Part shown: positions 1-64,000 of the stretch, in pieces
Numbering within the stretch: the first letter of the stretch is position 1
How the letters are laid out: each line of letters starts with the position of its first letter
Made by a program: the position numbers and the translations under genes
The notes under the pieces: generated by a model
What the model saw: the letters and a program-made list of their open reading frames with translations, nothing else
Told to the model about the DNA's origin: nothing
Databases searched by the model: none
Origin: Thermosulfuriphilus ammonigenes
Lineage (GTDB): Bacteria; Desulfobacterota; Thermodesulfobacteria; Thermodesulfobacteriales; ST65
Assembly (NCBI RefSeq): GCF_011207455.1
Contig: NZ_CP048877.1
Span: 488,576 to 552,575, forward strand
Direction: 5' to 3'
Length of the DNA stretch: 64,000 nucleotides

Positions 1-3000
1 TAGACGACCTGGCAGCGGAAGGCCTTTTGCACCCGGAAACAGCTCAGATTTTCCGTACCAAAGAGGGCAAGGCCTTTGAGCTTTATCAGCATCAAGTAGA
101 GGCCATCCGCAAAGCAGCGGCAGCCCAAAGCTTTGTGGTCACCTCAGGTACCGGCTCCGGAAAAAGCTTCTGCTACTTTATCCCTATCATTGACGCTATC
201 CTCCGCGAGCCTGATCTCCCCCGTCCCGTAGCCTTGATCATTTATCCTTTAAACGCTTTGGCCAATTCCCAGCTTGCCACTTTAGAGGAGCTCTCTCGCT
301 CTTATTTTAAAAGAACTGGCAAGGACTTTCCTATAACTTTTAAACGCTACACCGGAGAGACACCCGAAGAAGAAAGAGAAAAGATCCGCCGCAACCCTCC
401 TCATATTCTTCTCACCAACTACGTTATGGCCGAACTCCTCCTTGTGCGCCCTGAGGATCGGCCTCTCCTCACCTCCGCCTCTAAAAGGGAGGCTCCATTT
501 TTCCTGATCTTTGACGAACTGCATACCTATCGCGGGCGTCAGGGGGCCGATGTGGCCATGCTGGTAAGGAGGTTTAAGGCCAGACTAAACCGCAAGCCCA
601 TCATCCACATCGGTACCAGTGCGACCATGGTGGCCTCGCGCCAGGCCAGCTTAGAAGAAAGGCGGGCTGCGGTGGCCGAATTCGCTTCCCGGTTCTTCGG
701 CCATCCTTTTGGGGCAAACGACATCATCGACGAAACTTTAGAGCCTGTAACCGTCGGGGGGCCTCCTTCCGAGGAAGAGCTTAAAGAGGGTTTCGCCCGG
801 CCTTTTCCTGAGGAAAGGAATGCTTATCTGAAACATCCCCTGGTCCGGTATCTGGAATATGAAATGGGGCTTGAGGAAAGGGACGGTGCACTTGTTCGCC
901 GGGAACCAAGGCCCCTTTCCGAAGTGGCCAAAAAGCTAGCTTCCTTACTCGGGAAAGAGGAAGAAGAATGTTTGAACAAACTCCGTGCAGCTCTCCTTCA
1001 CGGCATACGTTTTCAGGTTCCCGGAGAACCGCCTCTTTTGGCTTTTAAGCTCCATCAATTTATCAGTCAGGGGCAAGCCGTTTACGCCACCCTTGAGCCC
1101 CTTGAGAAAAGGCGTTTTAGCCTGGAGCGACAGATCACCCAGGAGGAAGATACCCTCTGGGCCCCGCTTCGCTTCTGTCGTATCTGCGGCCAGGATCATT
1201 ATTGCGTAGTCCAAAGATCCGAAGACCAGTTTGAAGCCGCCCTCCCAGGGGAAGATTATACCGAAGAGGGCCTGAAGGGGTATCTCACTCCCCATTCTCC
1301 GGACCTGCCCGAGCTTGAAGAACTCATTCCTTCTGAATGGCGTGATCGTAGGGGAAGACTTAAAAATCCGTGGAAAGATAGGGTCCCACGTCTAGTTTGG
1401 GTTTTTCCTGACGGAAGATTCTCCTGGGATGAGGTAGAAGGGGCGGTACCCATGTGGTGGCAGGCAGAGCGGTTTTGGATCTGCCCCCGGTGTGGGGAGT
1501 ATTACACCGCCCGTGAAGGTGAATATTCCAAACTAGCCGCTCTTTCTACGGAAGGCAGGTCTTCGGCCACCACGGTCTTAGCCCTTTCCTTCTTGCGAAG
1601 GGCCCGGGAGACCGGGGCCCTAGAAGCAAAACTTTTATCTTTCACGGACAACCGCCAAGACGCTTCCCTTCAGGCTGGCCACTTTAATGATTTTGTTCGG
1701 GTGGCCATGCTTCGCTCAGCCCTTTATCAGGCCCTCAAAGAGCATGGCCAATTACAATTCGACAACGTGGCCCGGGAAGTGGTCAATCATCTGGGGCTTG
1801 AAATCGGCGCCATAGCCCAAAACCCGGAACTTGATCCTCAAAGTTCTCAAGCCCAGGAAGTTTGGACGACTTTTGAGAGCTTGACGGAATACCGAATATA
1901 CGAAGACCTCCGCCGCGGCTGGAGGGTTACCCAACCGAACCTGGAAGACGTTGGTCTCCTCCGCCTGGAATATCTGGGCCTTTCGGAACTGGTCGAAAGA
2001 GAGGAGCTATTTGAAGACATACCGGGCTTAGACGAAGCAGCGCCTGCAGAGAGAAAAGAGGTCTTAAAGGCCGTTCTTGACTATTTTAGGAAACGTCTGG
2101 CCATTGAAACAAAGGCCCTTAATCCTAAGCACCAATCTTCTCTGAGACGTCGCTCCCAAGAGTACTTAAATGAATTCTGGGGGCTTGACCCTGACAATCC
2201 GTCTATGCTCAGGGCAAGCCTTATGGTACGCCCAAGAGGAAACGGGTTTCTGCCCAATGTTCCCCATTTTAAACTTACTTCCCGTTCTCTTTTGGGGCGT
2301 TATATTCAGCGCACGCTAAGCCTTTCCCCTCAGGAAACAGAACTCTTTTTAGACCATGTTCTTGAGTTGCTCCTTAAGCAGGGCTATCTCCGAAGGATCG
2401 AAAACAAAGGAGAACACCAATGCTTTCGGCTGGAGTCTTCTTGTATGCGGTGGGTCCTTGGAGACGGAACCCCGCCTCCTCCTGACCCTGTTTGGAGCAA
2501 GCGGAGCACAAAACGAACTTCTGAAGTAAACAAATTCTTTCTCAAATTTTATCAGGAAGGGGCCCGAAATTTAGCCTATTTTGAGGCCCGGGAACACACC
2601 GCCCAGGTGGTAACCCCTAGGGAAAGAGAAAGACGCGAAAGGCGCTTTAGGGGAGAAGAGAAGCCTCCCCTGCCTTATCTGGTCTGTTCTCCCACCATGG
2701 AGCTTGGTATAGATATCGCCGACCTTGATACCGTGCACTTACGAAACATCCCTCCTACCCCGGCCAACTACGCCCAGCGCAGCGGGCGGGCCGGCAGGCA
2801 GGGTCAACCAGGCTTGATCGTCGCCTATTGTGGAGCTTACAGCCCGCACGACCAATACTTCTTTAAAAACCGCCAGGAGATGGTGGCCGGAAACGTTAGA
2901 GCCCCAAGGATTGACCTTACCAACGAAGCCCTCATCGAAGCCCACCTTCACGCGGAATGGTTGGCCCAAGTAAGCCTTCCTTTAAGGAATTCTATCCAGG

Positions 3001-4850
3001 AAGTGATTGAGCTCGAACAAGAAGATTTGCCTTTAAAAGAGACCGTCAGATCCCAATTAGAGCTTTCCGACCGGCGTTTAGGCGAACTTCGTCTTCGGTT
3101 AGAAAACATCTTGGCCCAGGACCAGGAAGAACTAAAGAAGGCAGGCTGGTTTAGTGAAAATTGGCTTGAAACCAAGATTAATAACGCCGCGGAGACCTTT
3201 GACCGGGCCTTTGACCGCTGGCGCGAACTTTTTAAGGCCGCAAACGCCCAGTTGAAAGAAGCTCAACAGCTCATGTGGAGCACCAAAAAAGAAGATCAGG
3301 AAAGAGGGCGGCACCTTCAAGAAGAGGCCCTGCGACAAAGAAATCTTCTCCTCCAGGAAGGAGTGGCTCGGGAGGAAGGAGATTTTTATCCTTATCGTTA
3401 TCTCGCCAGCGAAGGCTTTCTCCCCGGATATAATTTTCCGGCTTTACCGGTAAGGGCCTGGGTGCCGCGGGGAGAACAAGGCGAGTTTATTTCTCGCCCC
3501 AGATTCCTGGCTATCCGGGAGTTCGGACCACAAAATATCGTTTACCACGAAGGGTCTAAGTGGGAGGTTAGAAAATTCCAGACCCCTCCGGGAGGGCTTC
3601 GAAAGCGATTAAGTTTCAAGAAAATTTGCCTCAATTGTTCGGCTTTTACCAACGCCGAAGACGACTGCTGTCCGGTCTGTGGTATTGTCTTTGACGGATC
3701 AACTTCAGAAATCATTCGCCTTTTGGAAATGCCCAATGTTTCTTTGAGACGCCGGGAAAGAATAACCTGTAACGAAGAAGAACGAATCCGCCAGGGCTAC
3801 GTGCTCCAGATAGCCTATCGTTTTGCCCCTGCGGAAGGCGGGCTACGCCTTATTGAAGGAGAAGTTCCCGAGCTTTTGGAACTCCAATATGCCCCTTCAG
3901 CTACCATCTTGGTCGTTAATCATGGCTGGCGGACGCGGCGGACGGAGGGTTTTCTCGTAAACCTCGAAACCGGAGACTTAACAAACGAAAACGAAGTCGA
4001 GACTATGCGCGCAGCGGAAAGGGAAAATATAAGCCGGGTGAAGCTCGGTGTCTGGGATACCCAAAACCTTTTGCGCTTGCAACTGAAAGACGAAACCCTA
4101 AGGAATGATCTCGTGTTTGAGACCACGCTCATGTATGCGCTTGAAAGGGGAATCGAGAAGGTCTTTCAACTTGAGGACTCTGAACTGGTGGCCGAGGCCG
4201 TGGGGCAGGGAGAAGGGAGAGCCATTTTGTTTTACGAGGCTTCTGAAGGTGGGGCCGGGGTATTGCGCCGCCTCTTGGAGGACCCTCAGGCTTTGGCAGA
4301 GGTGGCGGTTGAGGCCCTGAAAATCCTCCACTTTGATCCTGAAAGCGGAAAAGATCTTGCAGAAGACGATCACTTCGCCTGTTACGAATGTCTGCTCAGT
4401 TTTTCCAATCAGCTTGTGGGCAAATACCTCAATCGGCACCGGGTTAAGGACTTTCTGATGCAGCTTAAAGAGGCACCGGTGAAACTCAAACACGGAGAAA
4501 AGAGCAGAGACGAGCACTACCAATGGCTTCTAGACCGGATAGATCCTCGTTCTCCCTTAGAAAGACATTTCCTGGGTTTCCTTTACGAAAGGGGCTTGCG
4601 CCTTCCCGACGAGGCCCAAAAACCCATAAAGGAGCCTCGTTGTTTGGTGGACTTCTTTTATGAACCCAATGTATGTGTTTTTTGCGATGGCGAGGTTCAT
4701 GATCACCCGGATCAACAGGAGCAAGACCAAAAAATCCGTCAGGAACTGCGAAGTCTCGGATACCGGGTTATTGCCATTCGGTATGACCAAGGTCTCGAGG
4801 AACAAGTCTCCAATTACGCCGAGGTCTTTGGAATCTTAAAAAGGCCTTAG
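1..4850 (+). CDS. DEAD/DEAH helicase with DUF1998 and C-terminal nuclease-like domain, 5'-truncated
   Basis: Very large SF2 helicase, probably of the DruE/YprA(MrfA)-like group that acts in phage defence or DNA repair. The reading frame is open to the left edge; a TTG lies at 27, but the residues before it (DDLAAEGLL) read as natural protein, so the true start is outside the window. Numbering from 27: Walker [10 protein letters not shown] (39-47), DEAH-type box FDELH, motif III GTSAT, a restart of the second RecA domain at [10 protein letters not shown] and motif [12 protein letters not shown]. CxxC pairs (CRICG, CPRCG, later CLNC/CPVCG) suggest zinc ribbons. A DUF1998-like segment ([14 protein letters not shown]) follows. 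The last ~100 residues ([24 protein letters not shown]) resemble a Vsr/DUF559-type PD-(D/E)XK fold. Partner genes, if any, would lie upstream. Confidence 0.85.
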
Positions 4851-4882
4851 GCCATCTATTCGCCCCTTGTTCGGATGAATTA

Positions 4883-4908
4883 TTAATCAGAGCACAAAAT
4901 AGTCGACA
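4883..4908 (+). repeat. Left terminal inverted repeat of the IS630-type element
   Basis: Begins ttaatcagagcacaaaatag and pairs with the reverse complement of 5999-6024 at 21 of 26 positions. It is preceded by TA at 4881-4882. Confidence 0.8.
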
Positions 4909-5970
4909 TCAATCTAAGGCATACCTTACCATCGGAGCACGAAAGTAACTCCTTACTATCTCCGGCTGCCTCTGCGTGCTCATAAGATAGCTGCGTACAT
5001 TACCCTCCATCTCCTCCATGCTCCGCTTCCGGCGCCTCCCCCCCGCATTCGTCTTCACATCCTGGTTCAAATACTCATCCGGATTAAGCTCCGGACTGTA
5101 TCTCGGCAAATAATGCAGTTCCAACTCGTCCTCTTTGCCCTTCAACCACTCCTTAATCCTCTTTGCCCGATGCACACGGTGATTATCCACTATAAGATAA
5201 ATCTTCCGCCCCTTTTCTCGTGATCTTATCAGCCTTCTTAAAAATTCAAGAAAAACTTCTGTCGTAAATCTCTCCCTAAAAATCATAAACTTAAGCTTCC
5301 CCCGGTTGTTGATGGCAGAAATCATATTGAATCGAAATCTCTTGCCGCTCACCTCCACCACCGGTGTCTCTCCCCTCGGCGCCCAACTCCTCCCCGCTTG
5401 ATGATCTGACCTGATCCCTGTCTCATCTCCCCACCAAATCTCTGCCCCTTCCTCCTTGGCCCTCTTCCTTATCCGGGGATACTCCTTCTCAAGCCAGGCC
5501 TTTACTTCCTTCGGATTTCTTTCATAGGCCCGTTTCAAAGGCTTCTGCGGCGTGAAATTCCATCGCCTCAAATACCGGCCCACCGTCCATATCGAAAGCC
5601 TTATCCCAAACTTCCTCTCTATCAGTTGCCCCACCGCCTCCCTGGTCCAAAGGGAAAAGGGAAGCTTCAACTGATCAGGACAACGGTCCCGGATGATGCT
5701 ACAAATGGTAGCTGCTTGCCAGCCCAAAAGTTTTCCTCCCTTAGGACGTCCGCGAGGCTTGATTTTAAGGGCTTCCTCCCCACCTTGGCGATAAAGTTTT
5801 AGCCAGTAAGTCACAGTGGTTCTGGCTATTCCCAACATTTGGGCCACTTCTTCCTGGGTTTTTCCTTGTTCCAACACGGCGTGGACGGCTCTAAAACGCA
5901 AAGCTTCTTGAGCTTTGGGAGGAAGTTTACGTGCGTCTATTTTGGGAACTTTTGGAGGGCTAGAGTCCAT
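4909..5970 (-). CDS. IS630 family transposase
   Basis: 353-residue DDE transposase that cuts and pastes its own insertion sequence. The N-terminus carries a helix-turn-helix (about residues 35-60, TQEEVAQMLGIARTTVTYW) and a second winged-helix-like region (about 90-145). The RNase H-like core has D182 (WWGDETG), D262 (YLIVDNHRVH) and E299 (PRYSPELNPDE), the DDE triad of the family. Length is normal for IS630 and no frameshift is seen. The ATG at 5970 lies just inside the right inverted repeat and the stop just inside the left one. Confidence 0.93.
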   Translation of the reverse strand: MDSSPPKVPKIDARKLPPKAQEALRFRAVHAVLEQGKTQEEVAQMLGIARTTVTYWLKLYRQGGEEALKIKPRGRPKGGKLLGWQAATICSIIRDRCPDQLKLPFSLWTREAVGQLIERKFGIRLSIWTVGRYLRRWNFTPQKPLKRAYERNPKEVKAWLEKEYPRIRKRAKEEGAEIWWGDETGIRSDHQAGRSWAPRGETPVVEVSGKRFRFNMISAINNRGKLKFMIFRERFTTEVFLEFLRRLIRSREKGRKIYLIVDNHRVHRAKRIKEWLKGKEDELELHYLPRYSPELNPDEYLNQDVKTNAGGRRRKRSMEEMEGNVRSYLMSTQRQPEIVRSYFRAPMVRYALD

Positions 5971-5998
5971 ATCCTTGTATACCAGAGATTGGCCCTAT

Positions 5999-6024
5999 TG
6001 TCGAGTGTTTTCTGCTCGAATTAA
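5999..6024 (-). repeat. Right terminal inverted repeat of the IS630-type element
   Basis: Reverse complement starts ttaattcgagcagaaaacac and matches the left repeat at 21 of 26 positions. It is followed by TA at 6025-6026, giving the expected target-site duplication. Confidence 0.8.
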
Positions 6025-6260
6025 TATATCCCAACCCCCAAGGGGTAGAGAGAAATGAAATTGTCTGCCGATTGCCTGCAAAGTGCAGGCAATTTGAACA
6101 CGAAATCTCACCAAACTTCACGAAATGGACTTCCCAGTATTCCTTGGAGAGCTTGCTGCAAGCAAAACTGATGGCAATTGGCCCGTTTTGACCGCATTTT
6201 TGAACCCTTATTGCGAAAATACCGAAACCCTGGTATTGGAGGGCAAGCAATTCTTTAGAT

Positions 6261-6337
6261 GCCCCCGTAGCTCAGGAGGATAGAGCACGGGATTCCTAAT
6301 CCCGGAGTCGCAGGTTCGAATCCTGCCGGGGGCACCA
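6261..6337 (+). tRNA. tRNA-Arg(CCU)
   Basis: A full cloverleaf can be folded by eye: acceptor stem GCCCCCG/CGGGGGC, D arm GCTC...GAGC, anticodon stem CGGGA/TCCCG enclosing loop TTCCTAA (anticodon CCT), T arm GCAGG/CCTGC with loop TTCGAAT, discriminator A and an encoded CCA end at 6335-6337. The 3' 49 bases are repeated at 23298-23346, so this gene is the integration site of the 17-kb element and its 3' half is element-borne. The 5' flank holds a 9-bp stem hairpin (6071-6093) with no T run and no recognised gene between 6027 and 6260. Confidence 0.95.
6289..6337 (+). repeat. att direct repeat, left (tRNA side)
   Basis: 49 bases covering the anticodon arm to the CCA end of tRNA-Arg, identical to 23298-23346. 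The flanks differ (cac before and ata after here; gat before and taa after at the right copy), so these are the exact limits of identity and contain the crossover site. Confidence 0.92.
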
Positions 6338-6381
6338 ATAGTTTCAAGGGTTTCAGGGAATCGCCACCTTGAGCAAACTCC

Positions 6382-6408
6382 TTTCCCCACCTATTCCCCA
6401 CCTGGAAG
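6382..6408 (+). repeat. Arm-type integrase site, left copy
   Basis: 27-bp sequence starting tttccccacctattccccac, itself two copies of TTCCCCACCT one base apart. It lies 45 bp inside the left att repeat and is repeated exactly, in the same orientation, at 23173-23199 near the right end. In an excised circle the two copies would flank attP, as arm sites for tyrosine integrases do. A looser pair, tcaagg(g)tttcagg, also occurs at 6344-6357 and 23252-23264. Confidence 0.7.
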
Positions 6409-6674
6409 CAAAGTTCTGGCCACGGCTAACGCACCCGGGAACCGCCAAGCGACGAATGCACGGGGAATAAGCTTAATCCATCCTCCTCGTCGAGGAGGCA
6501 TCTCTGAGGCCGTCAAATAGCTTCAGAAAGGCTTTTTTCTCGGATAGGTAGGTATGGCAAGCCGAAAAAAAGCGCTCAGAGGGGAAATATGAGGCTTTCA
6601 GGCTGAAAATTGCCTCGCGGCCAGGCTTTGAAGTAAAGGCAAGTCTGCAATCACCGCCTACAGGCTTGCAAAAC

Positions 6675-6707
6675 AAAAAACGCGAGCCGCAGCCGGCCTG
6701 GGCTCGC
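6675..6707 (-). terminator. Rho-independent terminator-like hairpin
   Basis: Read on the minus strand: stem GCGAGCC, 12-base loop, GGCTCGC, then G and six T. No convincing minus-strand gene ends just before it, so it may insulate the element end or be left from a lost gene. Confidence 0.5.
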
Positions 6708-7030
6708 TAAAGGGTTTTGCCGCCGGTGTTGTCAAGCTCGGCTCCCTAAGACTCCAAAGCTAGGACTCCAAAGCCTAGGGCCATTCTTTAGATATCTTCT
6801 CCGTGTGGCAATCGAATTTTTGAGTTTTAAACTCGAACGAAAGGCGCGGGGCAAAAGACCCTCGCCACTGGCGCCAGGTAGGACCCGTGTTTCTTTGTAG
6901 CTCACCGGACAGCCAGGAAACTCCTTGACCAAGGGGTAGCCTCTCCAGGGCTCCTGGATTCTTACTCCAGGGGCCTAATGTCTTCCGAGAAAACCTCACC
7001 CCCAAGCAAAAATCCTGGTAGGGGATAAGG

Positions 7031-7330
7031 GAGGCCTTTGCCTGGCAAAACCTCACCATCCGGGCCACCCTTTTGCTCATCGCCGTAACCAGTATCTTCC
7101 TCCTGCCCTATGCCGTCCTACTCCCAGTCCTGGCCAAGGAGTACTACGGCGTGGGGGCCAAAGGCTTTAGCTTTCTCATGGCGGTAAACGGTCTTGGGGG
7201 ACCTTTTCGGGGCGGTTTTTATGACGAGCATCGGCCCCCGCCTACCCAAGGACAAAAACATCCTGGTCAACCTCACCGCCCTGTGTGTGTTCTTGGCCTT
7301 CACGGCCCTGGCCTTCCTGAGTTTTCTAGG
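7031..7330 (+). pseudogene. MFS transporter fragment, frameshifted
   Basis: Translation from 7031 (EAFAWQNLTIRATLLLIAVT...) resembles the middle of an MFS_3/EntS-type exporter, with hydrophobic segments and GAKGFSFLMAVNGLG. The frame breaks at the G5 run near 7196-7200: after NGLG the sequence continues one frame over as DLFGAVFMTSIGPRLP and then another membrane helix (LTALCVFLAFTALAFL). One G fewer would restore it. Both the N-terminal and C-terminal parts of a normal transporter (about 400 residues) are missing. It is a relic, joined in frame at about 7330 to an unrelated ATPase fragment. Confidence 0.7.
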
Positions 7331-8347
7331 GCAGGATTGGGTGAGGACAAGCCCCGAAACATTTGGGACGGCCACGGCTAACCGGCTCCTGGCTCTTGGG
7401 TATTACTTCCGGGATCTCCCAGTCCTTTTTGATGATTTTTTCCCAGGATCGAACCAGGAGGAAAACCATCGCCTGTTTGAGACCCTGGATCGACTGATCC
7501 GGGTTACTGGTAATGCTTCAGAGCGGGGGCGCTTAAAGGCTAACTCCGCATTGGATCGTGAAAAAACCTTTGAAGCGGTCCCTGTCATAACCCTGGAGTT
7601 TCTACCGGTGCTCTCGGAAAGCTCCTTGAGCCGGGTTTTTGTCGTTCCCCATGTGAGGCCCGATCCCGAAGATTTACAGGCCCTCCAGGACCGAGCCGAG
7701 CCCCTTAATCATCTTGGGAGTCTCTGGGTTCGTTACCTCTCGGAGAAGGCCCCTGAGCTTCCTTGTTATCTCAAAGAGCAATTACGGGAGAAGTGGAAAA
7801 GCGCCCACTTTGAGGCGTTGCGGGAGCGTGAGCTATTCCGGGCCGTAGATAATTTTGCAATTTTGGACACTTCACTTACGGTTTTTCTCGGTTTTCTTGA
7901 TTCTCTTGGCCTGGACGCCAGGGACCCGGCGCAAGTCCTGGCCCTGGGCCTTAAGGAGATGCTTAATGCTTTCCTGGGCCGGGTCAGGGAGACTGATACG
8001 GTCGAACTTTTTTAGAGTCCTTGAAGGAGATTGTAGTTTCCGGTCAGGCGGTTATTCCGGCCAAAGAGGAATACCAAGAAGATCTCCGTAAGCCCGTTAT
8101 CGGTGTGCTGAGCGGTGGTGAGGTTTGGCTTTTCCCCCAGGCTACGGAGAAGGAACTAAACGCACACCTTGGCAAATTAAACCGGCCTCCGATTCGCTTG
8201 GGCAAGGGGTTTTACGGAGAGCTTAAGCGTCGAGGGTTGCTGGCCTGGGAAGTGTCCACCAAAGTCGTCAAGATCGGCGGAAGGAGTCAACGGGTGCTGG
8301 GGTTAAAGAGAGAGGCCCTGGAGGGAGAGGAAGATGTCCCATTTTGA
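7331..8347 (+). pseudogene. C-terminal part of a DUF927/primase-associated ATPase, broken
   Basis: After the MFS relic the frame continues without a stop into residues typical of the second half of DUF927-like plasmid/phage ATPases: TANRLLALGYYFRDLPVLFDDFFPGS, LIRVTGNASERGRL, VITLEFLP and LSRVFVV. The Walker A half is absent. Translation stops at TAG 8013-8015, but the next frame carries straight on (FLESLKEIVVSGQAVIPAK to 8347), so a -1 shift at a run of six T (8008-8013) has split it. Together these are the remains of an earlier replication helicase. A sequencing error in the T run or ribosomal slippage could explain the second break; neither explains the missing N-terminus. Confidence 0.65.
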
Positions 8348-8414
8348 GGCGCTGAGCCTTTTTGATCTTGCGGTTTCTTGAGGCCGTGGAGCCTTTACTT
8401 AAAGAAAAAGCCCC

Positions 8415-8669
8415 GTGGAGGTGCGGGGCCAGCGTCGGAGGACAGAATGGGAAAGTGAAGTTAAGCATCTTCAAGAGGTAAGCGAAGGTTTGCCACCGGA
8501 GGCCAGGCGGCGGGTGATGGCCCTGGGGCTTGAGGCGGTGGCCCTGGATCTTGCCGCCAGGCACGGGGCCCCCGGATCGGACCCCTGGAGCTTTTGGGCA
8601 AGGTGTTACCACGGAGTTACGGACACCCTGGCTGATGCCTGGGATCTGGCCTATGCCTCGACACATTAG
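8415..8669 (+). CDS. Small hypothetical protein, Ala/Arg/Glu-rich
   Basis: 84 residues from GTG 8415 (the frame is closed upstream by TAA at 8400). No Shine-Dalgarno is obvious. The product (EWESEVKHLQEVSEGLPPEARRRVMALG...FWARCYHGVTDTLADAWDLAYA) looks helical and soluble; I recognise no family. It follows the broken ATPase on the same strand and may be a surviving partner or another relic. The 280 bases between it and the PIN gene hold no supported gene. Confidence 0.4.
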   Translation: MEVRGQRRRTEWESEVKHLQEVSEGLPPEARRRVMALGLEAVALDLAARHGAPGSDPWSFWARCYHGVTDTLADAWDLAYASTH

Positions 8670-8953
8670 TGGACGGGTCCTTCTGGGCAGGGTGGGCCGA
8701 AGGGTCCGTCCCCTGCGCCAAAAAAGGCGTTTTGAACTCGCGCGAAGCCGGCGCCACCGCCGGGGAAGCCCTCTCGAAGTCCCGAAAACCTAGGGAAACC
8801 AAGGCTTACAGCCTTTGAACTATCTCGGCTAAACGGCCATGGGGGTAAACCATGACCGAAAACGCAAGAAGAAGGTGTGAGGTTATGGAGAAGTCTTGTA
8901 GCCTAATATATTTTAGGCCAGAGATGAGCGAGATTCTTTCGAGCTGGGACGAA

Positions 8954-9427
8954 TTAACACCATGCTTTAAGCCGCTTATTTACTTCTTCTTTGGGCAACC
9001 AGCTATCCTTAGCCAAGATCTTTTTAAGAGCCTGACAAGCTACTTTAGGAGAAATCAGACCTCTTTTTAAGAACTGATCCAGGACCCATAAAATTCCATG
9101 ATAAGGAATATTGCAAGCCTTACAAAGTTTCCTCAGTTTACTGTCTCCGGTTAAAAGGATTACCTCCTTTTGAACAGTTAGCTCCTTAGCACACAAAAAG
9201 GCACTAGCATCGGCCAAAGAAAGGCTCCGGTGTTCAGCACGGAGCGCTAAAATCTCAGTTACATCTACAAACTCAAAAACTTCGGCCTCAAATTCGGGCA
9301 GTAAAGGCTCGTCAATTTCAAAAAGAACCAAGTCTGTTATTACGATTTTACCGAGATTACTAAGTAGAGCTGTTAGGCCGCTGTGGCATAAATCAATTAA
9401 AACCGATGCATCGAGGACCAGGATCAT
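8954..9427 (-). CDS. PIN-domain protein, putative toxin
   Basis: 157-residue PIN-fold ribonuclease candidate. Acidic active-site residues occupy the usual places: D6 (VLDASVL), E37 (LFEID), D73 (LADASAF) and D95 (LLTGDSKLRK). PIN toxins of this type cut tRNA or mRNA when freed from their antitoxin. Its ATG overlaps the end of the upstream XRE-ImmA gene by four bases (ATGA), so the two are translationally coupled and driven by one operator-bearing promoter. The C-terminal 60 residues (helical, Lys-rich) extend beyond the minimal PIN fold. Confidence 0.8.
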   Translation of the reverse strand: MILVLDASVLIDLCHSGLTALLSNLGKIVITDLVLFEIDEPLLPEFEAEVFEFVDVTEILALRAEHRSLSLADASAFLCAKELTVQKEVILLTGDSKLRKLCKACNIPYHGILWVLDQFLKRGLISPKVACQALKKILAKDSWLPKEEVNKRLKAWC

Positions 9428-10461
9428 CTACAGGGTAAATCTTCAACAGATGGAAGGTCAAGCAACTCTTTGGCCCTGAGCGGAGAGATAAAGCCTTCCT
9501 CTAAAGCCCTACACACAAGCCTTTTAAACCTCAAAGGTTCTTCCCGGGGGTATTCTGGTCCAGGTTCTCTCTTGTGCCATCCCTTGGCTCTTAGCATTTG
9601 ATAGAGACCTCTAAACCTTCTCTCGTTAATGATTCCTAGCTCCCTTGCCCGGTAGATTAAGGCCTGAACGCTTAGGCCATACTTGAGCTTGAGAAAAACC
9701 AACTCGCTTAACCCCATGGAAGCCTTTAACTCCCTGGCCGCTACCGCTTGGGGAATTAAAAAGGCCCCAGCAAACCGGAAACAAGCTTTCTCTTCTTCTA
9801 GGTGTTTATCTTTAATCCTCAAAACCAAATGTCCAAGCTCATGGGCCAGAGAAAACCTTAAACGGTCCCCAGGAAAAACTCTATTGGCTGCTATAACAGG
9901 GTTTCCGTTAGCCCAAAAAGCGAAAGCGCTACACTTCTCTGGCATCTCAAAAAGCCCTACCTTTATGCCCTTGTCCTCAAGCAGGGTAACCAAACTGGCA
10001 ATTGGAGCTAGCCCAAGGCCCCACCGATTTCTTAACTCTTCGGCGGCCCTTTCTACTTCTTCGTAAGTGGCCACTTCCCTACCGAAAGGTTCATACTCTA
10101 TGGACTCCCCAAGGAGATCTTCTATTTCGAGATAGTTCTCAAGCCAAGCTCTAACTCTTTCAAAAAGGGCTTCTTTTTCCTTTTTGGGAAGGCTTCTATG
10201 GGCCCGATATTCTATCGGGCTAAACTTGATCTTCTTCGGTGGCTTTAAGAAAAAGTCAGGGTTTAAGCCGCAAGCTCGGCTTATCTTGATGATAACTTGG
10301 GAGTTGGGAGCTATTAGCCCCCTTTCATATTTGGAAATAGCGGTAGGGCTGAGGCCAACTTCCTTGGCCAAAGCTCTTAGGCTAAGCCTACTTATTTTCC
10401 TTGCTCGCTTGATTCTTTCCCCTACCAGTTTAATGAGATCTTCCCTTTTTAAAGTCTTCAT
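9424..10461 (-). CDS. XRE-type HTH / ImmA-IrrE metallopeptidase fusion, putative antitoxin-regulator
   Basis: 345 residues. An XRE HTH occupies about residues 10-65 (LSLRALAKEVGLSPTAISKYERG). The middle carries an ImmA/IrrE (COG2856) zinc peptidase with HELGH at 207-211 and a downstream EEEKACFRFAGAFLIP segment that supplies the third ligand in this family. Such proteins repress their own operon and often pair with a toxin; the overlapping downstream PIN gene fits. The promoter in front carries an inverted repeat straddling its core elements (10462-10500), which suggests autoregulation. The alternative role, cleaving a repressor to induce the element, is also known for ImmA proteins. Confidence 0.85.
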   Translation of the reverse strand: MKTLKREDLIKLVGERIKRARKISRLSLRALAKEVGLSPTAISKYERGLIAPNSQVIIKISRACGLNPDFFLKPPKKIKFSPIEYRAHRSLPKKEKEALFERVRAWLENYLEIEDLLGESIEYEPFGREVATYEEVERAAEELRNRWGLGLAPIASLVTLLEDKGIKVGLFEMPEKCSAFAFWANGNPVIAANRVFPGDRLRFSLAHELGHLVLRIKDKHLEEEKACFRFAGAFLIPQAVAARELKASMGLSELVFLKLKYGLSVQALIYRARELGIINERRFRGLYQMLRAKGWHKREPGPEYPREEPLRFKRLVCRALEEGFISPLRAKELLDLPSVEDLPCR

Positions 10462-10500
10462 GGTTTACATTATAGGCCCTAATAAATGATTTTGTAAACC
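10462..10500 (-). promoter_or_regulatory. Promoter with flanking inverted-repeat operator
   Basis: On the minus strand GGTTTACA and TGTAAACC (10493-10500 and 10462-10469) form a perfect 8-bp inverted repeat. Between them lies a sigma70-like promoter: TTTACA, 18 bases, TATAAT. The -10 box ends only seven bases before the ATG of the XRE-ImmA gene, so the message would be leaderless or nearly so. Binding of the XRE protein to this repeat would block the promoter. Confidence 0.65.
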
Positions 10501-10526
10501 CGAGATGATTAAAAGATAGGGACAAG

Positions 10527-10697
10527 TTAACCTTTCCCCTGGCCCTCCTCGACTTCCTTCCCGTATTTGCGGAGGAGGTCTCGCATGGCCTCCTCGAGGA
10601 GGTCGTTTAATCGGCGGTTTTGCTCCACAGCCAGGTGCTTTAACTCCTTCAAGAGGTCTTGATCTAACCGAGTAGCAAACATTTTGCGTTCGCCCAT
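10527..10697 (-). CDS. Ribbon-helix-helix DNA-binding protein
   Basis: 56 residues (MGERKMFATRLDQDLLKELKHLAVEQNRRLNDLLEEAMRDLL) with the strand-helix-helix pattern of CopG/Arc-type repressors. I start it at ATG 10697, which has GGAGGGT 6-12 bases upstream; a further in-frame ATG at 10712 overlaps that site. It is divergent from the small-gene operon beginning at 10859, and the space between them contains four ATAGCTA repeats, likely operators for this protein. Confidence 0.8.
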   Translation of the reverse strand: MGERKMFATRLDQDLLKELKHLAVEQNRRLNDLLEEAMRDLLRKYGKEVEEGQGKG

Positions 10698-10720
10698 ATT
10701 TTTACCCTCCATTAAAAATT

Positions 10721-10804
10721 ATAGCTATCAATACCAATTTAAGCAAGATAGCTAGACCGCTTGACATATTCGCTTTAGCGTGCTATATAGCTAGATAGCT
10801 AGAC
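10721..10804 (+). promoter_or_regulatory. Divergent control region with ATAGCTA iterons and promoter
   Basis: Four copies of ATAGCTA (10721-10727, 10748-10754, 10787-10793, 10795-10801). Two of them sit within 12-bp direct repeats agatagctagac at 10746-10757 and 10793-10804. A plus-strand promoter TTGACA (10761-10766), 17 bases, TATATA (10784-10789) lies between these repeats, and two iterons overlap or abut its -10 box. RHH repressors bind short tandem sites of this kind, so the neighbouring RHH protein is the natural candidate. Confidence 0.65.
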
Positions 10805-10858
10805 AAATAAAATGGGAGGCCCCCGAAAGTAAACCTGAGCCAAGCCAAGAGAGACCCG

Positions 10859-11020
10859 ATGGGGTTGAAGACGGAGCGTGTTCAGTATTGGCGCAACGGG
10901 ATCATGGTAACGGCTCAAATGCCCCTTGAGACGGCCCGTCGCTTAGTGGCTAAGGGTGAAGCCTATGTGATTACAGACCAGGCCATTGGGGACATCCGGG
11001 AGCTTGGCTCTCTGGTCTAA
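10859..11020 (+). CDS. Small hypothetical protein, first gene of a plus-strand operon
   Basis: 53 residues (MGLKTERVQYWRNGIMVTAQ... ending DIRELGSLV) from ATG 10859, preceded by a purine-rich AGAGAG stretch. It lies 70 bases after the promoter at 10761-10789 and is followed after 24 bases by the next gene with a strong ribosome-binding site. The sequence has the alternating pattern of a small alpha/beta protein; no family is recognised. It reads like a real gene because of operon position and lack of rare features, but nothing further supports it. Confidence 0.5.
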   Translation: MGLKTERVQYWRNGIMVTAQMPLETARRLVAKGEAYVITDQAIGDIRELGSLV

Positions 11021-11044
11021 ACACATCGAAAGGAGGGAGGAGCT

Positions 11045-11683
11045 ATGAGAAAGCAAGCGTTTCCCAAGTATTACAATCAAATCCAGGCAACCCTTAGAGA
11101 TGCCCTTCTCCCGTCCTTTGGGGCAGGAGAAGCCATCGGGCGGCTCATGGTGGCCGCGGCACGGGGCCAGCGGTCAGCCCATGAGCTTCTGGCCCTCCGG
11201 GAAAAGTGGGCTGAAACTCTGGGCGAGGCCCCGGACCACCAGGCCGTGAACGCCCTCGATTACAAGGGCATCTCCGAGCTTGCCGAAAACCCCATCCTCT
11301 CAGACCGAGACCTTGAAGCCCTGGGCCTCCTACTCCAGAAAATCTCTAAGGCCCAGGCGGAAAATGGCCTTTCCTGGGAGTTTAACCGCAAACTAACCGG
11401 TGAGTGGCTCGATAGACTCTCCCGCAAGATAAGCCTCCTTGCCAAACTGGGCCCTAACCCCGAAAAGCTCAAGGAGAGGCTGGAGACCTTGGCCGAGGAG
11501 GTAGAAAAGATTGGGGAGATCCTGACCCGGACGGTGCCCTGGGAAGATCCGGCAAGAGAGAGGGCCTGGCAGGTAAAAAAGGAAACCGAAGAGCAAGTGG
11601 AGAACCTGGTCGAGGAGGCCCTTGAGGAAGAAGACAAGGAAGATATGCCATGTTTTGGGAAGGCCTCAAGCTTTTCGGAATAG
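11045..11683 (+). CDS. Hypothetical helical protein
   Basis: 212 residues, preceded by AAAGGAGGGAGGAG directly before ATG 11045. The second half (about residues 125-205) is rich in Glu, Lys and Leu with heptad-like spacing (EKLKERLETLAEEVEKIGEIL, TEEQVENLVEEALEEEDKED), so a coiled coil is likely. No enzymatic motif is visible and I do not recognise the family. It is the largest member of the RHH-controlled operon of the integrative element. Confidence 0.7.
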   Translation: MRKQAFPKYYNQIQATLRDALLPSFGAGEAIGRLMVAAARGQRSAHELLALREKWAETLGEAPDHQAVNALDYKGISELAENPILSDRDLEALGLLLQKISKAQAENGLSWEFNRKLTGEWLDRLSRKISLLAKLGPNPEKLKERLETLAEEVEKIGEILTRTVPWEDPARERAWQVKKETEEQVENLVEEALEEEDKEDMPCFGKASSFSE

Positions 11684-11742
11684 CGACTATGGGCACCCTG
11701 GTGGGTAAAGGGCTTTTCCTAGCTCTGGCGTGGCTCTTTTAG
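11650..11742 (+). CDS. Very small predicted membrane peptide
   Basis: 30 residues (MFWEGLKLFGIATMGTLVGK...) with one uninterrupted hydrophobic segment of about 20 residues, overlapping the end of the 212-residue gene in another frame. AAGGAAG lies about seven bases before ATG 11650. Size and hydrophobicity recall holin-like or small toxic membrane peptides, but this is shape only; the frame could be fortuitous. Confidence 0.35.
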   Translation: MFWEGLKLFGIATMGTLVGKGLFLALAWLF

Positions 11743-11795
11743 GCTCTCCGGCCCGGTGCCTCCTCGGTGCCGGGCCGGATCGAGGAGGTGGTCTC

Positions 11796-11993
11796 ATGCT
11801 GACCACCGAACCCGAACCCTGCCCTTTCGGGATAGAAGACGCCGTGAGGTGCCCATACGGTGCTCACGTGCTTGACCTTAACCGTGTCTCCGGTTGGCGG
11901 TATGAGTGTCGGAGGCTCGGCGGTCTATGCCCGGCCTACAAGCAAAGCATCTCCAGAGAGGAACTGGCCCGGAAAGTGTTCGGGAAGAGGTAA
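11796..11993 (+). CDS. Small cysteine-rich protein
   Basis: 65 residues from ATG 11796, chosen because CGAGGAGG stands seven bases upstream; longer in-frame starts lack such a site. Four cysteines in CPFG, RCPYG, YEC and LCPAY could bind zinc or an iron-sulfur cluster. Family unknown. It is the fourth gene of the operon. Confidence 0.6.
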   Translation: MLTTEPEPCPFGIEDAVRCPYGAHVLDLNRVSGWRYECRRLGGLCPAYKQSISREELARKVFGKR

Positions 11994-12020
11994 AGCCCGT
12001 ATTATACTTAACTTGATGCC

Positions 12021-12275
12021 ATGGCGAGGACGAAAGCGGAGCTAAAGCGGGAGATTGAGGAAGCCTTTGGCCTGGTCAAGGGTTGGGCTAACATTGCCCG
12101 GCTTGTGGGCTGTAGCCGGAATACTCTCATGGCCAGGTGGAGAGAGTGGGGCTTGCCGATTGTCTTCCTGGGCGGGACTCAGAGAAAGACCCCGGCCATC
12201 TACCTGGACCATCTCCTCTTGTGGAGAAGCACCAAACTAGAGGAAACCTACCGGTCTGGGCTTAATCGGGCTTGA
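12021..12275 (+). CDS. HTH protein, putative regulator
   Basis: 84 residues. KGWANIARLVGCSRNTLMARWREWGLP (about 20-46) fits a helix-turn-helix of the Fis/homeodomain-like type found in small phage and plasmid regulators. No clear Shine-Dalgarno precedes ATG 12021, but a TATTAT box at 12000-12005 could make it leaderless from its own promoter. It follows the cysteine-rich gene by 27 bases. The 250 bases after it, up to the convergent HELGH gene, hold nothing I can support. Confidence 0.6.
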   Translation: MARTKAELKREIEEAFGLVKGWANIARLVGCSRNTLMARWREWGLPIVFLGGTQRKTPAIYLDHLLLWRSTKLEETYRSGLNRA

Positions 12276-12528
12276 TTGGGCCTGAAAAACTTATACTTCC
12301 CTCTGAGCGTCTTTCTCTGGCTTCTCTATATTTTTCCTATCGGGGTGAGAAAAGCCATTCTGGGGCGATTCTGAGGGAGGAGAGAGGCCTTTCCGAGGGA
12401 ACCCCAGGCCGGAACCCTAAAGCGACCCCTTAAAAGTGACGTCAAGAAGATTTGTAGCTCCATAAATAGCGAAAAAGCGCAGGGCCGAGACCTTTGCCGC
12501 CCAGCCCCCAGGAAGGACCCGCGATGTT

Positions 12529-13140
12529 TCACGCAGAACCGCCCGCCGCAGCCTTGTTTTTGTCGTAGCCCACCAGCTCAGCGATTAGGCGGTTTTCCTC
12601 CTTTGAACGAAACGGGCTCGGGAGCCCGGTCAACCAAACGGCTGTAGTATCGGCATGGACCTCCTGGAGCCAACCCTCCACCTTGCACTCCTCAAGGACG
12701 TGGCCTAGAAGGTGATGTCCAAGCTCATGAGCCAGGACGTAAGCCTTTACCTTCGGCTCGAGCCCGGCTTTGAGTAAAATGAGTCTGTTCTGTCCTTGTT
12801 TAGCGTGCCTAACCAACTTCCAAAAAATTTCCTTTCTGGCTAGATCTTGGTCTATTAAGTCAACCCCTGGCGGAGTTTGAATTTCCTCTCTAAGCTTTTT
12901 ACGAACCTTTTCTAAGGGACTGAGGGCAAGAGCCAGACCATGACAAGCGTTGAGGAGGACCTCGCACACTTCGAGCCCGCATTCATTTATCAGACCTTCC
13001 ACTTCCCTAAGTCCAAGAGGGACCTTGGAAAGGATCGGAAACTTGTAAAGTAAGGAGCCAATAAGGGCGAAGAAGTTTTCCCAAGACGGGTCTTGGATAT
13101 AGCGGCTTCTCATCGTTAAGTAGACGGCATTTACGTTCAT
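12529..13140 (-). CDS. ImmA/IrrE-like zinc metallopeptidase
   Basis: 203 residues from ATG 13140 with AGGTG upstream; a longer frame to 13233 would use a less likely start. HELGHHLLGH (about 138-147) is the zinc-binding helix and EVHADTTAVWL about 20 residues on would supply the third ligand. Unlike the other ImmA-type gene in this element there is no HTH domain. It lies 92 bases after a coiled-coil gene on the same strand, and the gap carries a GC-rich hairpin. The substrate is unknown; by analogy it may cleave a repressor or its neighbour. Confidence 0.7.
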   Translation of the reverse strand: MNVNAVYLTMRSRYIQDPSWENFFALIGSLLYKFPILSKVPLGLREVEGLINECGLEVCEVLLNACHGLALALSPLEKVRKKLREEIQTPPGVDLIDQDLARKEIFWKLVRHAKQGQNRLILLKAGLEPKVKAYVLAHELGHHLLGHVLEECKVEGWLQEVHADTTAVWLTGLPSPFRSKEENRLIAELVGYDKNKAAAGGSA

Positions 13141-13232
13141 AGATGCACCTCTTGCCGGTCTTGGCCTTTGGGCACGCCAGGTGTTTTTGTCAGGATAGGC
13201 CCGGTCCGTTTTAAGCGAACCGGGTCCGGACA

Positions 13233-13955
13233 TTACTTAAGAAGTCCCAGGGCCAAATCCACGGCCTCGATCTTACGGGCTTCGTCAAGGCTAGGGTCCA
13301 CCTTGTGGGCCAGAAAGTCGAGGCCTTCCTCCCTTAGTGCCTCATCTAAAGAAGGCCAGTATAGCCGGTACTCGAAACGTCCCGGGTTGACTTTCTGCAA
13401 AACCTCAACCTTGGCATGGGGGCGAGTCCAAGGCTGCTCCAAGAGGTTACCCAAAGCTTCTTCCGGTTTTTTGTCCCGCTTGTAGCCAAAGTCCTGCATA
13501 GCGAATTCCATGTTAGAAAGCCAATTGAGGCCCTGCTTTAAGATCGCATGGATCTTAGCGAGCTCTTGGGCTCTCTCGTTGTAACGCTCCAGCTCCCTTT
13601 TGGTGCGCTCAATCACCTTCTTCCGCAGCTCAAGATAAACTTCCACGCGGACACGCTGGAGCTCTTTGTGTTTCTCTTCAAGCCGCTCTCTCAAGCTCTC
13701 CAAGGCCAACCGGAGCCCTTCTAGCTCTAACTCATTAGACTCTATCCGCTTTCTCTTCTTCTCTGCTTCCTTCCGAGCATCTTCGGAGAGTTCTCCAAGG
13801 TTGATCTTGGCTAAGATTGCGCCGATCTCCTCCTTGAGGGTTCCGTTCTGCCCTTTGAGAGCCGCAGCCTTTTGCTCAAGATCTTGGATTTTGGCTTCGA
13901 TTTTCTCGATCTCACGCTGTATTTTCTCAAACTTCTTTTTGACTTTGATCTTCAT
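13233..13955 (-). CDS. Long coiled-coil protein
   Basis: 240 residues with an excellent ribosome-binding site (AGGAGGTG) before ATG 13955. Residues 1-135 are almost wholly charged heptads (EKIQREIEKIEAKIQDLEQK, RERLEEKHKELQRVRVEVY) predicting a long coiled coil, possibly hairpin-shaped because of a break near residue 70. The C-terminal 100 residues (NWLSNMEFAMQDFGYKRDKK, RFEYRLYWPSLDEALREEGL) form a separate globular part that I cannot assign. It precedes the HELGH peptidase gene and could be its sensor or target. Confidence 0.7.
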   Translation of the reverse strand: MKIKVKKKFEKIQREIEKIEAKIQDLEQKAAALKGQNGTLKEEIGAILAKINLGELSEDARKEAEKKRKRIESNELELEGLRLALESLRERLEEKHKELQRVRVEVYLELRKKVIERTKRELERYNERAQELAKIHAILKQGLNWLSNMEFAMQDFGYKRDKKPEEALGNLLEQPWTRPHAKVEVLQKVNPGRFEYRLYWPSLDEALREEGLDFLAHKVDPSLDEARKIEAVDLALGLLK

Positions 13956-14043
13956 TTTTCACCTCCTGTAAAATTTTGGTATTAAGCCGAAACTCCACCC
14001 CTAGAAAGCGCAGCCGGTGGGGCTTCGACACTTGGGCCCCGAT

Positions 14044-15747
14044 TTAAGCAAGCGGTCCATGAGCCCCCCTCCTGATACCCTTTTTGAAGGCCCACTCGGC
14101 TATCGCCAGGGTTATAAGGTCCGAGGCCTCGCCCTTGGTTTTAGGCCTGGGCAAACCCCACCGCTCGCAAAACTCGACCTGCCTCTCCGAGGGGGGATAG
14201 TTCCTCCAGGAGGCCTCCGGCTTGTAAAGGGCCGCCGCTCCTTGGTCTCGGAGCACTCCGTTAGCCACACCAAAGGCCAGCTCGATATCCACCGGGCGGG
14301 AAGTGAGAGGCCGGATGCCTTTCCGCCCGATTAGGTAAGGCACGAAAAGCTCCCCTCTCCGGGTCCTATTGACCTGCCGGATGTAGAGAGTTCGTCCATC
14401 TCCCAGGCTTGCCGCCCAACCGTGCTCCCCTTTTGCCCAACAGAAAGCCGAAGGATCGAAGATCTGGCGCTCCTCCACCCCAAGGATCTGGGAAGCCAGG
14501 GCAAGGTCAAGCTGGACACTCTCACGGCTTCCCCTTCCTACGGCCTCTTCGAGCTCGACACGACGTTTGAATTTTGGATCAAGGTCCGCAATGGAGACCA
14601 GGCTGTGGCGGCTCGAATTGTCCACCAGGTCAATAACCAGGCAGTCCTTCTTTCCCGGGTAGAGCCTGAGCCCTCTCCCCACCATCTGCACGTATAGGGC
14701 CTTGCTTGCCGTAGGACGGGCCAGGAGAAGACAGTCCACCGCGGGGTCGTCAAACCCTTCAGTTAGCACCTGGCAGTTTGTGATGACTGGGATTTCACCC
14801 CGAGCGAAGGCCTTGAGCATGGCTCGACGCTCCTCAAGAGGTGTCTCTCCGGTCACGGTTTGAGCCTCTACCCCGTAGGCCCGAAAGGTCTCGGCCAGAT
14901 CGCAGGCGTGCTTGATGTCCACGCAAAAGGCTATGGCTTTGCGTCCCCGGGCCAGCTCAAGCCAGGTCTCGACGGCAAAACGGTTCCTCTCCGTGGTGTT
15001 CACTGTCTCCGCCAGCTGACTCACGGAGAAGTCCCCGGCCCGATAGTCGAACCATACTTCGGAGAGATCGCACCCGGTCCTGACCGCCCGGTAGTCAATC
15101 CCACACAGGAAGCCGTCCGCTATAGCCTCAAGGACGGAATACTCAAAGGCTACCTCCTCGAAGACCTCTCGGAGGCTCTCTCCGTCCTTGCGGTAGAGAG
15201 TCGCCGAAACCCCCAAGACCTTCATGGTGGGGTTAAGCTCAAAGAGCCGGTCAAGGGCCTTTCTGTAGGTGCTTGCCGCCGCATGGTGGGCCTCATCGAT
15301 CACGAAGAGATCAAAGCCCTGGGAGAGCCGGTCAAGCCGACGCCATAAGGTTTGAATAGAGGCCAGGACTATGGGACGATCAGGATCGAACCGCTCGGCC
15401 TTGATCACTACCGGCTCCGGAACCTCCGGCCACACCAGGGAAAGCTTTTCAATGGGCTGCAAGATCAGCTCATCCCGATGGGCCACGATGAGGACACGGC
15501 CTCCGGCTTCTACTACACCCCGAGCAAGGGAGAGGAAAACGATAGTCTTGCCACAACCCGTAGGGAGCGAAATCGCTACCGATTGCCGTCCGTCGATGTA
15601 GGCGCCCAAGATGCGCTCAAGAGCTCTGGTCTGATAGGGCCTCAAAGGCAGATCGCTTTTTGGCTCCACTAAGAGCCAGGGGAAGGCTTGACCTGTCCCG
15701 GCTTTTTGGACTACTTTGCTCAGAGTCTCAATTCCCGTCATATCCAT
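14044..15747 (-). CDS. DEAH-box SF2 DNA helicase
   Basis: 567 residues from ATG 15747 (GGAG just upstream; a longer frame to 15795 overlaps the previous gene). The helicase core has a Q-motif-like LRPYQTRALERI, Walker A LPTGCGKT (about 63-70), LFVIDEAHH, GVSATLYR, ITNCQVLTEGFDDPAVDCLL and motif VI QMVGRGLRLYPGK, the RAD25/UvrB-like arrangement. The C-terminus (about 400-567) is a less conserved domain with YPPSERQVEFCERWGLPRP, seen in phage and plasmid helicases. It probably works with the adjacent Prim-Pol protein in replicating the element. Confidence 0.88.
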   Translation of the reverse strand: MDMTGIETLSKVVQKAGTGQAFPWLLVEPKSDLPLRPYQTRALERILGAYIDGRQSVAISLPTGCGKTIVFLSLARGVVEAGGRVLIVAHRDELILQPIEKLSLVWPEVPEPVVIKAERFDPDRPIVLASIQTLWRRLDRLSQGFDLFVIDEAHHAAASTYRKALDRLFELNPTMKVLGVSATLYRKDGESLREVFEEVAFEYSVLEAIADGFLCGIDYRAVRTGCDLSEVWFDYRAGDFSVSQLAETVNTTERNRFAVETWLELARGRKAIAFCVDIKHACDLAETFRAYGVEAQTVTGETPLEERRAMLKAFARGEIPVITNCQVLTEGFDDPAVDCLLLARPTASKALYVQMVGRGLRLYPGKKDCLVIDLVDNSSRHSLVSIADLDPKFKRRVELEEAVGRGSRESVQLDLALASQILGVEERQIFDPSAFCWAKGEHGWAASLGDGRTLYIRQVNRTRRGELFVPYLIGRKGIRPLTSRPVDIELAFGVANGVLRDQGAAALYKPEASWRNYPPSERQVEFCERWGLPRPKTKGEASDLITLAIAEWAFKKGIRRGAHGPLA

Positions 15748-15755
15748 TCTCCAAG

Positions 15756-15782
15756 CCGTGGTCTTTGGGCCACGGTTTTTTA
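15756..15782 (+). terminator. Terminator-like hairpin facing against the replication genes
   Basis: Plus-strand CCGTGG, 8-base loop, CCACGG, then six T. It sits exactly between two minus-strand genes, so on the coding strand it is only a hairpin without a T run. It would stop plus-strand (antisense) transcription entering the Prim-Pol gene, or act as an RNA hairpin near the helicase start. Confidence 0.45.
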
Positions 15783-16025
15783 TTGCGTGACCCACCTCTC
15801 GCGCAGATCTTTGAAGGACACCTTGGGCTTTAGCCCCGTGCGCTTGTAAAAGCGTCGCATCTTCTTGACCGAGCCAACGCCTACAATGCGCCAGGAGCCG
15901 TCCGGCATCTTTTGCTCAATCAGGGGTTGGCCGGTTCGCTGGGCTACCCGGATGAAGGCTTGCTCCAGCTCCTCATCGGTGAGGTTAAGGCCAAACATGG
16001 ACAGAAAAGTTTTGGCATCAAACAT
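15780..16025 (-). CDS. Small hypothetical protein between replication genes
   Basis: 81 residues from ATG 16025, which overlaps the Prim-Pol stop and has GGAGGGT seven bases upstream. The sequence (FDAKTFLSMFGLNLTDEELEQAFIRVAQ..., GSVKKMRRFYKRTGL) resembles no family I can name; the Lys/Arg-rich end could bind nucleic acid. Its position between primase and helicase genes, with overlapping translation, suggests a replication accessory role. Confidence 0.65.
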   Translation of the reverse strand: MFDAKTFLSMFGLNLTDEELEQAFIRVAQRTGQPLIEQKMPDGSWRIVGVGSVKKMRRFYKRTGLKPKVSFKDLRERWVTQ

Positions 16026-19023
16026 CGCAAACCCTCCAAGCATCTTCATTGATTTCCAAGCCGATAGCCCAGCAAAACTCTTGGGCCGCCTCGATGTCCC
16101 CCAGGCCTCGTGTCCTTTGCAGGCCACCGGGGGTCCGAATCTGGACCTCGAAGAGAGGAAGGTCAGGATGAGCCTTCCGGAGGCGGGCAAGAAGCTTGGG
16201 CCACCACTTCCGGCCCGAGAAAAAAATCTCTTTATAGGGGGGCGGGACCCCCTTGGGATTCCCGGAATTTCCCATTTGTCCTTGAGGCAAGGGGTTCCCG
16301 GTTCCCTTTAAAGATCTCTTATAGGGGGGCAGGAACCCCTTTGCTTCCCTATTTCTGGGGACTTCCTGGGAAGTTTCGGGAGAAGCGAAGGGGTTCCCAA
16401 TGCCCTTTAAGAGAATCTCGACCTGCTCCCAAAAGGCCCTCACCTTCTCCGGATAAGCCTGCTCGATCCGCCGCCAGAGCTCCGCCCGGACTTCAAGGGG
16501 TGGGATCTCCTCCTTGCGCCCAATGCCCAAGAGCAGAGCGATCTCCCGCCAAACGAAGTAAAAAACCGCAACCCATAGCTCTAAAATTATCGTGCTCAGA
16601 TCCTGGGCTCCGCGGACCTCCTGAGGCTCGATTACCTCCCGAGGCCCACCAAGCCAGGGCTGGAAGGGCCAGCGAGGCGCAATGACAAGGACTTTCTTAC
16701 CGGAGAAGCGGACCGGGCGAATGCGGTGCGCCTCTTGCCAGGCTTCAGCCCTGGCCAGGAGATCGAGCCAGTCAGTCCATTCCTCTGCGGAGAGCCCGAG
16801 CGCAAGGGCCACGTCGTAAAAAGCGCCTGGAGAGGGCACCGGCAGGCCGAGGAGGATAACGGCATCGTAGCTTTCAAATTCGTTTGTGCCTCTACTATCT
16901 GTTCCGAAATGGTGACTAACTACAATTCGACGGCCGTCTTGATCAACAGCCTTTTCGACTTTAGATTTTATCGTCTGGTGGCAGAAAACTAGAATTTTCT
17001 CAGCTTTAATGGCCTTAAGTGCCTCCTTCAAAGCCTTTATGGCTGTTTTTTGTCCTTTTTGCTGGCTAACCGCCGTTTTACTCACGCTCCGTCTGAGCCA
17101 GGCCGTCCGCACTTCGAGAGGCACCCGAATATCCAAGATCTGCATTCCCGGCCTTTTAAGAGCCCGTTCCACCACCCGGGAGCAGGCCGTGGCATCTAGC
17201 ACGACCAGGCGGCCACGCCACTTGTCTGGGACGGGGTTGACCACGCGGCGGAGTTCGATCGGTCTAGCGGGGTTCTTGCGGGCTACCAGGTAGGCCTGCC
17301 CCTGGCCCACGACCTCCTCGAGCCAGCGGAAAGCGTTAAGATTTATCCCCTTGCGGAAAAGCGCGGGTTTCCGGTAAGTTTTGAAGACCTGGGTGATTTC
17401 GTCTCGGATAACCGGGCCAAGCTCCGTGAGGTCAAGGTCAAGCCACTCGGCGAGGTTTTTTTTACCCGCCCAGGGTCCGAACTCTACCGGCCTGGCATAA
17501 ATCCGACCTTCTAAAAGCTTTTTGCCATTGGTGGCCCGGTGAAGTTCATCTCCAAGCTTGAGCACCGCCTCCGCCAGCCTCATTGTAGCCGAGTCCTCCC
17601 GGAAAATCGCCCGAAGGGTGCGGAGGCCGTCTAGAGGGCATGACACCACTTCAACGAGGCCGTGGGGTTCTTCGTCGAGAATCCAACACTTAGCCTTCCT
17701 CAAAAAATCCTTAATCAGATGGCAGGCTAGCTTATGAGAGGCGAAAAACAGTCCTCTTTCGCGGTTTATCCCCTCAAACTGCCGCAAAAACTCACACTTC
17801 TCGCTAAAAGCGGCGTTTTTCGGGTTATGAGGGCAGGTAGGGCAGATGATCTCTCCTGAATCGTAGCCCAAATCGTGCGCGCGCTTCACCTCTTCCCATT
17901 TCAAGCAAGTCCGTGCGTTGCGGCCTTCAAACACTACGACCGGCTCCGCCGTTAAAGCCCGGGCCTCCTCGCCTAGCTCTCGAGCGAGGCGAAGGGTAGG
18001 CACGGACCAAACCACTGGCCTTGGCCCTTCTCGGCAGAGCCATTCAAGGGTTGTCCGGCTCTTCCCCACTCCCGGGAGCACCGTGACGATGAGGTCACCT
18101 CCCCCGCGCAAGACCTCAAGGATGAGGCTCCGGGCCTCCCTTACAGAGGCCGCGGGGACTTCATGGGGAGGGGCCTCTTCGCCTTCTTCAACCTCGAGAT
18201 TCTCGACGAGATCCTCCCGCCCCAGTTCCCTTAACCAGGCCGCCAGAGGGAGCCCGCCCTGTTCCTTAGCGGCAGGGCAGGTGGTGCGGAAATCAAAAAG
18301 ACGGCCCGTGTCAGTCATCACCCAGGGATTGCCCTTCGACTTCCCGCACAGGGGGCAGGCCTTAAGTCGCCAGGCCGTCCGGTCTCCGAGAGAGATCTCT
18401 TTGACTGCCTCCGCTCCCACCTCAGCCAGAATTTCCCCCAAAGCCTCCCGAGTAAGCTTGCGACCGGGCTTTGGGAACTTCACCGTCCCCACGGCCCGGG
18501 CAAGCTCTTTGAGACGCTGTTTTTCCCGGATTGCATCGAGGACGAATTTCGGCAGAGGAGGAATCTCCGACACGTCCCAGGGAGCCAGGAGCCACGTATA
18601 GCGGAAGTTCGGATCTTTCCGGTGTTGCGTGGGGGGCAGGGGCACCAGCGAACCGGTGCCCTTCACTTCAACGAGGCCGATCCCTGGCAGGTCGAGGACG
18701 GTGGTAGGAATCTCCTCCTGCCCCGCGGAGAAGTAGAAATGAAAGCCACGCCTGGTCTTCGTGAACGGCGTTGTGAAGTGAATTTTCGTGTGCAACCGCT
18801 CCGCAACCCTCGGGTCGTCAATATCAAGAACCACGATCCCCGAAGGCCGCCCCGCGAGGAGGCCCAGGCCATGAGGAGGGACCGGAAAGAGAACCTCCCA
18901 CCTTCGCCATTCCTCCCGCCCCGGAGGCCTTTCACAAAACTGCCGCCAGGGAAAGGGAGGACGGACCTCTCCTGGAAGGAGAGGGGTCACGGGCCATTTC
19001 AGGTCAAGATAGCGCCCTACCAT
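16018..19023 (-). CDS. Prim-Pol (bifunctional primase/polymerase) and helicase fusion, replication protein
   Basis: 1001 residues. The N-terminal archaeo-eukaryotic Prim-Pol domain has LDIDDP (D67, D69), TRRGFHFYF (H95) and VEVKGTGSLVPLPPTQH. A zinc-binding segment follows (CPLCGKSKGNPW at 223-234 with CPAA at 249). The ATPase part begins with Walker A LPGVGKS (316-322) and includes an acidic box CWILDEEPH. Such fusions prime and unwind DNA for plasmids, phages and satellites. The stop overlaps the next gene and the start is three bases after the excisionase-like gene, so this is one replication operon. The C-terminal 120 residues are low complexity (repeated PPYK and GNP motifs). Confidence 0.85.
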   Translation of the reverse strand: MVGRYLDLKWPVTPLLPGEVRPPFPWRQFCERPPGREEWRRWEVLFPVPPHGLGLLAGRPSGIVVLDIDDPRVAERLHTKIHFTTPFTKTRRGFHFYFSAGQEEIPTTVLDLPGIGLVEVKGTGSLVPLPPTQHRKDPNFRYTWLLAPWDVSEIPPLPKFVLDAIREKQRLKELARAVGTVKFPKPGRKLTREALGEILAEVGAEAVKEISLGDRTAWRLKACPLCGKSKGNPWVMTDTGRLFDFRTTCPAAKEQGGLPLAAWLRELGREDLVENLEVEEGEEAPPHEVPAASVREARSLILEVLRGGGDLIVTVLPGVGKSRTTLEWLCREGPRPVVWSVPTLRLARELGEEARALTAEPVVVFEGRNARTCLKWEEVKRAHDLGYDSGEIICPTCPHNPKNAAFSEKCEFLRQFEGINRERGLFFASHKLACHLIKDFLRKAKCWILDEEPHGLVEVVSCPLDGLRTLRAIFREDSATMRLAEAVLKLGDELHRATNGKKLLEGRIYARPVEFGPWAGKKNLAEWLDLDLTELGPVIRDEITQVFKTYRKPALFRKGINLNAFRWLEEVVGQGQAYLVARKNPARPIELRRVVNPVPDKWRGRLVVLDATACSRVVERALKRPGMQILDIRVPLEVRTAWLRRSVSKTAVSQQKGQKTAIKALKEALKAIKAEKILVFCHQTIKSKVEKAVDQDGRRIVVSHHFGTDSRGTNEFESYDAVILLGLPVPSPGAFYDVALALGLSAEEWTDWLDLLARAEAWQEAHRIRPVRFSGKKVLVIAPRWPFQPWLGGPREVIEPQEVRGAQDLSTIILELWVAVFYFVWREIALLLGIGRKEEIPPLEVRAELWRRIEQAYPEKVRAFWEQVEILLKGIGNPFASPETSQEVPRNREAKGFLPPYKRSLKGTGNPLPQGQMGNSGNPKGVPPPYKEIFFSGRKWWPKLLARLRKAHPDLPLFEVQIRTPGGLQRTRGLGDIEAAQEFCWAIGLEINEDAWRVCDV

Positions 19024-19026
19024 CTC

Positions 19027-19218
19027 TTAACATCCGGAAGTCTTCACCTCTCCCTCGGCGAGCCACCTTTCGAGGTCCTCTACCCGGTAGAAAACCCGCC
19101 GGCCTTTTTTGAAAAACCGAGGTCCTCGCCCCTGACTCCGAAGGTTCGCAAGAGTCTTGGGCGAGAGGCCGGGAAACAGCTTAGACACCTCGGTAGCAGC
19201 GATGAAAAGCGGTTTCAT
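19027..19218 (-). CDS. Excisionase-like helix-turn-helix protein
   Basis: 63 residues (MKPLFIAATEVSKLFPGLSP..., GPRFFKKGRRVFYRVEDLER) of the MerR/AlpA-type HTH_17 fold used by excisionases and element regulators. The start at 19218 has GGGAGG seven bases upstream. It is the first gene of the replication operon, just ahead of the Prim-Pol gene, so it may regulate replication, act as recombination directionality factor, or both. It is 2.6 kb from the integrase. Confidence 0.75.
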   Translation of the reverse strand: MKPLFIAATEVSKLFPGLSPKTLANLRSQGRGPRFFKKGRRVFYRVEDLERWLAEGEVKTSGC

Positions 19219-19334
19219 TTCTTCCTCCCGTAGGCTTTTTTGAGTTCTTGGGGGGAAAGAATAAGACAAAGGCCCTTCACAAAAAGGCCGAAAAATTGCG
19301 AAAATTTGGCCCCTTAAGAGGGCAAGGGAGGGGC

Positions 19335-21083
19335 TTAAGGGAAGAGTTTGCGGCCCTTAATTACCTTTTTGTTGATCTCCCCGGGGTCAAGAGGCTTAAG
19401 GGCCTCTCTCTTTTCCGGAGCTTTTTCGGCAAGGTAGGAAAGGAGGGCTTTTACACTCAGAACCCCCGGTCCGATGAGGTTCAAAACCTTGATGCTCTCT
19501 TTAATAATCCAATCCATTACCTCATTGTGACTTCTAGGGATCAGATATCCCGGCTTCATACGGGCCAGCTTTTGGCGCTTTTCGTACCATTCCCGATCAT
19601 AAGTCCATTTCTTGAGCCAGTCCTTCACCCACGGGCATTCTCCCCACAATGGCTCCCAAGCCAGTAGCCGAGCAAGAGCGTCCTTGTCTCCTCCTCGGGC
19701 CAGCTGAACATCTCTTTCAAGACTGGCTCCCGGAAGCTTGAGTTTGAGCTTGCCCACCTTTTTGCTTTTCCCCCGAAACCTTTGAGCATAGTTTTTTAGC
19801 TCGCATTTAAGGAAAAGCAGGGCTTCCCTTTTCAGACATTGGAACCAGACAATCTGACAGCAAATGCGAGCTAAAAATACGCCTATACGGAACCTGAAGT
19901 CGTAGAGTTCCTCTTTCAAAGAGTCCAGGGTCTCAGGAGGGAGGAATTTTTGGGCGATCTCTAAAGCAACGCTTTCATGGAAACTAAGGTGCCCTAAGAT
20001 AAGGTGCCCTAAGAGATTAAGGCTGCCTTCTCTTTCAGCCCAGGAATCGACGACTTTCCTTTGAAATGGATCTACCTGTCGATATAATTCGTAAAACTTT
20101 TGCAAGAGAGTGTTCTTTCTCGGTTTCCTTTCTGAGAGCTTGATTTTGAGATCGAAAATCTTCCATAAGTCGGAGAAGGTAGGAAATTCGGCCACGATTT
20201 CTTGAAAAACGCGTTCTGCTCTAAAGCTCAAGATGTCCCACAAGTAAGGATCTATTTCAAAGGCCAAGCGGACGGCCTCAAGAAGATCCTCCCAGGGTTC
20301 TAAGAATTTGGTCTCCAGGCATTCGGCCTCAAGCATATTTTGGGGCAGCCCTTCTTTTACCAGGCTTTTAAGGGCTTGGTCGCCGAAGTAGTCGCTCAAG
20401 TCTTTGGCAAAAGAGATGAGATTCCAAAAAAGGCGCTTAAGTTCTATTCGAACCAGGTGGGGGAGATAGCCTTTTGCCTCCCAAGAAGCCTCAAGCAAGT
20501 TAAGTAGCCTGATTGATGAGTGAGCGCAAACATCGAAGAGATCCATTTGGGGCTTAAAGAGGATTTTTGAGCCACAATCCGGGCATTTTTGGGTTAGCTC
20601 TCCCATACTCAGGAAGTTTTCCCGAGCAAGCTTTCGGAGTTCCTCTCCTTCAAGAAACAAGTCAAAAGTTCCTCGGCATTTCGGGCATCGTGCGTAAAAA
20701 GAAATGGAGTAATGGCCATCAGGATGCCATGAGGAAGATTCTCCCAGGGCAAACCGTTTTGCGTTAAGAATTTCACTTTGTGCCCAGCTGTTCCAATTCT
20801 CCTCGGCCATTTGTAAGGACTGTTTGGCCTTAGCCTGATACTCCTCGCTTTTGAGCCTGGCATTTTCCAAAGCAGGCGGGTCTTTCTCTTGGCTGAGAAG
20901 CCTCCACACTTCAAGACGAATTCGTTCTTTGAGAGCGGCTAAAGCTTCCTCTTCAGACTCGCCTTTCCCAAAACAAGTGGGGAAGATTGAGGAATAGGCC
21001 ACGACTTCCTTGGTGGGCAGTTGAATGAAAGAAGCCTTTTCTAAGACTCTGGCCAGATAGTCATTAAGGGTAAGGGCTTCCAT
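19335..21083 (-). CDS. HicB-like domain fused to zinc ribbon and long helical region
   Basis: 582 residues. Residues 1-65 (SFIQLPTKEVVAYSSIFPTC, KGESEEEALAALKERIRLEV) have the HicB/UPF0150 pattern normally found in antitoxins that fold on a partial RNase H scaffold. Residues 128-175 contain two CxxC pairs (C133/C136, C167/C170), a zinc ribbon. The remaining 400 residues are mostly helical with no motif I know. No HicA toxin gene (about 60-80 residues, double-stranded-RNA-binding fold) is visible on either side, so this is not an ordinary HicAB pair. It stands alone between the VapBC-like pair and the excisionase gene. Confidence 0.7.
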   Translation of the reverse strand: MEALTLNDYLARVLEKASFIQLPTKEVVAYSSIFPTCFGKGESEEEALAALKERIRLEVWRLLSQEKDPPALENARLKSEEYQAKAKQSLQMAEENWNSWAQSEILNAKRFALGESSSWHPDGHYSISFYARCPKCRGTFDLFLEGEELRKLARENFLSMGELTQKCPDCGSKILFKPQMDLFDVCAHSSIRLLNLLEASWEAKGYLPHLVRIELKRLFWNLISFAKDLSDYFGDQALKSLVKEGLPQNMLEAECLETKFLEPWEDLLEAVRLAFEIDPYLWDILSFRAERVFQEIVAEFPTFSDLWKIFDLKIKLSERKPRKNTLLQKFYELYRQVDPFQRKVVDSWAEREGSLNLLGHLILGHLSFHESVALEIAQKFLPPETLDSLKEELYDFRFRIGVFLARICCQIVWFQCLKREALLFLKCELKNYAQRFRGKSKKVGKLKLKLPGASLERDVQLARGGDKDALARLLAWEPLWGECPWVKDWLKKWTYDREWYEKRQKLARMKPGYLIPRSHNEVMDWIIKESIKVLNLIGPGVLSVKALLSYLAEKAPEKREALKPLDPGEINKKVIKGRKLFP

Positions 21084-21204
21084 TTGACCTCCCTCATGCG
21101 GTCTCCCTCGTTTAAGAAAGACCGGGCTCCCAGGCGGGCGAGGGTCACCCGCTTTTCGGGGCGCGCAACCCTAGAGAGCCCGGATTTTGGTTGCTTAGAC
21201 TCGC

Positions 21205-21618
21205 TCATCTTAACCAAACCAAACTCAAAGACTCCTTGCCCTCCAGATGTTTGATCTCCGGGTCTCCAGTTACCAAAGCGGCCTCTCTGAGAAGACTCAG
21301 AGCCACCGCAAAAGCATCCGCATAGGAAAGAGGGTAACGGGCCTTGATCTCGGCAGCCCTCCAGATTTCCTCCTCGGTGGGGAGGAGAAAGTTAATAGGA
21401 CTACCTAAAAGGGTCTGGATAACCTTCTGAGCTTTGGCAAGGCTGTGCTTTTTGGCCGTAATGTAAAAGACTTCACCCGCATTTATCAGGGACATAAAAA
21501 TGGAAATCTCCCCTCTTTCGGCCCTCTCAAGGAGCTCTTGAACTCTGGAGGCAGCGGGCTCATCGCAAAGCCAGGCAATGACTGCCCAGCTATCAAAGAC
21601 CAAACTTCTTCCGCTCAC
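21205..21618 (-). CDS. vapC: VapC-like PIN-domain toxin
   Basis: 137 residues with the four PIN acidic residues D9 (VFDSWAVIAWL), E49 (NAGEVFY), D101 (YADAFAVALS) and D119 (VTGDPE). Length is typical for VapC. The gene overlaps the upstream antitoxin gene by 26 bases. It probably cleaves tRNA when unopposed and stabilises the element, lying between the integrase and the HicB-fusion gene. Confidence 0.85.
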   Translation of the reverse strand: MSGRSLVFDSWAVIAWLCDEPAASRVQELLERAERGEISIFMSLINAGEVFYITAKKHSLAKAQKVIQTLLGSPINFLLPTEEEIWRAAEIKARYPLSYADAFAVALSLLREAALVTGDPEIKHLEGKESLSLVWLR

Positions 21619-21853
21619 GTTCTATCTCCCACTTGTGCTCTTTCTCAAGATCCTTGGTGGAAACGATCCCTTCCAGGGAGCCTCTCAGCTTGCGCCAGTC
21701 TCCTCGCTTCTCTCTGGTTTCTTTAAGCTCTAATAACTTTTTGGATGCTTCACGGAAATCTTCCGGTAGGCCCAACGATTCTTTTATGCGCCTCCAAAGC
21801 TCAAGAGGTATAACTACCCGATCTTTTTCCTGACGTATTTCCAGAGTAGCCAT
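21593..21853 (-). CDS. Antitoxin-like protein paired with VapC
   Basis: 86 residues (MATLEIRQEKDRVVIPLELWRRIKESLGL...). The N-terminus suits a short DNA-binding strand-helix domain and the C-terminus (KDLEKEHKWEIERERKKFGL) is charged and likely disordered until bound to the toxin. It starts two bases before the integrase start region ends and overlaps vapC, the standard antitoxin-first order. Confidence 0.7.
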   Translation of the reverse strand: MATLEIRQEKDRVVIPLELWRRIKESLGLPEDFREASKKLLELKETREKRGDWRKLRGSLEGIVSTKDLEKEHKWEIERERKKFGL

Positions 21854-21855
21854 GC

Positions 21856-23049
21856 TTAACCCCCTAGTTTTTCGGTATAAGACACTACTTTTCCGGTCAT
21901 GGCCTGGAGGGCCACCCTTTCGATCTCTTTGATGGCCTGCCTCTGAGCTTCAGCGGCAAGGTGAGCATAGCGTTCGGTCATGAGCATGGTCTTGTGGCCG
22001 AGAAGCTCTTTTACCGTGAAAAGCGGAGTTCCGTTCATAACTAGCCAGCTGGCAAAGGTGTGGCGGAGGGTGTGGAAGCAGACACGCATCCTGTGGTCTG
22101 CCACGCCCTCGTTGAAACCGAGTTCCTGGACTACTTCCCAAAATACTCTAGAGACCTTTTTGATCTTCTGTCCTTTACGATCTTTAAATACCAGTTCTGA
22201 GGGTTCTCCGGGTGTCTTGGCCATGAAAAGGCGCTTGACCTCATCGGTCATATAAGCGACGCGCGTAGTATTGTTTTTAGGGTCCCGGATGTAGATAAGG
22301 CCACGGGCCATGTCTATGTCGGCCCAGGTGAGGTTGAAGATCTCTCCGGCCCTCATTCCCGTGTGGAGAGAGAGAAGGCAAATCTCATATAACTGGCGAC
22401 TTCTCTTCTTTACCGCCTCAAGGAGAAGACTAGCTTCTTCAGGGGTGAGAAAACGTAGGCGGCGATTATCTTTCCGAGGAGGTTTGACTTTGCTTGCAGG
22501 GTTATCGCCTCGAAAAAGCCCCCACTCTTTGGCCCGATTGAAGGCCATGCGAACCACGGCCAGGGCGTATTCCGTAGTCCTCTCAGCCAGACCTTTTTTC
22601 CGCATATCGCTCTTGATGCGTTCCAGATCGAAAGGAGAGATGTCCTTTAAGGTTTTATCTCCTATGACTGGGTCGATGTAGCGTCGGAAAAGCTCCTCTT
22701 CACGCCGGTAGGATTCCCAAGCTTTGTTCTCTTTGGCCCAAGGCAGGTAACGCTTTCGCATAAACTGGGCAAAGGTGACGGCCTCTTTGCGTTTTTTGTG
22801 GATAGGTATAGGTTCCTCTCCTAGACGGACGGTCCTTAATCTTTCAGCCCGGATTTGCGCAGCATAGGCGGCTGTGATTCCCTCAGAGGCCCAACCGATC
22901 TTTTCTTCAATGAGCTTACCGTTTAAGTTCTTATAGCGGATATAGAAGCACTTATCAGGCTTCCCATCTGGCGTTTTACGGGTCTCGCTCAGGTAAGCCC
23001 TTACTCCAGGGAATTTTTTGAAGGTTTCATACTTTTTGGGTTTCGCCAT
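21856..23049 (-). CDS. Tyrosine recombinase (integrase) of the element
   Basis: 397 residues. An N-terminal arm-binding region, a SAM-like core-binding domain (about 92-190) and the catalytic domain are present. The R-H-R-H-Y residues are R233 (HTGMRAGEI), H326 and R329 (HTLRH), H352 (LLGHKT) and Y361 (ERYAH). It catalyses integration and excision between the 49-bp att repeats. It lies 250 bases from the right att copy rather than beside the intact tRNA. GGAG precedes ATG 23049, and TTCCCCACCT (23084-23093) just upstream may let the integrase bind its own promoter. Confidence 0.95.
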   Translation of the reverse strand: MAKPKKYETFKKFPGVRAYLSETRKTPDGKPDKCFYIRYKNLNGKLIEEKIGWASEGITAAYAAQIRAERLRTVRLGEEPIPIHKKRKEAVTFAQFMRKRYLPWAKENKAWESYRREEELFRRYIDPVIGDKTLKDISPFDLERIKSDMRKKGLAERTTEYALAVVRMAFNRAKEWGLFRGDNPASKVKPPRKDNRRLRFLTPEEASLLLEAVKKRSRQLYEICLLSLHTGMRAGEIFNLTWADIDMARGLIYIRDPKNNTTRVAYMTDEVKRLFMAKTPGEPSELVFKDRKGQKIKKVSRVFWEVVQELGFNEGVADHRMRVCFHTLRHTFASWLVMNGTPLFTVKELLGHKTMLMTERYAHLAAEAQRQAIKEIERVALQAMTGKVVSYTEKLGG

Positions 23050-23083
23050 AAACGTACTCCGTTTCCGTTTTTAATCCCAGGAT

Positions 23084-23093
23084 TTCCCCACCT
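23084..23093 (+). repeat. Extra copy of the arm-type decamer upstream of the integrase
   Basis: TTCCCCACCT, the unit that is doubled in the 27-bp repeats at 6382-6408 and 23173-23199. A looser copy (ttccccaccc) follows near 23105. Confidence 0.5.
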
Positions 23094-23172
23094 TGCACCT
23101 TCTTTTCCCCACCCCCGAGGAAGACTTAATGCTTAAGAATTCCATTAGATCCCGTTGTCTAAGCTTTGAAAT

Positions 23173-23199
23173 TTTCCCCACCTATTCCCCACCTGGAAG
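23173..23199 (+). repeat. Arm-type integrase site, right copy
   Basis: 27-bp exact repeat of 6382-6408 in the same orientation, about 100 bp inside the right att repeat. The 250 bases from here to the integrase and to the att site carry no gene. Confidence 0.7.
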
Positions 23200-23297
23200 G
23201 GGAATTTTAGGGATGTTTCGGGAATATGGTATCCCCGAAATCCTTGATCTGTCAAGGTTTCAGGAAAAGAAGGGAAATTATAGGAAGGTCCCTGGAT

Positions 23298-23346
23298 GGG
23301 ATTCCTAATCCCGGAGTCGCAGGTTCGAATCCTGCCGGGGGCACCA
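23298..23346 (+). repeat. att direct repeat, right (displaced tRNA 3' end)
   Basis: Identical to the last 49 bases of tRNA-Arg, including CCA, but without the 5' half of the tRNA. It marks the right limit of the element; chromosomal DNA resumes after it. Confidence 0.92.
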
Positions 23347-23426
23347 TAAGCCTGACTAAAGTTTTTTCTCCCCTGTCATAAGAGGGTAAAATCGGCCAAA
23401 GATGGCTCTGGGTTGATCCTGCACCC

Positions 23427-25370
23427 CTATGATACGCCCTTTTCTTTTAAAAAGGAGCCAAACTTTTTATCTGTAATGCAAATATGATTAACTAACCACT
23501 CTTTAAGAAAATTCATAAGATCATGAGAGATAAGAGCCTCACCTGAATCTACTCTCTCTTTAAAGTCTAAAACTTTTTTGACTAACTTTTCGTGTATCTT
23601 TTTATGAATATCACTTTCAGGATACTGGTACTTATCAAACAAATCTTCCTCAGTTTTGAAATGATAAGCTGTATAGTCAATTAAATCATAAAGCAAGCGT
23701 TTTAGATACTCTTTATCTCTACCACTTTGAAGAGATTCATAAAGAGAGTTTACCATATTCAGCAACTTTTGATGCTGCTCATCAACAATTTGTACCCCTA
23801 CAACAAACTGAGGCCCCCATTCCATAAATTTTTTGTTCTCTACCAAATGATCACTTCCCAAACGAAGACCAGCTTGTTTATCTACTGAAATTAGCCACTT
23901 ATTAAACAGATCTAAGATTTCATTAAAGATGGGCTGAATTCTCTCCTTAAAGAAGGTTATAGCCTGCCATCTTTCCTGACCGGAGGTTAACATCTTTTGA
24001 AGATCTATCACTGAAGTATGAAGATCATGATGAACCTTTTTAAGTCTATCTATTATAGGTTCTATCGTAGGATCTGGTCGGTAATTCTTCAAAAATTTTC
24101 CTAAACCACATTTGGTGGGATCAGTCTCTACCTCTGGAGGTTTACCTTGAATTATTGCACTAATAACATTGTCTTTCCACTGCTGATGTTGATAAAGGAC
24201 AGCCCTGATCTTCTGAGATTCAGGGATATAGTCCTGAATCTCAGACATAAAATTGGTATTTATTCTAATCCCCGAAAGAACCATCGACCCTTCGGTTACT
24301 ATATTGTCAACACTGGTTTCAATAATATCCAAGTCTTTTTTCAAACCCTCAAAGTTTTCAGAGTGATCAAACAAAACATCCGCCTTGTTTTTAACCTCTC
24401 GAGTAATATTACTAGCCCGTTCGATATTACTAGTTATATCGCTTATGGTTACTGTCTGCTCTTCGGCTGCACTGGCAATAGTATTAGCCAAATCATTCAC
24501 TTCTACCACTGTACCAGTAATTGACTCCACCGCTGAAACCGCAGACTGGGTCTCCTGCTGGATTGTCTCCACCATTCTGGTAATCTCTTCGGTGGCCTTG
24601 GCCGTCTGACGGGCCAGCTCCTTGACCTCGTTGGCCACCACGGCAAAGCCCTTTCCGGCCTCCCCCGCCCGGGCGGCCTCAATGGTGGCGTTTAGGGCCA
24701 GAAGATTGGTTTGCTCGGCGATTTCATTAATAACTTTAATGATGGATCCTATTTTCTGAGAGCTTTCAGAAAGACGAGAAATAGTTTCCTTTGTGGCTAA
24801 GGCATGCTCCTGGGCCTCGTTGGTCTTCTGGGCGGTCGAGGAGATACTCTGGGCAATCTCTGTAGCCGCCGTAGAAAGATCCTGCAGAGCAGTAAAGATT
24901 GTCTCTATATCTTCCGTGGCCTGGGTGGCTGAAGTCTTCATATCCTGGGCTATATCACTGGTTCTTTGAGCGTGATTTTTTATCTCATTGCTGGATGAAT
25001 CAATGAACTCCCGGGCTTCCCCCAGGATTCGATTTTGAAGCCCCAGAGTAGAAAAAAGGCCAACAATAAAGGCAAAAAAGCTATCCATAGCCTTTATAAG
25101 ATCCTTAATTTCCTGAAATCCATGGGGACGAAGTCCTTTTTCAAAGCTGCCTCGGGAGGCTGCCCAAAGGGCTGAAGCGATGGCCTGGAGATCTCGACTA
25201 AGAAGGATAGTGAAATAAAGCCCACCCAAAAAGAGAGCTAGGCTCAAACAAAGAAAAAAATAAAAAACATAATCTTTTTGCGGATAAAAGGCCAAAATTA
25301 GGCTGCACAGAAACAAAAGCCCCCAAAAAGCCCCCAAAAATAGTTTAAGGGAATAGTGAAATCTCTTCAT
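23427..25370 (-). CDS. Methyl-accepting chemotaxis protein with CZB and bacteriohemerythrin domains
   Basis: 647 residues from ATG 25370 (AGGAGC ten bases upstream). Two transmembrane helices at the N-terminus are separated by only a few residues, so there is almost no periplasmic sensor. The cytoplasmic signalling hairpin contains [20 protein letters not shown] and [14 protein letters not shown]. After it comes a CZB zinc-binding domain ([24 protein letters not shown]) and a C-terminal hemerythrin ([37 protein letters not shown]) carrying the His/Glu diiron ligands. Sensing is therefore internal: oxygen or NO at the diiron site plus a redox- or zinc-sensitive CZB. It resembles DcrH-type aerotaxis receptors of sulfate reducers. 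Confidence 0.93.
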
Positions 25371-25388
25371 AATAGCAAAGCTCCTCAT

Positions 25389-25772
25389 CAGTAATTTTCC
25401 TTAAGAAAATATCGCCACAAACTAGGAAAGACCTTAAATTAACTCCTTGAAATTAAAGGACTTTTCAGACTTATCGTTTTTTAGCTGGTATTCCCCAAAT
25501 CCAAGAAGCCCAAACAGCCCTGAAATAGACAGGTAAACGTCAAAAGGCAGGCAAAATCCAAAAGGACCCGAGGAAGCTCTCTCCATACCCTCAGGGGGCT
25601 TCCCTTAATATTCCCCAAAACCAACTAACTTGATATTTATCGACAGTTAGAGGCTAAAATAAAAGATTTTAGGGAAAAATCCGATAAGTTTTATATAAAA
25701 ACTTGACATTTAAGTCTATAATGGTGATTTTTCTTAAAAAGTTCTTCAAACTTTATTTCAAGGAGGTCTTAG
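25389..25772. other. AT-rich intergenic region between MCP and GYD genes
   Basis: No gene seen. Two near-identical 16-mers, tattccccaaaTccaa at 25489-25504 and tattccccaaaAccaa at 25609-25624, lie 120 bases apart. A stem aggaagc/gcttcct with a long loop occurs at 25571-25605. Perfect TTGACA (25703-25708) and TATAAT (25717-25722) boxes are present but only eight bases apart, so they cannot form one ordinary promoter. AAGGAGG precedes the GYD start. Confidence 0.4.
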
Positions 25773-26060
25773 ATGCCCATTTACATCATGATGACCAAAC
25801 TCACCGATGAAGGCCGCAAGACTATTAAGAAAAAGCCAGATAGGATCAAAGAGGTTAACAAAGAAGTAGAGGCCATGGGGATAAAGATTTTAGCCCAGTA
25901 TGCCATAATGGGGCCATATGACTTTTTAAACATCCTTGAAGCCCCCGATAACGCCACAGTAACTAAACTTTCTGTGGAACTTGGCTCAAGAGGGACAGTC
26001 ATACCCTCTACCTTTCCCGCCCTGACTGTAGACGAGCTTATAGAAGCCTTGAAGAAGTAG
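25773..26060 (+). CDS. GYD-domain protein
   Basis: 95 residues (MPIYIMMTKLTDEGRKTIKK...YAIMGPYDFLNILEAPDN...) matching the small GYD family, a dimeric alpha/beta-barrel-like fold of unknown function (named for Gly-Tyr-Asp; here GPYD). AAGGAGG stands seven bases before the ATG and a strong terminator follows, so it is transcribed alone. Confidence 0.85.
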   Translation: MPIYIMMTKLTDEGRKTIKKKPDRIKEVNKEVEAMGIKILAQYAIMGPYDFLNILEAPDNATVTKLSVELGSRGTVIPSTFPALTVDELIEALKK

Positions 26061-26087
26061 CCGATCTTATAGCTCCCCCCAACCTTA

Positions 26088-26111
26088 GGCGGGCCGATGC
26101 CCGCCTTTTTT
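26088..26111 (+). terminator. Rho-independent terminator of the GYD gene
   Basis: Stem GGCGGGC/GCCCGCC, 4-base loop CGAT, then six T. Confidence 0.85.
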
Positions 26112-26173
26112 GCATCAAAATATGGATCAATGGTATCTAAGAAAAAACTGGGGCCAGGAAAATTAAAAACTAA

Positions 26174-26245
26174 TTTGATAGCTCTCATGTTGAGAGCATC
26201 AAAGTTGGAACTGCAAGTCCATCAGGGCATAGAAATGCCTGGAGA
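26174..26245 (+). promoter_or_regulatory. Structured leader upstream of the CLC transporter gene
   Basis: Three stem-loops in series: tttgat-A-gctctca / tgagagc-atcaaa with a 3-base loop (26174-26203, one bulged A), ggac-type ggaactgcaagtcc (26207-26220), and ggcat/atgcc (about 26225-26237), ending at the AGAGG before ATG 26252. It does not match the fluoride (crcB) riboswitch consensus or others I can recall. It may be an unrecognised cis-regulatory RNA or an operator palindrome. Confidence 0.4.
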
Positions 26246-26251
26246 GGCTTA

Positions 26252-27916
26252 ATGAAGGCCAGAACAAGGCGGCTGGTACTCGACGCTGTTCTCCTGGGAA
26301 TTATTGGTGCCTTAAGCGCCAAGGTCTTTATCTTTCTCCTTGGCTTGGCCCAAGAGATCTTTCTTCATCGCCTGGCCGGCTATATTCCTCCCGGGCTTCC
26401 CAATGAGGGAGGCATTCTCAAAGAGAGCCTCAGCTCCCGTAGCCCCTGGATGATTCCCCTGGCCACCACCTTAGGGGGGCTTCTCTCCGGAATCATCGTC
26501 TACACCTGGGCCCCTGAAGCCGAAGGACACGGAACAGACGCCATGGTCCGGGCATTTCATCGATTGGGAGGCTATATCCGGACCAGAGTGCCGTTTTTAA
26601 AGATGCTGGCCTCGGCTATCACCATTGGTTCAGGAGGGGCGGCTGGCCGTGAGGGCCCCACGGCCCTGGTTAGTGCCGGAATCGGGTCTCTCTACGCCCG
26701 GGTGGCCAAACGGCCGGCTGAAGACCGCCGTCTTCTTATGCTCATGGGATCCGCTGCCGGGCTATCGGCCATCTTTCGGTCTCCCATCGGAACGGCTCTG
26801 TTCACCATTGAGGTTCTCTACAGTGAAATGGAATTCGAGGCCGGAGCACTCATCTTTACTCTCCTGGCTGCGGTTATTGCCTACACGGCCATGGGCCTTA
26901 TGGGAATCTGCGGGCCTCTTTTCCAGGTTCCACCGGATCTCTTCGTTGATGTCCGTCAGTACTACTGGTACGCCATTTTGGGGGTTTTAAGTGGCCCCAT
27001 CGGCACCATCCTTCCGGTGGTTTTCTATGGTCTTCGAGATCTGTTCCTGCGAATTCCCATAAAGCCCCACTTCAAGCCGGCCATTGGGGCCCTGGGGGTA
27101 GGAATCATGGCCATCTGGCTTCCCCAGATTCTGGGAGGAGGCTACGGATGGATCCAGATGGCCATGGATGGAGGCCTGGGGTGGAAGCTGATGCTGGTCC
27201 TCTTATTCGCCAAAATGATCGCCTTTCCCCTGACGGTCTCCTCCGGAGGATCAGGTGGAGTCTTTGCTCCCAGCCTCTTCGTAGGGGGCATGTTAGGAGG
27301 GGCCATGGCTGGACTGGCCCATCTGCCACCGGCCTCATTCGTCGTTGTGGGGATGGCCTCGGTCTTTGGAGCCGCTGCCAGGGTACCTATCGCCGCCATG
27401 TTCATGGTGGTGGAAATGACCGGGGCCTATTTACTCTTGGTTCCGGCAGCTTTGGCTGTGCTTCTGAGTTATCTTGTCCAGAGCCTGCTGGCGGCAGATC
27501 TCAAATACCCCAGCCTTTACGAGTTTCAGGTACCTAACCGGGCCGAATCCGCTGCTCATCAGGAAGAATTTCTTCAAACTGCCCTGGACCTTCTGCTTAA
27601 ACGCCGGGTTTCCATCCCCGAAACCATTGGTCATCTCAATCTCCTGGTGCTTCTGGAGCTGGGAATTCCCCTTGAGTTGCCCGATGGCAAACGTCTGGTT
27701 ATCCAGACCATCTCCGCTAAATCCCCCTGGGTTGATCGCCCCTTAAAGGATATTCCCCTCCCCGAGGAGGCCGAACTCATTGCCCTGGTAAGGGAAGATC
27801 ATCTCCTTTTTCCTCAAGGCTCCTTGACCCTTAAGGCGGAGGACAAGCTCCTCTTTGTGACCTCTATAGCCGGTTGGAAGGAATTAAATCGCATCTTTGG
27901 CGGCAGCCGAGTCTGA
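26252..27916 (+). CDS. CLC-type chloride channel/transporter with C-terminal RCK_C domain
   Basis: 554 residues with about eleven hydrophobic segments. Selectivity and gate motifs are GSGGAAGREGP (gating Glu in GREGP) and SSGGSGGVFAPSLFVGGMLGG. The helix that in E. coli ClcA carries the proton-path glutamate (IEE) reads FTIEVLY here, with Val in its place, so this may be an uncoupled channel rather than a 2Cl-/H+ exchanger. Residues 480-554 (VIQTISAKSPWVDRPLKDIP, EDKLLFVTSIAGW) form a TrkA-C/RCK_C ligand-binding domain instead of the more usual CBS pair. The 3' end overlaps the convergent HEAT gene by 33 bases. Confidence 0.88.
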   Translation: MKARTRRLVLDAVLLGIIGALSAKVFIFLLGLAQEIFLHRLAGYIPPGLPNEGGILKESLSSRSPWMIPLATTLGGLLSGIIVYTWAPEAEGHGTDAMVRAFHRLGGYIRTRVPFLKMLASAITIGSGGAAGREGPTALVSAGIGSLYARVAKRPAEDRRLLMLMGSAAGLSAIFRSPIGTALFTIEVLYSEMEFEAGALIFTLLAAVIAYTAMGLMGICGPLFQVPPDLFVDVRQYYWYAILGVLSGPIGTILPVVFYGLRDLFLRIPIKPHFKPAIGALGVGIMAIWLPQILGGGYGWIQMAMDGGLGWKLMLVLLFAKMIAFPLTVSSGGSGGVFAPSLFVGGMLGGAMAGLAHLPPASFVVVGMASVFGAAARVPIAAMFMVVEMTGAYLLLVPAALAVLLSYLVQSLLAADLKYPSLYEFQVPNRAESAAHQEEFLQTALDLLLKRRVSIPETIGHLNLLVLLELGIPLELPDGKRLVIQTISAKSPWVDRPLKDIPLPEEAELIALVREDHLLFPQGSLTLKAEDKLLFVTSIAGWKELNRIFGGSRV

Positions 27917-28603
27917 CCCCAGCCTTAAGAGGGCTTCCTGGACCAAAGATCCCAGAGGCCTTATCCGCCACTGATCCCCCTCGGGGACAGGGACACCGGT
28001 TTGGTCACCGATGAGTTGTTTTATTTTGGAGACCGAGTCACTATCTGCCAGAAGCCCCAGGGCAGATACCGCTGCGGCCCGAACCTGGAGATCAGGAGAG
28101 TCAAGGAAGGGACGAATGTATCTTAAGGCCCCCTTTTGCCGCATAAGTTTAGGGTTTTCCCTGGCTAAACGGGCCAGACCCCAGAGAACCTCCCGCTGAA
28201 GGGGCTCAAATTCCAGAAGATTTCCGTCCTCTCGAAGGTAAGAAATTAATATATGGGCATATTCTGCGGCCAAGCTCGGAGAGCGGGCCAGAATTTCTCC
28301 CATGGCCAGAGGAACTCCCCAGCCTATGCCCCCTGACTCTTCGTTGAGCATCCACATCAGCCGCCTCATAACCACCCGGGCGGCCTCAAGATCTTTCTGC
28401 GCCAGACGGGAGACCACCTCACCCAGAGCAATGGCTGCCCGGAGGCGAACAGCCTCTTCACGGTGACAAAGGGCTCCAATGAGAGGATTTATGACTCTTT
28501 GAGGAGGGTATTTGGTCAGCTGCTTAAGAAGATCTGGGAGGTCCCTCTCTTTTAGAAGGGAGAGGACCTCCCATTTTAAGGCCCTGCCAGAACTACTGGG
28601 CAT
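27884..28603 (-). CDS. HEAT-repeat protein, DVU0298-like
   Basis: 239 residues of helical repeats (EEAVRLRAAIALGEVVSRLA, DSPDLQVRAAAVSALGLLAD) like PBS-lyase HEAT repeats. The overall arrangement recalls the DVU0298 family of sulfate reducers, whose function is not established. Its ATG overlaps the fprA stop (AATGCCCAGTAG), making it the last gene of the oxygen-defence operon. It may be a scaffold for an operon product. Confidence 0.75.
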   Translation of the reverse strand: MPSSSGRALKWEVLSLLKERDLPDLLKQLTKYPPQRVINPLIGALCHREEAVRLRAAIALGEVVSRLAQKDLEAARVVMRRLMWMLNEESGGIGWGVPLAMGEILARSPSLAAEYAHILISYLREDGNLLEFEPLQREVLWGLARLARENPKLMRQKGALRYIRPFLDSPDLQVRAAAVSALGLLADSDSVSKIKQLIGDQTGVPVPEGDQWRIRPLGSLVQEALLRLGSDSAAAKDAI

Positions 28604-29810
28604 TGGCCAGATCTTCTTTGATGGCCTTCGCTATCTGGATGCCAAGCTCGCGGCACTCTTTGAGTTGCTCATGGGTGGGGACAAACTTAACCCTTAAGCC
28701 CTGGTGAACTAGCTTGGCCTTCATGTCCTCCAGGTATTTGTTCATGTGCTTGACGGCCTCTCCACTCCAGCCATAAGAACCAAAGGCGGCGGCTATCTTC
28801 TGGCGGGGGCGAAGACCCTTTATGTAGGTCAGGATATCGGCCATCTGGGGAAGCATGTTGTTATTAAGGGTAGAGGAGCCTACAACCAGGCCCTTGGCCT
28901 CAAGGAGTTGGGTCATAATGTCGCTTCGGTGGTCGATACCAGCGTTCATTACCTTAACCTCAACCCCCTCGGCCATAAGGCCATCGGCGATGGCCAGTGC
29001 CATCTTCTCCGTACTTTGCCACATGGTAGCGTAGCAGACTACGGCCAAGGCCCGAGCCTCATAAGAGCTCCAGCGGCGATAGGCCTCAAGGATATCCTTG
29101 AGGCGGCTCCGCCAGATAACCCCGTGATCAGGCAGGATCATCTCTATCTCCAGGCCCATCTCCTCTACGGTCTGGAGCAACTTTTGCACCTGGGGGGAAA
29201 ACGGAAGAACGATATTGGCATAATATTTTGCCGACTCCTGCATGAGCTTACTAAAATCAACCTCATCGTCAAAACGTCCACTAGTGGCATAGTGCTGGCC
29301 AAAGGCATCTTGAGAGATAAGGATCTTGTCCTCCGGGAGGTAAGAGACCATGCTATCTGGCCAGTGGATCATCCTGGTCTCCAAGAACTGAACCGTCCGG
29401 CGTCCCAGGCTAAGACGATCTCCAGTTTTAACCTCTACCAAAGGCCAGTCCTTGGCCTTATCGTGAAAATGCTCAATTAGCCCCCGATAGCCCATGGGAG
29501 AACAGAAGACTTTCTCGGGACGGATACGTTCAATAAGCTCCGGGAGCCCCCCAGAGTGATCCATTTCCACATGGTTAACAACGATATAGTCAACCTTCTG
29601 GGGATCCCCTAAAACCTTAATGAGGTGGTGGACAAGATCACTGACAAAGGGCCTTTTGACGACGTCAAAAAGGGTGATCTTCTCATCAACGACCAGATAG
29701 GCGTTATAGGTGGACCCTCGTTTGGTAGAGTAACCATGAAAATCCCGGATATTCCAGTCAATGGCCCCCACCCAGTAGATGTCCTTTTTTACCTCAACCA
29801 CGTTAGCCAT
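28593..29810 (-). CDS. fprA: A-type flavoprotein / rubredoxin:oxygen oxidoreductase
   Basis: 405 residues. The metallo-beta-lactamase-like domain carries the diiron ligands H80-x-E82-x-D84-H85 (NHVEMDHSGG). The C-terminal flavodoxin domain (from about residue 255; VVCYATMWQSTEKMA) binds FMN. Such enzymes reduce O2 to water or NO to N2O with electrons from rubredoxin, whose gene lies directly upstream. GGAGA precedes the ATG. Soluble cytoplasmic enzyme; final step of the operon's oxygen-scavenging chain. Confidence 0.95.
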   Translation of the reverse strand: MANVVEVKKDIYWVGAIDWNIRDFHGYSTKRGSTYNAYLVVDEKITLFDVVKRPFVSDLVHHLIKVLGDPQKVDYIVVNHVEMDHSGGLPELIERIRPEKVFCSPMGYRGLIEHFHDKAKDWPLVEVKTGDRLSLGRRTVQFLETRMIHWPDSMVSYLPEDKILISQDAFGQHYATSGRFDDEVDFSKLMQESAKYYANIVLPFSPQVQKLLQTVEEMGLEIEMILPDHGVIWRSRLKDILEAYRRWSSYEARALAVVCYATMWQSTEKMALAIADGLMAEGVEVKVMNAGIDHRSDIMTQLLEAKGLVVGSSTLNNNMLPQMADILTYIKGLRPRQKIAAAFGSYGWSGEAVKHMNKYLEDMKAKLVHQGLRVKFVPTHEQLKECRELGIQIAKAIKEDLANAQ

Positions 29811-29839
29811 CTGAGTGTCTCTCCTTAAAAGTTAGGAAT

Positions 29840-30001
29840 TTAATCTGCCGGGCTAAAAGCCTCTTTGGCTGCTCCACAAACAGGACACACCCAGTGATCT
29901 GGAAGCTCTTCAAAGGGTGTTCCCGGTGGGATGTCGTTTACCGGATCCCCGGCCTGGGGATCATACACATAGCCACAGACGCTGCAGACATACTTCTTCA
30001 T
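29840..30001 (-). CDS. Rubredoxin
   Basis: 53 residues with [10 protein letters not shown] and [11 protein letters not shown], the two CxxC loops that bind one iron. The start at 30001 (MKKYVC) is set by family length and by AGGAGG-like CAGGAGGC just upstream. It delivers electrons to FprA and probably to rubrerythrin and superoxide reductase of the same operon. Confidence 0.97.
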
Positions 30002-30029
30002 ACCTGCCTCCTGTAAAAAGCAATTAACT

Positions 30030-30551
30030 TTAGGCCTCACCCGTCGTTTCTGTCGGAAGGTTAAAGACCCGTTTGGCCATCTCTCGATCCACCATAAAAA
30101 GACCCTGGGGGGAATCACCAACCAGCTTGAGCCTTTCCACCACCGCCCCTACCGAGGCCTCCTCTTCCACCTGCTCGCTGACAAACCATTGCAAGAAAAT
30201 ATTGGTGGCATGATCCCTCTCCTCCAGGGCCAGGTTGACCAAATCATTTATCAGGCTGGTGACATACTGCTCGTGTTTCAAGGCCGCCTCAAAGGCTGCC
30301 AGCGGTGAGGCCCATTCAGAGGGAGGGGCCTCGATGGTAGCCAGTCTCACTCGACCGCCGCGCTCATTGATAAAATTGTAAAATTTCATGGCGTGGGTAA
30401 GCTCCTCCTGGGTTTGCATCTTCATCCAGTGGGCAAACCCCTCCAGATTCATGGATTCAAAATAAGCGGCCATGGAAAGATAGAGATAGGCTGAGTAAAG
30501 TTCGGCATTAACCTGCTTATTAAGGGCCTCCTCCATTCGTTGACTAAGCAT
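30030..30551 (-). CDS. ftnA: Ferritin
   Basis: 173 residues, typical of bacterial FtnA. Ferroxidase ligands are in [12 protein letters not shown] (Glu), EELTHAMKF (Glu, His) and the [16 protein letters not shown] helix. It stores iron and so limits Fenton chemistry. It is two bases from the end of the desulfoferrodoxin gene, within one transcript. Confidence 0.95.
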
Positions 30552-30552
30552 C

Positions 30553-30927
30553 CTAACTCCTCCAGAGTCCGTGAAGATTGCAGTACTCCCGGGCAGTAAC
30601 TTCCTGGGCGTCTATCAGAAATGTTGCCTCCGGAGCCTGACCCGGCTTAAGAAACTGGCGGTAGGCCTTACCATCAGCGATAATCTCGATCCATTCGATA
30701 TAGTGCTTTTCTTCCATCGGATGGGCTACACTGCCCACCTTAACCTTGAAACCGCCATCGATCTTTTCCACCACCGGAACATGTTTTTCCTTGGCGGCAT
30801 CGACCGTGTTTTCCTCCATAAGCTTCATAGGCTGGCCACAACAGACAAGCTGGCCCTGTCCGGCGTGGACCATCTCCACCATGTTGCCACAGACCTCACA
30901 CTTGTAGACCTCAAGAAGTTTCGTCAT
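30553..30927 (-). CDS. dfx: Desulfoferrodoxin (2Fe superoxide reductase)
   Basis: 124 residues with both centres. Center I uses CEVCG and CCGQ, a desulforedoxin-type Fe(Cys)4 site. Center II uses [16 protein letters not shown] and YCNLHG, the four His and one Cys of the superoxide-reducing iron. Cytoplasmic; it reduces superoxide to hydrogen peroxide, which the neighbouring rubrerythrin and peroxiredoxin remove. Confidence 0.96.
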
Positions 30928-30966
30928 CCTTCCATCCTCCTTATTAGCAGATTTCCTCCAAAAGAT

Positions 30967-31395
30967 TTAAATTACTTTGATAACCCGAGGCTCGCTTAGC
31001 CACCAACCATGAAGGTTGCAGTGTTCTACGGCCTCAAGGGTACCTGTTTCTGAGAGACGAATTTTAAACACCGCCAAAGAGGAGGCAACTCCTCCCTGGG
31101 GGTAGTTGACCTTGGCTATGGTCTTCCCCTCAAACCTTAAAGAAATCTCATCGATCCAGTGCTCCGGGAGGGAAGGATGAGGAAGAAGGTATCCTACCCT
31201 TACCTGCACTTCAAACCACTGGCCAGCCCGAACCTCACCAGGAGCAATGATGGCCGGAACATGCTTTTTCTCCAGGGTCGAAGGATTATGAGGATTCTTA
31301 AGGCGGTTTAGTCTCTCAGCGGCCAGAGCCCTGGGAGCCACCCCAACCATAGCCGCAGTAGCCATAAGGCCCTTTAAGAAAAGCCGCCTTTCCAT
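30967..31395 (-). CDS. Exported superoxide reductase (neelaredoxin type) with Tat signal
   Basis: 142 residues. The N-terminus (MERRLFLKGLMATAAMVGVA, then ALAAE) is a twin-arginine signal, so the folded iron protein would be exported to the periplasm; a TatC gene lies at 51145. The mature part keeps only the catalytic centre: KKHVP with the preceding Glu, HPSLPEHWIDEI and HCNLHGWW. There is no center I. A periplasmic superoxide reductase needs an electron donor other than rubredoxin, and the multiheme cytochrome gene immediately upstream is a plausible source. Confidence 0.85.
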   Translation of the reverse strand: MERRLFLKGLMATAAMVGVAPRALAAERLNRLKNPHNPSTLEKKHVPAIIAPGEVRAGQWFEVQVRVGYLLPHPSLPEHWIDEISLRFEGKTIAKVNYPQGGVASSLAVFKIRLSETGTLEAVEHCNLHGWWLSEPRVIKVI

Positions 31396-31446
31396 ACAAT
31401 GCCTCCTTCATCAAGCGGCGGCCAAAGGCCTGGCCGCCGCTTGACT

Positions 31447-32790
31447 TTACTTGACCTCTAAATGGACCGTGGCCTGGTTGACAGTTATGGGCTGGTATTC
31501 CTCCGGAGGAAGCTCCATAAACTTACCCACAGAGCTTGGCACCTGGCTGTAGTAAAGAGTGGCCTTAATGGTCAGAGGACCTTTGGCTACATTCTTCGGT
31601 ATCCGCCAGGTATAAGTCTCCACTTTGGTTTCCCGAGGGCCTATCCGATAATCAACCAGATTGTTGTCCGCCGTGTACCACTGACAGATGGTCATCCGTC
31701 CCTTGGGGTCAAAGAAGGGCCGCCGGAAGATCCTGGCTCCATCAGGAACGTCGCCATCTCGTTTGATCCCCTTAAAGCCCTTAATCTCCATAATTTCTCC
31801 CATGGCCTGATAGGCCAGGGCCGAGGAATCGGCAATGGTGTACTCCTCGCCCTTGAAGCCCTTTTTGTCCACCGGAAGATGAAACTTGCGCCCTTTGGCA
31901 TCAACGGCCCAGACCTCAAGCCAGAGCATCCTCTCCTCTGAAGAGCCAGAGGGAACCATGTGTCCGGCCTTACCGTTAAAAAGCTCAGCCCGGATAACCA
32001 GCCTGCTCCCCGGCGAGACTTCCCTCTTGCTGGCATAAAGGGCCAGGTCTATGACTCCGGCCAGCTTTGAAGGCACGTGGGAGCCATGGAAGTTGTGGTG
32101 GGCCATATCCTGACGCACTTTTCCCCCCATGGCCGCCTTGGCCGGAGCCCGATACATATGACAGTCCTGGCAACGAACGCCCTGTTTGGCATAAGGGCCG
32201 GCCTTCCACTCTCGATAGGTCTCCTTAACCCAGGCCCCATAAGGGCTCTGTTCGTCATGACAGGTGGCGCAGAACTCCGGAGTCCGGAGAAACTCGGAAT
32301 AAACCACCCCGTGAACAGGGCTCTTGGCATCTTTACGGGGCCCCTGTTTGTCGCGCCCGGGCTGGACAATGAAACTAAAGTTAAAGGGCTCCTTCTCGGT
32401 GCTCCCAACAATATTGTGACACACCTCACAGGAGACCCCTTCGTTGGCCCGGCTGTTGGCAGAGACCGGCTGAGGAGGAATATCTCCTGTAAGGAAGGCC
32501 AGTGGTGAATGACAGCCGATACAACCGGCCTTAACCCCGGCCACCTTGGGTTCTTTCTGGGAATGGGGCAGGGCCAGTTTAAAATACTCCACCTCATCCC
32601 AGGTATGGGTGTAAGACTGAGACATCATGCTCTGGCGCCACTCTTGGTAGATCTCCTTGTGGCAGCCGGCACACATGGTAGGTTTTTTAAAATCCGAATA
32701 CTTAAACTTTCCCATCTCGGCAGCCCCAGCCTGGGCACAGACACCTATAACCAGAAAAACAGCAAGGGCCCAAAAATTAAGACCTCTCAT
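31447..32790 (-). CDS. Pentaheme c-type cytochrome
   Basis: 447 residues with a Sec signal (cleavage near AGAAEM) and five CxxCH sites: CAGCH, CIGCH, CEVCH, CATCH and CQDCH, all in the first 230 residues, as in cytochrome c-554-like proteins. The C-terminal 210 residues are a beta-rich domain without hemes. It lies in the middle of the oxygen-defence operon, before the Tat-exported superoxide reductase, which argues for a role as periplasmic electron carrier or terminal reductase. The substrate cannot be told from sequence. Confidence 0.85.
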   Translation of the reverse strand: MRGLNFWALAVFLVIGVCAQAGAAEMGKFKYSDFKKPTMCAGCHKEIYQEWRQSMMSQSYTHTWDEVEYFKLALPHSQKEPKVAGVKAGCIGCHSPLAFLTGDIPPQPVSANSRANEGVSCEVCHNIVGSTEKEPFNFSFIVQPGRDKQGPRKDAKSPVHGVVYSEFLRTPEFCATCHDEQSPYGAWVKETYREWKAGPYAKQGVRCQDCHMYRAPAKAAMGGKVRQDMAHHNFHGSHVPSKLAGVIDLALYASKREVSPGSRLVIRAELFNGKAGHMVPSGSSEERMLWLEVWAVDAKGRKFHLPVDKKGFKGEEYTIADSSALAYQAMGEIMEIKGFKGIKRDGDVPDGARIFRRPFFDPKGRMTICQWYTADNNLVDYRIGPRETKVETYTWRIPKNVAKGPLTIKATLYYSQVPSSVGKFMELPPEEYQPITVNQATVHLEVK

Positions 32791-32864
32791 GCCCCCCTCC
32801 TTTAAAGTAGATTTGTAGATTTTGATAATGAAGCCGGCAGGGGGGCGTTCTGCCCCCCCAAAGC

Positions 32865-33455
32865 CTAGTCTTTACCATGCTTGGCCAGATACTCAGCCAC
32901 CCCCTCGGGAGTAGGCTTCATGGCCTCTTCACCTGGACGCCAGTTGGCCGGGCAGACCTCACCATGGGTTTCAAAGAACTGAAGGGCATCCAGAACCCTG
33001 AGGGCCTCATCGACACTGCGTCCCAGGGGAAGATCATTAATCAGCTCGTGCCGAACAATTCCCTCTTTATCAATTAAAAATAGCCCCCTTAAAGAGACTG
33101 ACTCGTCAAAGAGAATCCCGTAAGAACGGGAGATATTTTTGCTGAGATCCGAAACCAAGGGATACTGGATATTCCCTATTCCGCCCTTTTCTACCGGAGT
33201 CATCTTCCAGGCAAAGTGGGTATAGACCGAATCCACAGAGATACCCAGAACCTCACAGTTTCTCTTCTTGAACTCTTCAAGCTTCTTGTCAAAGGCCAGA
33301 ATCTCCGTAGGGCAGACAAAAGTAAAATCCAGGGGGTAGAAGAGCAAAATGACATACCTTCCCCGATAGGATGAAAGGGTAATCTTTGAAAAGCTGTTGT
33401 CAGGCATTACCGCCTCAGCGGTAAAGTCCGGAGCCTCTTTGGTAACTAAGGTCAT
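32865..33455 (-). CDS. Typical 2-Cys peroxiredoxin
   Basis: 196 residues with peroxidatic Cys in DFTFVCPTEILAF and resolving Cys in GEVCPANW, the Prx1/AhpC pattern. It reduces hydrogen peroxide and organic peroxides in the cytoplasm. Length is normal. It is 20 bases downstream of the rubrerythrin gene. Confidence 0.95.
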   Translation of the reverse strand: MTLVTKEAPDFTAEAVMPDNSFSKITLSSYRGRYVILLFYPLDFTFVCPTEILAFDKKLEEFKKRNCEVLGISVDSVYTHFAWKMTPVEKGGIGNIQYPLVSDLSKNISRSYGILFDESVSLRGLFLIDKEGIVRHELINDLPLGRSVDEALRVLDALQFFETHGEVCPANWRPGEEAMKPTPEGVAEYLAKHGKD

Positions 33456-33474
33456 AGATGACTACCTCCTTTCC

Positions 33475-34050
33475 TTACCAGTTCTCACAGGCCACCTCAA
33501 AGTAAGCCTTGGAGTGGGCACAGGAGGGGCACATATCCGGGGCCTCCTCGCCCTCGTGGATATAACCGCAGTTGCGACACTTCCAGCGAACCTTGGCGTC
33601 CTTTTTAAAGACCTTCCCGGCCTCAATATTGGCGGCCAGGGCCTTGTAGCGCGACTCATGATGCTGCTCGGCTACGGCAATGGCCTCAAAGACGGCCGCA
33701 ATCTCGTGAAAGCCCTCTTCCCGGGCAATCCGGGCAAATTCCGGGTACATTTGGGTGTGTTCGTAGTTTTCACCAGCGGCAGCAGCCTTGAGATTCTCCA
33801 GGGTGCTACCGATCACCCCGGCCGGAAAACTGGCCTGAATCTCTACCTCACCTCCTTCCAGAAACTTAAAGAGCCGCTTGGCATGTTCCTTCTCCTGATT
33901 GGCGGTCTCTTCAAAGATGGCCGCAATCTGCTGATACCCCTCCTTTTTGGCCTGAGAGGCAAAAAAGGTGTAGCGATTGCGAGCCTGAGACTCACCGGCA
34001 AAGGCGGTGAGCAGATTCTTTTCGGTGCGTGTCCCTTTAAGACTTCCCAT
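33475..34050 (-). CDS. rbr: Rubrerythrin
   Basis: 191 residues from ATG 34050, which has GGAGGGAG upstream. The ferritin-like diiron domain ([46 protein letters not shown]) is followed by a rubredoxin domain ([14 protein letters not shown]). It reduces hydrogen peroxide with rubredoxin electrons. Second gene of the operon, just after the small regulator. Confidence 0.96.
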
Positions 34051-34072
34051 AACTCCCTCCTTTTGTATATTT

Positions 34073-34303
34073 TTAGGCTCCCACCTCGGCCCTTCCGGCA
34101 TCGGTAATGACGTATTTGCCTTTGGCCGGGCTGTCCACATAACCCTTGGATTTAAGACTTCTCAGACGACAGCTGACTGCCTGACTACTCAGCCCGGTAA
34201 GCTGGGCGATGTCCTTGCAGCCAGAGGGTTCATTCCTTTCGGCCAGGGCCGAAAGAATCTTTTTTTGCTCTTCGGTAAGACCAGTGCATTTCTTACAGGC
34301 CAT
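34073..34303 (-). CDS. Small winged-helix regulator, cysteine-containing
   Basis: 76 residues. A compact winged helix ([30 protein letters not shown], then KYVITDAG wing) fits MarR/ArsR-like repressors of minimal size. Cysteines at positions 3 and 6 (MACKKC) and two more in the HTH could sense redox state or bind iron. It heads the oxygen-defence operon and is probably its autoregulated controller. The 258-bp space upstream, shared with the divergent nickel transporter, is AT-rich. Confidence 0.8.
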
Positions 34304-34561
34304 CCCACGCCTCCTTTTCAGGTTTTTTAGATCTCAAAAGTTTGAATTTGAATCTTAAAAAAGATTTCTTCTATTATCCCCTTAATTATTTGAGAATTTT
34401 GGTTCTCCTTTTTCAGTGTCAAGGTCAAGTTTTTTAGAATTAATTTTACTGAAGAAGGTTTATAAAAAAGTGGGCAGCAAAAGTCAAGTTAAAAAAGTCC
34501 TTTTCCCTGATTAAAATTGGTGCTACACATCTTAAAAAATTGTTATCAGCAGGGAGGTCAC

Positions 34562-35365
34562 ATGAGAGTCGTCTTGTCCAGTTTGGTTTTGTCTCTGTTG
34601 CTGCTACTTAGCCTTTTCTCCCCCCGGGTCCAGGCCCATTTCCAGCTTCTTATTCCCTCCGCTGACATAGTAGCCACGGATGAATCACCCCGGATAGAAT
34701 TAAAAATGATCTTCACCCATCCGGTGGAAGGGGGGCCTCACATGGATATGGGCCATCCCCAACTTTTCGGAGTAATGGTGCGGGGCAAAAGGCAGGATCT
34801 CTCCTCGAGCCTCCAAGAGATGAAGATCCCGGCCACTCCCGGAGGCCCCCTGGTAAGGGCCTGGAGGGCTGAATATCTCCTTCGGCGGCCTGGAGACCAT
34901 CTGTTTTATCTCATCCCCCAACCCTACTTTGAACCAGCAGAAGGCAAATTCATTCAACAAATTACAAAGGTGGTAATCAACGCCTTCGGAGCTGAAGAGG
35001 GTTGGGATAAGCCCGTAGGGCTCAAGGCTGAAATCATCCCCCTAACCCGCCCCTATGGTCTCTGGGCCGGCAATACCTTCCGCGGGCTGGTCCTTATCGA
35101 CGGAAAGCCGGCTCCTAATATTGAGGTGGAGGTAGAGTTTTTAAACAACAGGGGCCTAACCCCTCCAGCAGAGCCCTTCATCACCCAGGTGATTAAGACC
35201 GACGCCCAGGGTATCTTCTCTTATTCTATTCCCTGGGCTGGGTGGTGGGCCTTCTCGGCCCTGGGAGAGGGAGGAGAGCTTGATCACAATGGGAAGAAAT
35301 ATCCCCTGGAACTGGATGCCGTTATCTGGATCAGGGCCTACCCCCTTCCTCAAGGAGTCAAATAA
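34562..35365 (+). CDS. DUF4198 / NikK-like periplasmic component of the nickel ECF transporter
   Basis: 267 residues from ATG 34562 (GGGAGGT six bases upstream). A Sec signal (cleavage near RVQAH) leaves a mature protein that starts with His, a feature of NikK-type DUF4198 proteins that may bind Ni2+. Two beta-sandwich-like halves follow (TRPYGLWAGNTFRGLVLIDG). The stop abuts the next ATG (TAAATG). It is first of five genes that build the transporter. Confidence 0.82.
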   Translation: MRVVLSSLVLSLLLLLSLFSPRVQAHFQLLIPSADIVATDESPRIELKMIFTHPVEGGPHMDMGHPQLFGVMVRGKRQDLSSSLQEMKIPATPGGPLVRAWRAEYLLRRPGDHLFYLIPQPYFEPAEGKFIQQITKVVINAFGAEEGWDKPVGLKAEIIPLTRPYGLWAGNTFRGLVLIDGKPAPNIEVEVEFLNNRGLTPPAEPFITQVIKTDAQGIFSYSIPWAGWWAFSALGEGGELDHNGKKYPLELDAVIWIRAYPLPQGVK

Positions 35366-35986
35366 ATGCACATCTCTGACGGCATTCTCCCCTTACCAGT
35401 CCTAATAGGCGGGGCCCTGACCACCCTGGGGGGCACGGTCATTGGTCTAAAGAGGCTCAGCGCCGAAAAGATACCCCAGACGGCCCTCTTTACCGCCGCC
35501 CTATTTTTGGCCTCTCTGGTTCACATCCCCCTTGGCCCCACCTCCGTCCATCTTGTTCTAAACGGCGTGGCCGGACTCATCTTGGGGTGGCTTATCTTTC
35601 CGGCCTTTTTAGTGGCCCTCTTTCTTCAAGCCATCCTCTTCCAATTCGGAGGTCTGACCACCTTGGGAATTAATACCCTCAACATGGCCCTAGGAGGAGT
35701 GGTAGCCTACGGCCTCTTTGGGCTCCTGGTCCGTCGCAGTAAAGGGCGCCTTTTGCAAATCTCGGCAGCCCTGGCCTCGGCCGTGGCCATTGCTGTTACC
35801 GGGACTCTGGTGGCCCTCGAGCTGGCCAGCACTGGTGAAGCCTTTTATCCGGCGGCCAAATTGGTTTTAATAGCCCATCTGCCAATCATGGGTGTCGAGG
35901 CCCTTATCTCCGCCATTCTGGTAGACTTCCTCAAGCGGGCCAAACCAGAAATCTTTCAGCTTTCGGCCACAGGAGTTAAGGGATGA
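35366..35986 (+). CDS. cbiM: ECF transporter S component, CbiM/NikM type
   Basis: 206 residues, six to seven membrane helices. It begins MHISDG, where the free amino terminus and His2 coordinate the metal ion in this family. A conserved second motif GPTSVHLVLNGVAGLILG is present. It binds Ni2+ or Co2+ in the membrane; the linked NikK/NikL-type genes favour nickel. Confidence 0.9.
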   Translation: MHISDGILPLPVLIGGALTTLGGTVIGLKRLSAEKIPQTALFTAALFLASLVHIPLGPTSVHLVLNGVAGLILGWLIFPAFLVALFLQAILFQFGGLTTLGINTLNMALGGVVAYGLFGLLVRRSKGRLLQISAALASAVAIAVTGTLVALELASTGEAFYPAAKLVLIAHLPIMGVEALISAILVDFLKRAKPEIFQLSATGVKG

Positions 35987-36567
35987 AAAGGGGTATCGGT
36001 CTTTTGGTGGGGCTTTTCTTCCTTCTGGGAGCCATACAGGCAGAGGCCCACCGAATCAACGTTTTTGCCTATCAAGAGGGAGATGAAGTTTCCGTAGAGG
36101 TTTACTTCAATGATGGCTCTCCAGCCAAGGGTTGCCTCATTGAAGTCTATCCCCCAGGCAGCCAGAATCCCCTTATTACCGGCCACACCGATTCTCAAGG
36201 CCGCTTCCGCTTTGCTCTTCCCCCAGAGAAGGAGCTAAAGATCGTTGCCGTGGCCGAGCTGGGCCACCGGGCAGAGTTTAGACTCACCTTGGGTCATCAC
36301 AGAAGGGAAACGCATCCCGAGCCGAAAGATCTAAGGACTATCTTTACCCCGCCCCCTGGAGCCCCGACCGCCCTTTCGGAGGAAAAAATTCGCCAGATCC
36401 TAGACCAGGAGCTTGACCGGCGCCTCACCCCCCTTTATGAAAGCATAAGGGAGCTGGCCCAAGCCCAGAGGCGACCTTCTCCTTCGGAGATCATTGGGGG
36501 CCTGGGGTATATTGCCGGCCTCTTTGGGCTCCTGGCCTATATTTACTCTCGCAAGAACAGACCTTGA
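35983..36567 (+). CDS. NikL/NikN-like auxiliary component
   Basis: 194 residues overlapping cbiM by four bases. Signal peptide with mature N-terminus AHRINVFAY (His near the new N-terminus), a carboxypeptidase-regulatory-like beta-sandwich (DGSPAKGCLIEVYPPG, TDSQGRFRFALP), and a C-terminal membrane helix (GGLGYIAGLFGLLAYIYS). This matches the NikL type of ECF nickel transporters and would sit at the periplasmic face with CbiM. Confidence 0.8.
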   Translation: MKRGIGLLVGLFFLLGAIQAEAHRINVFAYQEGDEVSVEVYFNDGSPAKGCLIEVYPPGSQNPLITGHTDSQGRFRFALPPEKELKIVAVAELGHRAEFRLTLGHHRRETHPEPKDLRTIFTPPPGAPTALSEEKIRQILDQELDRRLTPLYESIRELAQAQRRPSPSEIIGGLGYIAGLFGLLAYIYSRKNRP

Positions 36568-37319
36568 TCAGCGAAGATTTTAGCCGCGGTCAGAGCTTCC
36601 TCCACCGGATCGATCCCCGGGTCAAAATCATCGTGGCCCTAACAGGGGCTACGGTAGTGGCCACCTCTCCCCAGGCAGAAATCCTTCTGCCAGCCGGAGC
36701 CTTTGCCCTGATAATGCTCGTAAAAGCAGGGCTCCCCTTCCGTCAGGTGCTCCGGCGTCTGGCCCTGGTAAACACCTTTGTTTTCTTTCTGGCCCTAAGC
36801 CTTCTCTTCAGCACCAAGGGAGAACCCCTTTTTACCCTTGGCCCCCTTGAAGCCAGCCGAAAGGGGCTTGCCCTGGCCGGGGTGATACTGGTCAAGGTAA
36901 ATATTGTCTTAATCATTATGATCGCCTTCCTATCTACCTCCTCGGTCTTCGCCCTGGTGCACGCCCTTCACCATCTCCGTCTGCCTTCAGGGCTTGTTCA
37001 ACTTCTCTTCTTTACCTTTCGCTACTTACACGTCTTGGAGAGAGAGCTCCAGAAGATGCAGGAGGCCACCAAGTTGCGCTGTTTCCGTCCCCGGACAAAT
37101 CTGCTAACCTATCGCACCTATGCCTATTTGATAGCCAGTCTGATAATCAGAAGCTATGAACGCAGTGAGCGAGTCTATCAGGCTATGGTCTGCCGGGGGT
37201 TCAGGGGAACATTTCCAGTCTATCGCCACTTTCAGTTGAAGGGGCAAGATGTGGGCTTTCTTGCCGGTGCCATTCTCTTTTGGGGTGGTCTTTTTATCTG
37301 GACCTTTATCTTGAGATGA
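36564..37319 (+). CDS. cbiQ: ECF transporter T component, CbiQ
   Basis: 251 residues with the CbiQ pattern: N-terminal membrane helices, then coupling helices (HVLERELQKMQEATKLR and SERVYQAMVCRGFRG, the family's A-x-x-x-R-G motif). It starts at TTG 36564, overlapping the preceding stop (TTGA). It links CbiM to the ATPase. Confidence 0.92.
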   Translation: MISEDFSRGQSFLHRIDPRVKIIVALTGATVVATSPQAEILLPAGAFALIMLVKAGLPFRQVLRRLALVNTFVFFLALSLLFSTKGEPLFTLGPLEASRKGLALAGVILVKVNIVLIIMIAFLSTSSVFALVHALHHLRLPSGLVQLLFFTFRYLHVLERELQKMQEATKLRCFRPRTNLLTYRTYAYLIASLIIRSYERSERVYQAMVCRGFRGTFPVYRHFQLKGQDVGFLAGAILFWGGLFIWTFILR

Positions 37320-38023
37320 ACCTTATCAAGTTAGAAGGAATCTTTTTTTCCTATCCAGAACGGACAATCTTTGAGAATCTCTCTTTTGAGCTTGAAGCCG
37401 GTCTCCGTTTAGGAATCATGGGGCCCAATGGAGCCGGAAAGACCACCCTTGTCCGCTTAATTATGGGGCTTAATCGTCCAAGCCAGGGGAGGGTAATCAT
37501 CTTCGGCAAAGAACGCCGCCGGGAAGAGGATTTTTACGAGGTAAGGGCCCGGATCGGCTTCCTCTTTCAGGACCCTGACGACCAGCTATTCTGTCCTACC
37601 GTAGCCGAAGATGTTGCCTTTGGCCCCCTAAATCTCGGGTGGCCGCGGCAAGAGGTAGAAAAGATAGTCCGAGAGACCTTAAGACTCCTTGGCCTTAAGG
37701 GTTTTGAGAATCGCCTGATTCACCGCCTCTCAGGAGGGGAGAAACGGCTGGTAGCTCTGGCTACCATTTTGGCCATGAAGCCAGAGGCCCTGATTCTCGA
37801 TGAACCCACCGGAGATCTTGATCCCCTCAACACGGCCCGTTTGATGAATGTCCTCGAAACATTTGGTAAGAGCCAGATTATTATCTCCCACGACTACCAC
37901 TTTTTGGCCCGTCTCTGTAACCGCATACTCTGGCTCGAGGGAAATGCTTTTAAGGAGATTCCCATAGAAACTACCGGCCGGAACCCGGCCGATACCGGTT
38001 ATCAGCCGTATTCATTAAGATAG
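37316..38023 (+). CDS. cbiO: ECF transporter ATPase, CbiO
   Basis: 235 residues from ATG 37316, overlapping the cbiQ stop (ATGA). Walker A GPNGAGKTT, Q-loop FLFQDPDDQLF, signature LSGGEKR, Walker B ALILDEPTGDLD and switch His in IISHD are all present. A single ATPase, so a homodimer. Its 3' end overlaps the convergent lipoprotein gene by 22 bases. Confidence 0.94.
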   Translation: MNLIKLEGIFFSYPERTIFENLSFELEAGLRLGIMGPNGAGKTTLVRLIMGLNRPSQGRVIIFGKERRREEDFYEVRARIGFLFQDPDDQLFCPTVAEDVAFGPLNLGWPRQEVEKIVRETLRLLGLKGFENRLIHRLSGGEKRLVALATILAMKPEALILDEPTGDLDPLNTARLMNVLETFGKSQIIISHDYHFLARLCNRILWLEGNAFKEIPIETTGRNPADTGYQPYSLR

Positions 38024-38382
38024 TAACCGAATTTCTTAAAGGCCTTCTTAAGATCCAGCCTCTCCTCGAGAGAAAGGGAACGATAGAGCTTATAGAACCT
38101 CTGCGGAGAGGCCTCTGGTGAGCAGACAGCCAGGTAGATCTGATCCTTTTTCTCCACGGGAAGCCTGGATGCGGCCAGGATCTTCTCCAGATCGCCCGCC
38201 CCGCACAGCTGGTTAACGATGAGGGACTCTTTCTGACTGCCCATAAAGGCCCACTGTTCTCCCCGACCTCGAGGCCCATAAGGACAATCACTTTTGATCA
38301 CGGTCACCGAACGAGGGCCACAGGCACCAACCCCCAAAAGGATTAAGGACAGAACCGTCAGAAGCAATCCCTTCCTCAACAT
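38002..38382 (-). CDS. Small lipoprotein
   Basis: 126 residues with a lipobox (LLGVGACG) after a hydrophobic signal, AAGGAGGTC before the ATG. The mature part (LPVEKKDQIYLAVCSPEASP, SLSLEERLDLKKAFKKFGYY) is helical with four cysteines; family not recognised. Envelope location expected. Confidence 0.75.
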   Translation of the reverse strand: MLRKGLLLTVLSLILLGVGACGPRSVTVIKSDCPYGPRGRGEQWAFMGSQKESLIVNQLCGAGDLEKILAASRLPVEKKDQIYLAVCSPEASPQRFYKLYRSLSLEERLDLKKAFKKFGYYLNEYG

Positions 38383-38583
38383 GACCTCCTTGGCTTGAAA
38401 TTCTGACCCAAGAATGGAAATAGACCTGATATTTATGAATTTTTATACCATCTTAAAACTAAAAGCAAATAAATTTATTTGTTACTAAAAAATCTTAGCT
38501 TAATATTTCCAAATTGCCCGTTTTCCTTTGACCTTAAGGCAAGATGCTGTTTTTCTATTCAGCTATCGATATGGAGGGAGAGG

Positions 38584-39321
38584 GTGGCTGAAGAGAGACT
38601 GCAAAAGTTGATTGCCCGAGCCGGTGTAACCTCGCGACGGAAGGCCGAAGAACTCATCAGGGCCGGAAGGGTAAAGATAGACGGCCAGGTGGTCTGCGAG
38701 CTGGGCCTTAAGGTGGACCCAGAAAAAAGCGACATCCGGGTTGACGATCAACCCATACGTCTGGAGCCTCCGGTCTATCTCCTTCTTCATAAGCCAGCAG
38801 GTTATCTCACGGCCCTCTCTGACCCGCATGGGCGGCGCACGATAAAGGATCTTATCAAGGAGGTGCCCTATCGAGTCTTCCCTGTAGGACGGCTGGACAA
38901 CGCTACCGAAGGTCTTCTTATCCTCACCAACGATGGGGAGCTGGCCCACCGCCTCCTCCACCCCCGCTACGGGGTAGAAAAAGTCTATCATGCCCAGGTA
39001 AAGGGGCATCCCCGCCCGGAAAAGATTAAATGGCTTATAGAAGAGGGGGTGATCGTTGAGGGCAAACGGGTGCGTCCCCGCTCAATTAAGCAACTAGGGC
39101 GGACCAGGCGAACAACCATGTTCGAGGTGGTGGTCACCGAGGGTCGAAAAAGAGAAATCCGGCATCTCTTTGCCGCCATTGGTCATCCGGTAAGGTATCT
39201 TAAGCGAGTCCGCTTTGGTCCCCTGACCCTTGGAGATCTACCCATAGGAGGGTGGCGCTATCTGAGCCCAGAGGAAGTCCAGGCTCTCAAAAAGATAATC
39301 AAGGGAGGAGATAAGACTTGA
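38584..39321 (+). CDS. rluB: Pseudouridine synthase, RluB/RsuA family
   Basis: 245 residues from GTG 38584, placed by GGAGG seven bases upstream. An S4 domain (ERLQKLIARAGVTSRRKAEELI) precedes the catalytic domain with GRLDNATEGLLILTNDG, whose Asp is the nucleophile, and EGRKREIRHLF. It converts uridine to pseudouridine in rRNA, probably helix 89 of 23S by analogy with RluB. Confidence 0.92.
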   Translation: MAEERLQKLIARAGVTSRRKAEELIRAGRVKIDGQVVCELGLKVDPEKSDIRVDDQPIRLEPPVYLLLHKPAGYLTALSDPHGRRTIKDLIKEVPYRVFPVGRLDNATEGLLILTNDGELAHRLLHPRYGVEKVYHAQVKGHPRPEKIKWLIEEGVIVEGKRVRPRSIKQLGRTRRTTMFEVVVTEGRKREIRHLFAAIGHPVRYLKRVRFGPLTLGDLPIGGWRYLSPEEVQALKKIIKGGDKT

Positions 39322-39947
39322 AGCCCCTTTTTAACCAGGAGGCCCAAAGGAAGGTAGCCCAGGCCGTGGCTGAAGCCGAGGCCAAAACCTCGGCAGAGAT
39401 CGCCGTCATGGTGGTGGGGCATAGTGGACGCTACCGGGAGGCCGAGATCTTGGCCGCAATCCTGTGGGGACACCTGCTGGCCTTTTTAATTACCGTAAAC
39501 CTAAAAACTCCCTCTCTTTGGCTATACATTCCCCAGGAATTTATCTATTCGGGCCTTTTCTTCCTTCTCACCCGACGATTTCCCTGGCTAAAAAGGCCTT
39601 TTATCTCCCCTGGCCGGCGCAAAGATAAAGTTCGGCTCAGGGCCCAAAGGGCCTTTTTTGAGCACGGCCTCCACCTCACCAGGGAGGCCACCGGAGTTTT
39701 GATTTTCATCTCCCTTTTCGAACGCCGCGTAATGATCCTGGCTGACAGGGGTGTCATGGCCAAGGTCTCCCAGGAATCCCTGGACCACCTGGCCACCAGA
39801 CTGGCCAGGGCTATGAGGGAAGGAAGGGCCTCCGAGGGACTCTGTGAGGTAATCAGGCAGTTGGGTGAGCTCCTCTCCCGGCATCTTCCCCCACGTCCTG
39901 ACGACACAAACGAACTCCCCAACGAGATCATCATCCGCCAAGAATAA
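39318..39947 (+). CDS. TPM-domain membrane protein
   Basis: 209 residues from TTG 39318 (GGAGGAG upstream), overlapping the rluB stop by four bases. The TPM fold (VAQAVAEAEAKTSAEIAVMV, TGVLIFISLFERRVMILADR) is interrupted by two membrane helices (about residues 45-90). TPM proteins occur in photosystem repair and envelope proteins; the role here is unknown. Confidence 0.8.
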   Translation: MKPLFNQEAQRKVAQAVAEAEAKTSAEIAVMVVGHSGRYREAEILAAILWGHLLAFLITVNLKTPSLWLYIPQEFIYSGLFFLLTRRFPWLKRPFISPGRRKDKVRLRAQRAFFEHGLHLTREATGVLIFISLFERRVMILADRGVMAKVSQESLDHLATRLARAMREGRASEGLCEVIRQLGELLSRHLPPRPDDTNELPNEIIIRQE

Positions 39948-40009
39948 AGGCAAAACCTCCCTGAAACACCTTAAAAAACCCGATTTATTTCATTAGTTAA
40001 CATTTAATT

Positions 40010-40038
40010 TTGACTTTCTTTGATAAATAAGATATTCA
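40010..40038 (+). promoter_or_regulatory. Possible promoter of the symporter operon
   Basis: TTGACT (40010-40015), 17 bases, TATTCA (40033-40038) in an AT-rich stretch 100 bases before the symporter gene. Confidence 0.35.
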
Positions 40039-40081
40039 GCTAAAAATTGAATTTAGAAAGAAAGGAGGTGAAAGGCTAGCG

Positions 40082-40156
40082 GTGGCTTCACTTTTCAAAG
40101 TTCAAAAGGGCTGGAGACCATTTTTCGAGAGGAGGTTTTTATGGCGCCAAAGGTAA
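40082..40156 (+). CDS. Possible 24-codon leader peptide
   Basis: A near-perfect Shine-Dalgarno, AAAGGAGGTGA (40061-40071), stands ten bases before GTG 40082. The frame (MASLFKVQKGWRPFFERRFL...) ends at TAA 40154-40156, inside the symporter gene whose ATG is at 40141. Such an overlap suits translational coupling or regulation. Without comparison across relatives it remains a suggestion. Confidence 0.3.
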   Translation: MASLFKVQKGWRPFFERRFLWRQR

Positions 40157-42096
40157 TTTGGCTGTTTGTCTTTGTGGCTCTCTACTGGACATACTGTATC
40201 TTTTGGGGGATCAAAGGAGCCCGGACGGCCAGGACGGCCTCCGACTATTTCATTGCCGGTCGCAAGATTCCCCTCTGGGTCTTCGTTCTGGCGGCTACGG
40301 CCACTTCGTTTTCTGGATGGACATTCATCGGCCATCCGGGGCTGGTCTATCGAGACGGGTTCCAGTATGCCTTCGCCTCTTTCTACGCCATTACCATTCC
40401 CTTTACCGGGGTAATCTTTCTTAAGCGTCAGTGGATGTTGGGCAAACGCTTTGGTTATGTAACCCCAGGGGAAATGTTTGCCCACTACTATCAGTCCAAC
40501 ATCATTCGGCTCCTGGTAGTCATTGTGGCCCTGGTCTTTTCCATTCCCTACCTTGGAGTCCAGCTTCGGGCCTCAGGGTTTCTTTTTAACGTCCTCACAG
40601 ATGGCCTCCTGGGAGTGGAGGTCGGAATGTGGCTTCTTTCTATTGTCGTTATTCTTTATGTGGCTATGGGCGGCCTCAGGGCCGTAGCCTATGTGGACAC
40701 CATGCAGTGTATCCTTCTGGCCCTGGGTATTGTGGCCATTGGCCTTATCACCCTCCAATCGGTAGGTGGCTGGCATGCCCTCCAGGAAGGCATTTTTAAG
40801 ATGACCCAGGTGGACACCAAGCTAACCCCTGACGGCTATAGCCACTATGTGGCCATTCCGGGGGTAATTCAGTTTGTAAAGAGTGGCCCCAGTGCTGTAG
40901 GTGGAGCCTGGACAGGAATAATGATCCTCACCTATATGTTTGCCCTTATGGGGATCCAATCTGCCCCGGCCTTTTCCATGTGGGCCTTCTCCAACAAGAA
41001 CCCCAAACCCTTTGCCCCTCAGCAGGTCTGGGCCTCTTCCGCGGGTATCGGCTTCATCCTCATTGTTTTTACCGCTATCCAGGGGATGGGAGGCCATCTC
41101 ATCGGCGCCGATCACAAACTCCTGGAGCTGGGTATAGCCAAAGACGTGCTCAACCTCCACAAAGACCTGATGGAGATGCCCGGAAAGCAGGGCATGCTGG
41201 TGCCGGCCCTCATAAACATTATGGCCGACACCGCCCCCTGGCTGGTAGGGCTTCTGGCCGTTTGTGCCCTGGCAGCCATGCAGTCAACAGGATCAGCTTA
41301 TATGTCTACGGCCGCCGGCATGATCACCCGAGATCTTTATCGTTTTTACCTGCGTCCAGATGCCTCTCACGCCGAGCAGAAACTCTTCGGGCGCATTGCC
41401 GTGCTCATCGTGGTCGGGGCGGCCTTGATAGTGGCCACTACATCCAAGGATGCCCTGGTTCTTCTGGGCGGCTTGGCTGTCGCCTATGGCTTCCAGATGT
41501 GGCCCGCCTTAATCGGCATCTGCTACTGGCCCTGGTTAACCAGACAGGGAATCGTCTTGGGGCTTATTGCCGGACTTATCGCTGTAACCTGCACTGAAAC
41601 CATTGGCCAGAAGTGGTTGGGGATTAAGGCCTGGGGCCGCTGGCCCCTGACCATCCACTCCGCTGGTTGGGGGATCATCTTCAACCTGGGCATCGCCATC
41701 ATTGTCAGCGCCTTTACCCAAGACCGTAAGGTCCAGGAGCACAAGGCCCAATTCCACCACTTCTTAAAGGAGCACGCCGGGCTCTCTCCCGAGAAGAAAA
41801 GGCTGGTTCCCCTGGCCTGGGCCATCACCCTCATCTGGTTCTTCTTCGCCATAGGTCCTGGAGCCGTGCTGAGCAACACCATCTTTGGCAATCCCAAAGA
41901 CATGAGCACCTGGATCTTTGGCATGCCTTCCATCTGGGCCTGGCAGATCATCTGGTGGGCCTTGGGGGTCTTTATGATGTGGTTTCTGGCCTACAAGATG
42001 GAAATGTCAACCATGCCGGACAAGGAAATCGTCGCCCTGGTAGAAGATATTGCGGATCTCAAGAAGGCCCGTTTTGATCTGGATATGCCAGATTAA
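40141..42096 (+). CDS. Sodium:solute symporter (SSS family), probable acetate/monocarboxylate permease
   Basis: 651 residues with about thirteen membrane helices and SSS features (SDYFIAGRKIPLWVFVLAAT near the N-terminus, FAAMQSTGSAYMSTAAGMI in the core region, ALAAMQSTGS). GAGAGGAGG lies before the ATG. The cargo is inferred from the neighbours: CBS-DUF294, exonuclease-like and acetyl-CoA synthetase genes commonly accompany acetate permeases. There is no DUF4212 small subunit in front of it. Confidence 0.85.
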   Translation: MAPKVIWLFVFVALYWTYCIFWGIKGARTARTASDYFIAGRKIPLWVFVLAATATSFSGWTFIGHPGLVYRDGFQYAFASFYAITIPFTGVIFLKRQWMLGKRFGYVTPGEMFAHYYQSNIIRLLVVIVALVFSIPYLGVQLRASGFLFNVLTDGLLGVEVGMWLLSIVVILYVAMGGLRAVAYVDTMQCILLALGIVAIGLITLQSVGGWHALQEGIFKMTQVDTKLTPDGYSHYVAIPGVIQFVKSGPSAVGGAWTGIMILTYMFALMGIQSAPAFSMWAFSNKNPKPFAPQQVWASSAGIGFILIVFTAIQGMGGHLIGADHKLLELGIAKDVLNLHKDLMEMPGKQGMLVPALINIMADTAPWLVGLLAVCALAAMQSTGSAYMSTAAGMITRDLYRFYLRPDASHAEQKLFGRIAVLIVVGAALIVATTSKDALVLLGGLAVAYGFQMWPALIGICYWPWLTRQGIVLGLIAGLIAVTCTETIGQKWLGIKAWGRWPLTIHSAGWGIIFNLGIAIIVSAFTQDRKVQEHKAQFHHFLKEHAGLSPEKKRLVPLAWAITLIWFFFAIGPGAVLSNTIFGNPKDMSTWIFGMPSIWAWQIIWWALGVFMMWFLAYKMEMSTMPDKEIVALVEDIADLKKARFDLDMPD

Positions 42097-42141
42097 GCAG
42101 CAGATGGGGGCAAAGCCCCCATCTGCCAACGGGTGTCCTCT

Positions 42142-42729
42142 ATGACTCGAAGGGATCTGCTCAATCTCCTCTTCGGCCTTTCCCTGGTGGGCCTTATGGC
42201 CTGGGGTTTTCTCACGGTTACGGCAGATAAAGAACACTTTCCCGGGGAGATGACCTATCGTGAGGGCAACTATCGCCTTGAGCGCGGCCAATATCAAAAG
42301 GCTCTGGAGTGTTTTCGGAGGGTTGAAGAATTAAATCCAGATTTTCTTCCGGCCCGACTCGGCCAGGCTCTGGTCTTTATTCAGACAAAAGACTACTCCC
42401 GGGCCCTTGAAATCCTGAACAACCTGGTGGTTCAAGACCCCCAATTTGCTGAGGCCTGGGCCAATCGAGGCATAGTTCATGACCATCTAGGCCGCTACCA
42501 AGAGGCCATCAGAGACTATCGCCGGGCCCTTGAGCTTGACCCAAATCTGGCCCGAGGGCCAGGGATCATTTACCGAATCCTTCATAATATAAGCCAAAAG
42601 CCCTCAACCATTGCCGATAGGCTAAGATATCTGGAGGCCGAGCTCAAAAAGCCTCCAGATAAGCGGCTTTTACGACTGCCGGAGATAGACAGCAAACAGC
42701 CCCTTAATACAGGCAGGAGGTTCCTATGA
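42142..42729 (+). CDS. Membrane-anchored TPR protein
   Basis: 195 residues from ATG 42142 (a GTG at 42133 is possible). One N-terminal membrane helix, then three TPR units (YREGNYRLERGQYQKALECF, VFIQTKDYSRALEILNNLVV, GIVHDHLGRYQEAIRDYRRALELDP). Likely a protein-protein scaffold. Its stop overlaps the next start (ATGA). Confidence 0.8.
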   Translation: MTRRDLLNLLFGLSLVGLMAWGFLTVTADKEHFPGEMTYREGNYRLERGQYQKALECFRRVEELNPDFLPARLGQALVFIQTKDYSRALEILNNLVVQDPQFAEAWANRGIVHDHLGRYQEAIRDYRRALELDPNLARGPGIIYRILHNISQKPSTIADRLRYLEAELKKPPDKRLLRLPEIDSKQPLNTGRRFL

Positions 42730-43277
42730 AGGCGGAGTTTTTAAAAACCGAAGATCTCGTTCTGGTGGTTGTTGATCCCCAAGAAAGGTTGATGGCCGCC
42801 ATCCATGAGGCCCAAAGGGTGGAAAAGAACATCTCCCTGCTTATTCGCCTGGCTCAGAACCTAGAGATACCCATCATCCCCACAACCCAGTACGTAAAGG
42901 GCTTAGGGCCTTACGTACCCGATCTGGGGAATCTTCTTGGGGGGACGAAATACTATGACAAGGTGGAGTTCAACGCCCTCGACAACCCGGAGATCCGCTC
43001 CGCCCTGGCTGATCTAGGGCGGAAGGAGCTCCTTCTCTGCGGGGTGGAGACCCACATCTGTGTATATCAAACCGCCCTGGGGGCCCTTAAGGAGGGCTAC
43101 AGCCCCCGGGTAGTTGCCGATGCCACCTCCTCCAGAAGGCCGGAGAATATGGCCTATGGTCTGGAATATCTTCGCCAACTGGCAGTGGCCGTGGTCTCCA
43201 CGGAGATGGTCATCTATGAGCTTTTAAGGAAGGCCGGCACCCCGGCCTTTAAGGCCATGTTGCCTTATCTCAAATAA
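42726..43277 (+). CDS. Isochorismatase-like cysteine hydrolase
   Basis: 183 residues with the triad of the family: Asp in VVDPQERL, Lys in YYDKVEFNA and Cys in LLCGVETHICV. These enzymes hydrolyse amides or vinyl ethers; the substrate here is unknown (nicotinamidase-like proteins usually carry extra metal ligands that I do not see). AGGAGG precedes the ATG. Confidence 0.88.
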   Translation: MKAEFLKTEDLVLVVVDPQERLMAAIHEAQRVEKNISLLIRLAQNLEIPIIPTTQYVKGLGPYVPDLGNLLGGTKYYDKVEFNALDNPEIRSALADLGRKELLLCGVETHICVYQTALGALKEGYSPRVVADATSSRRPENMAYGLEYLRQLAVAVVSTEMVIYELLRKAGTPAFKAMLPYLK

Positions 43278-43284
43278 ATTAGCC

Positions 43285-44748
43285 GTGTGGCCCTCGGGGA
43301 TAAAGCTTCGAACCGCCTTTCTCATCCTCTGGCTGGGTGGGGTTCTGGGAGCCTTTTGGATCGGCTTTATCTGGCTCTTTCATCAGATACAGGTAAGGGA
43401 GGAAATCCCCTTTTACTTTTTGGTCTTCGGGTTTGCCTATACCTTCTGGCTTTTGTTTTTAATGATGCTCATCTATACCTATCCCTTGAGAGAAATTCGC
43501 CGTTTGGCCAAAGAGGCCGAGATACTGGTCATGGAAAATGCCCCGGACCTTGTCCCTGAAGGTCCGGTCACCCTCCACTCCCTTGAGGCCCTGGCCGAAC
43601 ATCTCCAGAGGCTGGGAACGGCCTTTCGCAAACGGGCCCTTGAGCTTGAACACCTGGTTGAGGAGGCCACTCGAAGACTAGAGCTGGAGAAAAATGCCCT
43701 GGCCCTTATTCTTCGGAGCCTGGCCGAGGCCGTGCTGGTTATCAGCCGGGACTTTCGCATTGTGCTTATCAACCCGGCGGCAATTCGGCTCTTTGGAGAA
43801 GACAAGGCCTTTTTAGGAGGAAGTGCCCTTACCATTTTTGATCAGAAGCTCCTGACGGATCTTCTTTTGAATCTGGAGAAATCTCCCCAGAATTGCCGCC
43901 CTATTTCCTGGAAGGAGCTTAAAGGATGGGCCTGTTTGATGCAGGACGACTCCGGCCGCACCCTGGGAATAGTCATGACCTTTCAGAGCCCTTCCGGGCC
44001 TTCCTGTCTCAGGGCCCCCAAGGAAGGGCCGGAGGAAGACCTCTCTAGCCTGACCATTACCGAGGCCCCCAAGGCCTGGCGGCCCGTAGCCTTTGATTTT
44101 GATCTCTTCGCCGCCGGCCACCTGACAGAGGTAAACCGTAAAAAAAACCTCCGGGAACTCAGCTACACCGTCTTCGACACTGAAACTACGGGGCTTGAAC
44201 CCTCTCGGGGAGATCGGATTGTAGCCATTGGCGCGGTGCGCATAGAAAGGGGCAAAATATTAAGAGAGGCGATCTTTCACACCCTGGTGAATCCCCAGCG
44301 TCCCATCCCTAGATCAGCCACCAAGATCCACGGGATTACCGACGAGATGGTCCGCGATCGCCCCAGCCTAGCCGAAGTCCTGCCTCGTTTCCTGGCCTTT
44401 TGCCAGGGAACCGTCCTGGTGGCCCACAACGCCGCCTTTGATCTCAAGTTCTTAGAGCTTGAGGCCGAACGCCAGGGCCTCAAGCTCGACTTCCCGGTAG
44501 TGGACACCCTGTTAATCTCCTACGGATTATTTGAAGAGTTTCCCGGACACAATCTCGATGATATCGCTCAACGTCTGGGGATCACCGTGGCCGGCCTCCA
44601 TAGCGCCCTGGGAGACGCCTTTCTTACCGCAGAGATCTTTCTGCGCTTTATTCCCTATCTGGAGCGCCGCGGGGTCCACACCCTTGAGGATCTCTTTGAT
44701 TTTTGCCGCAAGATGTACTCCATTCGCAGACTCCAGAGGAAGTTCTAA
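43285..44748 (+). CDS. Membrane PAS protein with DnaQ-like 3'-5' exonuclease domain
   Basis: 487 residues from GTG 43285. Two membrane helices (about 8-60), a helical linker with a HAMP-like feel, a PAS domain (about 145-235; SLAEAVLVISRDFRIVLINPAA), then a DEDDh exonuclease (from about 290; FDTETTGLEPSRGDRIVAIG, HGITDEMV, VAHNAAFDLKFLE, HSALGDAFLT). The usual partners of acetate permease clusters include soluble exonucleases of this type; a membrane PAS-fused version looks like a signalling protein that degrades nucleic acid or nucleotides. It overlaps the next gene by one base. Confidence 0.85.
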   Translation: MWPSGIKLRTAFLILWLGGVLGAFWIGFIWLFHQIQVREEIPFYFLVFGFAYTFWLLFLMMLIYTYPLREIRRLAKEAEILVMENAPDLVPEGPVTLHSLEALAEHLQRLGTAFRKRALELEHLVEEATRRLELEKNALALILRSLAEAVLVISRDFRIVLINPAAIRLFGEDKAFLGGSALTIFDQKLLTDLLLNLEKSPQNCRPISWKELKGWACLMQDDSGRTLGIVMTFQSPSGPSCLRAPKEGPEEDLSSLTITEAPKAWRPVAFDFDLFAAGHLTEVNRKKNLRELSYTVFDTETTGLEPSRGDRIVAIGAVRIERGKILREAIFHTLVNPQRPIPRSATKIHGITDEMVRDRPSLAEVLPRFLAFCQGTVLVAHNAAFDLKFLELEAERQGLKLDFPVVDTLLISYGLFEEFPGHNLDDIAQRLGITVAGLHSALGDAFLTAEIFLRFIPYLERRGVHTLEDLFDFCRKMYSIRRLQRKF

Positions 44749-46247
44749 TGTCCGGGCCAACCGATATCCCCCGTCATCTCATCCGCCAGAGGCTCCAGGC
44801 CTTAAGCCCCTTTTCTTATGAAAGCCGGATCTCAGAGATTATGGTCTCCCCGGTCTTCACCTGTCCCTCGGATATTTCCATTCGGAAGATGGCCCAGGAG
44901 ATGGCCCGGCGGCAGATTTCCTCTGCCGTGGTGGTGGGAGACGACGGAACTCCGGTAGGAATCATCACCGAACGGGATCTTCTCACCAAGGTCGTCTCCC
45001 AGGAGACAGTGGATCCAGATAGAACCCCGGCAGCGGCCATTATGAGCGCCCCTCCGGTAACCCTTCCGCCCACCGCCAGGGTATATGAGGCCCTCTCCCT
45101 GCTGGCCCGGCGGGGAATAAAACACCTTCCGGTGGTGGAAGGGGGCCAGGTGGTGGGGATTATTACCCTGCGCCATCTCATGCGTCTTACTCACGCCGAG
45201 CCTTTGGTGATCATTGGTCAGATAGAGGCCGCAAAATCAACCAAAGAGCTGGCAGAGATCAAGGCCACCTTGCCGGCCTTAGCGGCAAGCCGCCTCTCCA
45301 GTGGTCTTGCCGCCCCCCAGGTGATGGCCATGGTCTCTATGATTCACCGAGATCTCCATCGGCGGGCCTTAGAGCTGGCCCTTGAATCCATGACCTCCCC
45401 TCCCCCGGCTCCTTTCTGCCTCTTTCTTACCGGGAGCCATGGTCGAGGAGAGGCCCTCCTTAGCCCCGACCAGGATCACGGCCTGATCCTGGCAGATTAT
45501 CCCGACCGGCTTTACGGAAAAATAGATGGTTTCTTTATGGAGCTAGCCACCAGATTCGGCCGCTATCTGGAGGAAATAGGCTATCCACGCTGTCCAGGAT
45601 ACATCATGGCCGAAAACCCTCTCTGGAGGAAACGACTTTCGGAGTGGCAGGAGCAGTTCCTCATCTGGCTTAAAATCGAAAGTTACCACACTGTAAGATA
45701 CCTGACCCTTATCTTTGATGCCTCTCCCATCTTAGGAGAGCCCTCCCTTTTTGAAAAGCTACGAAACTACGAGATAAGAACCATCCAGAGACACCACAAC
45801 GTCATTCGCCAGATGTATGAAGAAGAGGCCCGCCACCGGGTGCCCTTGGGGCTGTTTCGGCAGTTCATTACCGAAAAAGAGGGCCCTTACCGGGGAAAGC
45901 TGAACCTTAAACGCAGCGGCCTCATCTTTGTGGTGGAAGCTGTAAGAGTCCTGGCCCTTAAGGCCGGTATCGCCGAGGCCTCCACCCTGGAGCGCCTCCG
46001 GGCCCTGGCCAGCAAAGGGGCCCTCTCGCGAGAGGATGCCGAATACGCTGAGCATGCCTTTCATATTTTGGTTCATCACGCCCTTCAGGCCCAAATCAAC
46101 TCCTGGCAGAGGGGTGAACCCATTAGTTATTACCTGAACCCCAAAGAGCTCTCCGCCTACGACCAAGACATGCTCCGCTACGCCTTCCAGGCCATAAAAA
46201 GACTTAAAGAACTGGTTGACGCTGCCTTCGGTGGCTTGATCCTCTAA
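44748..46247 (+). CDS. CBS-domain / DUF294 nucleotidyltransferase
   Basis: 499 residues from ATG 44748 (TAATG overlap). Two CBS motifs (about 25-150; MVSPVFTCPSDISIRKMAQE, MSAPPVTLPPTARVYEALSL) likely bind adenine nucleotides. The DUF294 nucleotidyltransferase core has GSHGRGEALLSPDQDHGLI, the GS...DxD signature, followed by a substrate-binding helical domain (DUF294_C). Similar proteins are co-transcribed with acetate permease and acs in many Proteobacteria and may modify a protein in response to energy charge; the target is not known. Confidence 0.9.
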   Translation: MSGPTDIPRHLIRQRLQALSPFSYESRISEIMVSPVFTCPSDISIRKMAQEMARRQISSAVVVGDDGTPVGIITERDLLTKVVSQETVDPDRTPAAAIMSAPPVTLPPTARVYEALSLLARRGIKHLPVVEGGQVVGIITLRHLMRLTHAEPLVIIGQIEAAKSTKELAEIKATLPALAASRLSSGLAAPQVMAMVSMIHRDLHRRALELALESMTSPPPAPFCLFLTGSHGRGEALLSPDQDHGLILADYPDRLYGKIDGFFMELATRFGRYLEEIGYPRCPGYIMAENPLWRKRLSEWQEQFLIWLKIESYHTVRYLTLIFDASPILGEPSLFEKLRNYEIRTIQRHHNVIRQMYEEEARHRVPLGLFRQFITEKEGPYRGKLNLKRSGLIFVVEAVRVLALKAGIAEASTLERLRALASKGALSREDAEYAEHAFHILVHHALQAQINSWQRGEPISYYLNPKELSAYDQDMLRYAFQAIKRLKELVDAAFGGLIL

Positions 46248-46338
46248 GCCTGTAAATTGACGGCTTGACTAAAAGCTTAAAATTTGCGATGGACCTAAAA
46301 ACGACCATTTAAGGTGAAAAAATTGCAGGAGGTGAGAG

Positions 46339-47649
46339 ATGAAGCCTTTAAAAACATTCATTCTGGTCATTTTAGGATTTCTTCTCCTGGCGGCACCAAC
46401 CTGGGCCGAGAGCACCGAGGAGCTTAAGGCCCAGATCGAGGCCCTCAAGCGCCAGATGGCTGAGATGCAGGCGGCCATGCAGGCCCAGATTGAGGCCCTC
46501 CAAAAGAAGCTGGAGCAGGTCCAGAGTCAGGGAGTGGCCCCCCAGGTGGTGGCCAAAGAGGCCCGTCCGGTCTTTAGCAAGAAAAACACCGAATGGCTCC
46601 TTTACGGCAAGCTTAAAACCGACCTTACCTATGACACGGCCAAGATGACTTACTACAACGACTTCATCGGGGCGGTGGCCAATCGGAGCAGGACCGAAAA
46701 CGCTGATTCCGGCAACGATTCCACCAACTTTAACCCCCGGGATACCCGCTTTGGCTTCTGGGCGGCCCATAAAGAGGGAGACTGGCTGGTCAAAGGACGC
46801 TTTGAGATGGACTTCTACGGCTATAACAACGGCAACAATCTCATCCCGCGGATGCGCCTGGCCTACTCGGATATCACCAATCTGGCCACCAAGACCAGCC
46901 TTCGCATTGGGCAAGACTGGATCCCGGTGGCCAGGCTGAATCCCTCCACCATAGACTTTGGTATCCTGAGTGCCGCTGGCAACCTCTGGTGGCGGGTTCC
47001 CCAGGTAACCCTGCGCCAAAAGATTAACAAAAACTGGGAGCTCCTCCTGGCCCTCATGAAGCACCGGCGGCTTGATCCCAACCGTGAGGACCGTATGCCC
47101 TGGGCCCTGGCCCGGGTGGCCTACAGTGGCGGTCTTCTTGGCCCAGGGAACATGATCGCCCTGGGTGGCGGTTACCGTCATGCCAGCTACCAAGCAGAGG
47201 ATTCCAGCAACGTTGATCGCTGGCTGGCCGTGGCCGAATGGAAGTTCCACCTTCTGGACAAAAGGCTCCTTTTCAAAGGTGAGGCCTGGTTTGGTAAGGG
47301 GATCGGAGAGAGCTTTCTCCGCTACGAGCTGGACACCCGGGAAGACGGCAAGGCCGCCTGGGCCTCAGGAGGCTGGGCTGACGTTACCTGGTTTTTTGCC
47401 CCCCGCTGGTCGGCTACGGTGGGTTTAGGGTTTGACAACCCCAGCGACAGCGATATCATGAAGGGGCGCACCGTTGCTGATCTTAGCGATCGTCAGTTTA
47501 CCCAAAACAGCCAGTATTTTGCCAACGTCTGGTATCAACTCACCAAACCACTTAAGGTGGGGTTTGAGGTTATCCATATAGAGACCGAAAGAGACTATCA
47601 GACAGATGTGGCCAACCGATTTACCCTTTCGGTTCAGTATCTATTTTAG
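46339..47649 (+). CDS. Outer-membrane porin with periplasmic coiled coil
   Basis: 436 residues. Signal peptide (cleavage near TWAES), a coiled coil (EELKAQIEALKRQMAEMQAA, IEALQKKLEQ), then an aromatic-rich beta-barrel ending in VQYLF, the C-terminal Phe pattern recognised by BamA. It is like DcaP/BBP2-type porins for small organic acids. AGGAGGTGAG precedes the ATG and a strong terminator follows. The setting suggests acetate or other carboxylates as cargo. Confidence 0.85.
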   Translation: MKPLKTFILVILGFLLLAAPTWAESTEELKAQIEALKRQMAEMQAAMQAQIEALQKKLEQVQSQGVAPQVVAKEARPVFSKKNTEWLLYGKLKTDLTYDTAKMTYYNDFIGAVANRSRTENADSGNDSTNFNPRDTRFGFWAAHKEGDWLVKGRFEMDFYGYNNGNNLIPRMRLAYSDITNLATKTSLRIGQDWIPVARLNPSTIDFGILSAAGNLWWRVPQVTLRQKINKNWELLLALMKHRRLDPNREDRMPWALARVAYSGGLLGPGNMIALGGGYRHASYQAEDSSNVDRWLAVAEWKFHLLDKRLLFKGEAWFGKGIGESFLRYELDTREDGKAAWASGGWADVTWFFAPRWSATVGLGFDNPSDSDIMKGRTVADLSDRQFTQNSQYFANVWYQLTKPLKVGFEVIHIETERDYQTDVANRFTLSVQYLF

Positions 47650-47660
47650 CCGCGGGCTTT

Positions 47661-47692
47661 AAAAAGCGGGGCCGGTTGGCCCCGCTTTTTTT
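47661..47692 (+). terminator. Rho-independent terminator after the porin gene
   Basis: Stem AGCGGGGCC/GGCCCCGCT (47665-47673 and 47678-47686), loop GGTT, T7 run. Confidence 0.88.
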
Positions 47693-47725
47693 ATGTTACC
47701 AAAATCACATTAGGAGGTGCCCTCT

Positions 47726-49717
47726 ATGTCCCAGACCACCAAGATTGAATCGGTCCTCAAGGAACAGCGGGTTTTCTATCCCCCTCAGGCCGGCCGAGAC
47801 GAGGCCTACATTGCCACCATGCATGAATACCGAGAGATCTATCGCTACAGTCTTGAGGATCCGGATGGCTTCTGGAGTGAACGGGCCAAGGAGCTGGTCA
47901 GCTGGTTCCGCCTCTGGGATCGGACATGCCATTGGGATTTCGAAAAACCAGAGATCCGCTTCTTTGAAGGAGGAAAGCTCAACGCCTGCTACAACTGCCT
48001 CGATCGCCATCTTACCGGAGAGACCAAAAACAAAGCGGCCATTATCTGGCAGGGTGAACCCGACGAAGATGTCCGGGTCTATACCTATCAGATGCTCCAC
48101 CGGGAGGTGTGCCGCTTCGCCAACGTTCTCAAAAAACTGGGTATCAAGAAGGGAGATCGGGTGGCCATCTATCTGCCCATGATCCCTGAACTTCCGGTAG
48201 TTATGCTGGCCTGTGCCCGGATCGGAGCCATCCATTCGGTGGTCTTTGGAGGGTTCTCCTCCGAGAGTCTCAAAACCCGTATTCAGGACTGTGAGGCCCG
48301 ACTCCTTATCACCGCTGATGGTTGCTGGCGAGCGGGTCGAAAGATAGAGCTCAAGAAAAATGCCGATGAGGCCCTGAAGGATTGTCCCACGGTGGAAAAA
48401 TGCATTGTCGTCAAGCGTCTGGGGCTGGATATAAACTGGGAGCCTGAAAGAGACATCTGGTATCACGAGGCCATCTGGGCTGAAGATATTAAGGATTGGT
48501 GCGAGTGTGAGGAGATGGATGCCGAGGATATCCTTTTTATCCTCTACACCTCAGGATCCACCGGAAAGCCCAAGGGGGTCTTCCATACCACCGGCGGCTA
48601 TTTGGTCTACACAGCCCACACCCTTCAATGGGTCTTTGATCTTAAGGCCGAAGATATCTTCTGGTGTACGGCCGACATTGGCTGGATCACCGGCCATTCA
48701 TATATCGTCTATGGTCCGTTGACCTTAGGGGCTACGGAGATAATGTATGAAAGCGTTCCCACCTATCCTCATCCAGGAAGGTTCTGGGAGCTATGTGAGC
48801 GCTACGCCGTGACCCTCTTCTACACCGCCCCTACGGTGATAAGGGCCCTGATGCGCGAAGGAGACGAATGGCCCCACAAATATGATCTCTCTTCTCTGCG
48901 AATTTTAGGCACAGTGGGTGAGCCCATTAATCCCGAGGCCTGGCTCTGGTATTATACCCACGTTGGCCAGGGGCGCTGTCCCATTGTGGATACCTGGTGG
49001 CAGACAGAAACCGGAGGTTTTCTCATCTCTCCCATTCCCTACGCCATGCCCCTTAAGCCAGGTTCGGCCACCCTGGCCCTGCCCGGAGTCGAACCCGTCA
49101 TCCTTAAAGACGACGGCACCCCCGCCGGGGTCAACGAAGGGGGACACCTGTGTATGGCCCGGGCCTGGCCGGGAATGCTCCGGGGGGTCTGGGGTGATCC
49201 AGAACGTTTTAAGCAGATCTACTTCAGCCGCTTCAAGGGCTACTACTACACCGGCGATGGGGCCAGGCAGGATGAAGACGGCTACTTCTGGATCATGGGT
49301 CGCCTTGATGATGTCATCAACGTCTCCGGCCACCGGCTGGGCACCATGGAGCTTGAGTCTGCCCTGGTAGCCCACCCGGCGGTAGCCGAGGCCGCGGTCA
49401 TCGGTGTCCCCCATGAGGTAAAGGGAGAGACCATCTACGCCTTCGTCATCCTCAAGGAGGGCTATGAGCCCTCAGATGAGCTGCGCAAGGAGCTTGTCAA
49501 GCACGTCCGGACAGTTATCGGGCCCATTGCCACACCGGAGTATCTCCAGTTTGTCTCCGGACTGCCCAAGACCCGCTCGGGGAAAATCATGCGCCGTATC
49601 CTGAGAAAGATTGCCACCGGCCAGTATGAAGACCTGGGTGATACCAGCACCCTGGCTGACCCGGCAGTGGTGGATGAACTCATAAAGGGCCGGAAAGAGC
49701 TACTGAAAAGCAAATAG
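47726..49717 (+). CDS. acs: Acetyl-CoA synthetase (AMP-forming)
   Basis: 663 residues from ATG 47726 (GGAGG nine bases upstream). ANL-family motifs: [12 protein letters not shown] (A3), WWQTETGG (A5), [19 protein letters not shown] (A7/A8) and TRSGKIMRR (A10, with the lysine that is acetylated in Acs). The N-terminal extension and length are those of Acs, not propionyl- or acetoacetyl-CoA synthetases, though propionate use cannot be excluded. With symporter and porin it completes an acetate uptake and activation route. Confidence 0.94.
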
Positions 49718-49727
49718 GGTCAAAGAG

Positions 49728-49751
49728 GGGGGGCGGGCTCCGCCCCCCTTT
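49728..49751 (+). terminator. Terminator between convergent acs and yjbQ
   Basis: Stem GGGGGGCGG/CCGCCCCCC with loop GCT followed by TTTA; it may serve both strands weakly. Confidence 0.7.
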
Positions 49752-50169
49752 ATTCTCCTATCAGCTGAACCACTAACCGGCGCCGGCGGGGCCGGTTATC
49801 AAAGTCTAAAAAGACCACTTGCTGCCAGGTCCCAAGGAGCAGACGGCCTTCCTTAAAGGGAATACTCAAAGATGGCTTCATCAGGGCCGCCCGAACGTGG
49901 GAAAAGCCATTTCCGTCGCCCCAGGCCAGATCATGCTCATAGGCCATATCCTGGGGGACAAGACGCTCAAGGGCCCGCTTAAGGTCGGAGATGACCCCGG
50001 ATTCAAACTCAATGGTGGTCACCGCTCCGGTGGAGCCCGGAACAAAGACCGTGAGGCATCCTTCAGAAAGCCCTGAGTCCTCAAGGATCTCCTGCACCTG
50101 AGGGGTAATATCCAGGGTATCGCCAAATCCACGGGTGGAGAGAGAAAAGTCTCTAGTAATCACCCTCAT
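49750..50169 (-). CDS. yjbQ: YjbQ/UPF0047 family protein
   Basis: 139 residues with family motifs GLSEGCLTVFVPGSTGAVTT, DLAWGDGNGFSHVRAALM and LLLGTWQQVVFLDFDNRPRRR. E. coli YjbQ has weak thiamine phosphate synthase activity; physiological role uncertain. Stands alone, convergent to acs. Confidence 0.92.
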   Translation of the reverse strand: MRVITRDFSLSTRGFGDTLDITPQVQEILEDSGLSEGCLTVFVPGSTGAVTTIEFESGVISDLKRALERLVPQDMAYEHDLAWGDGNGFSHVRAALMKPSLSIPFKEGRLLLGTWQQVVFLDFDNRPRRRRLVVQLIGE

Positions 50170-50320
50170 TCTTATTCACCCCCTTAAAAAACCAGAATAT
50201 TAACCACTATAGCCTTCCAGATGGCGGCTTCCAGTCCTGAGAAAGGGCGGATTTCAAGGCTTGAAGTGGTCTTTAAGAGGCTGTAGAGAAGGGGAGGACA
50301 TCGCCTAAGGAGAGATAACC

Positions 50321-51145
50321 ATGGCCCAAGTAAAGGTCTTAGTTCTGGCCGGGTTTGGAACCAACTGTGAACGGGAAACAGCTTACGCCTGCCGAGCGGT
50401 GGGGGCCGACCGGGTGGACATTGTCCACCAGGCCGAACTCATCCACGGGGACCGGCGTCTTGATGATTTCAATTTTCTCTGTCTGCCCGGGGGGTTCCTG
50501 GATGGAGACAACCTGGGTGCCGCCCAGGCGGCGGCCCACCGTTTTCGCCACGCCCGGGTCAAGACCACCGGTGAACCTCTAATGGAGCAGCTCCTGGCCT
50601 TTATCAAAAAAGGCGGCCTTATTCTGGGAATCTGTAATGGCTTCCAGTTAATGGTCAAACTGGGGCTGTTGCCCGGCTTTGATGGCCTCTATACCCAGCG
50701 CCTGGTCTCCCTCACCTATAACGACTCCGGGCGCTTTGAGGATCGCTGGGTCTGGTTAAAGGTAAACCCTCAGTCCCCCTGCATCTTTACCCGGGGGCTG
50801 GAGAGACTCTATCTTCCTGTGCGTCACGGTGAGGGTAAGTTCGTCACCCTTGATGAAAAAGTCCTTGAGCGTCTTAAAGAAGAGAACCTCCACACCCTCC
50901 AATATGCGGATCCTCAAACAGGAGAGCCGACCCAGACTTATCCTCTCAACCCCAATGGCTCGATGGCGGCCATCGCCGGCCTCTGTGATCCCACGGGGCG
51001 TCTCTTTGGCCTCATGCCTCACCCTGAGGCCTTCAATCACCGGACAAACCACCCTGCCTGGACAAGGGAGAGTTTGCCAGAGGAGGGGCTGGGTCTTAGC
51101 CTTTTCCGAAATGCGGTGGAGTACCTACGTCAGAGAGATGTCTGA
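50321..51145 (+). CDS. purQ: Phosphoribosylformylglycinamidine synthase glutaminase subunit, PurQ-like
   Basis: 274 residues, class I glutamine amidotransferase. Nucleophile Cys in LGICNGFQLM, then HGEGKF and the His/Glu pair in MPHPEAFNH. It is longer than Bacillus PurQ (about 227) and resembles the long form found in some deltaproteobacteria, matching the C-terminal domain of large PurL. It supplies ammonia for the fourth step of purine synthesis. No purL or purS is adjacent. The stop overlaps tatC. Confidence 0.9.
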   Translation: MAQVKVLVLAGFGTNCERETAYACRAVGADRVDIVHQAELIHGDRRLDDFNFLCLPGGFLDGDNLGAAQAAAHRFRHARVKTTGEPLMEQLLAFIKKGGLILGICNGFQLMVKLGLLPGFDGLYTQRLVSLTYNDSGRFEDRWVWLKVNPQSPCIFTRGLERLYLPVRHGEGKFVTLDEKVLERLKEENLHTLQYADPQTGEPTQTYPLNPNGSMAAIAGLCDPTGRLFGLMPHPEAFNHRTNHPAWTRESLPEEGLGLSLFRNAVEYLRQRDV

Positions 51146-51861
51146 TGCGCTCCCCCGACCCTAGTCTGTATCATCGAACCCTTATCTTCCTCTTTGAGCT
51201 AAGAAAGGCCATCCTCTTGATGGCCGGCCTCTTTGTAACCACGGTGATAGGTCTGTATTTTTACTCCCCCATTCTCCTGCGCCATCTTCAGCATCATCTT
51301 CACCAGAAGCTGGCCTTTTTCGGGATTGCTGAACCCTTTTTGGCAATGCTCAAGCTCTCAGTGGCCTCGGCCGTCTTCATCCTCATGCCTCTTATTCTCC
51401 TGCGCATTTGGCTGGCCCTGGCAGCCACCTTTCATCTCTCCCGCCTCTTTGGCCTGATCTTCGTTTTGGTGGCCACGGCCCTCTTTTATGCCGGGGCTGC
51501 CTTCTGCTACTTTGTCACCCTACCCTTTGGAATCAAATTTCTCCTTTCCTACGGTAGTGGAAGAATCGAACCGGTTATCTCTGTAGGCAAGTTCGTCTCC
51601 TTTGTGGGTCTTTTTATCATTGCCTTTGGTCTCATCTTTGAGCTTCCCCTGATTATGATCCTTTTGGCCAGATTGGGGCTGGTAAGGCCCCAAACCATGG
51701 CCCGCTACCGACGCCATGCCATCCTGATCATCTCCATCCTGGCCGCTGTGCTCACCCCCACGCCCGATGTAATAAATATGTCTCTTATGGCCCTACCCCT
51801 TTATTTCCTCTTTGAGGCCGGGCTTCTGCTCTCCCGCCCCTTCGCCAGGAAGGTTGCCTGA
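51145..51861 (+). CDS. tatC: Twin-arginine translocase subunit TatC
   Basis: 238 residues, six membrane helices. Family landmarks include the N-terminal FLFELRK (the E-L-R signal-peptide site) and GLIFELPLIMILLARLGLV before helix 5. It recognises twin-arginine signals such as that of the superoxide reductase at 30967-31395. No tatA/tatB is adjacent. Confidence 0.93.
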   Translation: MRSPDPSLYHRTLIFLFELRKAILLMAGLFVTTVIGLYFYSPILLRHLQHHLHQKLAFFGIAEPFLAMLKLSVASAVFILMPLILLRIWLALAATFHLSRLFGLIFVLVATALFYAGAAFCYFVTLPFGIKFLLSYGSGRIEPVISVGKFVSFVGLFIIAFGLIFELPLIMILLARLGLVRPQTMARYRRHAILIISILAAVLTPTPDVINMSLMALPLYFLFEAGLLLSRPFARKVA

Positions 51862-51927
51862 AAGAGCCCTTGATCTCCGAAGGGCCGAGCTATATGGTCA
51901 AAATAGTAAATAGAAGGGAGGCGGTCG

Positions 51928-52758
51928 ATGAGGGCTATCTGGTCAGGGGTCTTAAGGATCTCTCTGGTGACCATTCCCATCAAACTCTACCAGGCGGTCA
52001 GCAAAAAGGACCTTTCCTTTCATCTGGTGCACCGGAAATGCGGCACCCGGATCAGATACGAAAAGGTCTGCCCCCGCTGCGGCCGGCCGGTAAGCGACGA
52101 AGAGATCATCCGGGCCTGGCCGCTGGACAGAGAGCACTACGTGTTTATTAGCGACGAAGAGCTTGAGAGTCTGCGCCTCTCTTCTTCTGGGGCCATAGAG
52201 ATTAAGGGTTTTATTCCGCCCCAGTCGGTCCCGCCGCTCTTTTATGCTGACTGGCACTACCTTGCTCCCGATGGACCGGCGGCCGAAGAGGCCTTGGCTC
52301 TTTTTTATCGGGCCATGGAGGAGACCGGGCGGGCGGCTCTGGGAGAGGCCATTATCCGCAACCGCCAACGCCCCTTTCTTATTAAACCCTACGAGGGAAA
52401 GTTTCTGGTCTGCACCCTTCACTTTCGGGATGAGGTCCTGGCGGCCGAGGGCCTAAGGCTCTCCGGCCTTAAGGGGCTTGATCCCCAGGGCCTTTCCCTG
52501 GCCAAGACCATTGTTGAGAACCTCAGCCTGGACTTTGACCCCCAGACCTTGGTGGATCACTACCGGGAGGCCGTCATGGCCCTCATCGAGGCCAAGGCCA
52601 GAGGTGAGGCCGTTGAGATTCGCCCCGAAAAGGAAAAGGCCCGGGTAGTCAGCCTTATGGAGGCCTTAAAGAGGAGTGCCCAGGAGACTGCCGGCCAGAG
52701 GCTGGTCCGGGCCAAAGGCCGGGCCTTAAAAAAGGACCGTGTCCGAAAAACTTCCTGA
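51928..52758 (+). CDS. ku: Bacterial Ku protein
   Basis: 276 residues of the Ku beta-barrel family (RAIWSGVLRISLVTIPIKLY start; CPRCGRPVSDEEIIRAWP is characteristic, here with CxxC intact). A homodimer threads onto broken DNA ends and recruits the ligase encoded next. The C-terminus is Lys/Arg-rich. Its 3' end overlaps the ligase gene by 20 bases. Confidence 0.95.
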   Translation: MRAIWSGVLRISLVTIPIKLYQAVSKKDLSFHLVHRKCGTRIRYEKVCPRCGRPVSDEEIIRAWPLDREHYVFISDEELESLRLSSSGAIEIKGFIPPQSVPPLFYADWHYLAPDGPAAEEALALFYRAMEETGRAALGEAIIRNRQRPFLIKPYEGKFLVCTLHFRDEVLAAEGLRLSGLKGLDPQGLSLAKTIVENLSLDFDPQTLVDHYREAVMALIEAKARGEAVEIRPEKEKARVVSLMEALKRSAQETAGQRLVRAKGRALKKDRVRKTS

Positions 52759-53668
52759 AACCATCCGGCCCATGTTGGCCTATCTAAGTGCCCCCTTTGA
52801 CTCCCCTGACCATCTCTATGAAGTCAAATGGGATGGCACCAGGTGTCTTCTCTTTTTGGAAAGAGGCCGGTTAAGGCTTCAGAACCGCCGGCTGCGAGAT
52901 ATCACTTACCGCTACCCCGAATTTAGCCATCTCTCCGAAGTCATTCCCCAGGATGGAGTAGTTCTTGATGGAGAAATTGTGGTCTTAAAAGAGGGGCGGC
53001 CGCACTTTACCAGCCTTCAGGAGCGAGAACATACCCGATCTAAAGAAAAAATCCGTCTTCTTTCCCGGAGCCTTCCGGCGACGTATATAGTCTTTGATCT
53101 TCTCTACCTTGGTTATAAACCCCTCCTTAACCTTCCCCTTATTCGGCGTCGAGAATATCTTCGGAAACTTCTACCCCAGGATCCCTATCTGGTGGAATCC
53201 GAATATGTTCTCAACCGGGGGCTCGACTTCTTTGCCGCCGTCTGTCAGAGAGGTTTAGAGGGGGTGATGGCCAAAGACATCCGAAGCCCTTATCTCCCCG
53301 GCCAGAGAAGCCATTACTGGCTTAAATTCAAACCCCGGGGCCGGAGACGATGCCTTATTGTGGGTTATATACCCGGCCCCAAAGGCGGCCTCCGCTCTCT
53401 CCTGGTGGCAGAGGAGACCGAAGAGGGACTGCGCTTCCGGGGACGCGTGGGAACGGGCCTCAAGCAGGAAGAAGAAAGATTGCTCCTCCAGCGTCTCCAG
53501 AAATTGCCCCCGGGGCGTCCTTTTCCGACCGTAAAAATTAAAGATGCCCACTGGGTAAGCCCGGAGCTTAGCTGCCTGGTATCTTATCAGGAGATAACCA
53601 ACAAGGGACGCTTCAGGGCCCCTGTCTTTGAGGGGTTGGTAGATGAAACAGGCCTTCAGACTCGATGA
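52739..53668 (+). CDS. ligD: ATP-dependent DNA ligase, LigD ligase-domain type
   Basis: 309 residues from GTG 52739. Nucleotidyltransferase motif I EVKWDGTR (Lys adenylated), motif III-like YIVFDLLYL, motif IV EGVMAKD and motif V YWLKFKPR, plus an OB fold (RFRGRVGTGLKQEEE). Only the ligase domain is present: no phosphoesterase and no polymerase domain, unlike the large Mycobacterium/Pseudomonas LigD. Gap filling must come from elsewhere, and the PolX gene two positions downstream is the obvious candidate. Confidence 0.92.
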   Translation: MSEKLPETIRPMLAYLSAPFDSPDHLYEVKWDGTRCLLFLERGRLRLQNRRLRDITYRYPEFSHLSEVIPQDGVVLDGEIVVLKEGRPHFTSLQEREHTRSKEKIRLLSRSLPATYIVFDLLYLGYKPLLNLPLIRRREYLRKLLPQDPYLVESEYVLNRGLDFFAAVCQRGLEGVMAKDIRSPYLPGQRSHYWLKFKPRGRRRCLIVGYIPGPKGGLRSLLVAEETEEGLRFRGRVGTGLKQEEERLLLQRLQKLPPGRPFPTVKIKDAHWVSPELSCLVSYQEITNKGRFRAPVFEGLVDETGLQTR

Positions 53669-54458
53669 AGTCGTCAGGCTAACCGGCCTTTCGGCCAGCC
53701 AGATAAAGACCCTGGCCCGCCGGAGAATCGTTCCCTCCGGCCGGGACAAAGATGGCCCCTTCTGGGGGTTTCGAGAGCTTCGGGCCCTGCGCCGAATCAA
53801 GGCCTTTTTGGACCAGGGGATGGACCTGGAGAGGCTCATCAGAGGCCTCAGAAGGCTTGATCCAGAGGACCTCCCTCGCCTTGAGCTCCGCGGAAGACGG
53901 CTTCTTTTACGAAGAGGGGACGTACTCCTTGAGCCCGGTGGCCAGCTCTGCCTAGACTTCTCCCCTCTCTGCCCCCAGACCCTTGACCTCTCCCCTACCA
54001 CGGCTGAAGGTTGGTTTTACCTGGGGCTTTCCCGGGAGGCCCAGGGGGATCAAAGCGGAGCCCTGCTAGCCTATCAGAAGGCCCTTGAACTTGACCCTCA
54101 GCATGCCGACAGCCTGGTCAATCTGGGCAACCTCCACTACCAAGAGGGAGATCTTTCCCAGGCCAAGGAGCGCTACTTTGAGGCCCTGATAATCGAACCA
54201 GACCATCCGGAGGCCTCCTTTAACCTGGGCTGTCTCCTTATGGAAGAGGCCGAGCCGGCCATGGCCGCTGTCTTCTTCCGCCGGGTGGTGGAGAAAGATC
54301 CGGAATTCAGTGATGCTTACTTCTGCCTTGGAGAGGCCCTCCTGCTCATTGATCGGACCAGAGAGGCCCGGATATGGTTGAAACGCTATCTTTCTGTAGA
54401 CCCCCAGGGGCCTTACGCCCCCCTGGCCCGGAAGCTTCTCAAAGGGGGTAGCCCATGA
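53643..54458 (+). CDS. MerR-type HTH fused to TPR repeats
   Basis: 271 residues. A MerR-like winged HTH (about 1-65; LDEVVRLTGLSASQIKTLAR, FRELRALRRIKAFLDQG) is followed from about residue 120 by four TPR units (GWFYLGLSREAQGDQSGALL, NLGNLHYQEGDLSQAKERYF). It overlaps both neighbours, so it belongs to the end-joining operon, perhaps as regulator or as scaffold. I know of no defined role. Confidence 0.82.
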   Translation: MKQAFRLDEVVRLTGLSASQIKTLARRRIVPSGRDKDGPFWGFRELRALRRIKAFLDQGMDLERLIRGLRRLDPEDLPRLELRGRRLLLRRGDVLLEPGGQLCLDFSPLCPQTLDLSPTTAEGWFYLGLSREAQGDQSGALLAYQKALELDPQHADSLVNLGNLHYQEGDLSQAKERYFEALIIEPDHPEASFNLGCLLMEEAEPAMAAVFFRRVVEKDPEFSDAYFCLGEALLLIDRTREARIWLKRYLSVDPQGPYAPLARKLLKGGSP

Positions 54459-56173
54459 AGAACAAAGAGGTGGCCGAGGTTCTGCGCCATATTGCCGCCC
54501 TTTTAGAAATTAAAGGCGATAATCCCTTCCGGGTTCGGGCCTATCAGAGGGCCGCTCAAAACATCGAGGCCCTCACTGTAGACGTAGAGGAACTGGCCCG
54601 GGCCGGAAAGCTGGAACGGATTCCCGGTATCGGTAAGGATCTGGCCCAGAAGATTAAGGAGATCATCAGCACCGGTACCTGTCAGAAGTACGAAGACTTA
54701 AAGAGAGAAGTTCCTCCTGAGCTGATAAACCTCCTGTCCATCCCCGGAGTGGGCCCTAAAACGGCCAAGCTTCTCTATGAAAAGCTGGGCATAAAGAGCA
54801 TTGAGGAGCTGGAACGGGCCTGTTTGGAACATCGGGTAAGCCGCCTGCCTGGAATCCGATCCAAGACCGAAGAGAACATCCTGCGGGGAATCCAGCTCCT
54901 CAAACAGCACGTGGGGCGGCGACCTCTTGGGGAGATCCTGCCCTTGGCCGAGGCCCTGGTTGAGATGCTTCGCCGCCAGGCGCCTGTAGATCGAATCGAT
55001 GTGGCTGGTTCCATCAGACGGCGACGGGAAACAGTCAAGGATATCGACATCCTGGTGACCTCCCGCAACCCCGCCAGGATCATGGAGGTCTTCGTCTCCC
55101 TGCCCCTGGTGGGTGAGATTATTGCCCGGGGAGAAACCAAAACCAGCGTCCGGCTCAAGGAGGGTATCCAGGTGGATCTCCGGGCGGTTGATCCCGCCTG
55201 CTACGGAGCCGCTCTGGCCTACTTTACGGGATCCAAGGCCCATAACATCCGCATCCGGGAGCTGGGGGTCCAGAGGGGCCTTAAGATTAATGAGTACGGT
55301 ATCTTCCGGGGGGATGAAAGGGTGGGGGGCCGGGAGGAGGAAGAAGTCTTTGCTGCCGTTGACCTTCCCTGGATCCCTCCCGAACTCCGGGAAGACCGCG
55401 GGGAAATCGAGGCCGCCCAGGCCGGGCAACTTCCCCGCCTGGTGAATTATGATGAGATAAAGGGAGACTTTCATGTCCATTCCCTCTTCAGTGATGGGAC
55501 AGCCTCCGTAGAAGAGATCGGAGCCAAGGCCAGACAGCTTGGTCTTAAGTGGGTGGGGATCTGTGATCACTCCCAAGGGCTACGGGTGGCCGGAGGGCTG
55601 ACCCCAAAGGATATCGCCGCCAAGAAGGCCGCAATCCAGGCCTTCAACCGCCATAGCAAGGATGTCAAGCTCCTCTTTGGGACTGAGGTAGATATCCTTT
55701 CTGATGGCCGTCTGGACTACCCAGATGATCTCCTGCGAGAATTTGAGCTGGTAATTGCCTCTATTCATAGTGGCTTCCGTCAAGACGAAGCCACCCTGAC
55801 CGGCCGGATTCTAGCGGCCATTGAAAACCCTTTAGTCCACATCGTTGGTCATCCTACTGGCCGGCTCATCGGAGAAAGAGATCCCTATCCTCTGGATCTT
55901 AAGACCATCTTCTCCGCCGCCCAAAAGGCGGGAGTGGCCCTGGAGATAAACGCCTATTACAAACGCCTTGACTTAAACGACGTAAATACCCGGGCAGCCA
56001 AAGAGGCCGGAGTCCTTCTGGCTATCGGCACCGATGCCCATAGTCTGGAACAAATGAATTTTCTTTCCCTAGGGGTAGCCGTGGCCCGAAGGGGTTGGTG
56101 TGAACCGCAGAACATTTTAAATACCTTCTCCTACCGCCAGCTAAAAGAATGGCTAAAGAAGAAAGTCTCCTGA
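54455..56173 (+). CDS. polX: DNA polymerase/3'-5' exonuclease PolX
   Basis: 572 residues. HhH motifs (FRVRAYQRAAQNIEAL, IPGIGKDLAQKI, IPGVGPKTAKLLYEKLG), the family X palm (VAGSIRRRRETVKDIDILVT, with the two catalytic Asp) and a C-terminal PHP domain (FHVHSLFSDGT, CDHSQGL, GTEVDIL, GTDAHSL) with its metal ligands. It fills short gaps and trims 3' ends in repair. Co-transcribed with Ku and ligase. Confidence 0.95.
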   Translation: MKNKEVAEVLRHIAALLEIKGDNPFRVRAYQRAAQNIEALTVDVEELARAGKLERIPGIGKDLAQKIKEIISTGTCQKYEDLKREVPPELINLLSIPGVGPKTAKLLYEKLGIKSIEELERACLEHRVSRLPGIRSKTEENILRGIQLLKQHVGRRPLGEILPLAEALVEMLRRQAPVDRIDVAGSIRRRRETVKDIDILVTSRNPARIMEVFVSLPLVGEIIARGETKTSVRLKEGIQVDLRAVDPACYGAALAYFTGSKAHNIRIRELGVQRGLKINEYGIFRGDERVGGREEEEVFAAVDLPWIPPELREDRGEIEAAQAGQLPRLVNYDEIKGDFHVHSLFSDGTASVEEIGAKARQLGLKWVGICDHSQGLRVAGGLTPKDIAAKKAAIQAFNRHSKDVKLLFGTEVDILSDGRLDYPDDLLREFELVIASIHSGFRQDEATLTGRILAAIENPLVHIVGHPTGRLIGERDPYPLDLKTIFSAAQKAGVALEINAYYKRLDLNDVNTRAAKEAGVLLAIGTDAHSLEQMNFLSLGVAVARRGWCEPQNILNTFSYRQLKEWLKKKVS

Positions 56174-56190
56174 CGATTCCCTGGCCCCCT

Positions 56191-56232
56191 TTGATTTGAA
56201 TCAAGGAGAAAGGGATCCTTTACCGTTATTCT
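56191..56232 (+). promoter_or_regulatory. FNR/CRP-family box with matching -10 element
   Basis: TTGATTTGAATCAA (56191-56204) is a perfect TTGAT-N4-ATCAA site. A TATTCT box at 56227-56232 starts 23 bases after it, which places the site at about -41.5, the class II activation geometry. The first gene of the siroheme/octaheme cluster starts 29 bases further on. Control by an anaerobic or nitrosative-stress regulator of the FNR/HcpR type is inferred. Confidence 0.7.
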
Positions 56233-56260
56233 TTAGAGAAAAAACATAAGGAGCGAACCT

Positions 56261-56998
56261 ATGTCCAAGAGAGTGCGAAAGATAATCGAAATAGACGAAG
56301 AACTCTGTGATGGTTGCGGCCAGTGTGTGCCAGCCTGCGCCGAAGGGGCCATAGAGATCGTTAACGGCAAAGCCAGACTGGTGGCTGAAAAGTATTGTGA
56401 CGGCCTGGGGGCCTGCCTTGGTGAGTGTCCAAAGGGGGCTCTGAGAATCGTTGAGCGTCCGGCGGAGGAGTTTGACGAGGAGGCCGTAAAAAAATATCTG
56501 GAAGAAAAGAAAAAGGCCCAAAACAAGGATGGCTTTACCTGCCCTTCTGCCAGGCTTCAGTTCTACGCTCAAGGAGCCCCTGCCTGTGAGACAGCCAATA
56601 TTCCCCGGGCCCAGACCAATTCAGCCCTTTGCCACTGGCCCATTCAGATTCGGCTAGTTCCCCCCACGGCCCCTTTCCTTAAAGGAGCCAGACTCTTGGT
56701 GGCCGCCGACTGCACCCCGGTGGCCTATCCGCGGCTACACGAGGATTTTCTCCAGGGGAGAATCATCCTTCTCGGATGCCCCAAGTTCGACGACCCTCAG
56801 GGGTATATAGAAAAGTTCTCCCAGATCTTTGCCCAGGCAGACATTAAAGACATCACCGCTCTTATTATGGAAGTGCCCTGTTGCGGCGGTCTGCCGGTAA
56901 TGATCAAAAAGGGTATGGAGCTGGCCGGCAAAGACATTCCTCTCCGGGTGGTGACCATTGGCACCCGGGGAGCCATCCTCCGGGAAGAGGACTGGTAA
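56261..56998 (+). CDS. Two-cluster ferredoxin-like protein
   Basis: 245 residues. Two [4Fe-4S] motifs near the N-terminus (CDGCGQCVPAC and CDGLGACLGECP) are followed by a domain rich in conserved-looking Cys (LLVAADCTPVAYPRLHEDF, ILLGCPKFDD, EVPCCGGLP). The C-terminal part is a known companion of ferredoxins in sulfate reducers, often near hybrid-cluster-protein genes, but has no defined function. It follows the FNR-type promoter and probably feeds electrons to the downstream reductases. TAAGGAG precedes the ATG. Confidence 0.85.
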   Translation: MSKRVRKIIEIDEELCDGCGQCVPACAEGAIEIVNGKARLVAEKYCDGLGACLGECPKGALRIVERPAEEFDEEAVKKYLEEKKKAQNKDGFTCPSARLQFYAQGAPACETANIPRAQTNSALCHWPIQIRLVPPTAPFLKGARLLVAADCTPVAYPRLHEDFLQGRIILLGCPKFDDPQGYIEKFSQIFAQADIKDITALIMEVPCCGGLPVMIKKGMELAGKDIPLRVVTIGTRGAILREEDW

Positions 56999-57008
56999 GG
57001 AGGCAAAA

Positions 57009-57812
57009 ATGCGCTGGGAACCAGAGGCCGAGACCCTCATCAAACGGGTACCCTTCTTTGTTCGAGGACGGGTGCGCAAACAGGTGGAGGAGTTTGTCCG
57101 GGCCAAAGGTAAAAGTACCATCTCGGAGGCTGATGTCCTCGAGGCCAAGAGGGTCTTAAGGGACAAGGCGGCCCAGGTACGAGAGGGGTTTGCCGTGGAG
57201 GCCTGTTTTGGGGCCAGCGGTTGTCCCAATGCCGTAACCAATTCTGGCGAGCTTATCAAAAAGATGGAATCCCTCCTTAAAGAGGCCGATCTGACCAGTT
57301 TCCTTCAGGAAAAGGTGGGCGGCCCGCTTAAGCACCACCATCAATTTCGGGTGGGTATATCCGAGTGCCCCAATGCCTGCTCCCAGGTCCACATTCGGGA
57401 TTTTGCCCTTATCGGTCAGGCCAACGTCGGGGTAACCACTGAACCTTGTCTGGCCTGTGGAGAGTGCCTAAAGGTTTGTGAAGAAGAGGCCATCAAGCTG
57501 GCCGATGGGCCGATAATCGACTCCGAGCGCTGTCTGGCCTGTGGGGCGTGCTCTCGGGTTTGCCCCTCAGGGACGTTGGAAGTCGTTTCCACGGGCTACA
57601 GGATACTTCTGGGAGGGAAACTGGGGCGCCATCCCCGGCTGGCGACAGAATATCTCCCTCTGGCCGACGAAAAAAGGGCCCTTGAGGTCCTTGAGGCCAC
57701 CGTTTCCCTCTACAAAAAGCTGAACCAGCGGGGTGAACGCCTGGGAACCATTATTCAGAAGATCGGCTGGGAGCGATTCAAAAGGCTTCTGGCTACCGAA
57801 CTTAAAGACTAG
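57009..57812 (+). CDS. Siroheme sulfite/nitrite reductase-like protein with PCP_red and ferredoxin domains
   Basis: 267 residues from ATG 57009 (AAGGAGG upstream). Residues 1-47 resemble the PCP_red domain (light-independent protochlorophyllide reductase C-terminal type). The siroheme-[4Fe-4S] half-repeat has C66-x5-C72 and C120-x3-C124, the motif that coordinates the coupled cluster. Two further [4Fe-4S] sites lie inside at C147/150/153/157 and C175/178/181/185. This order is like anaerobic sulfite reductase subunit C or DsrA/B halves but short. The substrate could be sulfite or nitrite. Confidence 0.82.
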   Translation: MRWEPEAETLIKRVPFFVRGRVRKQVEEFVRAKGKSTISEADVLEAKRVLRDKAAQVREGFAVEACFGASGCPNAVTNSGELIKKMESLLKEADLTSFLQEKVGGPLKHHHQFRVGISECPNACSQVHIRDFALIGQANVGVTTEPCLACGECLKVCEEEAIKLADGPIIDSERCLACGACSRVCPSGTLEVVSTGYRILLGGKLGRHPRLATEYLPLADEKRALEVLEATVSLYKKLNQRGERLGTIIQKIGWERFKRLLATELKD

Positions 57813-57838
57813 CAAAGCCCTAAGAGAGGAGGCTTTAT

Positions 57839-58507
57839 ATGGCGGAGGTTAAGATCCCTGGAGCCATACCCCAGAAAGACGGAAGCTATGCGGTCTCTGT
57901 AGAATTTCCACAGCTTACTATGGCCAAGGAGGTGCTTTTGGTCCTGGCCGAACTGGCTGGTGAGGGGCTGGTGGTCCACCCCACCACGGCCCAGAAGGTC
58001 ATGGTCTTGGGAATTGAGCCGGAGAAGGTCTCCCAGGTGATTGAGCGTCTGGAGTCCGCCGGGGCCCAATTGCGGAAAGCAGCCACCTCCTTTCAACCCC
58101 GAACCTGCGTCGGGGCCCCTTTTTGCAAGCTAGCCCTTAAGGAAACTTTCCCCTTGGCCCAACGAATCTACGAGAGTTTTAAGGGGCACCCGGTACCACA
58201 TAAATTCAAGGTGGCTGTAAGCGGTTGCCCGGCCTGCTGCTCCTGGGCCAACAACATAGATCTGGGTTTTGTGGCCGTAAGGAATGGCTACAAGGTCTAT
58301 CTCGGCGGCAAAGGGGGCTACAAACCCCGGCCAGGCCTCCTTTTGGGCCTGGTGGAAGGAGAAGACGAGGCCCTTGGGGTAATGGACGCGGTCCTTAAAT
58401 TTTTCAACGAACACGGACGTCCCAAGAGGCGGTTCGCCTGGGTGGTGGAAAAGATGGGACTTGAACCTTTAATGGCCACCCTCAAGGAGACAGTCCGTGA
58501 GGGCTGA
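57839..58507 (+). CDS. Low-molecular-weight siroheme reductase (assimilatory-type sulfite reductase-like)
   Basis: 222 residues, close in length and pattern to the small monomeric sulfite reductase of Desulfovibrio. Siroheme-cluster ligands are C90-x5-C96 (CVGAPFC) and C130/C134 (SGCPACC). The enzyme type performs six-electron reduction of sulfite, and nitrite is a common alternative substrate. AGGAGG precedes the start; it lies 26 bases after the larger siroheme protein. Confidence 0.88.
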
Positions 58508-58521
58508 GAAAGGGGGATTCT

Positions 58522-58710
58522 ATGGCCCGATTGGTGGTTGATCGAGAGCTTTGCATAGGTTGCGGCACCTGCGTGGAGCTGTGCCCGGAGGTCTTTGAGC
58601 TGGACGAAGAGGAAAAGTCGCAGGTCAAAGATGAAGAGGCCTGCTCCCGTTGTGACTGCCAGGAGGCCATAGACACCTGCCCGGTGGAGGCCATCTCCTG
58701 GCAAGAGTAG
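58522..58710 (+). CDS. Small ferredoxin
   Basis: 62 residues. [12 protein letters not shown] (C11, C14, C17, C21) and a distal TCPVEAI supply ligands for a [4Fe-4S] cluster; the extra CSRCDC could bind a second. Likely the immediate electron donor to the siroheme reductase encoded just before it. Confidence 0.92.
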
Positions 58711-58736
58711 CTCTAAAAAACTTTAGGAGGGGGGAA

Positions 58737-59975
58737 ATGGGAAGAGTCAAACTAAGCGGTCTTTTGGTCTTTATCTTTTTCCTGACCTCAGGCTCGCCGA
58801 TCTGGGCCAAGCCATCTTCGTGTGAGGACTGTCATCTCAAGGTAACCCCGGGAATTGTCAAAGACTTTCACCGGAGCAAGATGTCTGAGACCCTCACCTG
58901 CGCCTCCTGCCATGGTCGAGAACACCAAAGCGCCAACGACGTAGATAAGGCCAAGCTACCCTCTATCGAAACCTGCCAGCGCTGCCATCCCAAGCAGGCC
59001 AAACAGTATATGAGCGGCAAGCATTTCTTGGGTTGGATCGCCCTGAAGGCCATGCCTACCACTCACCTGCAGCCGGAAGCCTTTATTAAGGGGCGCAAGG
59101 GCTGTGGCGGTTGCCACTCTCTGGGAGCCACGGCCGAGGCCAAACGCCAACCTGATTACCCCAAATATGCTATGGACTGTCAGAACTGCCACACCAGGCA
59201 TGCCTTCTCCAAGGCCGAGGCTCAAGAACCTGAGGCCTGTATGACCTGCCATATGGGCTTTGACCATCCCCAGTGGGAAATGTGGTCTTCGTCCAAACAC
59301 GGGGTGATCTACCGCCTTGATCGACTCATGGGTCGGGCCATTGATGAACGCCGGGGCCCCCGCTGTCAGACTTGCCACATGCCCGATGGAGATCATAGAG
59401 TGATGACCGCCTGGGGCTTTTTGGGCCTGAGACTCCCCGAAAAGGACAAGGAGTGGCTCTCCTGGCGCCTGACTATCCTTAAGGCCTTCCGGGTTCTCGA
59501 TCCCCAGGGAAAGCCCACAGACAGGCTCGAGGTTATCAAGGCGGGCAAGGTAGCCCGACTTACTGAAGAGGAGTGGCAGGCTGAAAGGGAAAAGATGGTC
59601 CGAACCTGTCAGAGATGCCATAACAGCGCCTTTGTCAAAGAACAACTTCACCAGGCAGATATGATGCTCCGCGAGGCAGATCGCCTCTTTGCCCAGGCCA
59701 TTGAGATTGTGGCCTCCCTGAGAAAGGAGGGGATCATCAAGTCGGAGGACAACAATCCCTACCCGGATCTTCTCCGTTTTTACGAAACCCCCTACAAGAT
59801 CGAACAGCTTCTTTACATGATGTTTATGGACTACCGGATGAAGACCTTCCAGGGGGCCTTCCACATGAACCCCGACTACACCACCTGGTACGGATACGCC
59901 AAAATGAAAAAGACGCTGGTAGAGATTAAGGAATTGGCCCAAAAAATGCGCCACCAGGCCCAGGAAAAGATCTAA
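58737..59975 (+). CDS. Octaheme c-type cytochrome, hydroxylamine oxidoreductase-like
   Basis: 412 residues with Sec signal (cleavage near PIWAK) and eight CxxCH sites: CEDCH, CASCH, CQRCH, CGGCH, CQNCH, CMTCH, CQTCH and CQRCH. The C-terminal AFHMNPDYTTWYGYAKM matches the HAO family, where a Tyr in this region may crosslink to the active-site heme. In anaerobes such proteins work in reverse, reducing nitrite or hydroxylamine. GGAGG precedes the ATG. Periplasmic; its grouping with two siroheme reductases behind one FNR-type promoter supports N- or S-oxyanion reduction. Confidence 0.88.
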   Translation: MGRVKLSGLLVFIFFLTSGSPIWAKPSSCEDCHLKVTPGIVKDFHRSKMSETLTCASCHGREHQSANDVDKAKLPSIETCQRCHPKQAKQYMSGKHFLGWIALKAMPTTHLQPEAFIKGRKGCGGCHSLGATAEAKRQPDYPKYAMDCQNCHTRHAFSKAEAQEPEACMTCHMGFDHPQWEMWSSSKHGVIYRLDRLMGRAIDERRGPRCQTCHMPDGDHRVMTAWGFLGLRLPEKDKEWLSWRLTILKAFRVLDPQGKPTDRLEVIKAGKVARLTEEEWQAEREKMVRTCQRCHNSAFVKEQLHQADMMLREADRLFAQAIEIVASLRKEGIIKSEDNNPYPDLLRFYETPYKIEQLLYMMFMDYRMKTFQGAFHMNPDYTTWYGYAKMKKTLVEIKELAQKMRHQAQEKI

Positions 59976-59981
59976 AACAAA

Positions 59982-60010
59982 AAGGGGCGACTTAAGGTCG
60001 CCCCTTAAAT
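59982..60010 (+). terminator. Terminator after the octaheme cytochrome gene
   Basis: Stem AAGGGGCGAC/GTCGCCCCTT with loop TTAAG, followed by an AT-rich tail. Confidence 0.75.
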
Positions 60011-60039
60011 TTAGTATCAGATTGGAGTAAAATTAAAAT

Positions 60040-60666
60040 ATGCGCTGTCCCGGTCAGGATACCCGCTATTGGAAGGAAGATGCTATTTTTGAGGTCAAAT
60101 GTCCCCACTGCGGTGGAGAGGTTGAGTTTTTTAAGGATGAGGCCTCTCGACGCTGTCCCGGATGTGGCAAACGTCTCCCTAATCCCCGCATGGACTTTGG
60201 CTGTGCTGCCTACTGTCCCTACGCCGAACAGTGTCTAGGTTCTATTTCCCCCGAGCTTCTCAAACAGCGCCAGGAGTTCCTTAAGGACCGCCTGGAGAAA
60301 AAGGTCGAGCCCCTTCTGCAAAAGCGTCCTGAGGCCGGCCAGAGGGCCGCTTTAAGGCGCCGTTATGCCGAACAGCTGGTTCCCGAGGAAGGTGGTCGGT
60401 TGGCCCTGGTAATCATCGCCTCCTATCTGGCCGAATTCCCCGACCAGATTCAAGATATCCTGGAAGACATAAGGGCCTCAGAAGACATGATCGCCGAGGT
60501 CAGAGAAATCCTGAACAGCCAAAATCCTACCGGCCTTGAGGCCCGGCTTTTCCACGACATTGATCTTCTGGTGCGCTGGGAGATCGAAGGCAAGGAGTCA
60601 CCAGAAGAGGCCTTTCTTACTGAGGCCGGGCGCAAGGCTGCCCGAGCCAGGGCCTTAAGGACTTAG
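60040..60666 (+). CDS. Zinc-ribbon protein of unknown function
   Basis: 208 residues. The N-terminal 65 carry CPHCGGEVEFF, CPGCGKRLPNP and CAAYCPYAEQC, a zinc domain that in related bacteria heads HD-type phosphohydrolases. No HD motif follows; instead there is a helical region (FLKDRLEKKVEPLLQKRPEA, SYLAEFPDQIQDILEDI) that could be a remnant or a distinct fold. Its end overlaps the convergent plsC gene by four bases. Confidence 0.7.
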   Translation: MRCPGQDTRYWKEDAIFEVKCPHCGGEVEFFKDEASRRCPGCGKRLPNPRMDFGCAAYCPYAEQCLGSISPELLKQRQEFLKDRLEKKVEPLLQKRPEAGQRAALRRRYAEQLVPEEGGRLALVIIASYLAEFPDQIQDILEDIRASEDMIAEVREILNSQNPTGLEARLFHDIDLLVRWEIEGKESPEEAFLTEAGRKAARARALRT

Positions 60667-61370
60667 CTATTAAGGCCAGCGGCTATTTTCTGCCTGAGGT
60701 CTTCGGCCAGGCGTTCTTTATCCCTCAGGCTGTAGGCTCGAGTATCGATGGGGTCTCCGATAATTACCCGAATTTTCCCCGGACGGGGGAGGATCTTGCC
60801 TTTAGGGAGTACCTCATGGCTACCAACGATACTCAAAGGAACAAGGGGACGGCGACTCTTTATAGCCAGAACCATACCCCCGGGTTTAAAAGGTAATAGC
60901 CGACCATCAGGGCTCCTGGTCCCCTCGGGGAAAATAACCACACAGAGCCCCTCTTTTACCTTTTCTGCGGCGGCGGCAAGGCTTTTTAGACCCTCCCGGG
61001 GATTTTCGCGATCCACCGGGATGTTTCCCACAGCCCGCAGGCCATGACCAAAGATAGGAATATCAAACAGTTCCTTTTTGGCCAGCCAACGAATCTCAAA
61101 GGGAAGGCCGGCCTCCAGAGCAAAGATATCAAACTGGCTGGCATGATTAGCGGCAAAGACATAGGATCCGTGGGGATCAAGCTTCTCTAAGCCCACCACC
61201 TCCAGACGAACCCCAGCCACTTTAAGGAGAAGTTTAGCCCAAAGACGGGGGACTTTGTGGGCCAGACGACCACTACGGTCAAAGGGGCCGAGGAAAATAG
61301 CAACAGGCCCCATAATAAGAACCGAAAGAACCAGGAAAATAACAAAAATAACCCCTCTGATCTTAGCCAT
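60663..61370 (-). CDS. plsC: 1-acyl-sn-glycerol-3-phosphate acyltransferase
   Basis: 235 residues with the acyltransferase motifs NHASQFD (HX4D), FPEGTRS and an N-terminal membrane anchor (VIFVIFLVLSVLIMGPVAIF). It adds the second acyl chain in phospholipid synthesis at the inner membrane. Confidence 0.93.
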   Translation of the reverse strand: MAKIRGVIFVIFLVLSVLIMGPVAIFLGPFDRSGRLAHKVPRLWAKLLLKVAGVRLEVVGLEKLDPHGSYVFAANHASQFDIFALEAGLPFEIRWLAKKELFDIPIFGHGLRAVGNIPVDRENPREGLKSLAAAAEKVKEGLCVVIFPEGTRSPDGRLLPFKPGGMVLAIKSRRPLVPLSIVGSHEVLPKGKILPRPGKIRVIIGDPIDTRAYSLRDKERLAEDLRQKIAAGLNS

Positions 61371-61455
61371 AAGGTGGCCCTAAAATAGCAAGCCTCAAAG
61401 AAAAGACAAGGTGAGGCGGGCTGACATCAGAGCCGGTTCCGGGTATAGGTAGGTC

Positions 61456-62355
61456 ATGGAAGGATTCTCAGGGATAGTAGGGCACCAGCGGTCTCTTAAG
61501 ACCCTCAAAAGGGCCCTGGTCTCCGGTCATCTTTCTCAGGCCTATCTCTTCTATGGTCCCCGAGGGGTGGGCAAGGCCACCTGTGCCTTGGCCTGGGGAC
61601 AAATACTCCTTTGCAGGGAAGGGTCTGGTTGTGGCCGCTGTCCCTCATGTCTTAAGACTGGGCGTGGTTCCCATCCCGACTTCCTTCTTGTCAGTCCCCA
61701 AGGGAGCCAGATTTCCATTGCCAGCATTCGGGAGTTAAAGAAATGGCTCTCCTTCTCTCCCCTTGAAGGGCTGCGCCGGGTGGTCATCTTAGATGAGGCT
61801 GAGAAATTGGGGCGGGAGGCAGCTAATGCCCTGCTTAAAATCCTTGAAGAACCCCCGGAGGGAACCCATTTTGTCCTCGTGGCCCCGCGGGAGGAGGACC
61901 TATTGCCGACCATAGTTTCCCGCTGTCAGCGTCTCTATTTTGGCCCCCTGTCCCCTCAAGAAACAGAAAAAGTTCTGCTGCGCCGGGGCCTCTCCCCTGA
62001 AGAGGCCCGGTTCGCCGCAGGGCTGGCCCTGGGGAGCCCCGGGGAGGCTCTAAGGTTTATCGATGAGGGAGGATTGACCTCCATCAAAGAGACCTTCTCT
62101 TCTTTTATGAAATTGGGCCAGGGGTCACCCATGGCTGTCTTTAGGCTTGTCCAGAGGATCGGAACCGATCGGGATAAAATTATCACCTTCCTTAAGGCCT
62201 GGGCCCTACTTCTTCGGGAACATCAGCTTAAAGGCCCCACCCCCTTTGTGAGGGAGGCCCTGAGCCAGATAAACAAGGCCATCTTGGCCTTGGAGCGGGC
62301 CGCCAACCCTCGTCTTACCTTAGAGGCCCTGCTGTTGCGCCTTTCGAGGCTTTAA
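61456..62355 (+). CDS. holB: DNA polymerase III delta' subunit
   Basis: 299 residues of the AAA+ clamp-loader family. Walker A-like GPRGVGKATC, zinc module CREGSGCGRCPSC, Walker B LDEAEKLGREAANALLK and sensor SRCQRLYF. Clamp loading at the replication fork. It is followed by ricT and metG, an order common in bacteria. Confidence 0.9.
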   Translation: MEGFSGIVGHQRSLKTLKRALVSGHLSQAYLFYGPRGVGKATCALAWGQILLCREGSGCGRCPSCLKTGRGSHPDFLLVSPQGSQISIASIRELKKWLSFSPLEGLRRVVILDEAEKLGREAANALLKILEEPPEGTHFVLVAPREEDLLPTIVSRCQRLYFGPLSPQETEKVLLRRGLSPEEARFAAGLALGSPGEALRFIDEGGLTSIKETFSSFMKLGQGSPMAVFRLVQRIGTDRDKIITFLKAWALLLREHQLKGPTPFVREALSQINKAILALERAANPRLTLEALLLRLSRL

Positions 62356-62378
62356 TGGTCGTGGTATTTTGAGAAGCT

Positions 62379-64000
<1,622 letters not shown>

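Follow-up and report, generated by a model that had tools for sequence, protein, structure and literature searches.

A putative RHH-controlled switch and accessory operon in an integrated satellite-like element of a heat-loving bacterium

PICI are elements that a helper phage induces and packages; they are recognised by an integrase with a unique att site, a replication module, a master regulator and the lack of structural and lysis genes, typically measure about 12-15 kb, and carry a terminase small subunit only in some members, so that this gene is not strictly defining (PMC6092414). The satellite families described so far come mostly from well-studied mesophiles (PMC11389934), and among the papers that a literature search matched, none paired phage satellites with a Thermodesulfobacteri- name. 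The element reported here, contained in the window (the whole 64 kb stretch of DNA that was analysed), seems to be previously undescribed. Together with its relatives, it resembles Gram-negative PICI (PMC6092414) by its tRNA att site, integrase, AlpA, primase module and regulator, by the presence of a small terminase (TerS) in some members and by the lack of structural genes; the sizes are 11.9-17 kb. It differs from them in having an RHH repressor and operator repeats, instead of Stl or AlpA alone, in having no known helper and no TerS in the window copy, and in its operon proteins, which matched no known satellite protein in these searches.

Three other systems share single features with the locus. 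A small RHH protein and arrays of short repeats are also found in the Omega/ParB system of pSM19035 (PMC9499535), but there the repeats are contiguous 7-bp heptads, whereas here they are spaced by 8 bp around a promoter, and no ParA gene was seen. The P22 Arc repressor family likewise consists of short Arc-like RHH proteins (phrog_3180, phrog_582); the present protein differs from Arc in that its gene, part of a satellite-like element, is divergent from an accessory operon, and in that its repeats vary between elements. Finally, the predicted fold of an 84-aa HTH protein recalls the P2 Cox/AlpA-type excisionase regulators, although neither its sequence nor its fold gives a significant E-value.

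Perfect 49-bp tRNA-Arg repeats and an integrase define the borders of the element, which measures 17,009 bp from start to start of the two repeats (Table 1). The RHH gene and the five small genes facing it lie inside these borders; the proposal of the initial annotation that they form a separate undescribed module is not supported. The 27-bp end repeats are possible integrase arm sites, and their core, CAGGTGGGGAATAGGTGGGGAAA, is present also at both ends of a relative element, L018. A PICI-type replication module and regulators were recognised (primase-polymerase, helicase and AlpA; RHH). When the larger ORFs were scanned with Pfam and PHROGs, no capsid, large terminase or lysis gene was revealed in the element, nor any relaxase apart from a weak match, of coiled-coil type, to Relaxase_C (E 0.079). 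The description of PICI given above largely applies, save for the size (17.0 kb for the window element, 11.9 kb for L018) and the helper, and "satellite" is the best, if unproven, reading of the window element.

Other genes of the element were also recorded. A 582-aa protein (19335-21083, - strand) has no significant Pfam or PHROG match. At 8954-10461 (-), an XRE-ImmA/IrrE regulator (PADLOC RmrA, 2.7e-55) precedes a PIN-domain protein (PDC-S70, 2e-9), and the two are likely a toxin-antitoxin or defence pair of the element; at 21205-21853 (-), next to the integrase, lies a PIN toxin-like gene with a gene for an antitoxin-like protein of 86 aa upstream of it. The segment 7290-8344 (+) encodes the last 352 residues of a CHC2-type primase whose full length is 884 aa; it is split by a frameshift, is 78% identical to the primase of L016, and is a remnant of a second related element. 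Because its left end holds this frameshifted fragment of another primase, the window element may be partly decayed.

Table 1. Features of the integrated element, in window coordinates
Feature	Position	Strand	Observations
tRNA-Arg(CCT), intact	6261-6337		overlaps left att repeat
att repeat, left copy (forms the tRNA-Arg(CCT) 3' end)	6289-6337	+	perfect 49-bp direct repeat
27-bp end repeat	6382-6408; second copy 23173-23199		
RHH repressor, 61 aa	10527-10712	-	Pfam Antitox_RHH PF20605, 3.4e-7; phrog_3180 Arc-like, 1.2e-10
Operator repeat ATAGCTAT, palindrome	10721-10728		
Operator repeat AGATAGCTAGAC, first 12-bp copy	10746-10757	+	just 5' of -35
Promoter TTGACA-17-TATATA	10761-10789	+	TTGACA 10761-10766; TATATA 10784-10789
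Two operator repeats, 8 bp apart (ATAGCTAGATAGCTAGAC)	10787-10804	+	over -10/start
o53, first operon gene	10859-11020	+	two other elements have relatives, with 92% and 83% identity
o212, helical orphan protein, 212 aa	11045-11683	+	65-70% relatives in three elements only
o30, 30-aa hydrophobic peptide	11650-11742	+	82% identical copy in L022
Four-cysteine protein, 65 aa	11796-11993	+	69% and 63% relatives in L016 and L017
Winged-HTH protein, 84 aa	12021-12275	+	relatives in five other genomes of the order
M78/ImmA-like metallopeptidase	12529-13233	-	62% to L022
Coiled-coil protein	13233-13955	-	49% to L022
Superfamily 2 helicase	14044-15795	-	83-85% to L018 and L022
Primase-polymerase	16018-19023	-	PF09250, 1.7e-15; 63% to L018
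AlpA/excisionase-like regulator	19027-19269	-	phrog_66, 1.8e-10
Tyrosine integrase	21856-23049	-	PF00589, 3.8e-31; 66% to L018; adjoins right att copy
att repeat, right copy	23298-23346	+	perfect 49-bp direct repeat

Between the RHH gene and the five genes, the four ATAGCTA copies initially reported to flank a promoter were all found in place on the + strand (10721, 10748, 10787 and 10795), with an overlapping - strand copy at 10722, and the 12-bp direct repeats said to include ATAGCTA are two copies of AGATAGCTAGAC, the second at 10793-10804. Elsewhere in the 64 kb, a single further copy is present, at 60664. Clustering of ATAGCTA is beyond chance: any 7-mer occurred five times within 108 bp in 13 of 2000 local dinucleotide shuffles, and a rough Poisson estimate puts at ~1e-6 the chance of four ATAGCTA within 81 bp at any place in the window. 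Lag 8 gave the top autocorrelation of the repeat region. The promoter is near-consensus, as had been proposed; a generic promoter scan omits it because it demands a T at position 6 of the second hexamer. The term "iterons", under which the repeats had been introduced, suggests an origin of replication; their spacing and position fit operators better.

In an alignment of the six elements anchored on TTGAC, TTGAC[A/T] was present at the homologous place in all of them, and the hexamer 17 bp further on makes a fair -10 in both the window and L018 and a poorer one in the others. The promoter position is conserved across elements, whereas the operator sequences are divergent, with ATAGCTA in the window, GATAACA in L016, ACTAGTTT and CAAGTAAAC in L017, GATAG in L018 and GCAAGCAA in L021; the first AGATAGCTAGAC copy occupies a position matching that of the differing repeats of L017, L018 and L021. 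Taken individually, the repeat arrays of L018 and L022 are not beyond chance.

The gene divergent from the operon does encode an RHH protein, as both Pfam and PHROGs matches attest. All six close homologues found in 41 genomes of the order lie within these elements, a seventh match being partial (21 residues only). Identity of the RHH ribbon, the DNA-reading strand, correlated with operator identity (r=0.82, 2/720 permutations, 15 pairs from six elements; partial correlation 0.79), a figure that concerns a small number of related elements and segments picked by eye, and that still contains shared descent. For the RHH helix, the correlation was r=0.46 (88/720 permutations, 15 pairs). The ribbon RKMFATPLD is identical in L017 and L021, which share CAAG(T/C)AAACTTG. 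This co-variation supports, without proving, the idea that RHH would bind the repeats.

Related elements occur in other heat-loving bacteria of the same order. L018 (G003) is complete, with 11,889 bp, a 49-bp repeat in tRNA-Arg(TCT), the end repeat in common with the window and no structural genes; its order is integrase, AlpA, primase-polymerase, helicase (83% identical to that of the window), and then RHH, which faces the genes for a CLDC protein, o212, a protein of 82 aa and a small-terminase-like protein. L022 holds helicase, TerS, HTH and an RHH gene that faces o53 and three small proteins, followed by o30. In L016 and L017, the RHH gene faces the o212 operon and is accompanied by a Fic/Doc-like gene and by a CHC2-type primase or the end of one; in L021, which has a TerS fragment, HTH and Doc, it faces the gene for a 118-aa protein. 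The operon is co-directional with the helicase in L018 and inverted in the window. The RHH/operon block is joined to the primase-polymerase in the window and L018, to a DUF3854 primase of 720 aa in L022 and to a CHC2 primase of 884 aa in L016 and L017. Occurring in either orientation and combined with three different replication modules, the block is therefore itself a module, in which the first operon gene varies (o53, CLDC protein, 113/118-aa family) and RHH is constant.

The five small ORFs are real, each having a homologue in at least one related element, and synteny is conserved, L016 having the genes for RHH, o53, o212, the four-cysteine protein and HTH in the same order. The start of o53 at 10859 is doubtful: its homologues start ~13-14 codons further upstream, at an ATG directly after the ribosome-binding site, and in the window this upstream frame is kept but has no ATG, GTG or TTG. 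In L016 (G032:C87, - strand), an in-frame TAG stands at a conserved tryptophan codon in both o53 (2865-3020) and the four-cysteine gene (~1643-1828), which may reflect two independent decay events, an assembly error or amber readthrough. When the five genes are compared in pairs, dN amounts to between about one fifth and one third of dS, with only 30 codons compared for o30. For o212, dN is 0.10-0.28 and dS 0.5-1.3 (dN/dS about 0.2-0.3), and values for o53, the four-cysteine and the HTH genes are similar. These four are maintained genes.

As the initial annotation had it, the operon genes bear no family names. For o212, strong matches were obtained in three other genomes among 119 related ones; a search of 84,980 species genomes returned two of the same three, which are MAGs of Thermodesulfatator and Thermodesulfobacteriaceae. 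No additional match came from 395 genomes belonging to the phylum. Pfam, PHROGs, PADLOC, PDB sequences, the phage collection and IMG/VR yielded no convincing match to o212, whose AlphaFold model has a pLDDT of 43. It is an orphan family under purifying selection, seen in this order only. No match to o53 was found in the phage collection. The window's stand-alone four-cysteine protein corresponds to a domain of a 347-aa protein of L022 (14365-15405; 38%, E 1e-8). The HTH protein is modelled by AlphaFold as a winged HTH (pLDDT 84), and its best credible match among solved structures is 4lhf, a phage P2 DNA-binding protein that we take to be Cox (prob 0.97, E 0.12); the predicted Cox/excisionase-like fold is a lead only. 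The same protein was tried as the window's TerS and dropped, its match to phrog_57 being very weak (E 0.41).

RHH and the five genes are best read as belonging to an integrated satellite-like element, whose control switch and accessory operon they form, and we put at roughly 60% the probability that RHH is the repressor of a phage-satellite-like element, controlling an operon for the mobile phase. In the corresponding scheme, where RHH binding, helper induction, packaging and all functions of the five proteins are what we infer, RHH dimers would bind the repeats, set at 8-bp intervals around both hexamers (-35 and -10) of the rightward promoter, and keep the operon silent. Either a helper-phage product or dilution following excision might lift the repression, and the derepressed operon would make small proteins serving the mobile phase, including the excisionase/Cox-like HTH protein. 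The helical and cysteine-rich products (o53, o212 and the four-cysteine protein) probably target the helper phage or packaging, since the operon of one relative includes a small-terminase-like gene. This gene of L018 speaks for phage interaction or packaging, not for the killing of the host, and the earlier suggestion that the operon genes harm the host is unsupported.

TerS, a gene characteristic of phage satellites, was found in four related elements, L022, L017, L021 (a fragment, 91% identical) and L018. Those of L022 and L017 match phrog_57 (1.9e-18 and 5.8e-15), and their closest viral relative (41% identical) is encoded directly 5' of a GpA-type large terminase (phrog_15, 1.4e-172), beyond which a portal gene is found further along the locus. 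Because the viral homologue immediately precedes this large terminase, the assignment is sound for the phrog_57 type. The L018 protein, encoded two genes after o212 within the operon, belongs to another type, with a weaker match (phrog_2538, 3.7e-8). On viral contigs L039 and L040, too, phrog_57 genes lie near RHH relatives. The satellite TerS had no match in the phage collection, and the primase-polymerase none in IMG/VR; no TerS was recognisable in the window element or in L016. GpA and Terminase_6N large terminases were absent from ten genomes of the order, so that no resident helper is known.

The presence of TerS in four elements with the same switch, together with the absence of a relaxase in the scans and the occurrence of AlpA and a Cox-like HTH, makes it unlikely that the element is a non-viral integrative element or integrated plasmid, moved by conjugation in trans or transformation, with RHH controlling replication or stability genes. 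Such an origin does draw some support from distant relatives of the primase-polymerase on plasmids of Solidesulfovibrio and Desulfohalobium, from the lack of TerS in the window copy and from the toxin-antitoxin-like genes at both of its ends. That RHH and a neighbour form a toxin-antitoxin pair, the operon holding the toxin, is improbable: RHH does match Antitox_RHH, and a Fic/Doc-like gene adjoins it in L016, L017 and L021, but the window has no Doc, RHH stands alone and divergent from the operon with no co-transcribed toxin gene, and the first operon gene changes among elements while RHH stays. A decayed prophage, with RHH and the operon as leftovers of an Arc-like immunity region, would agree with the Arc-like RHH, the frameshifted primase fragment and the RHH gene beside TerS and TerL on viral contig L040, but is very improbable given that a compact, complete 11.9-kb relative likewise lacks structural genes and that the genes are under purifying selection.

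Extending the preferred satellite reading, we tentatively propose a thermophile phage-satellite family in which the RHH strand and its operators co-diversify into immunity groups, and in which o212 would be a new packaging or helper-interference family. If true, such a family in thermophiles, whose repressor is of another kind, would broaden satellite biology. The six repressor/operator pairs, with their differences, offer a test set for the reading of DNA by the RHH strand and for satellite immunity groups. As a minor observation, the spacers of a 39-repeat array in G023 matched the elements no better than reversed-sequence controls did; the repeat of this array is near-identical to that of a CRISPR array in L021, whose end (positions 1-190) abuts the truncated satellite TerS.

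Follow-up and report, generated by a model that had tools for sequence, protein, structure and literature searches.

The gene pair and the element that carries it

The window, by which we mean the whole stretch of 64,000 nucleotides analysed here, corresponds to positions 488576-552575 of a single-contig genome of 2.29 Mb (G000 in our set; relatives are likewise given by number where they have to be told apart). A gene for a coiled-coil protein and, immediately 3' of it, the listed frame of an M78 (ImmA/IrrE-type) peptidase (12529-13233) lie on the minus strand, in agreement with the preliminary description, which had presented them as a same-strand pair with the coiled-coil gene first. We re-placed the start of the peptidase gene at 13140, because the start of its homologue in G021 aligns there and a ribosome-binding site (GAGGTG) precedes the ATG; the opening 31 codons of the listed frame are intergenic gap, and 92 nt separate the two genes. 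The features of the pair and of the surrounding element are as follows.

6289-6337 (+): attL, the 3' part of tRNA-Arg(CCT), 49 bp
6382-6408 (+): 27-bp direct repeat within the left element end, possible integrase arm site
12529-13140 (-): HTH-less M78 peptidase (pep1), 203 aa, HELGH at residues 138-142
13188-13232 (-): RNA hairpin just 3' of the coiled-coil stop codon, z -2.5
13233-13955 (-): coiled-coil protein, 240 aa, predicted helices and a C-terminal part
14044-15795 (-): RadD-like superfamily 2 helicase, directly upstream of the coiled-coil gene (85% identical in G021, 84% in G003)
16018-19023 (-): Prim-Pol replication protein (PF09250), with a 63% identical homologue in G003
19027-19269 (-): HTH_17 regulator ahead of the prim-pol gene (35.6 bits, cut-off 27)
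21109-21181 (-): int-alpA RNA (RF02996; 46.2 bits, gathering score 35.8)
21856-23049 (-): tyrosine integrase, beside attR
23173-23199 (+): 27-bp direct repeat within the right element end, possible integrase arm site
23298-23346 (+): attR, a perfect copy of the 49 bp of attL

The att repeats enclose 17,009 bp, measured repeat to repeat, and both genes lie within this 17.0-kb element, so that the setting in a mobile element claimed earlier holds. Similar 30-bp repeats occur near the ends of the G003 element. The integrase, the int-alpA RNA, the HTH_17 regulator, the prim-pol, the helicase, the coiled coil and the peptidase are all encoded on the minus strand, and the last two close the replication gene block on its downstream side. 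The int-alpA RNA has the integrase side of the element on one flank and the replication genes on the other, and was absent at the gathering score from the other four loci searched. The HTH_17 regulator matched no other Pfam family at E 0.1, AlpA and MerR included; in our reading it is AlpA-like. Within the operon, intrinsic terminators and sigma-70 promoters were no more frequent than in shuffled sequences, and the hairpin after the coiled-coil stop codon, together with a different, G+C-rich hairpin at the same place in G021 (z -1.35), is only suggestive.

Judged from its genes, the element appears satellite-like, and it resembles the PICI-type satellites as outlined in PMC6092414 and PMC13376191. 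The likeness consists in att repeats in a tRNA gene, an integrase, an HTH regulator and a primase, and the combination of PICI-like size, att repeats, integrase and primase was found in the window (17.0 kb), in G021 (14.6 kb, with a 47-bp repeat in tRNA-Ala(CGC)) and in G003 (11.9 kb, with a 49-bp repeat in tRNA-Arg(TCT)), whereas the best repeat at the G010 locus was 16 bp, which is no clear att repeat. Genes resembling the terminase small subunit (TerS) are present in the relatives, namely in G021 (phrog_57, E 1.9e-18), about 190 nt past pep1 on the same strand, and in G003 (phrog_2538, E 3.7e-8). Unlike PICI-type satellites, the window element combines a prim-pol with a RadD-like helicase, and no TerS was recognised among the window proteins scanned. 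No virion gene was recognised among the element proteins scanned, and no helper prophage was identified, since the three virion families used as queries, PF03237 for terminase, PF05065 for capsid and PF04860 for portal, had no match in the whole host genome.

Near the integrase gene, the element also carries a PIN-domain toxin-like gene (21205-21618 (-); PF01850, 64.6 bits).

Properties of the two proteins

The HExxH motif (HELGH in the window) and a following ExxA motif (E160), whose glutamate we take to be the third metal ligand, as in other M78 proteins, are present in all five rows of the peptidase family, of which those of G010 and G035 are almost identical. The window peptidase exceeded the Pfam M78 cut-off of 22 bits only just (22.7 bits), and its relatives scored 25.1, 21.8 and 17.8 bits, the latter two being the two G021 peptidases, which fall under the cut-off. 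A structural model of the peptidase (pLDDT 77) was closest among solved structures to IrrE (3dte; VIA-align Z 8.2, rmsd 3.1, 104 aligned residues), followed by CapP (7t5t; Z 7.0, rmsd 3.8, 117 aligned residues, 23% identity), Z values that the tool grades as middling. Foldseek gave no match to the PDB at E <=0.001 (the best, 0.044, was PprI) and one match among viral structures, an IrrE protein (9.2e-4). No HTH family matched the peptidase, as expected from its first characterisation as an HTH-less HELGH protein, and its PADLOC matches to M78 entries were all weak (capP, E 0.005). By homology, the peptidase is probably a selective zinc protease that acts inside the cell, as ImmA and IrrE do. 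According to PMC6872733, ImmA and MpaR are M78 proteases that cut the repressors of mobile elements, and according to PMC10904395, the substrates of PprI and CapP are DdrO and CapH, respectively, with stimulation by single-stranded DNA in both cases.

The most similar M78 proteases of known systems each share features with the window peptidase and differ from it in others. Like ImmA of ICEBs1 and MpaR of the Listeria monocin element (M78, DUF955, COG2856), it lacks an HTH domain, has HExxH and is carried by a mobile element. Unlike them, it has no adjacent XRE repressor gene: its neighbours are the coiled-coil gene upstream and, downstream on the other strand, a small HTH gene which is not XRE by Pfam. 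A second peptidase in a related operon, a position after the replication genes and the absence from sister elements are further differences. With CapP of the CapP-CapH pair, which regulates CBASS, it shares a related predicted fold and an HTH-less peptidase core, although there is no CapH-like neighbour, and capH was absent from the best 25 of the 32 PADLOC matches of the coiled-coil protein. Apart from capP and capH, no CBASS name appeared among the matches listed for 10 proteins of the window, nine of which the element encodes. IrrE/PprI of Deinococcus is the top fold neighbour; however, the 203 residues of the window peptidase leave no space for a GAF-like domain, and no DdrO-like repressor was seen alongside.

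The capP and capH matches of the element belong to a second M78 gene at 9424-10461, which encodes an HTH-M78 fusion (PADLOC RmrA E 2.7e-55, capP 2e-12, capH 1.2e-7; phrog_2439). It overlaps a PIN/DUF3368-like gene (the two together spanning 8954-10461) that scored under the Pfam cut-offs and matched PDC-S70 in PADLOC (E 2e-9), an arrangement like the pairs of COG2856-Xre and PIN genes reported in PMC2701414.

For the coiled-coil protein, AlphaFold2 predicted helices at residues 3-52 and 59-155 from an alignment of two sequences only, with mean pLDDT values in ten-residue blocks of 82-97 over residues 11-130, followed by 70 and 57. Counting L, I, V, M, F and A as hydrophobic in the best of the seven registers, a figure given without a shuffle control, the heptad a and d positions of residues 3-52 were hydrophobic in 93% of cases in the window and 86% in the G021 homologue (49% identical overall), compared with only 52% and 48% for residues 59-130. 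The distinct C-terminal domain of the preliminary description is present, as a segment from about 156 to 240 with 41 of 84 aligned residues identical in G021, but the fold predicted for this segment has block pLDDT values below 50.

Matches of the coiled-coil protein in Pfam, NCBIfam, PHROGs and PADLOC indicated generic coiled-coil similarity only. We read in this way its matches to JetC (PADLOC, E 1e-8), to an SMC-related protein (NCBIfam, E 1e-6; 27.7 bits, cut-off 300) and to a phage minor head protein (PHROG, E 0.006), and none of these was retained as an identification; LmuB was a further PADLOC match of the coiled-coil type. The best Pfam match, bZIP_1 (18.2 bits, cut-off 27.6), is likewise a coiled-coil match, and no DNA-binding family scored above its Pfam cut-off. 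The structural search returned nothing specific, with no viral match at E <=0.001.

Relatives and the probable loss of a second peptidase

Relatives of the helicase (E up to 1e-60) were found in four of the 41 genomes of the order (G000, G021, G003 and G029, the G029 locus lying at a contig end). The coiled-coil gene follows the helicase in two of the four, G000 and G021, and other frames take its place in G003 and G029, two genomes in which neither the coiled coil nor the peptidase had a match anywhere; module remnants 3' of these two helicase genes were not clearly above shuffled sequences (best score 16, maximum 15 in 60 shuffles). Because these sister elements have neither gene, the coiled coil and the peptidase are accessory cargo. 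The window and G021 have the same order of helicase, coiled coil and peptidase despite different integrases, primases and tRNA sites, and their junctions between helicase and coiled coil are homologous (score 38-39, maximum of 60 shuffles 13).

The coiled-coil protein was matched in three of 99 genomes, and its C-terminal half in two of 395 genomes of the phylum. One of the three matches, in G017, was weak (E 4.4e-4, with one internal stop) and was taken as coiled-coil noise; G017 was not among the matches of the C-terminal query, although it may lie outside that sample of 395 genomes. Full-length members of the peptidase family occur in four of the 41 genomes of the order: G000, G021 (two copies), G010 and G035. 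A fifth genome, G026, gave a weak match that by eye is an ordinary M78 gene beside an HTH gene. With the peptidase profile, 18 of the 395 genomes of the phylum matched, near-whole in G000, G021 and G010 and partially in the other 15, whose loci contain an HExxH ORF in 14 cases (the exception being L033) and were set aside, by eye, as HTH-M78 fusions or other HExxH proteins. Viral contigs yielded no family member, whether the query was one of the single proteins, either alignment, the helicase, pep2 or the peptidase of G010, and neither did tblastn against phages and plasmids; these scans detect close relatives. What did match among the viral contigs was limited to generic M78 proteins and distant helicases that lack the module. 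Among the matches listed in a wider scan of genome contigs (593 stretches), there were two generic M78 loci.

The coiled-coil gene lies between helicase and peptidase in both genomes with a clear match. Since the nearly identical peptidase regions of G010 and G035 have no coiled-coil gene, the partnership is not obligatory for the peptidase family. Over these very few loci, the coiled coil thus goes with a peptidase, and not the reverse. The pairing proposed originally is therefore upheld from the side of the coiled coil, and the finding named there as its refutation, that homologues are rarely found together, bites halfway, for the peptidases of G010 and G035.

The order in G021 is helicase, coiled coil, pep2, pep1 and the TerS-like gene. 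The window peptidase is 63% identical to G021 pep1 and 29% to pep2, and the gap between the two window genes contains a stretch that resembles the end of pep2.

13142-13195 (-): probable scar, in which about 54 nt align locally with the 3' end of pep2 in G021

This match (score 33, against a maximum of 18 in 2000 block shuffles) is the best in the 19.9-kb G021 locus and corresponds to 46 identical bases among 53 aligned, as worked out from the score. Because the gap retains this stretch, the window pair is most likely, though not proven to be, a reduced form of an operon of coiled coil, pep2 and pep1: the common ancestor would have held both peptidases, and the window lineage would have lost most of pep2. 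Alternatively, pep2 was gained in the G021 lineage by insertion of a divergent gene, its 3' tail being formed from the old gap. This is less simple, since pep1 and pep2 (29%) are much further apart than the two copies of pep1 (63%). If pep2 was lost from the window lineage, the module may be in decay there.

A short stretch at 8669-8818 (+) is similar in translation to a small frame found where pep1 ends in G021 (L009:10371-10676 (-); 42.6% over 47 aa), and is possibly a repeat rather than a gene.

Substitution rates between the window and G021 were estimated by the Nei-Gojobori method, the helicase being compared without its first 33 window codons. The values of pN and pS were 0.352 and 0.801 for the coiled coil (pS saturated), 0.218 and 0.607 for pep1, and 0.073 and 0.461 for the helicase, with dN of 0.475, 0.258 and 0.077, respectively. 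With pN below pS in all three comparisons, the coiled coil and the peptidase have the appearance of genuine genes under constraint, with the reservation that pS of the coiled coil is saturated. For the helicase, a more recent exchange is possible.

Possible roles of the module

We tentatively favour, with a probability of roughly 0.35, a role as an accessory, regulated protease that is controlled or targeted by its coiled-coil partner and acts on a phage or host factor during replication of the element. The peptidase would cut one specific protein, and the coiled coil would dock, restrain or target it (or both proteases of the fuller set). Because other elements of the family do without the module, its target would more likely belong to a helper phage, a competing phage or the host than be the core repressor of the element itself. 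Its action would coincide with replication of the element and consist in interference or in manipulation of a helper. An accessory role is preferred because no gene for a DNA-binding repressor adjoins the window peptidase and sister elements lack the module; the HExxH and ExxA motifs in the five peptidase rows, the nearest folds (IrrE and CapP), pN below pS in both genes and the gene order shared by the window and G021 are also in its favour. Points against it are the G010 and G035 peptidases, which stand without a coiled coil, the possible decay of the module, the lack of matches to the three virion families in the host genome, the two G021 peptidases under the M78 cut-off and the small number of clear coiled-coil loci, namely two. 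The TerS-like neighbour in G021 resembles the slot of interference and packaging genes outlined for PICIs in PMC6092414. The M78 proteases described in PMC6872733 (MpaR, ImmA) and PMC10904395 (PprI, CapP) cut a regulatory protein, a precedent that also counts against an accessory role, as these regulators are DNA-binding repressors that are often encoded alongside.

The same precedent leads to the rather unlikely explanation that the peptidase is an ImmA-type antirepressor, which would cleave the element repressor and lock in excision and replication, with the coiled coil modulating it. ImmA and MpaR are a precedent for HTH-less M78 proteases in mobile elements (PMC6872733), prophages use ImmA-ImmR switches as indicated in PMC12637031, and the element encodes candidate regulators, an Arc-like RHH protein (10527-10712) and a small HTH protein (12021-12275), the latter present in all three peptidase-bearing elements that could be read. 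However, no XRE repressor adjoins the peptidase, the peptidase itself lies within the gene block that would need derepression, and it is missing from the sister elements of G003 and G029. The RHH protein also occurs in G003, a genome without the peptidase, and the HTH protein has relatives without it in G029, G032, G040 (with an internal stop) and G015 (weak); its matches in seven of the 41 genomes, several of them lacking the peptidase, weaken it as a substrate. An addiction module with the peptidase as toxin and the coiled coil as antitoxin appears highly improbable. Many antitoxin genes come first, as the coiled-coil gene does. COG2856 was once predicted to be the toxin of Xre-COG2856 pairs (PMC2701414), but the coiled-coil protein has no DNA-binding family above the Pfam cut-off, the peptidase stands without it in G010 and G035, and one of two peptidases was seemingly lost in the window lineage.

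A role in phage defence, in which the coiled coil would sense infection and activate the protease, or would be cut into an effector, so that the phage or the cell is stopped, is possible but unproven, and we consider it unlikely; the word sensor, used for such pairs in the preliminary description, is a guess for this protein. Phage satellites carry antiviral genes (PMC9122126), and the coiled coil is strongly divergent between the elements in comparison with pep1 and the helicase. Since synonymous divergence is also unequal (pS 0.80, 0.61 and 0.46), this divergence is not simply readable as an arms race and may reflect age, and the PADLOC matches, weak ones to M78 entries for the peptidase and JetC and LmuB for its partner, as well as the narrow distribution within what was searched, argue against defence. 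M78 proteases are not known to act on capsid proteins, and we likewise give very little credence to capsid redirection, in which the helical protein would mimic a helper scaffold and the protease would trim scaffold or capsid. The TerS-like gene nearby on the same strand in G021 and the mainly alpha-helical nature of the redirecting proteins CpmB and Rcm, as described in PMC12409344, speak for it, whereas the structural search of the coiled coil without a viral match and the window proteins scanned, among which no TerS was recognised, speak against it.

A sharper form of the favoured accessory role, in which a coiled-coil adaptor would aim one or two M78 proteases at a protein of a helper or competitor phage as a satellite interference system, is quite doubtful. 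If true, it would mean that an ImmA-type protease was freed from repressor cleavage and became a weapon or a hijacking tool. An M78 protease with a coiled coil and a paralogous second protease in a satellite-like accessory region would broaden the uses of this family, and coiled coil, pep2 and pep1 make a set of three genes that is compact and open to experiment; should the peptidase prove to be an antirepressor whose neighbour is merely odd, it would be an ordinary variant. The earlier remark that no known system with both genes was evident agrees with our searches, as none is named in Pfam, NCBIfam, PHROGs or PADLOC, and an M78 peptidase with a coiled-coil partner was undescribed in the titles and abstract openings that our search wording retrieved. 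We regard the module less as a system of a new kind than as a variant on the M78 theme, carried by elements that have been little studied.

Other genes of the window may be mentioned here. Within the element, a 582-aa protein (19335-21083 (-)) had no more than weak matches, to zinc ribbons in Pfam and NCBIfam and to unknowns in PHROGs, and none in PADLOC, and overlapping short ORFs near the left end (7073-8015) look by eye like a broken membrane-transporter gene. Outside it, a 1607-aa helicase resembling DruE of Druantia (27-4850 (+); PADLOC E 8.6e-89) is adjoined by a DDE transposase gene (DDE_3; 4909-5970).
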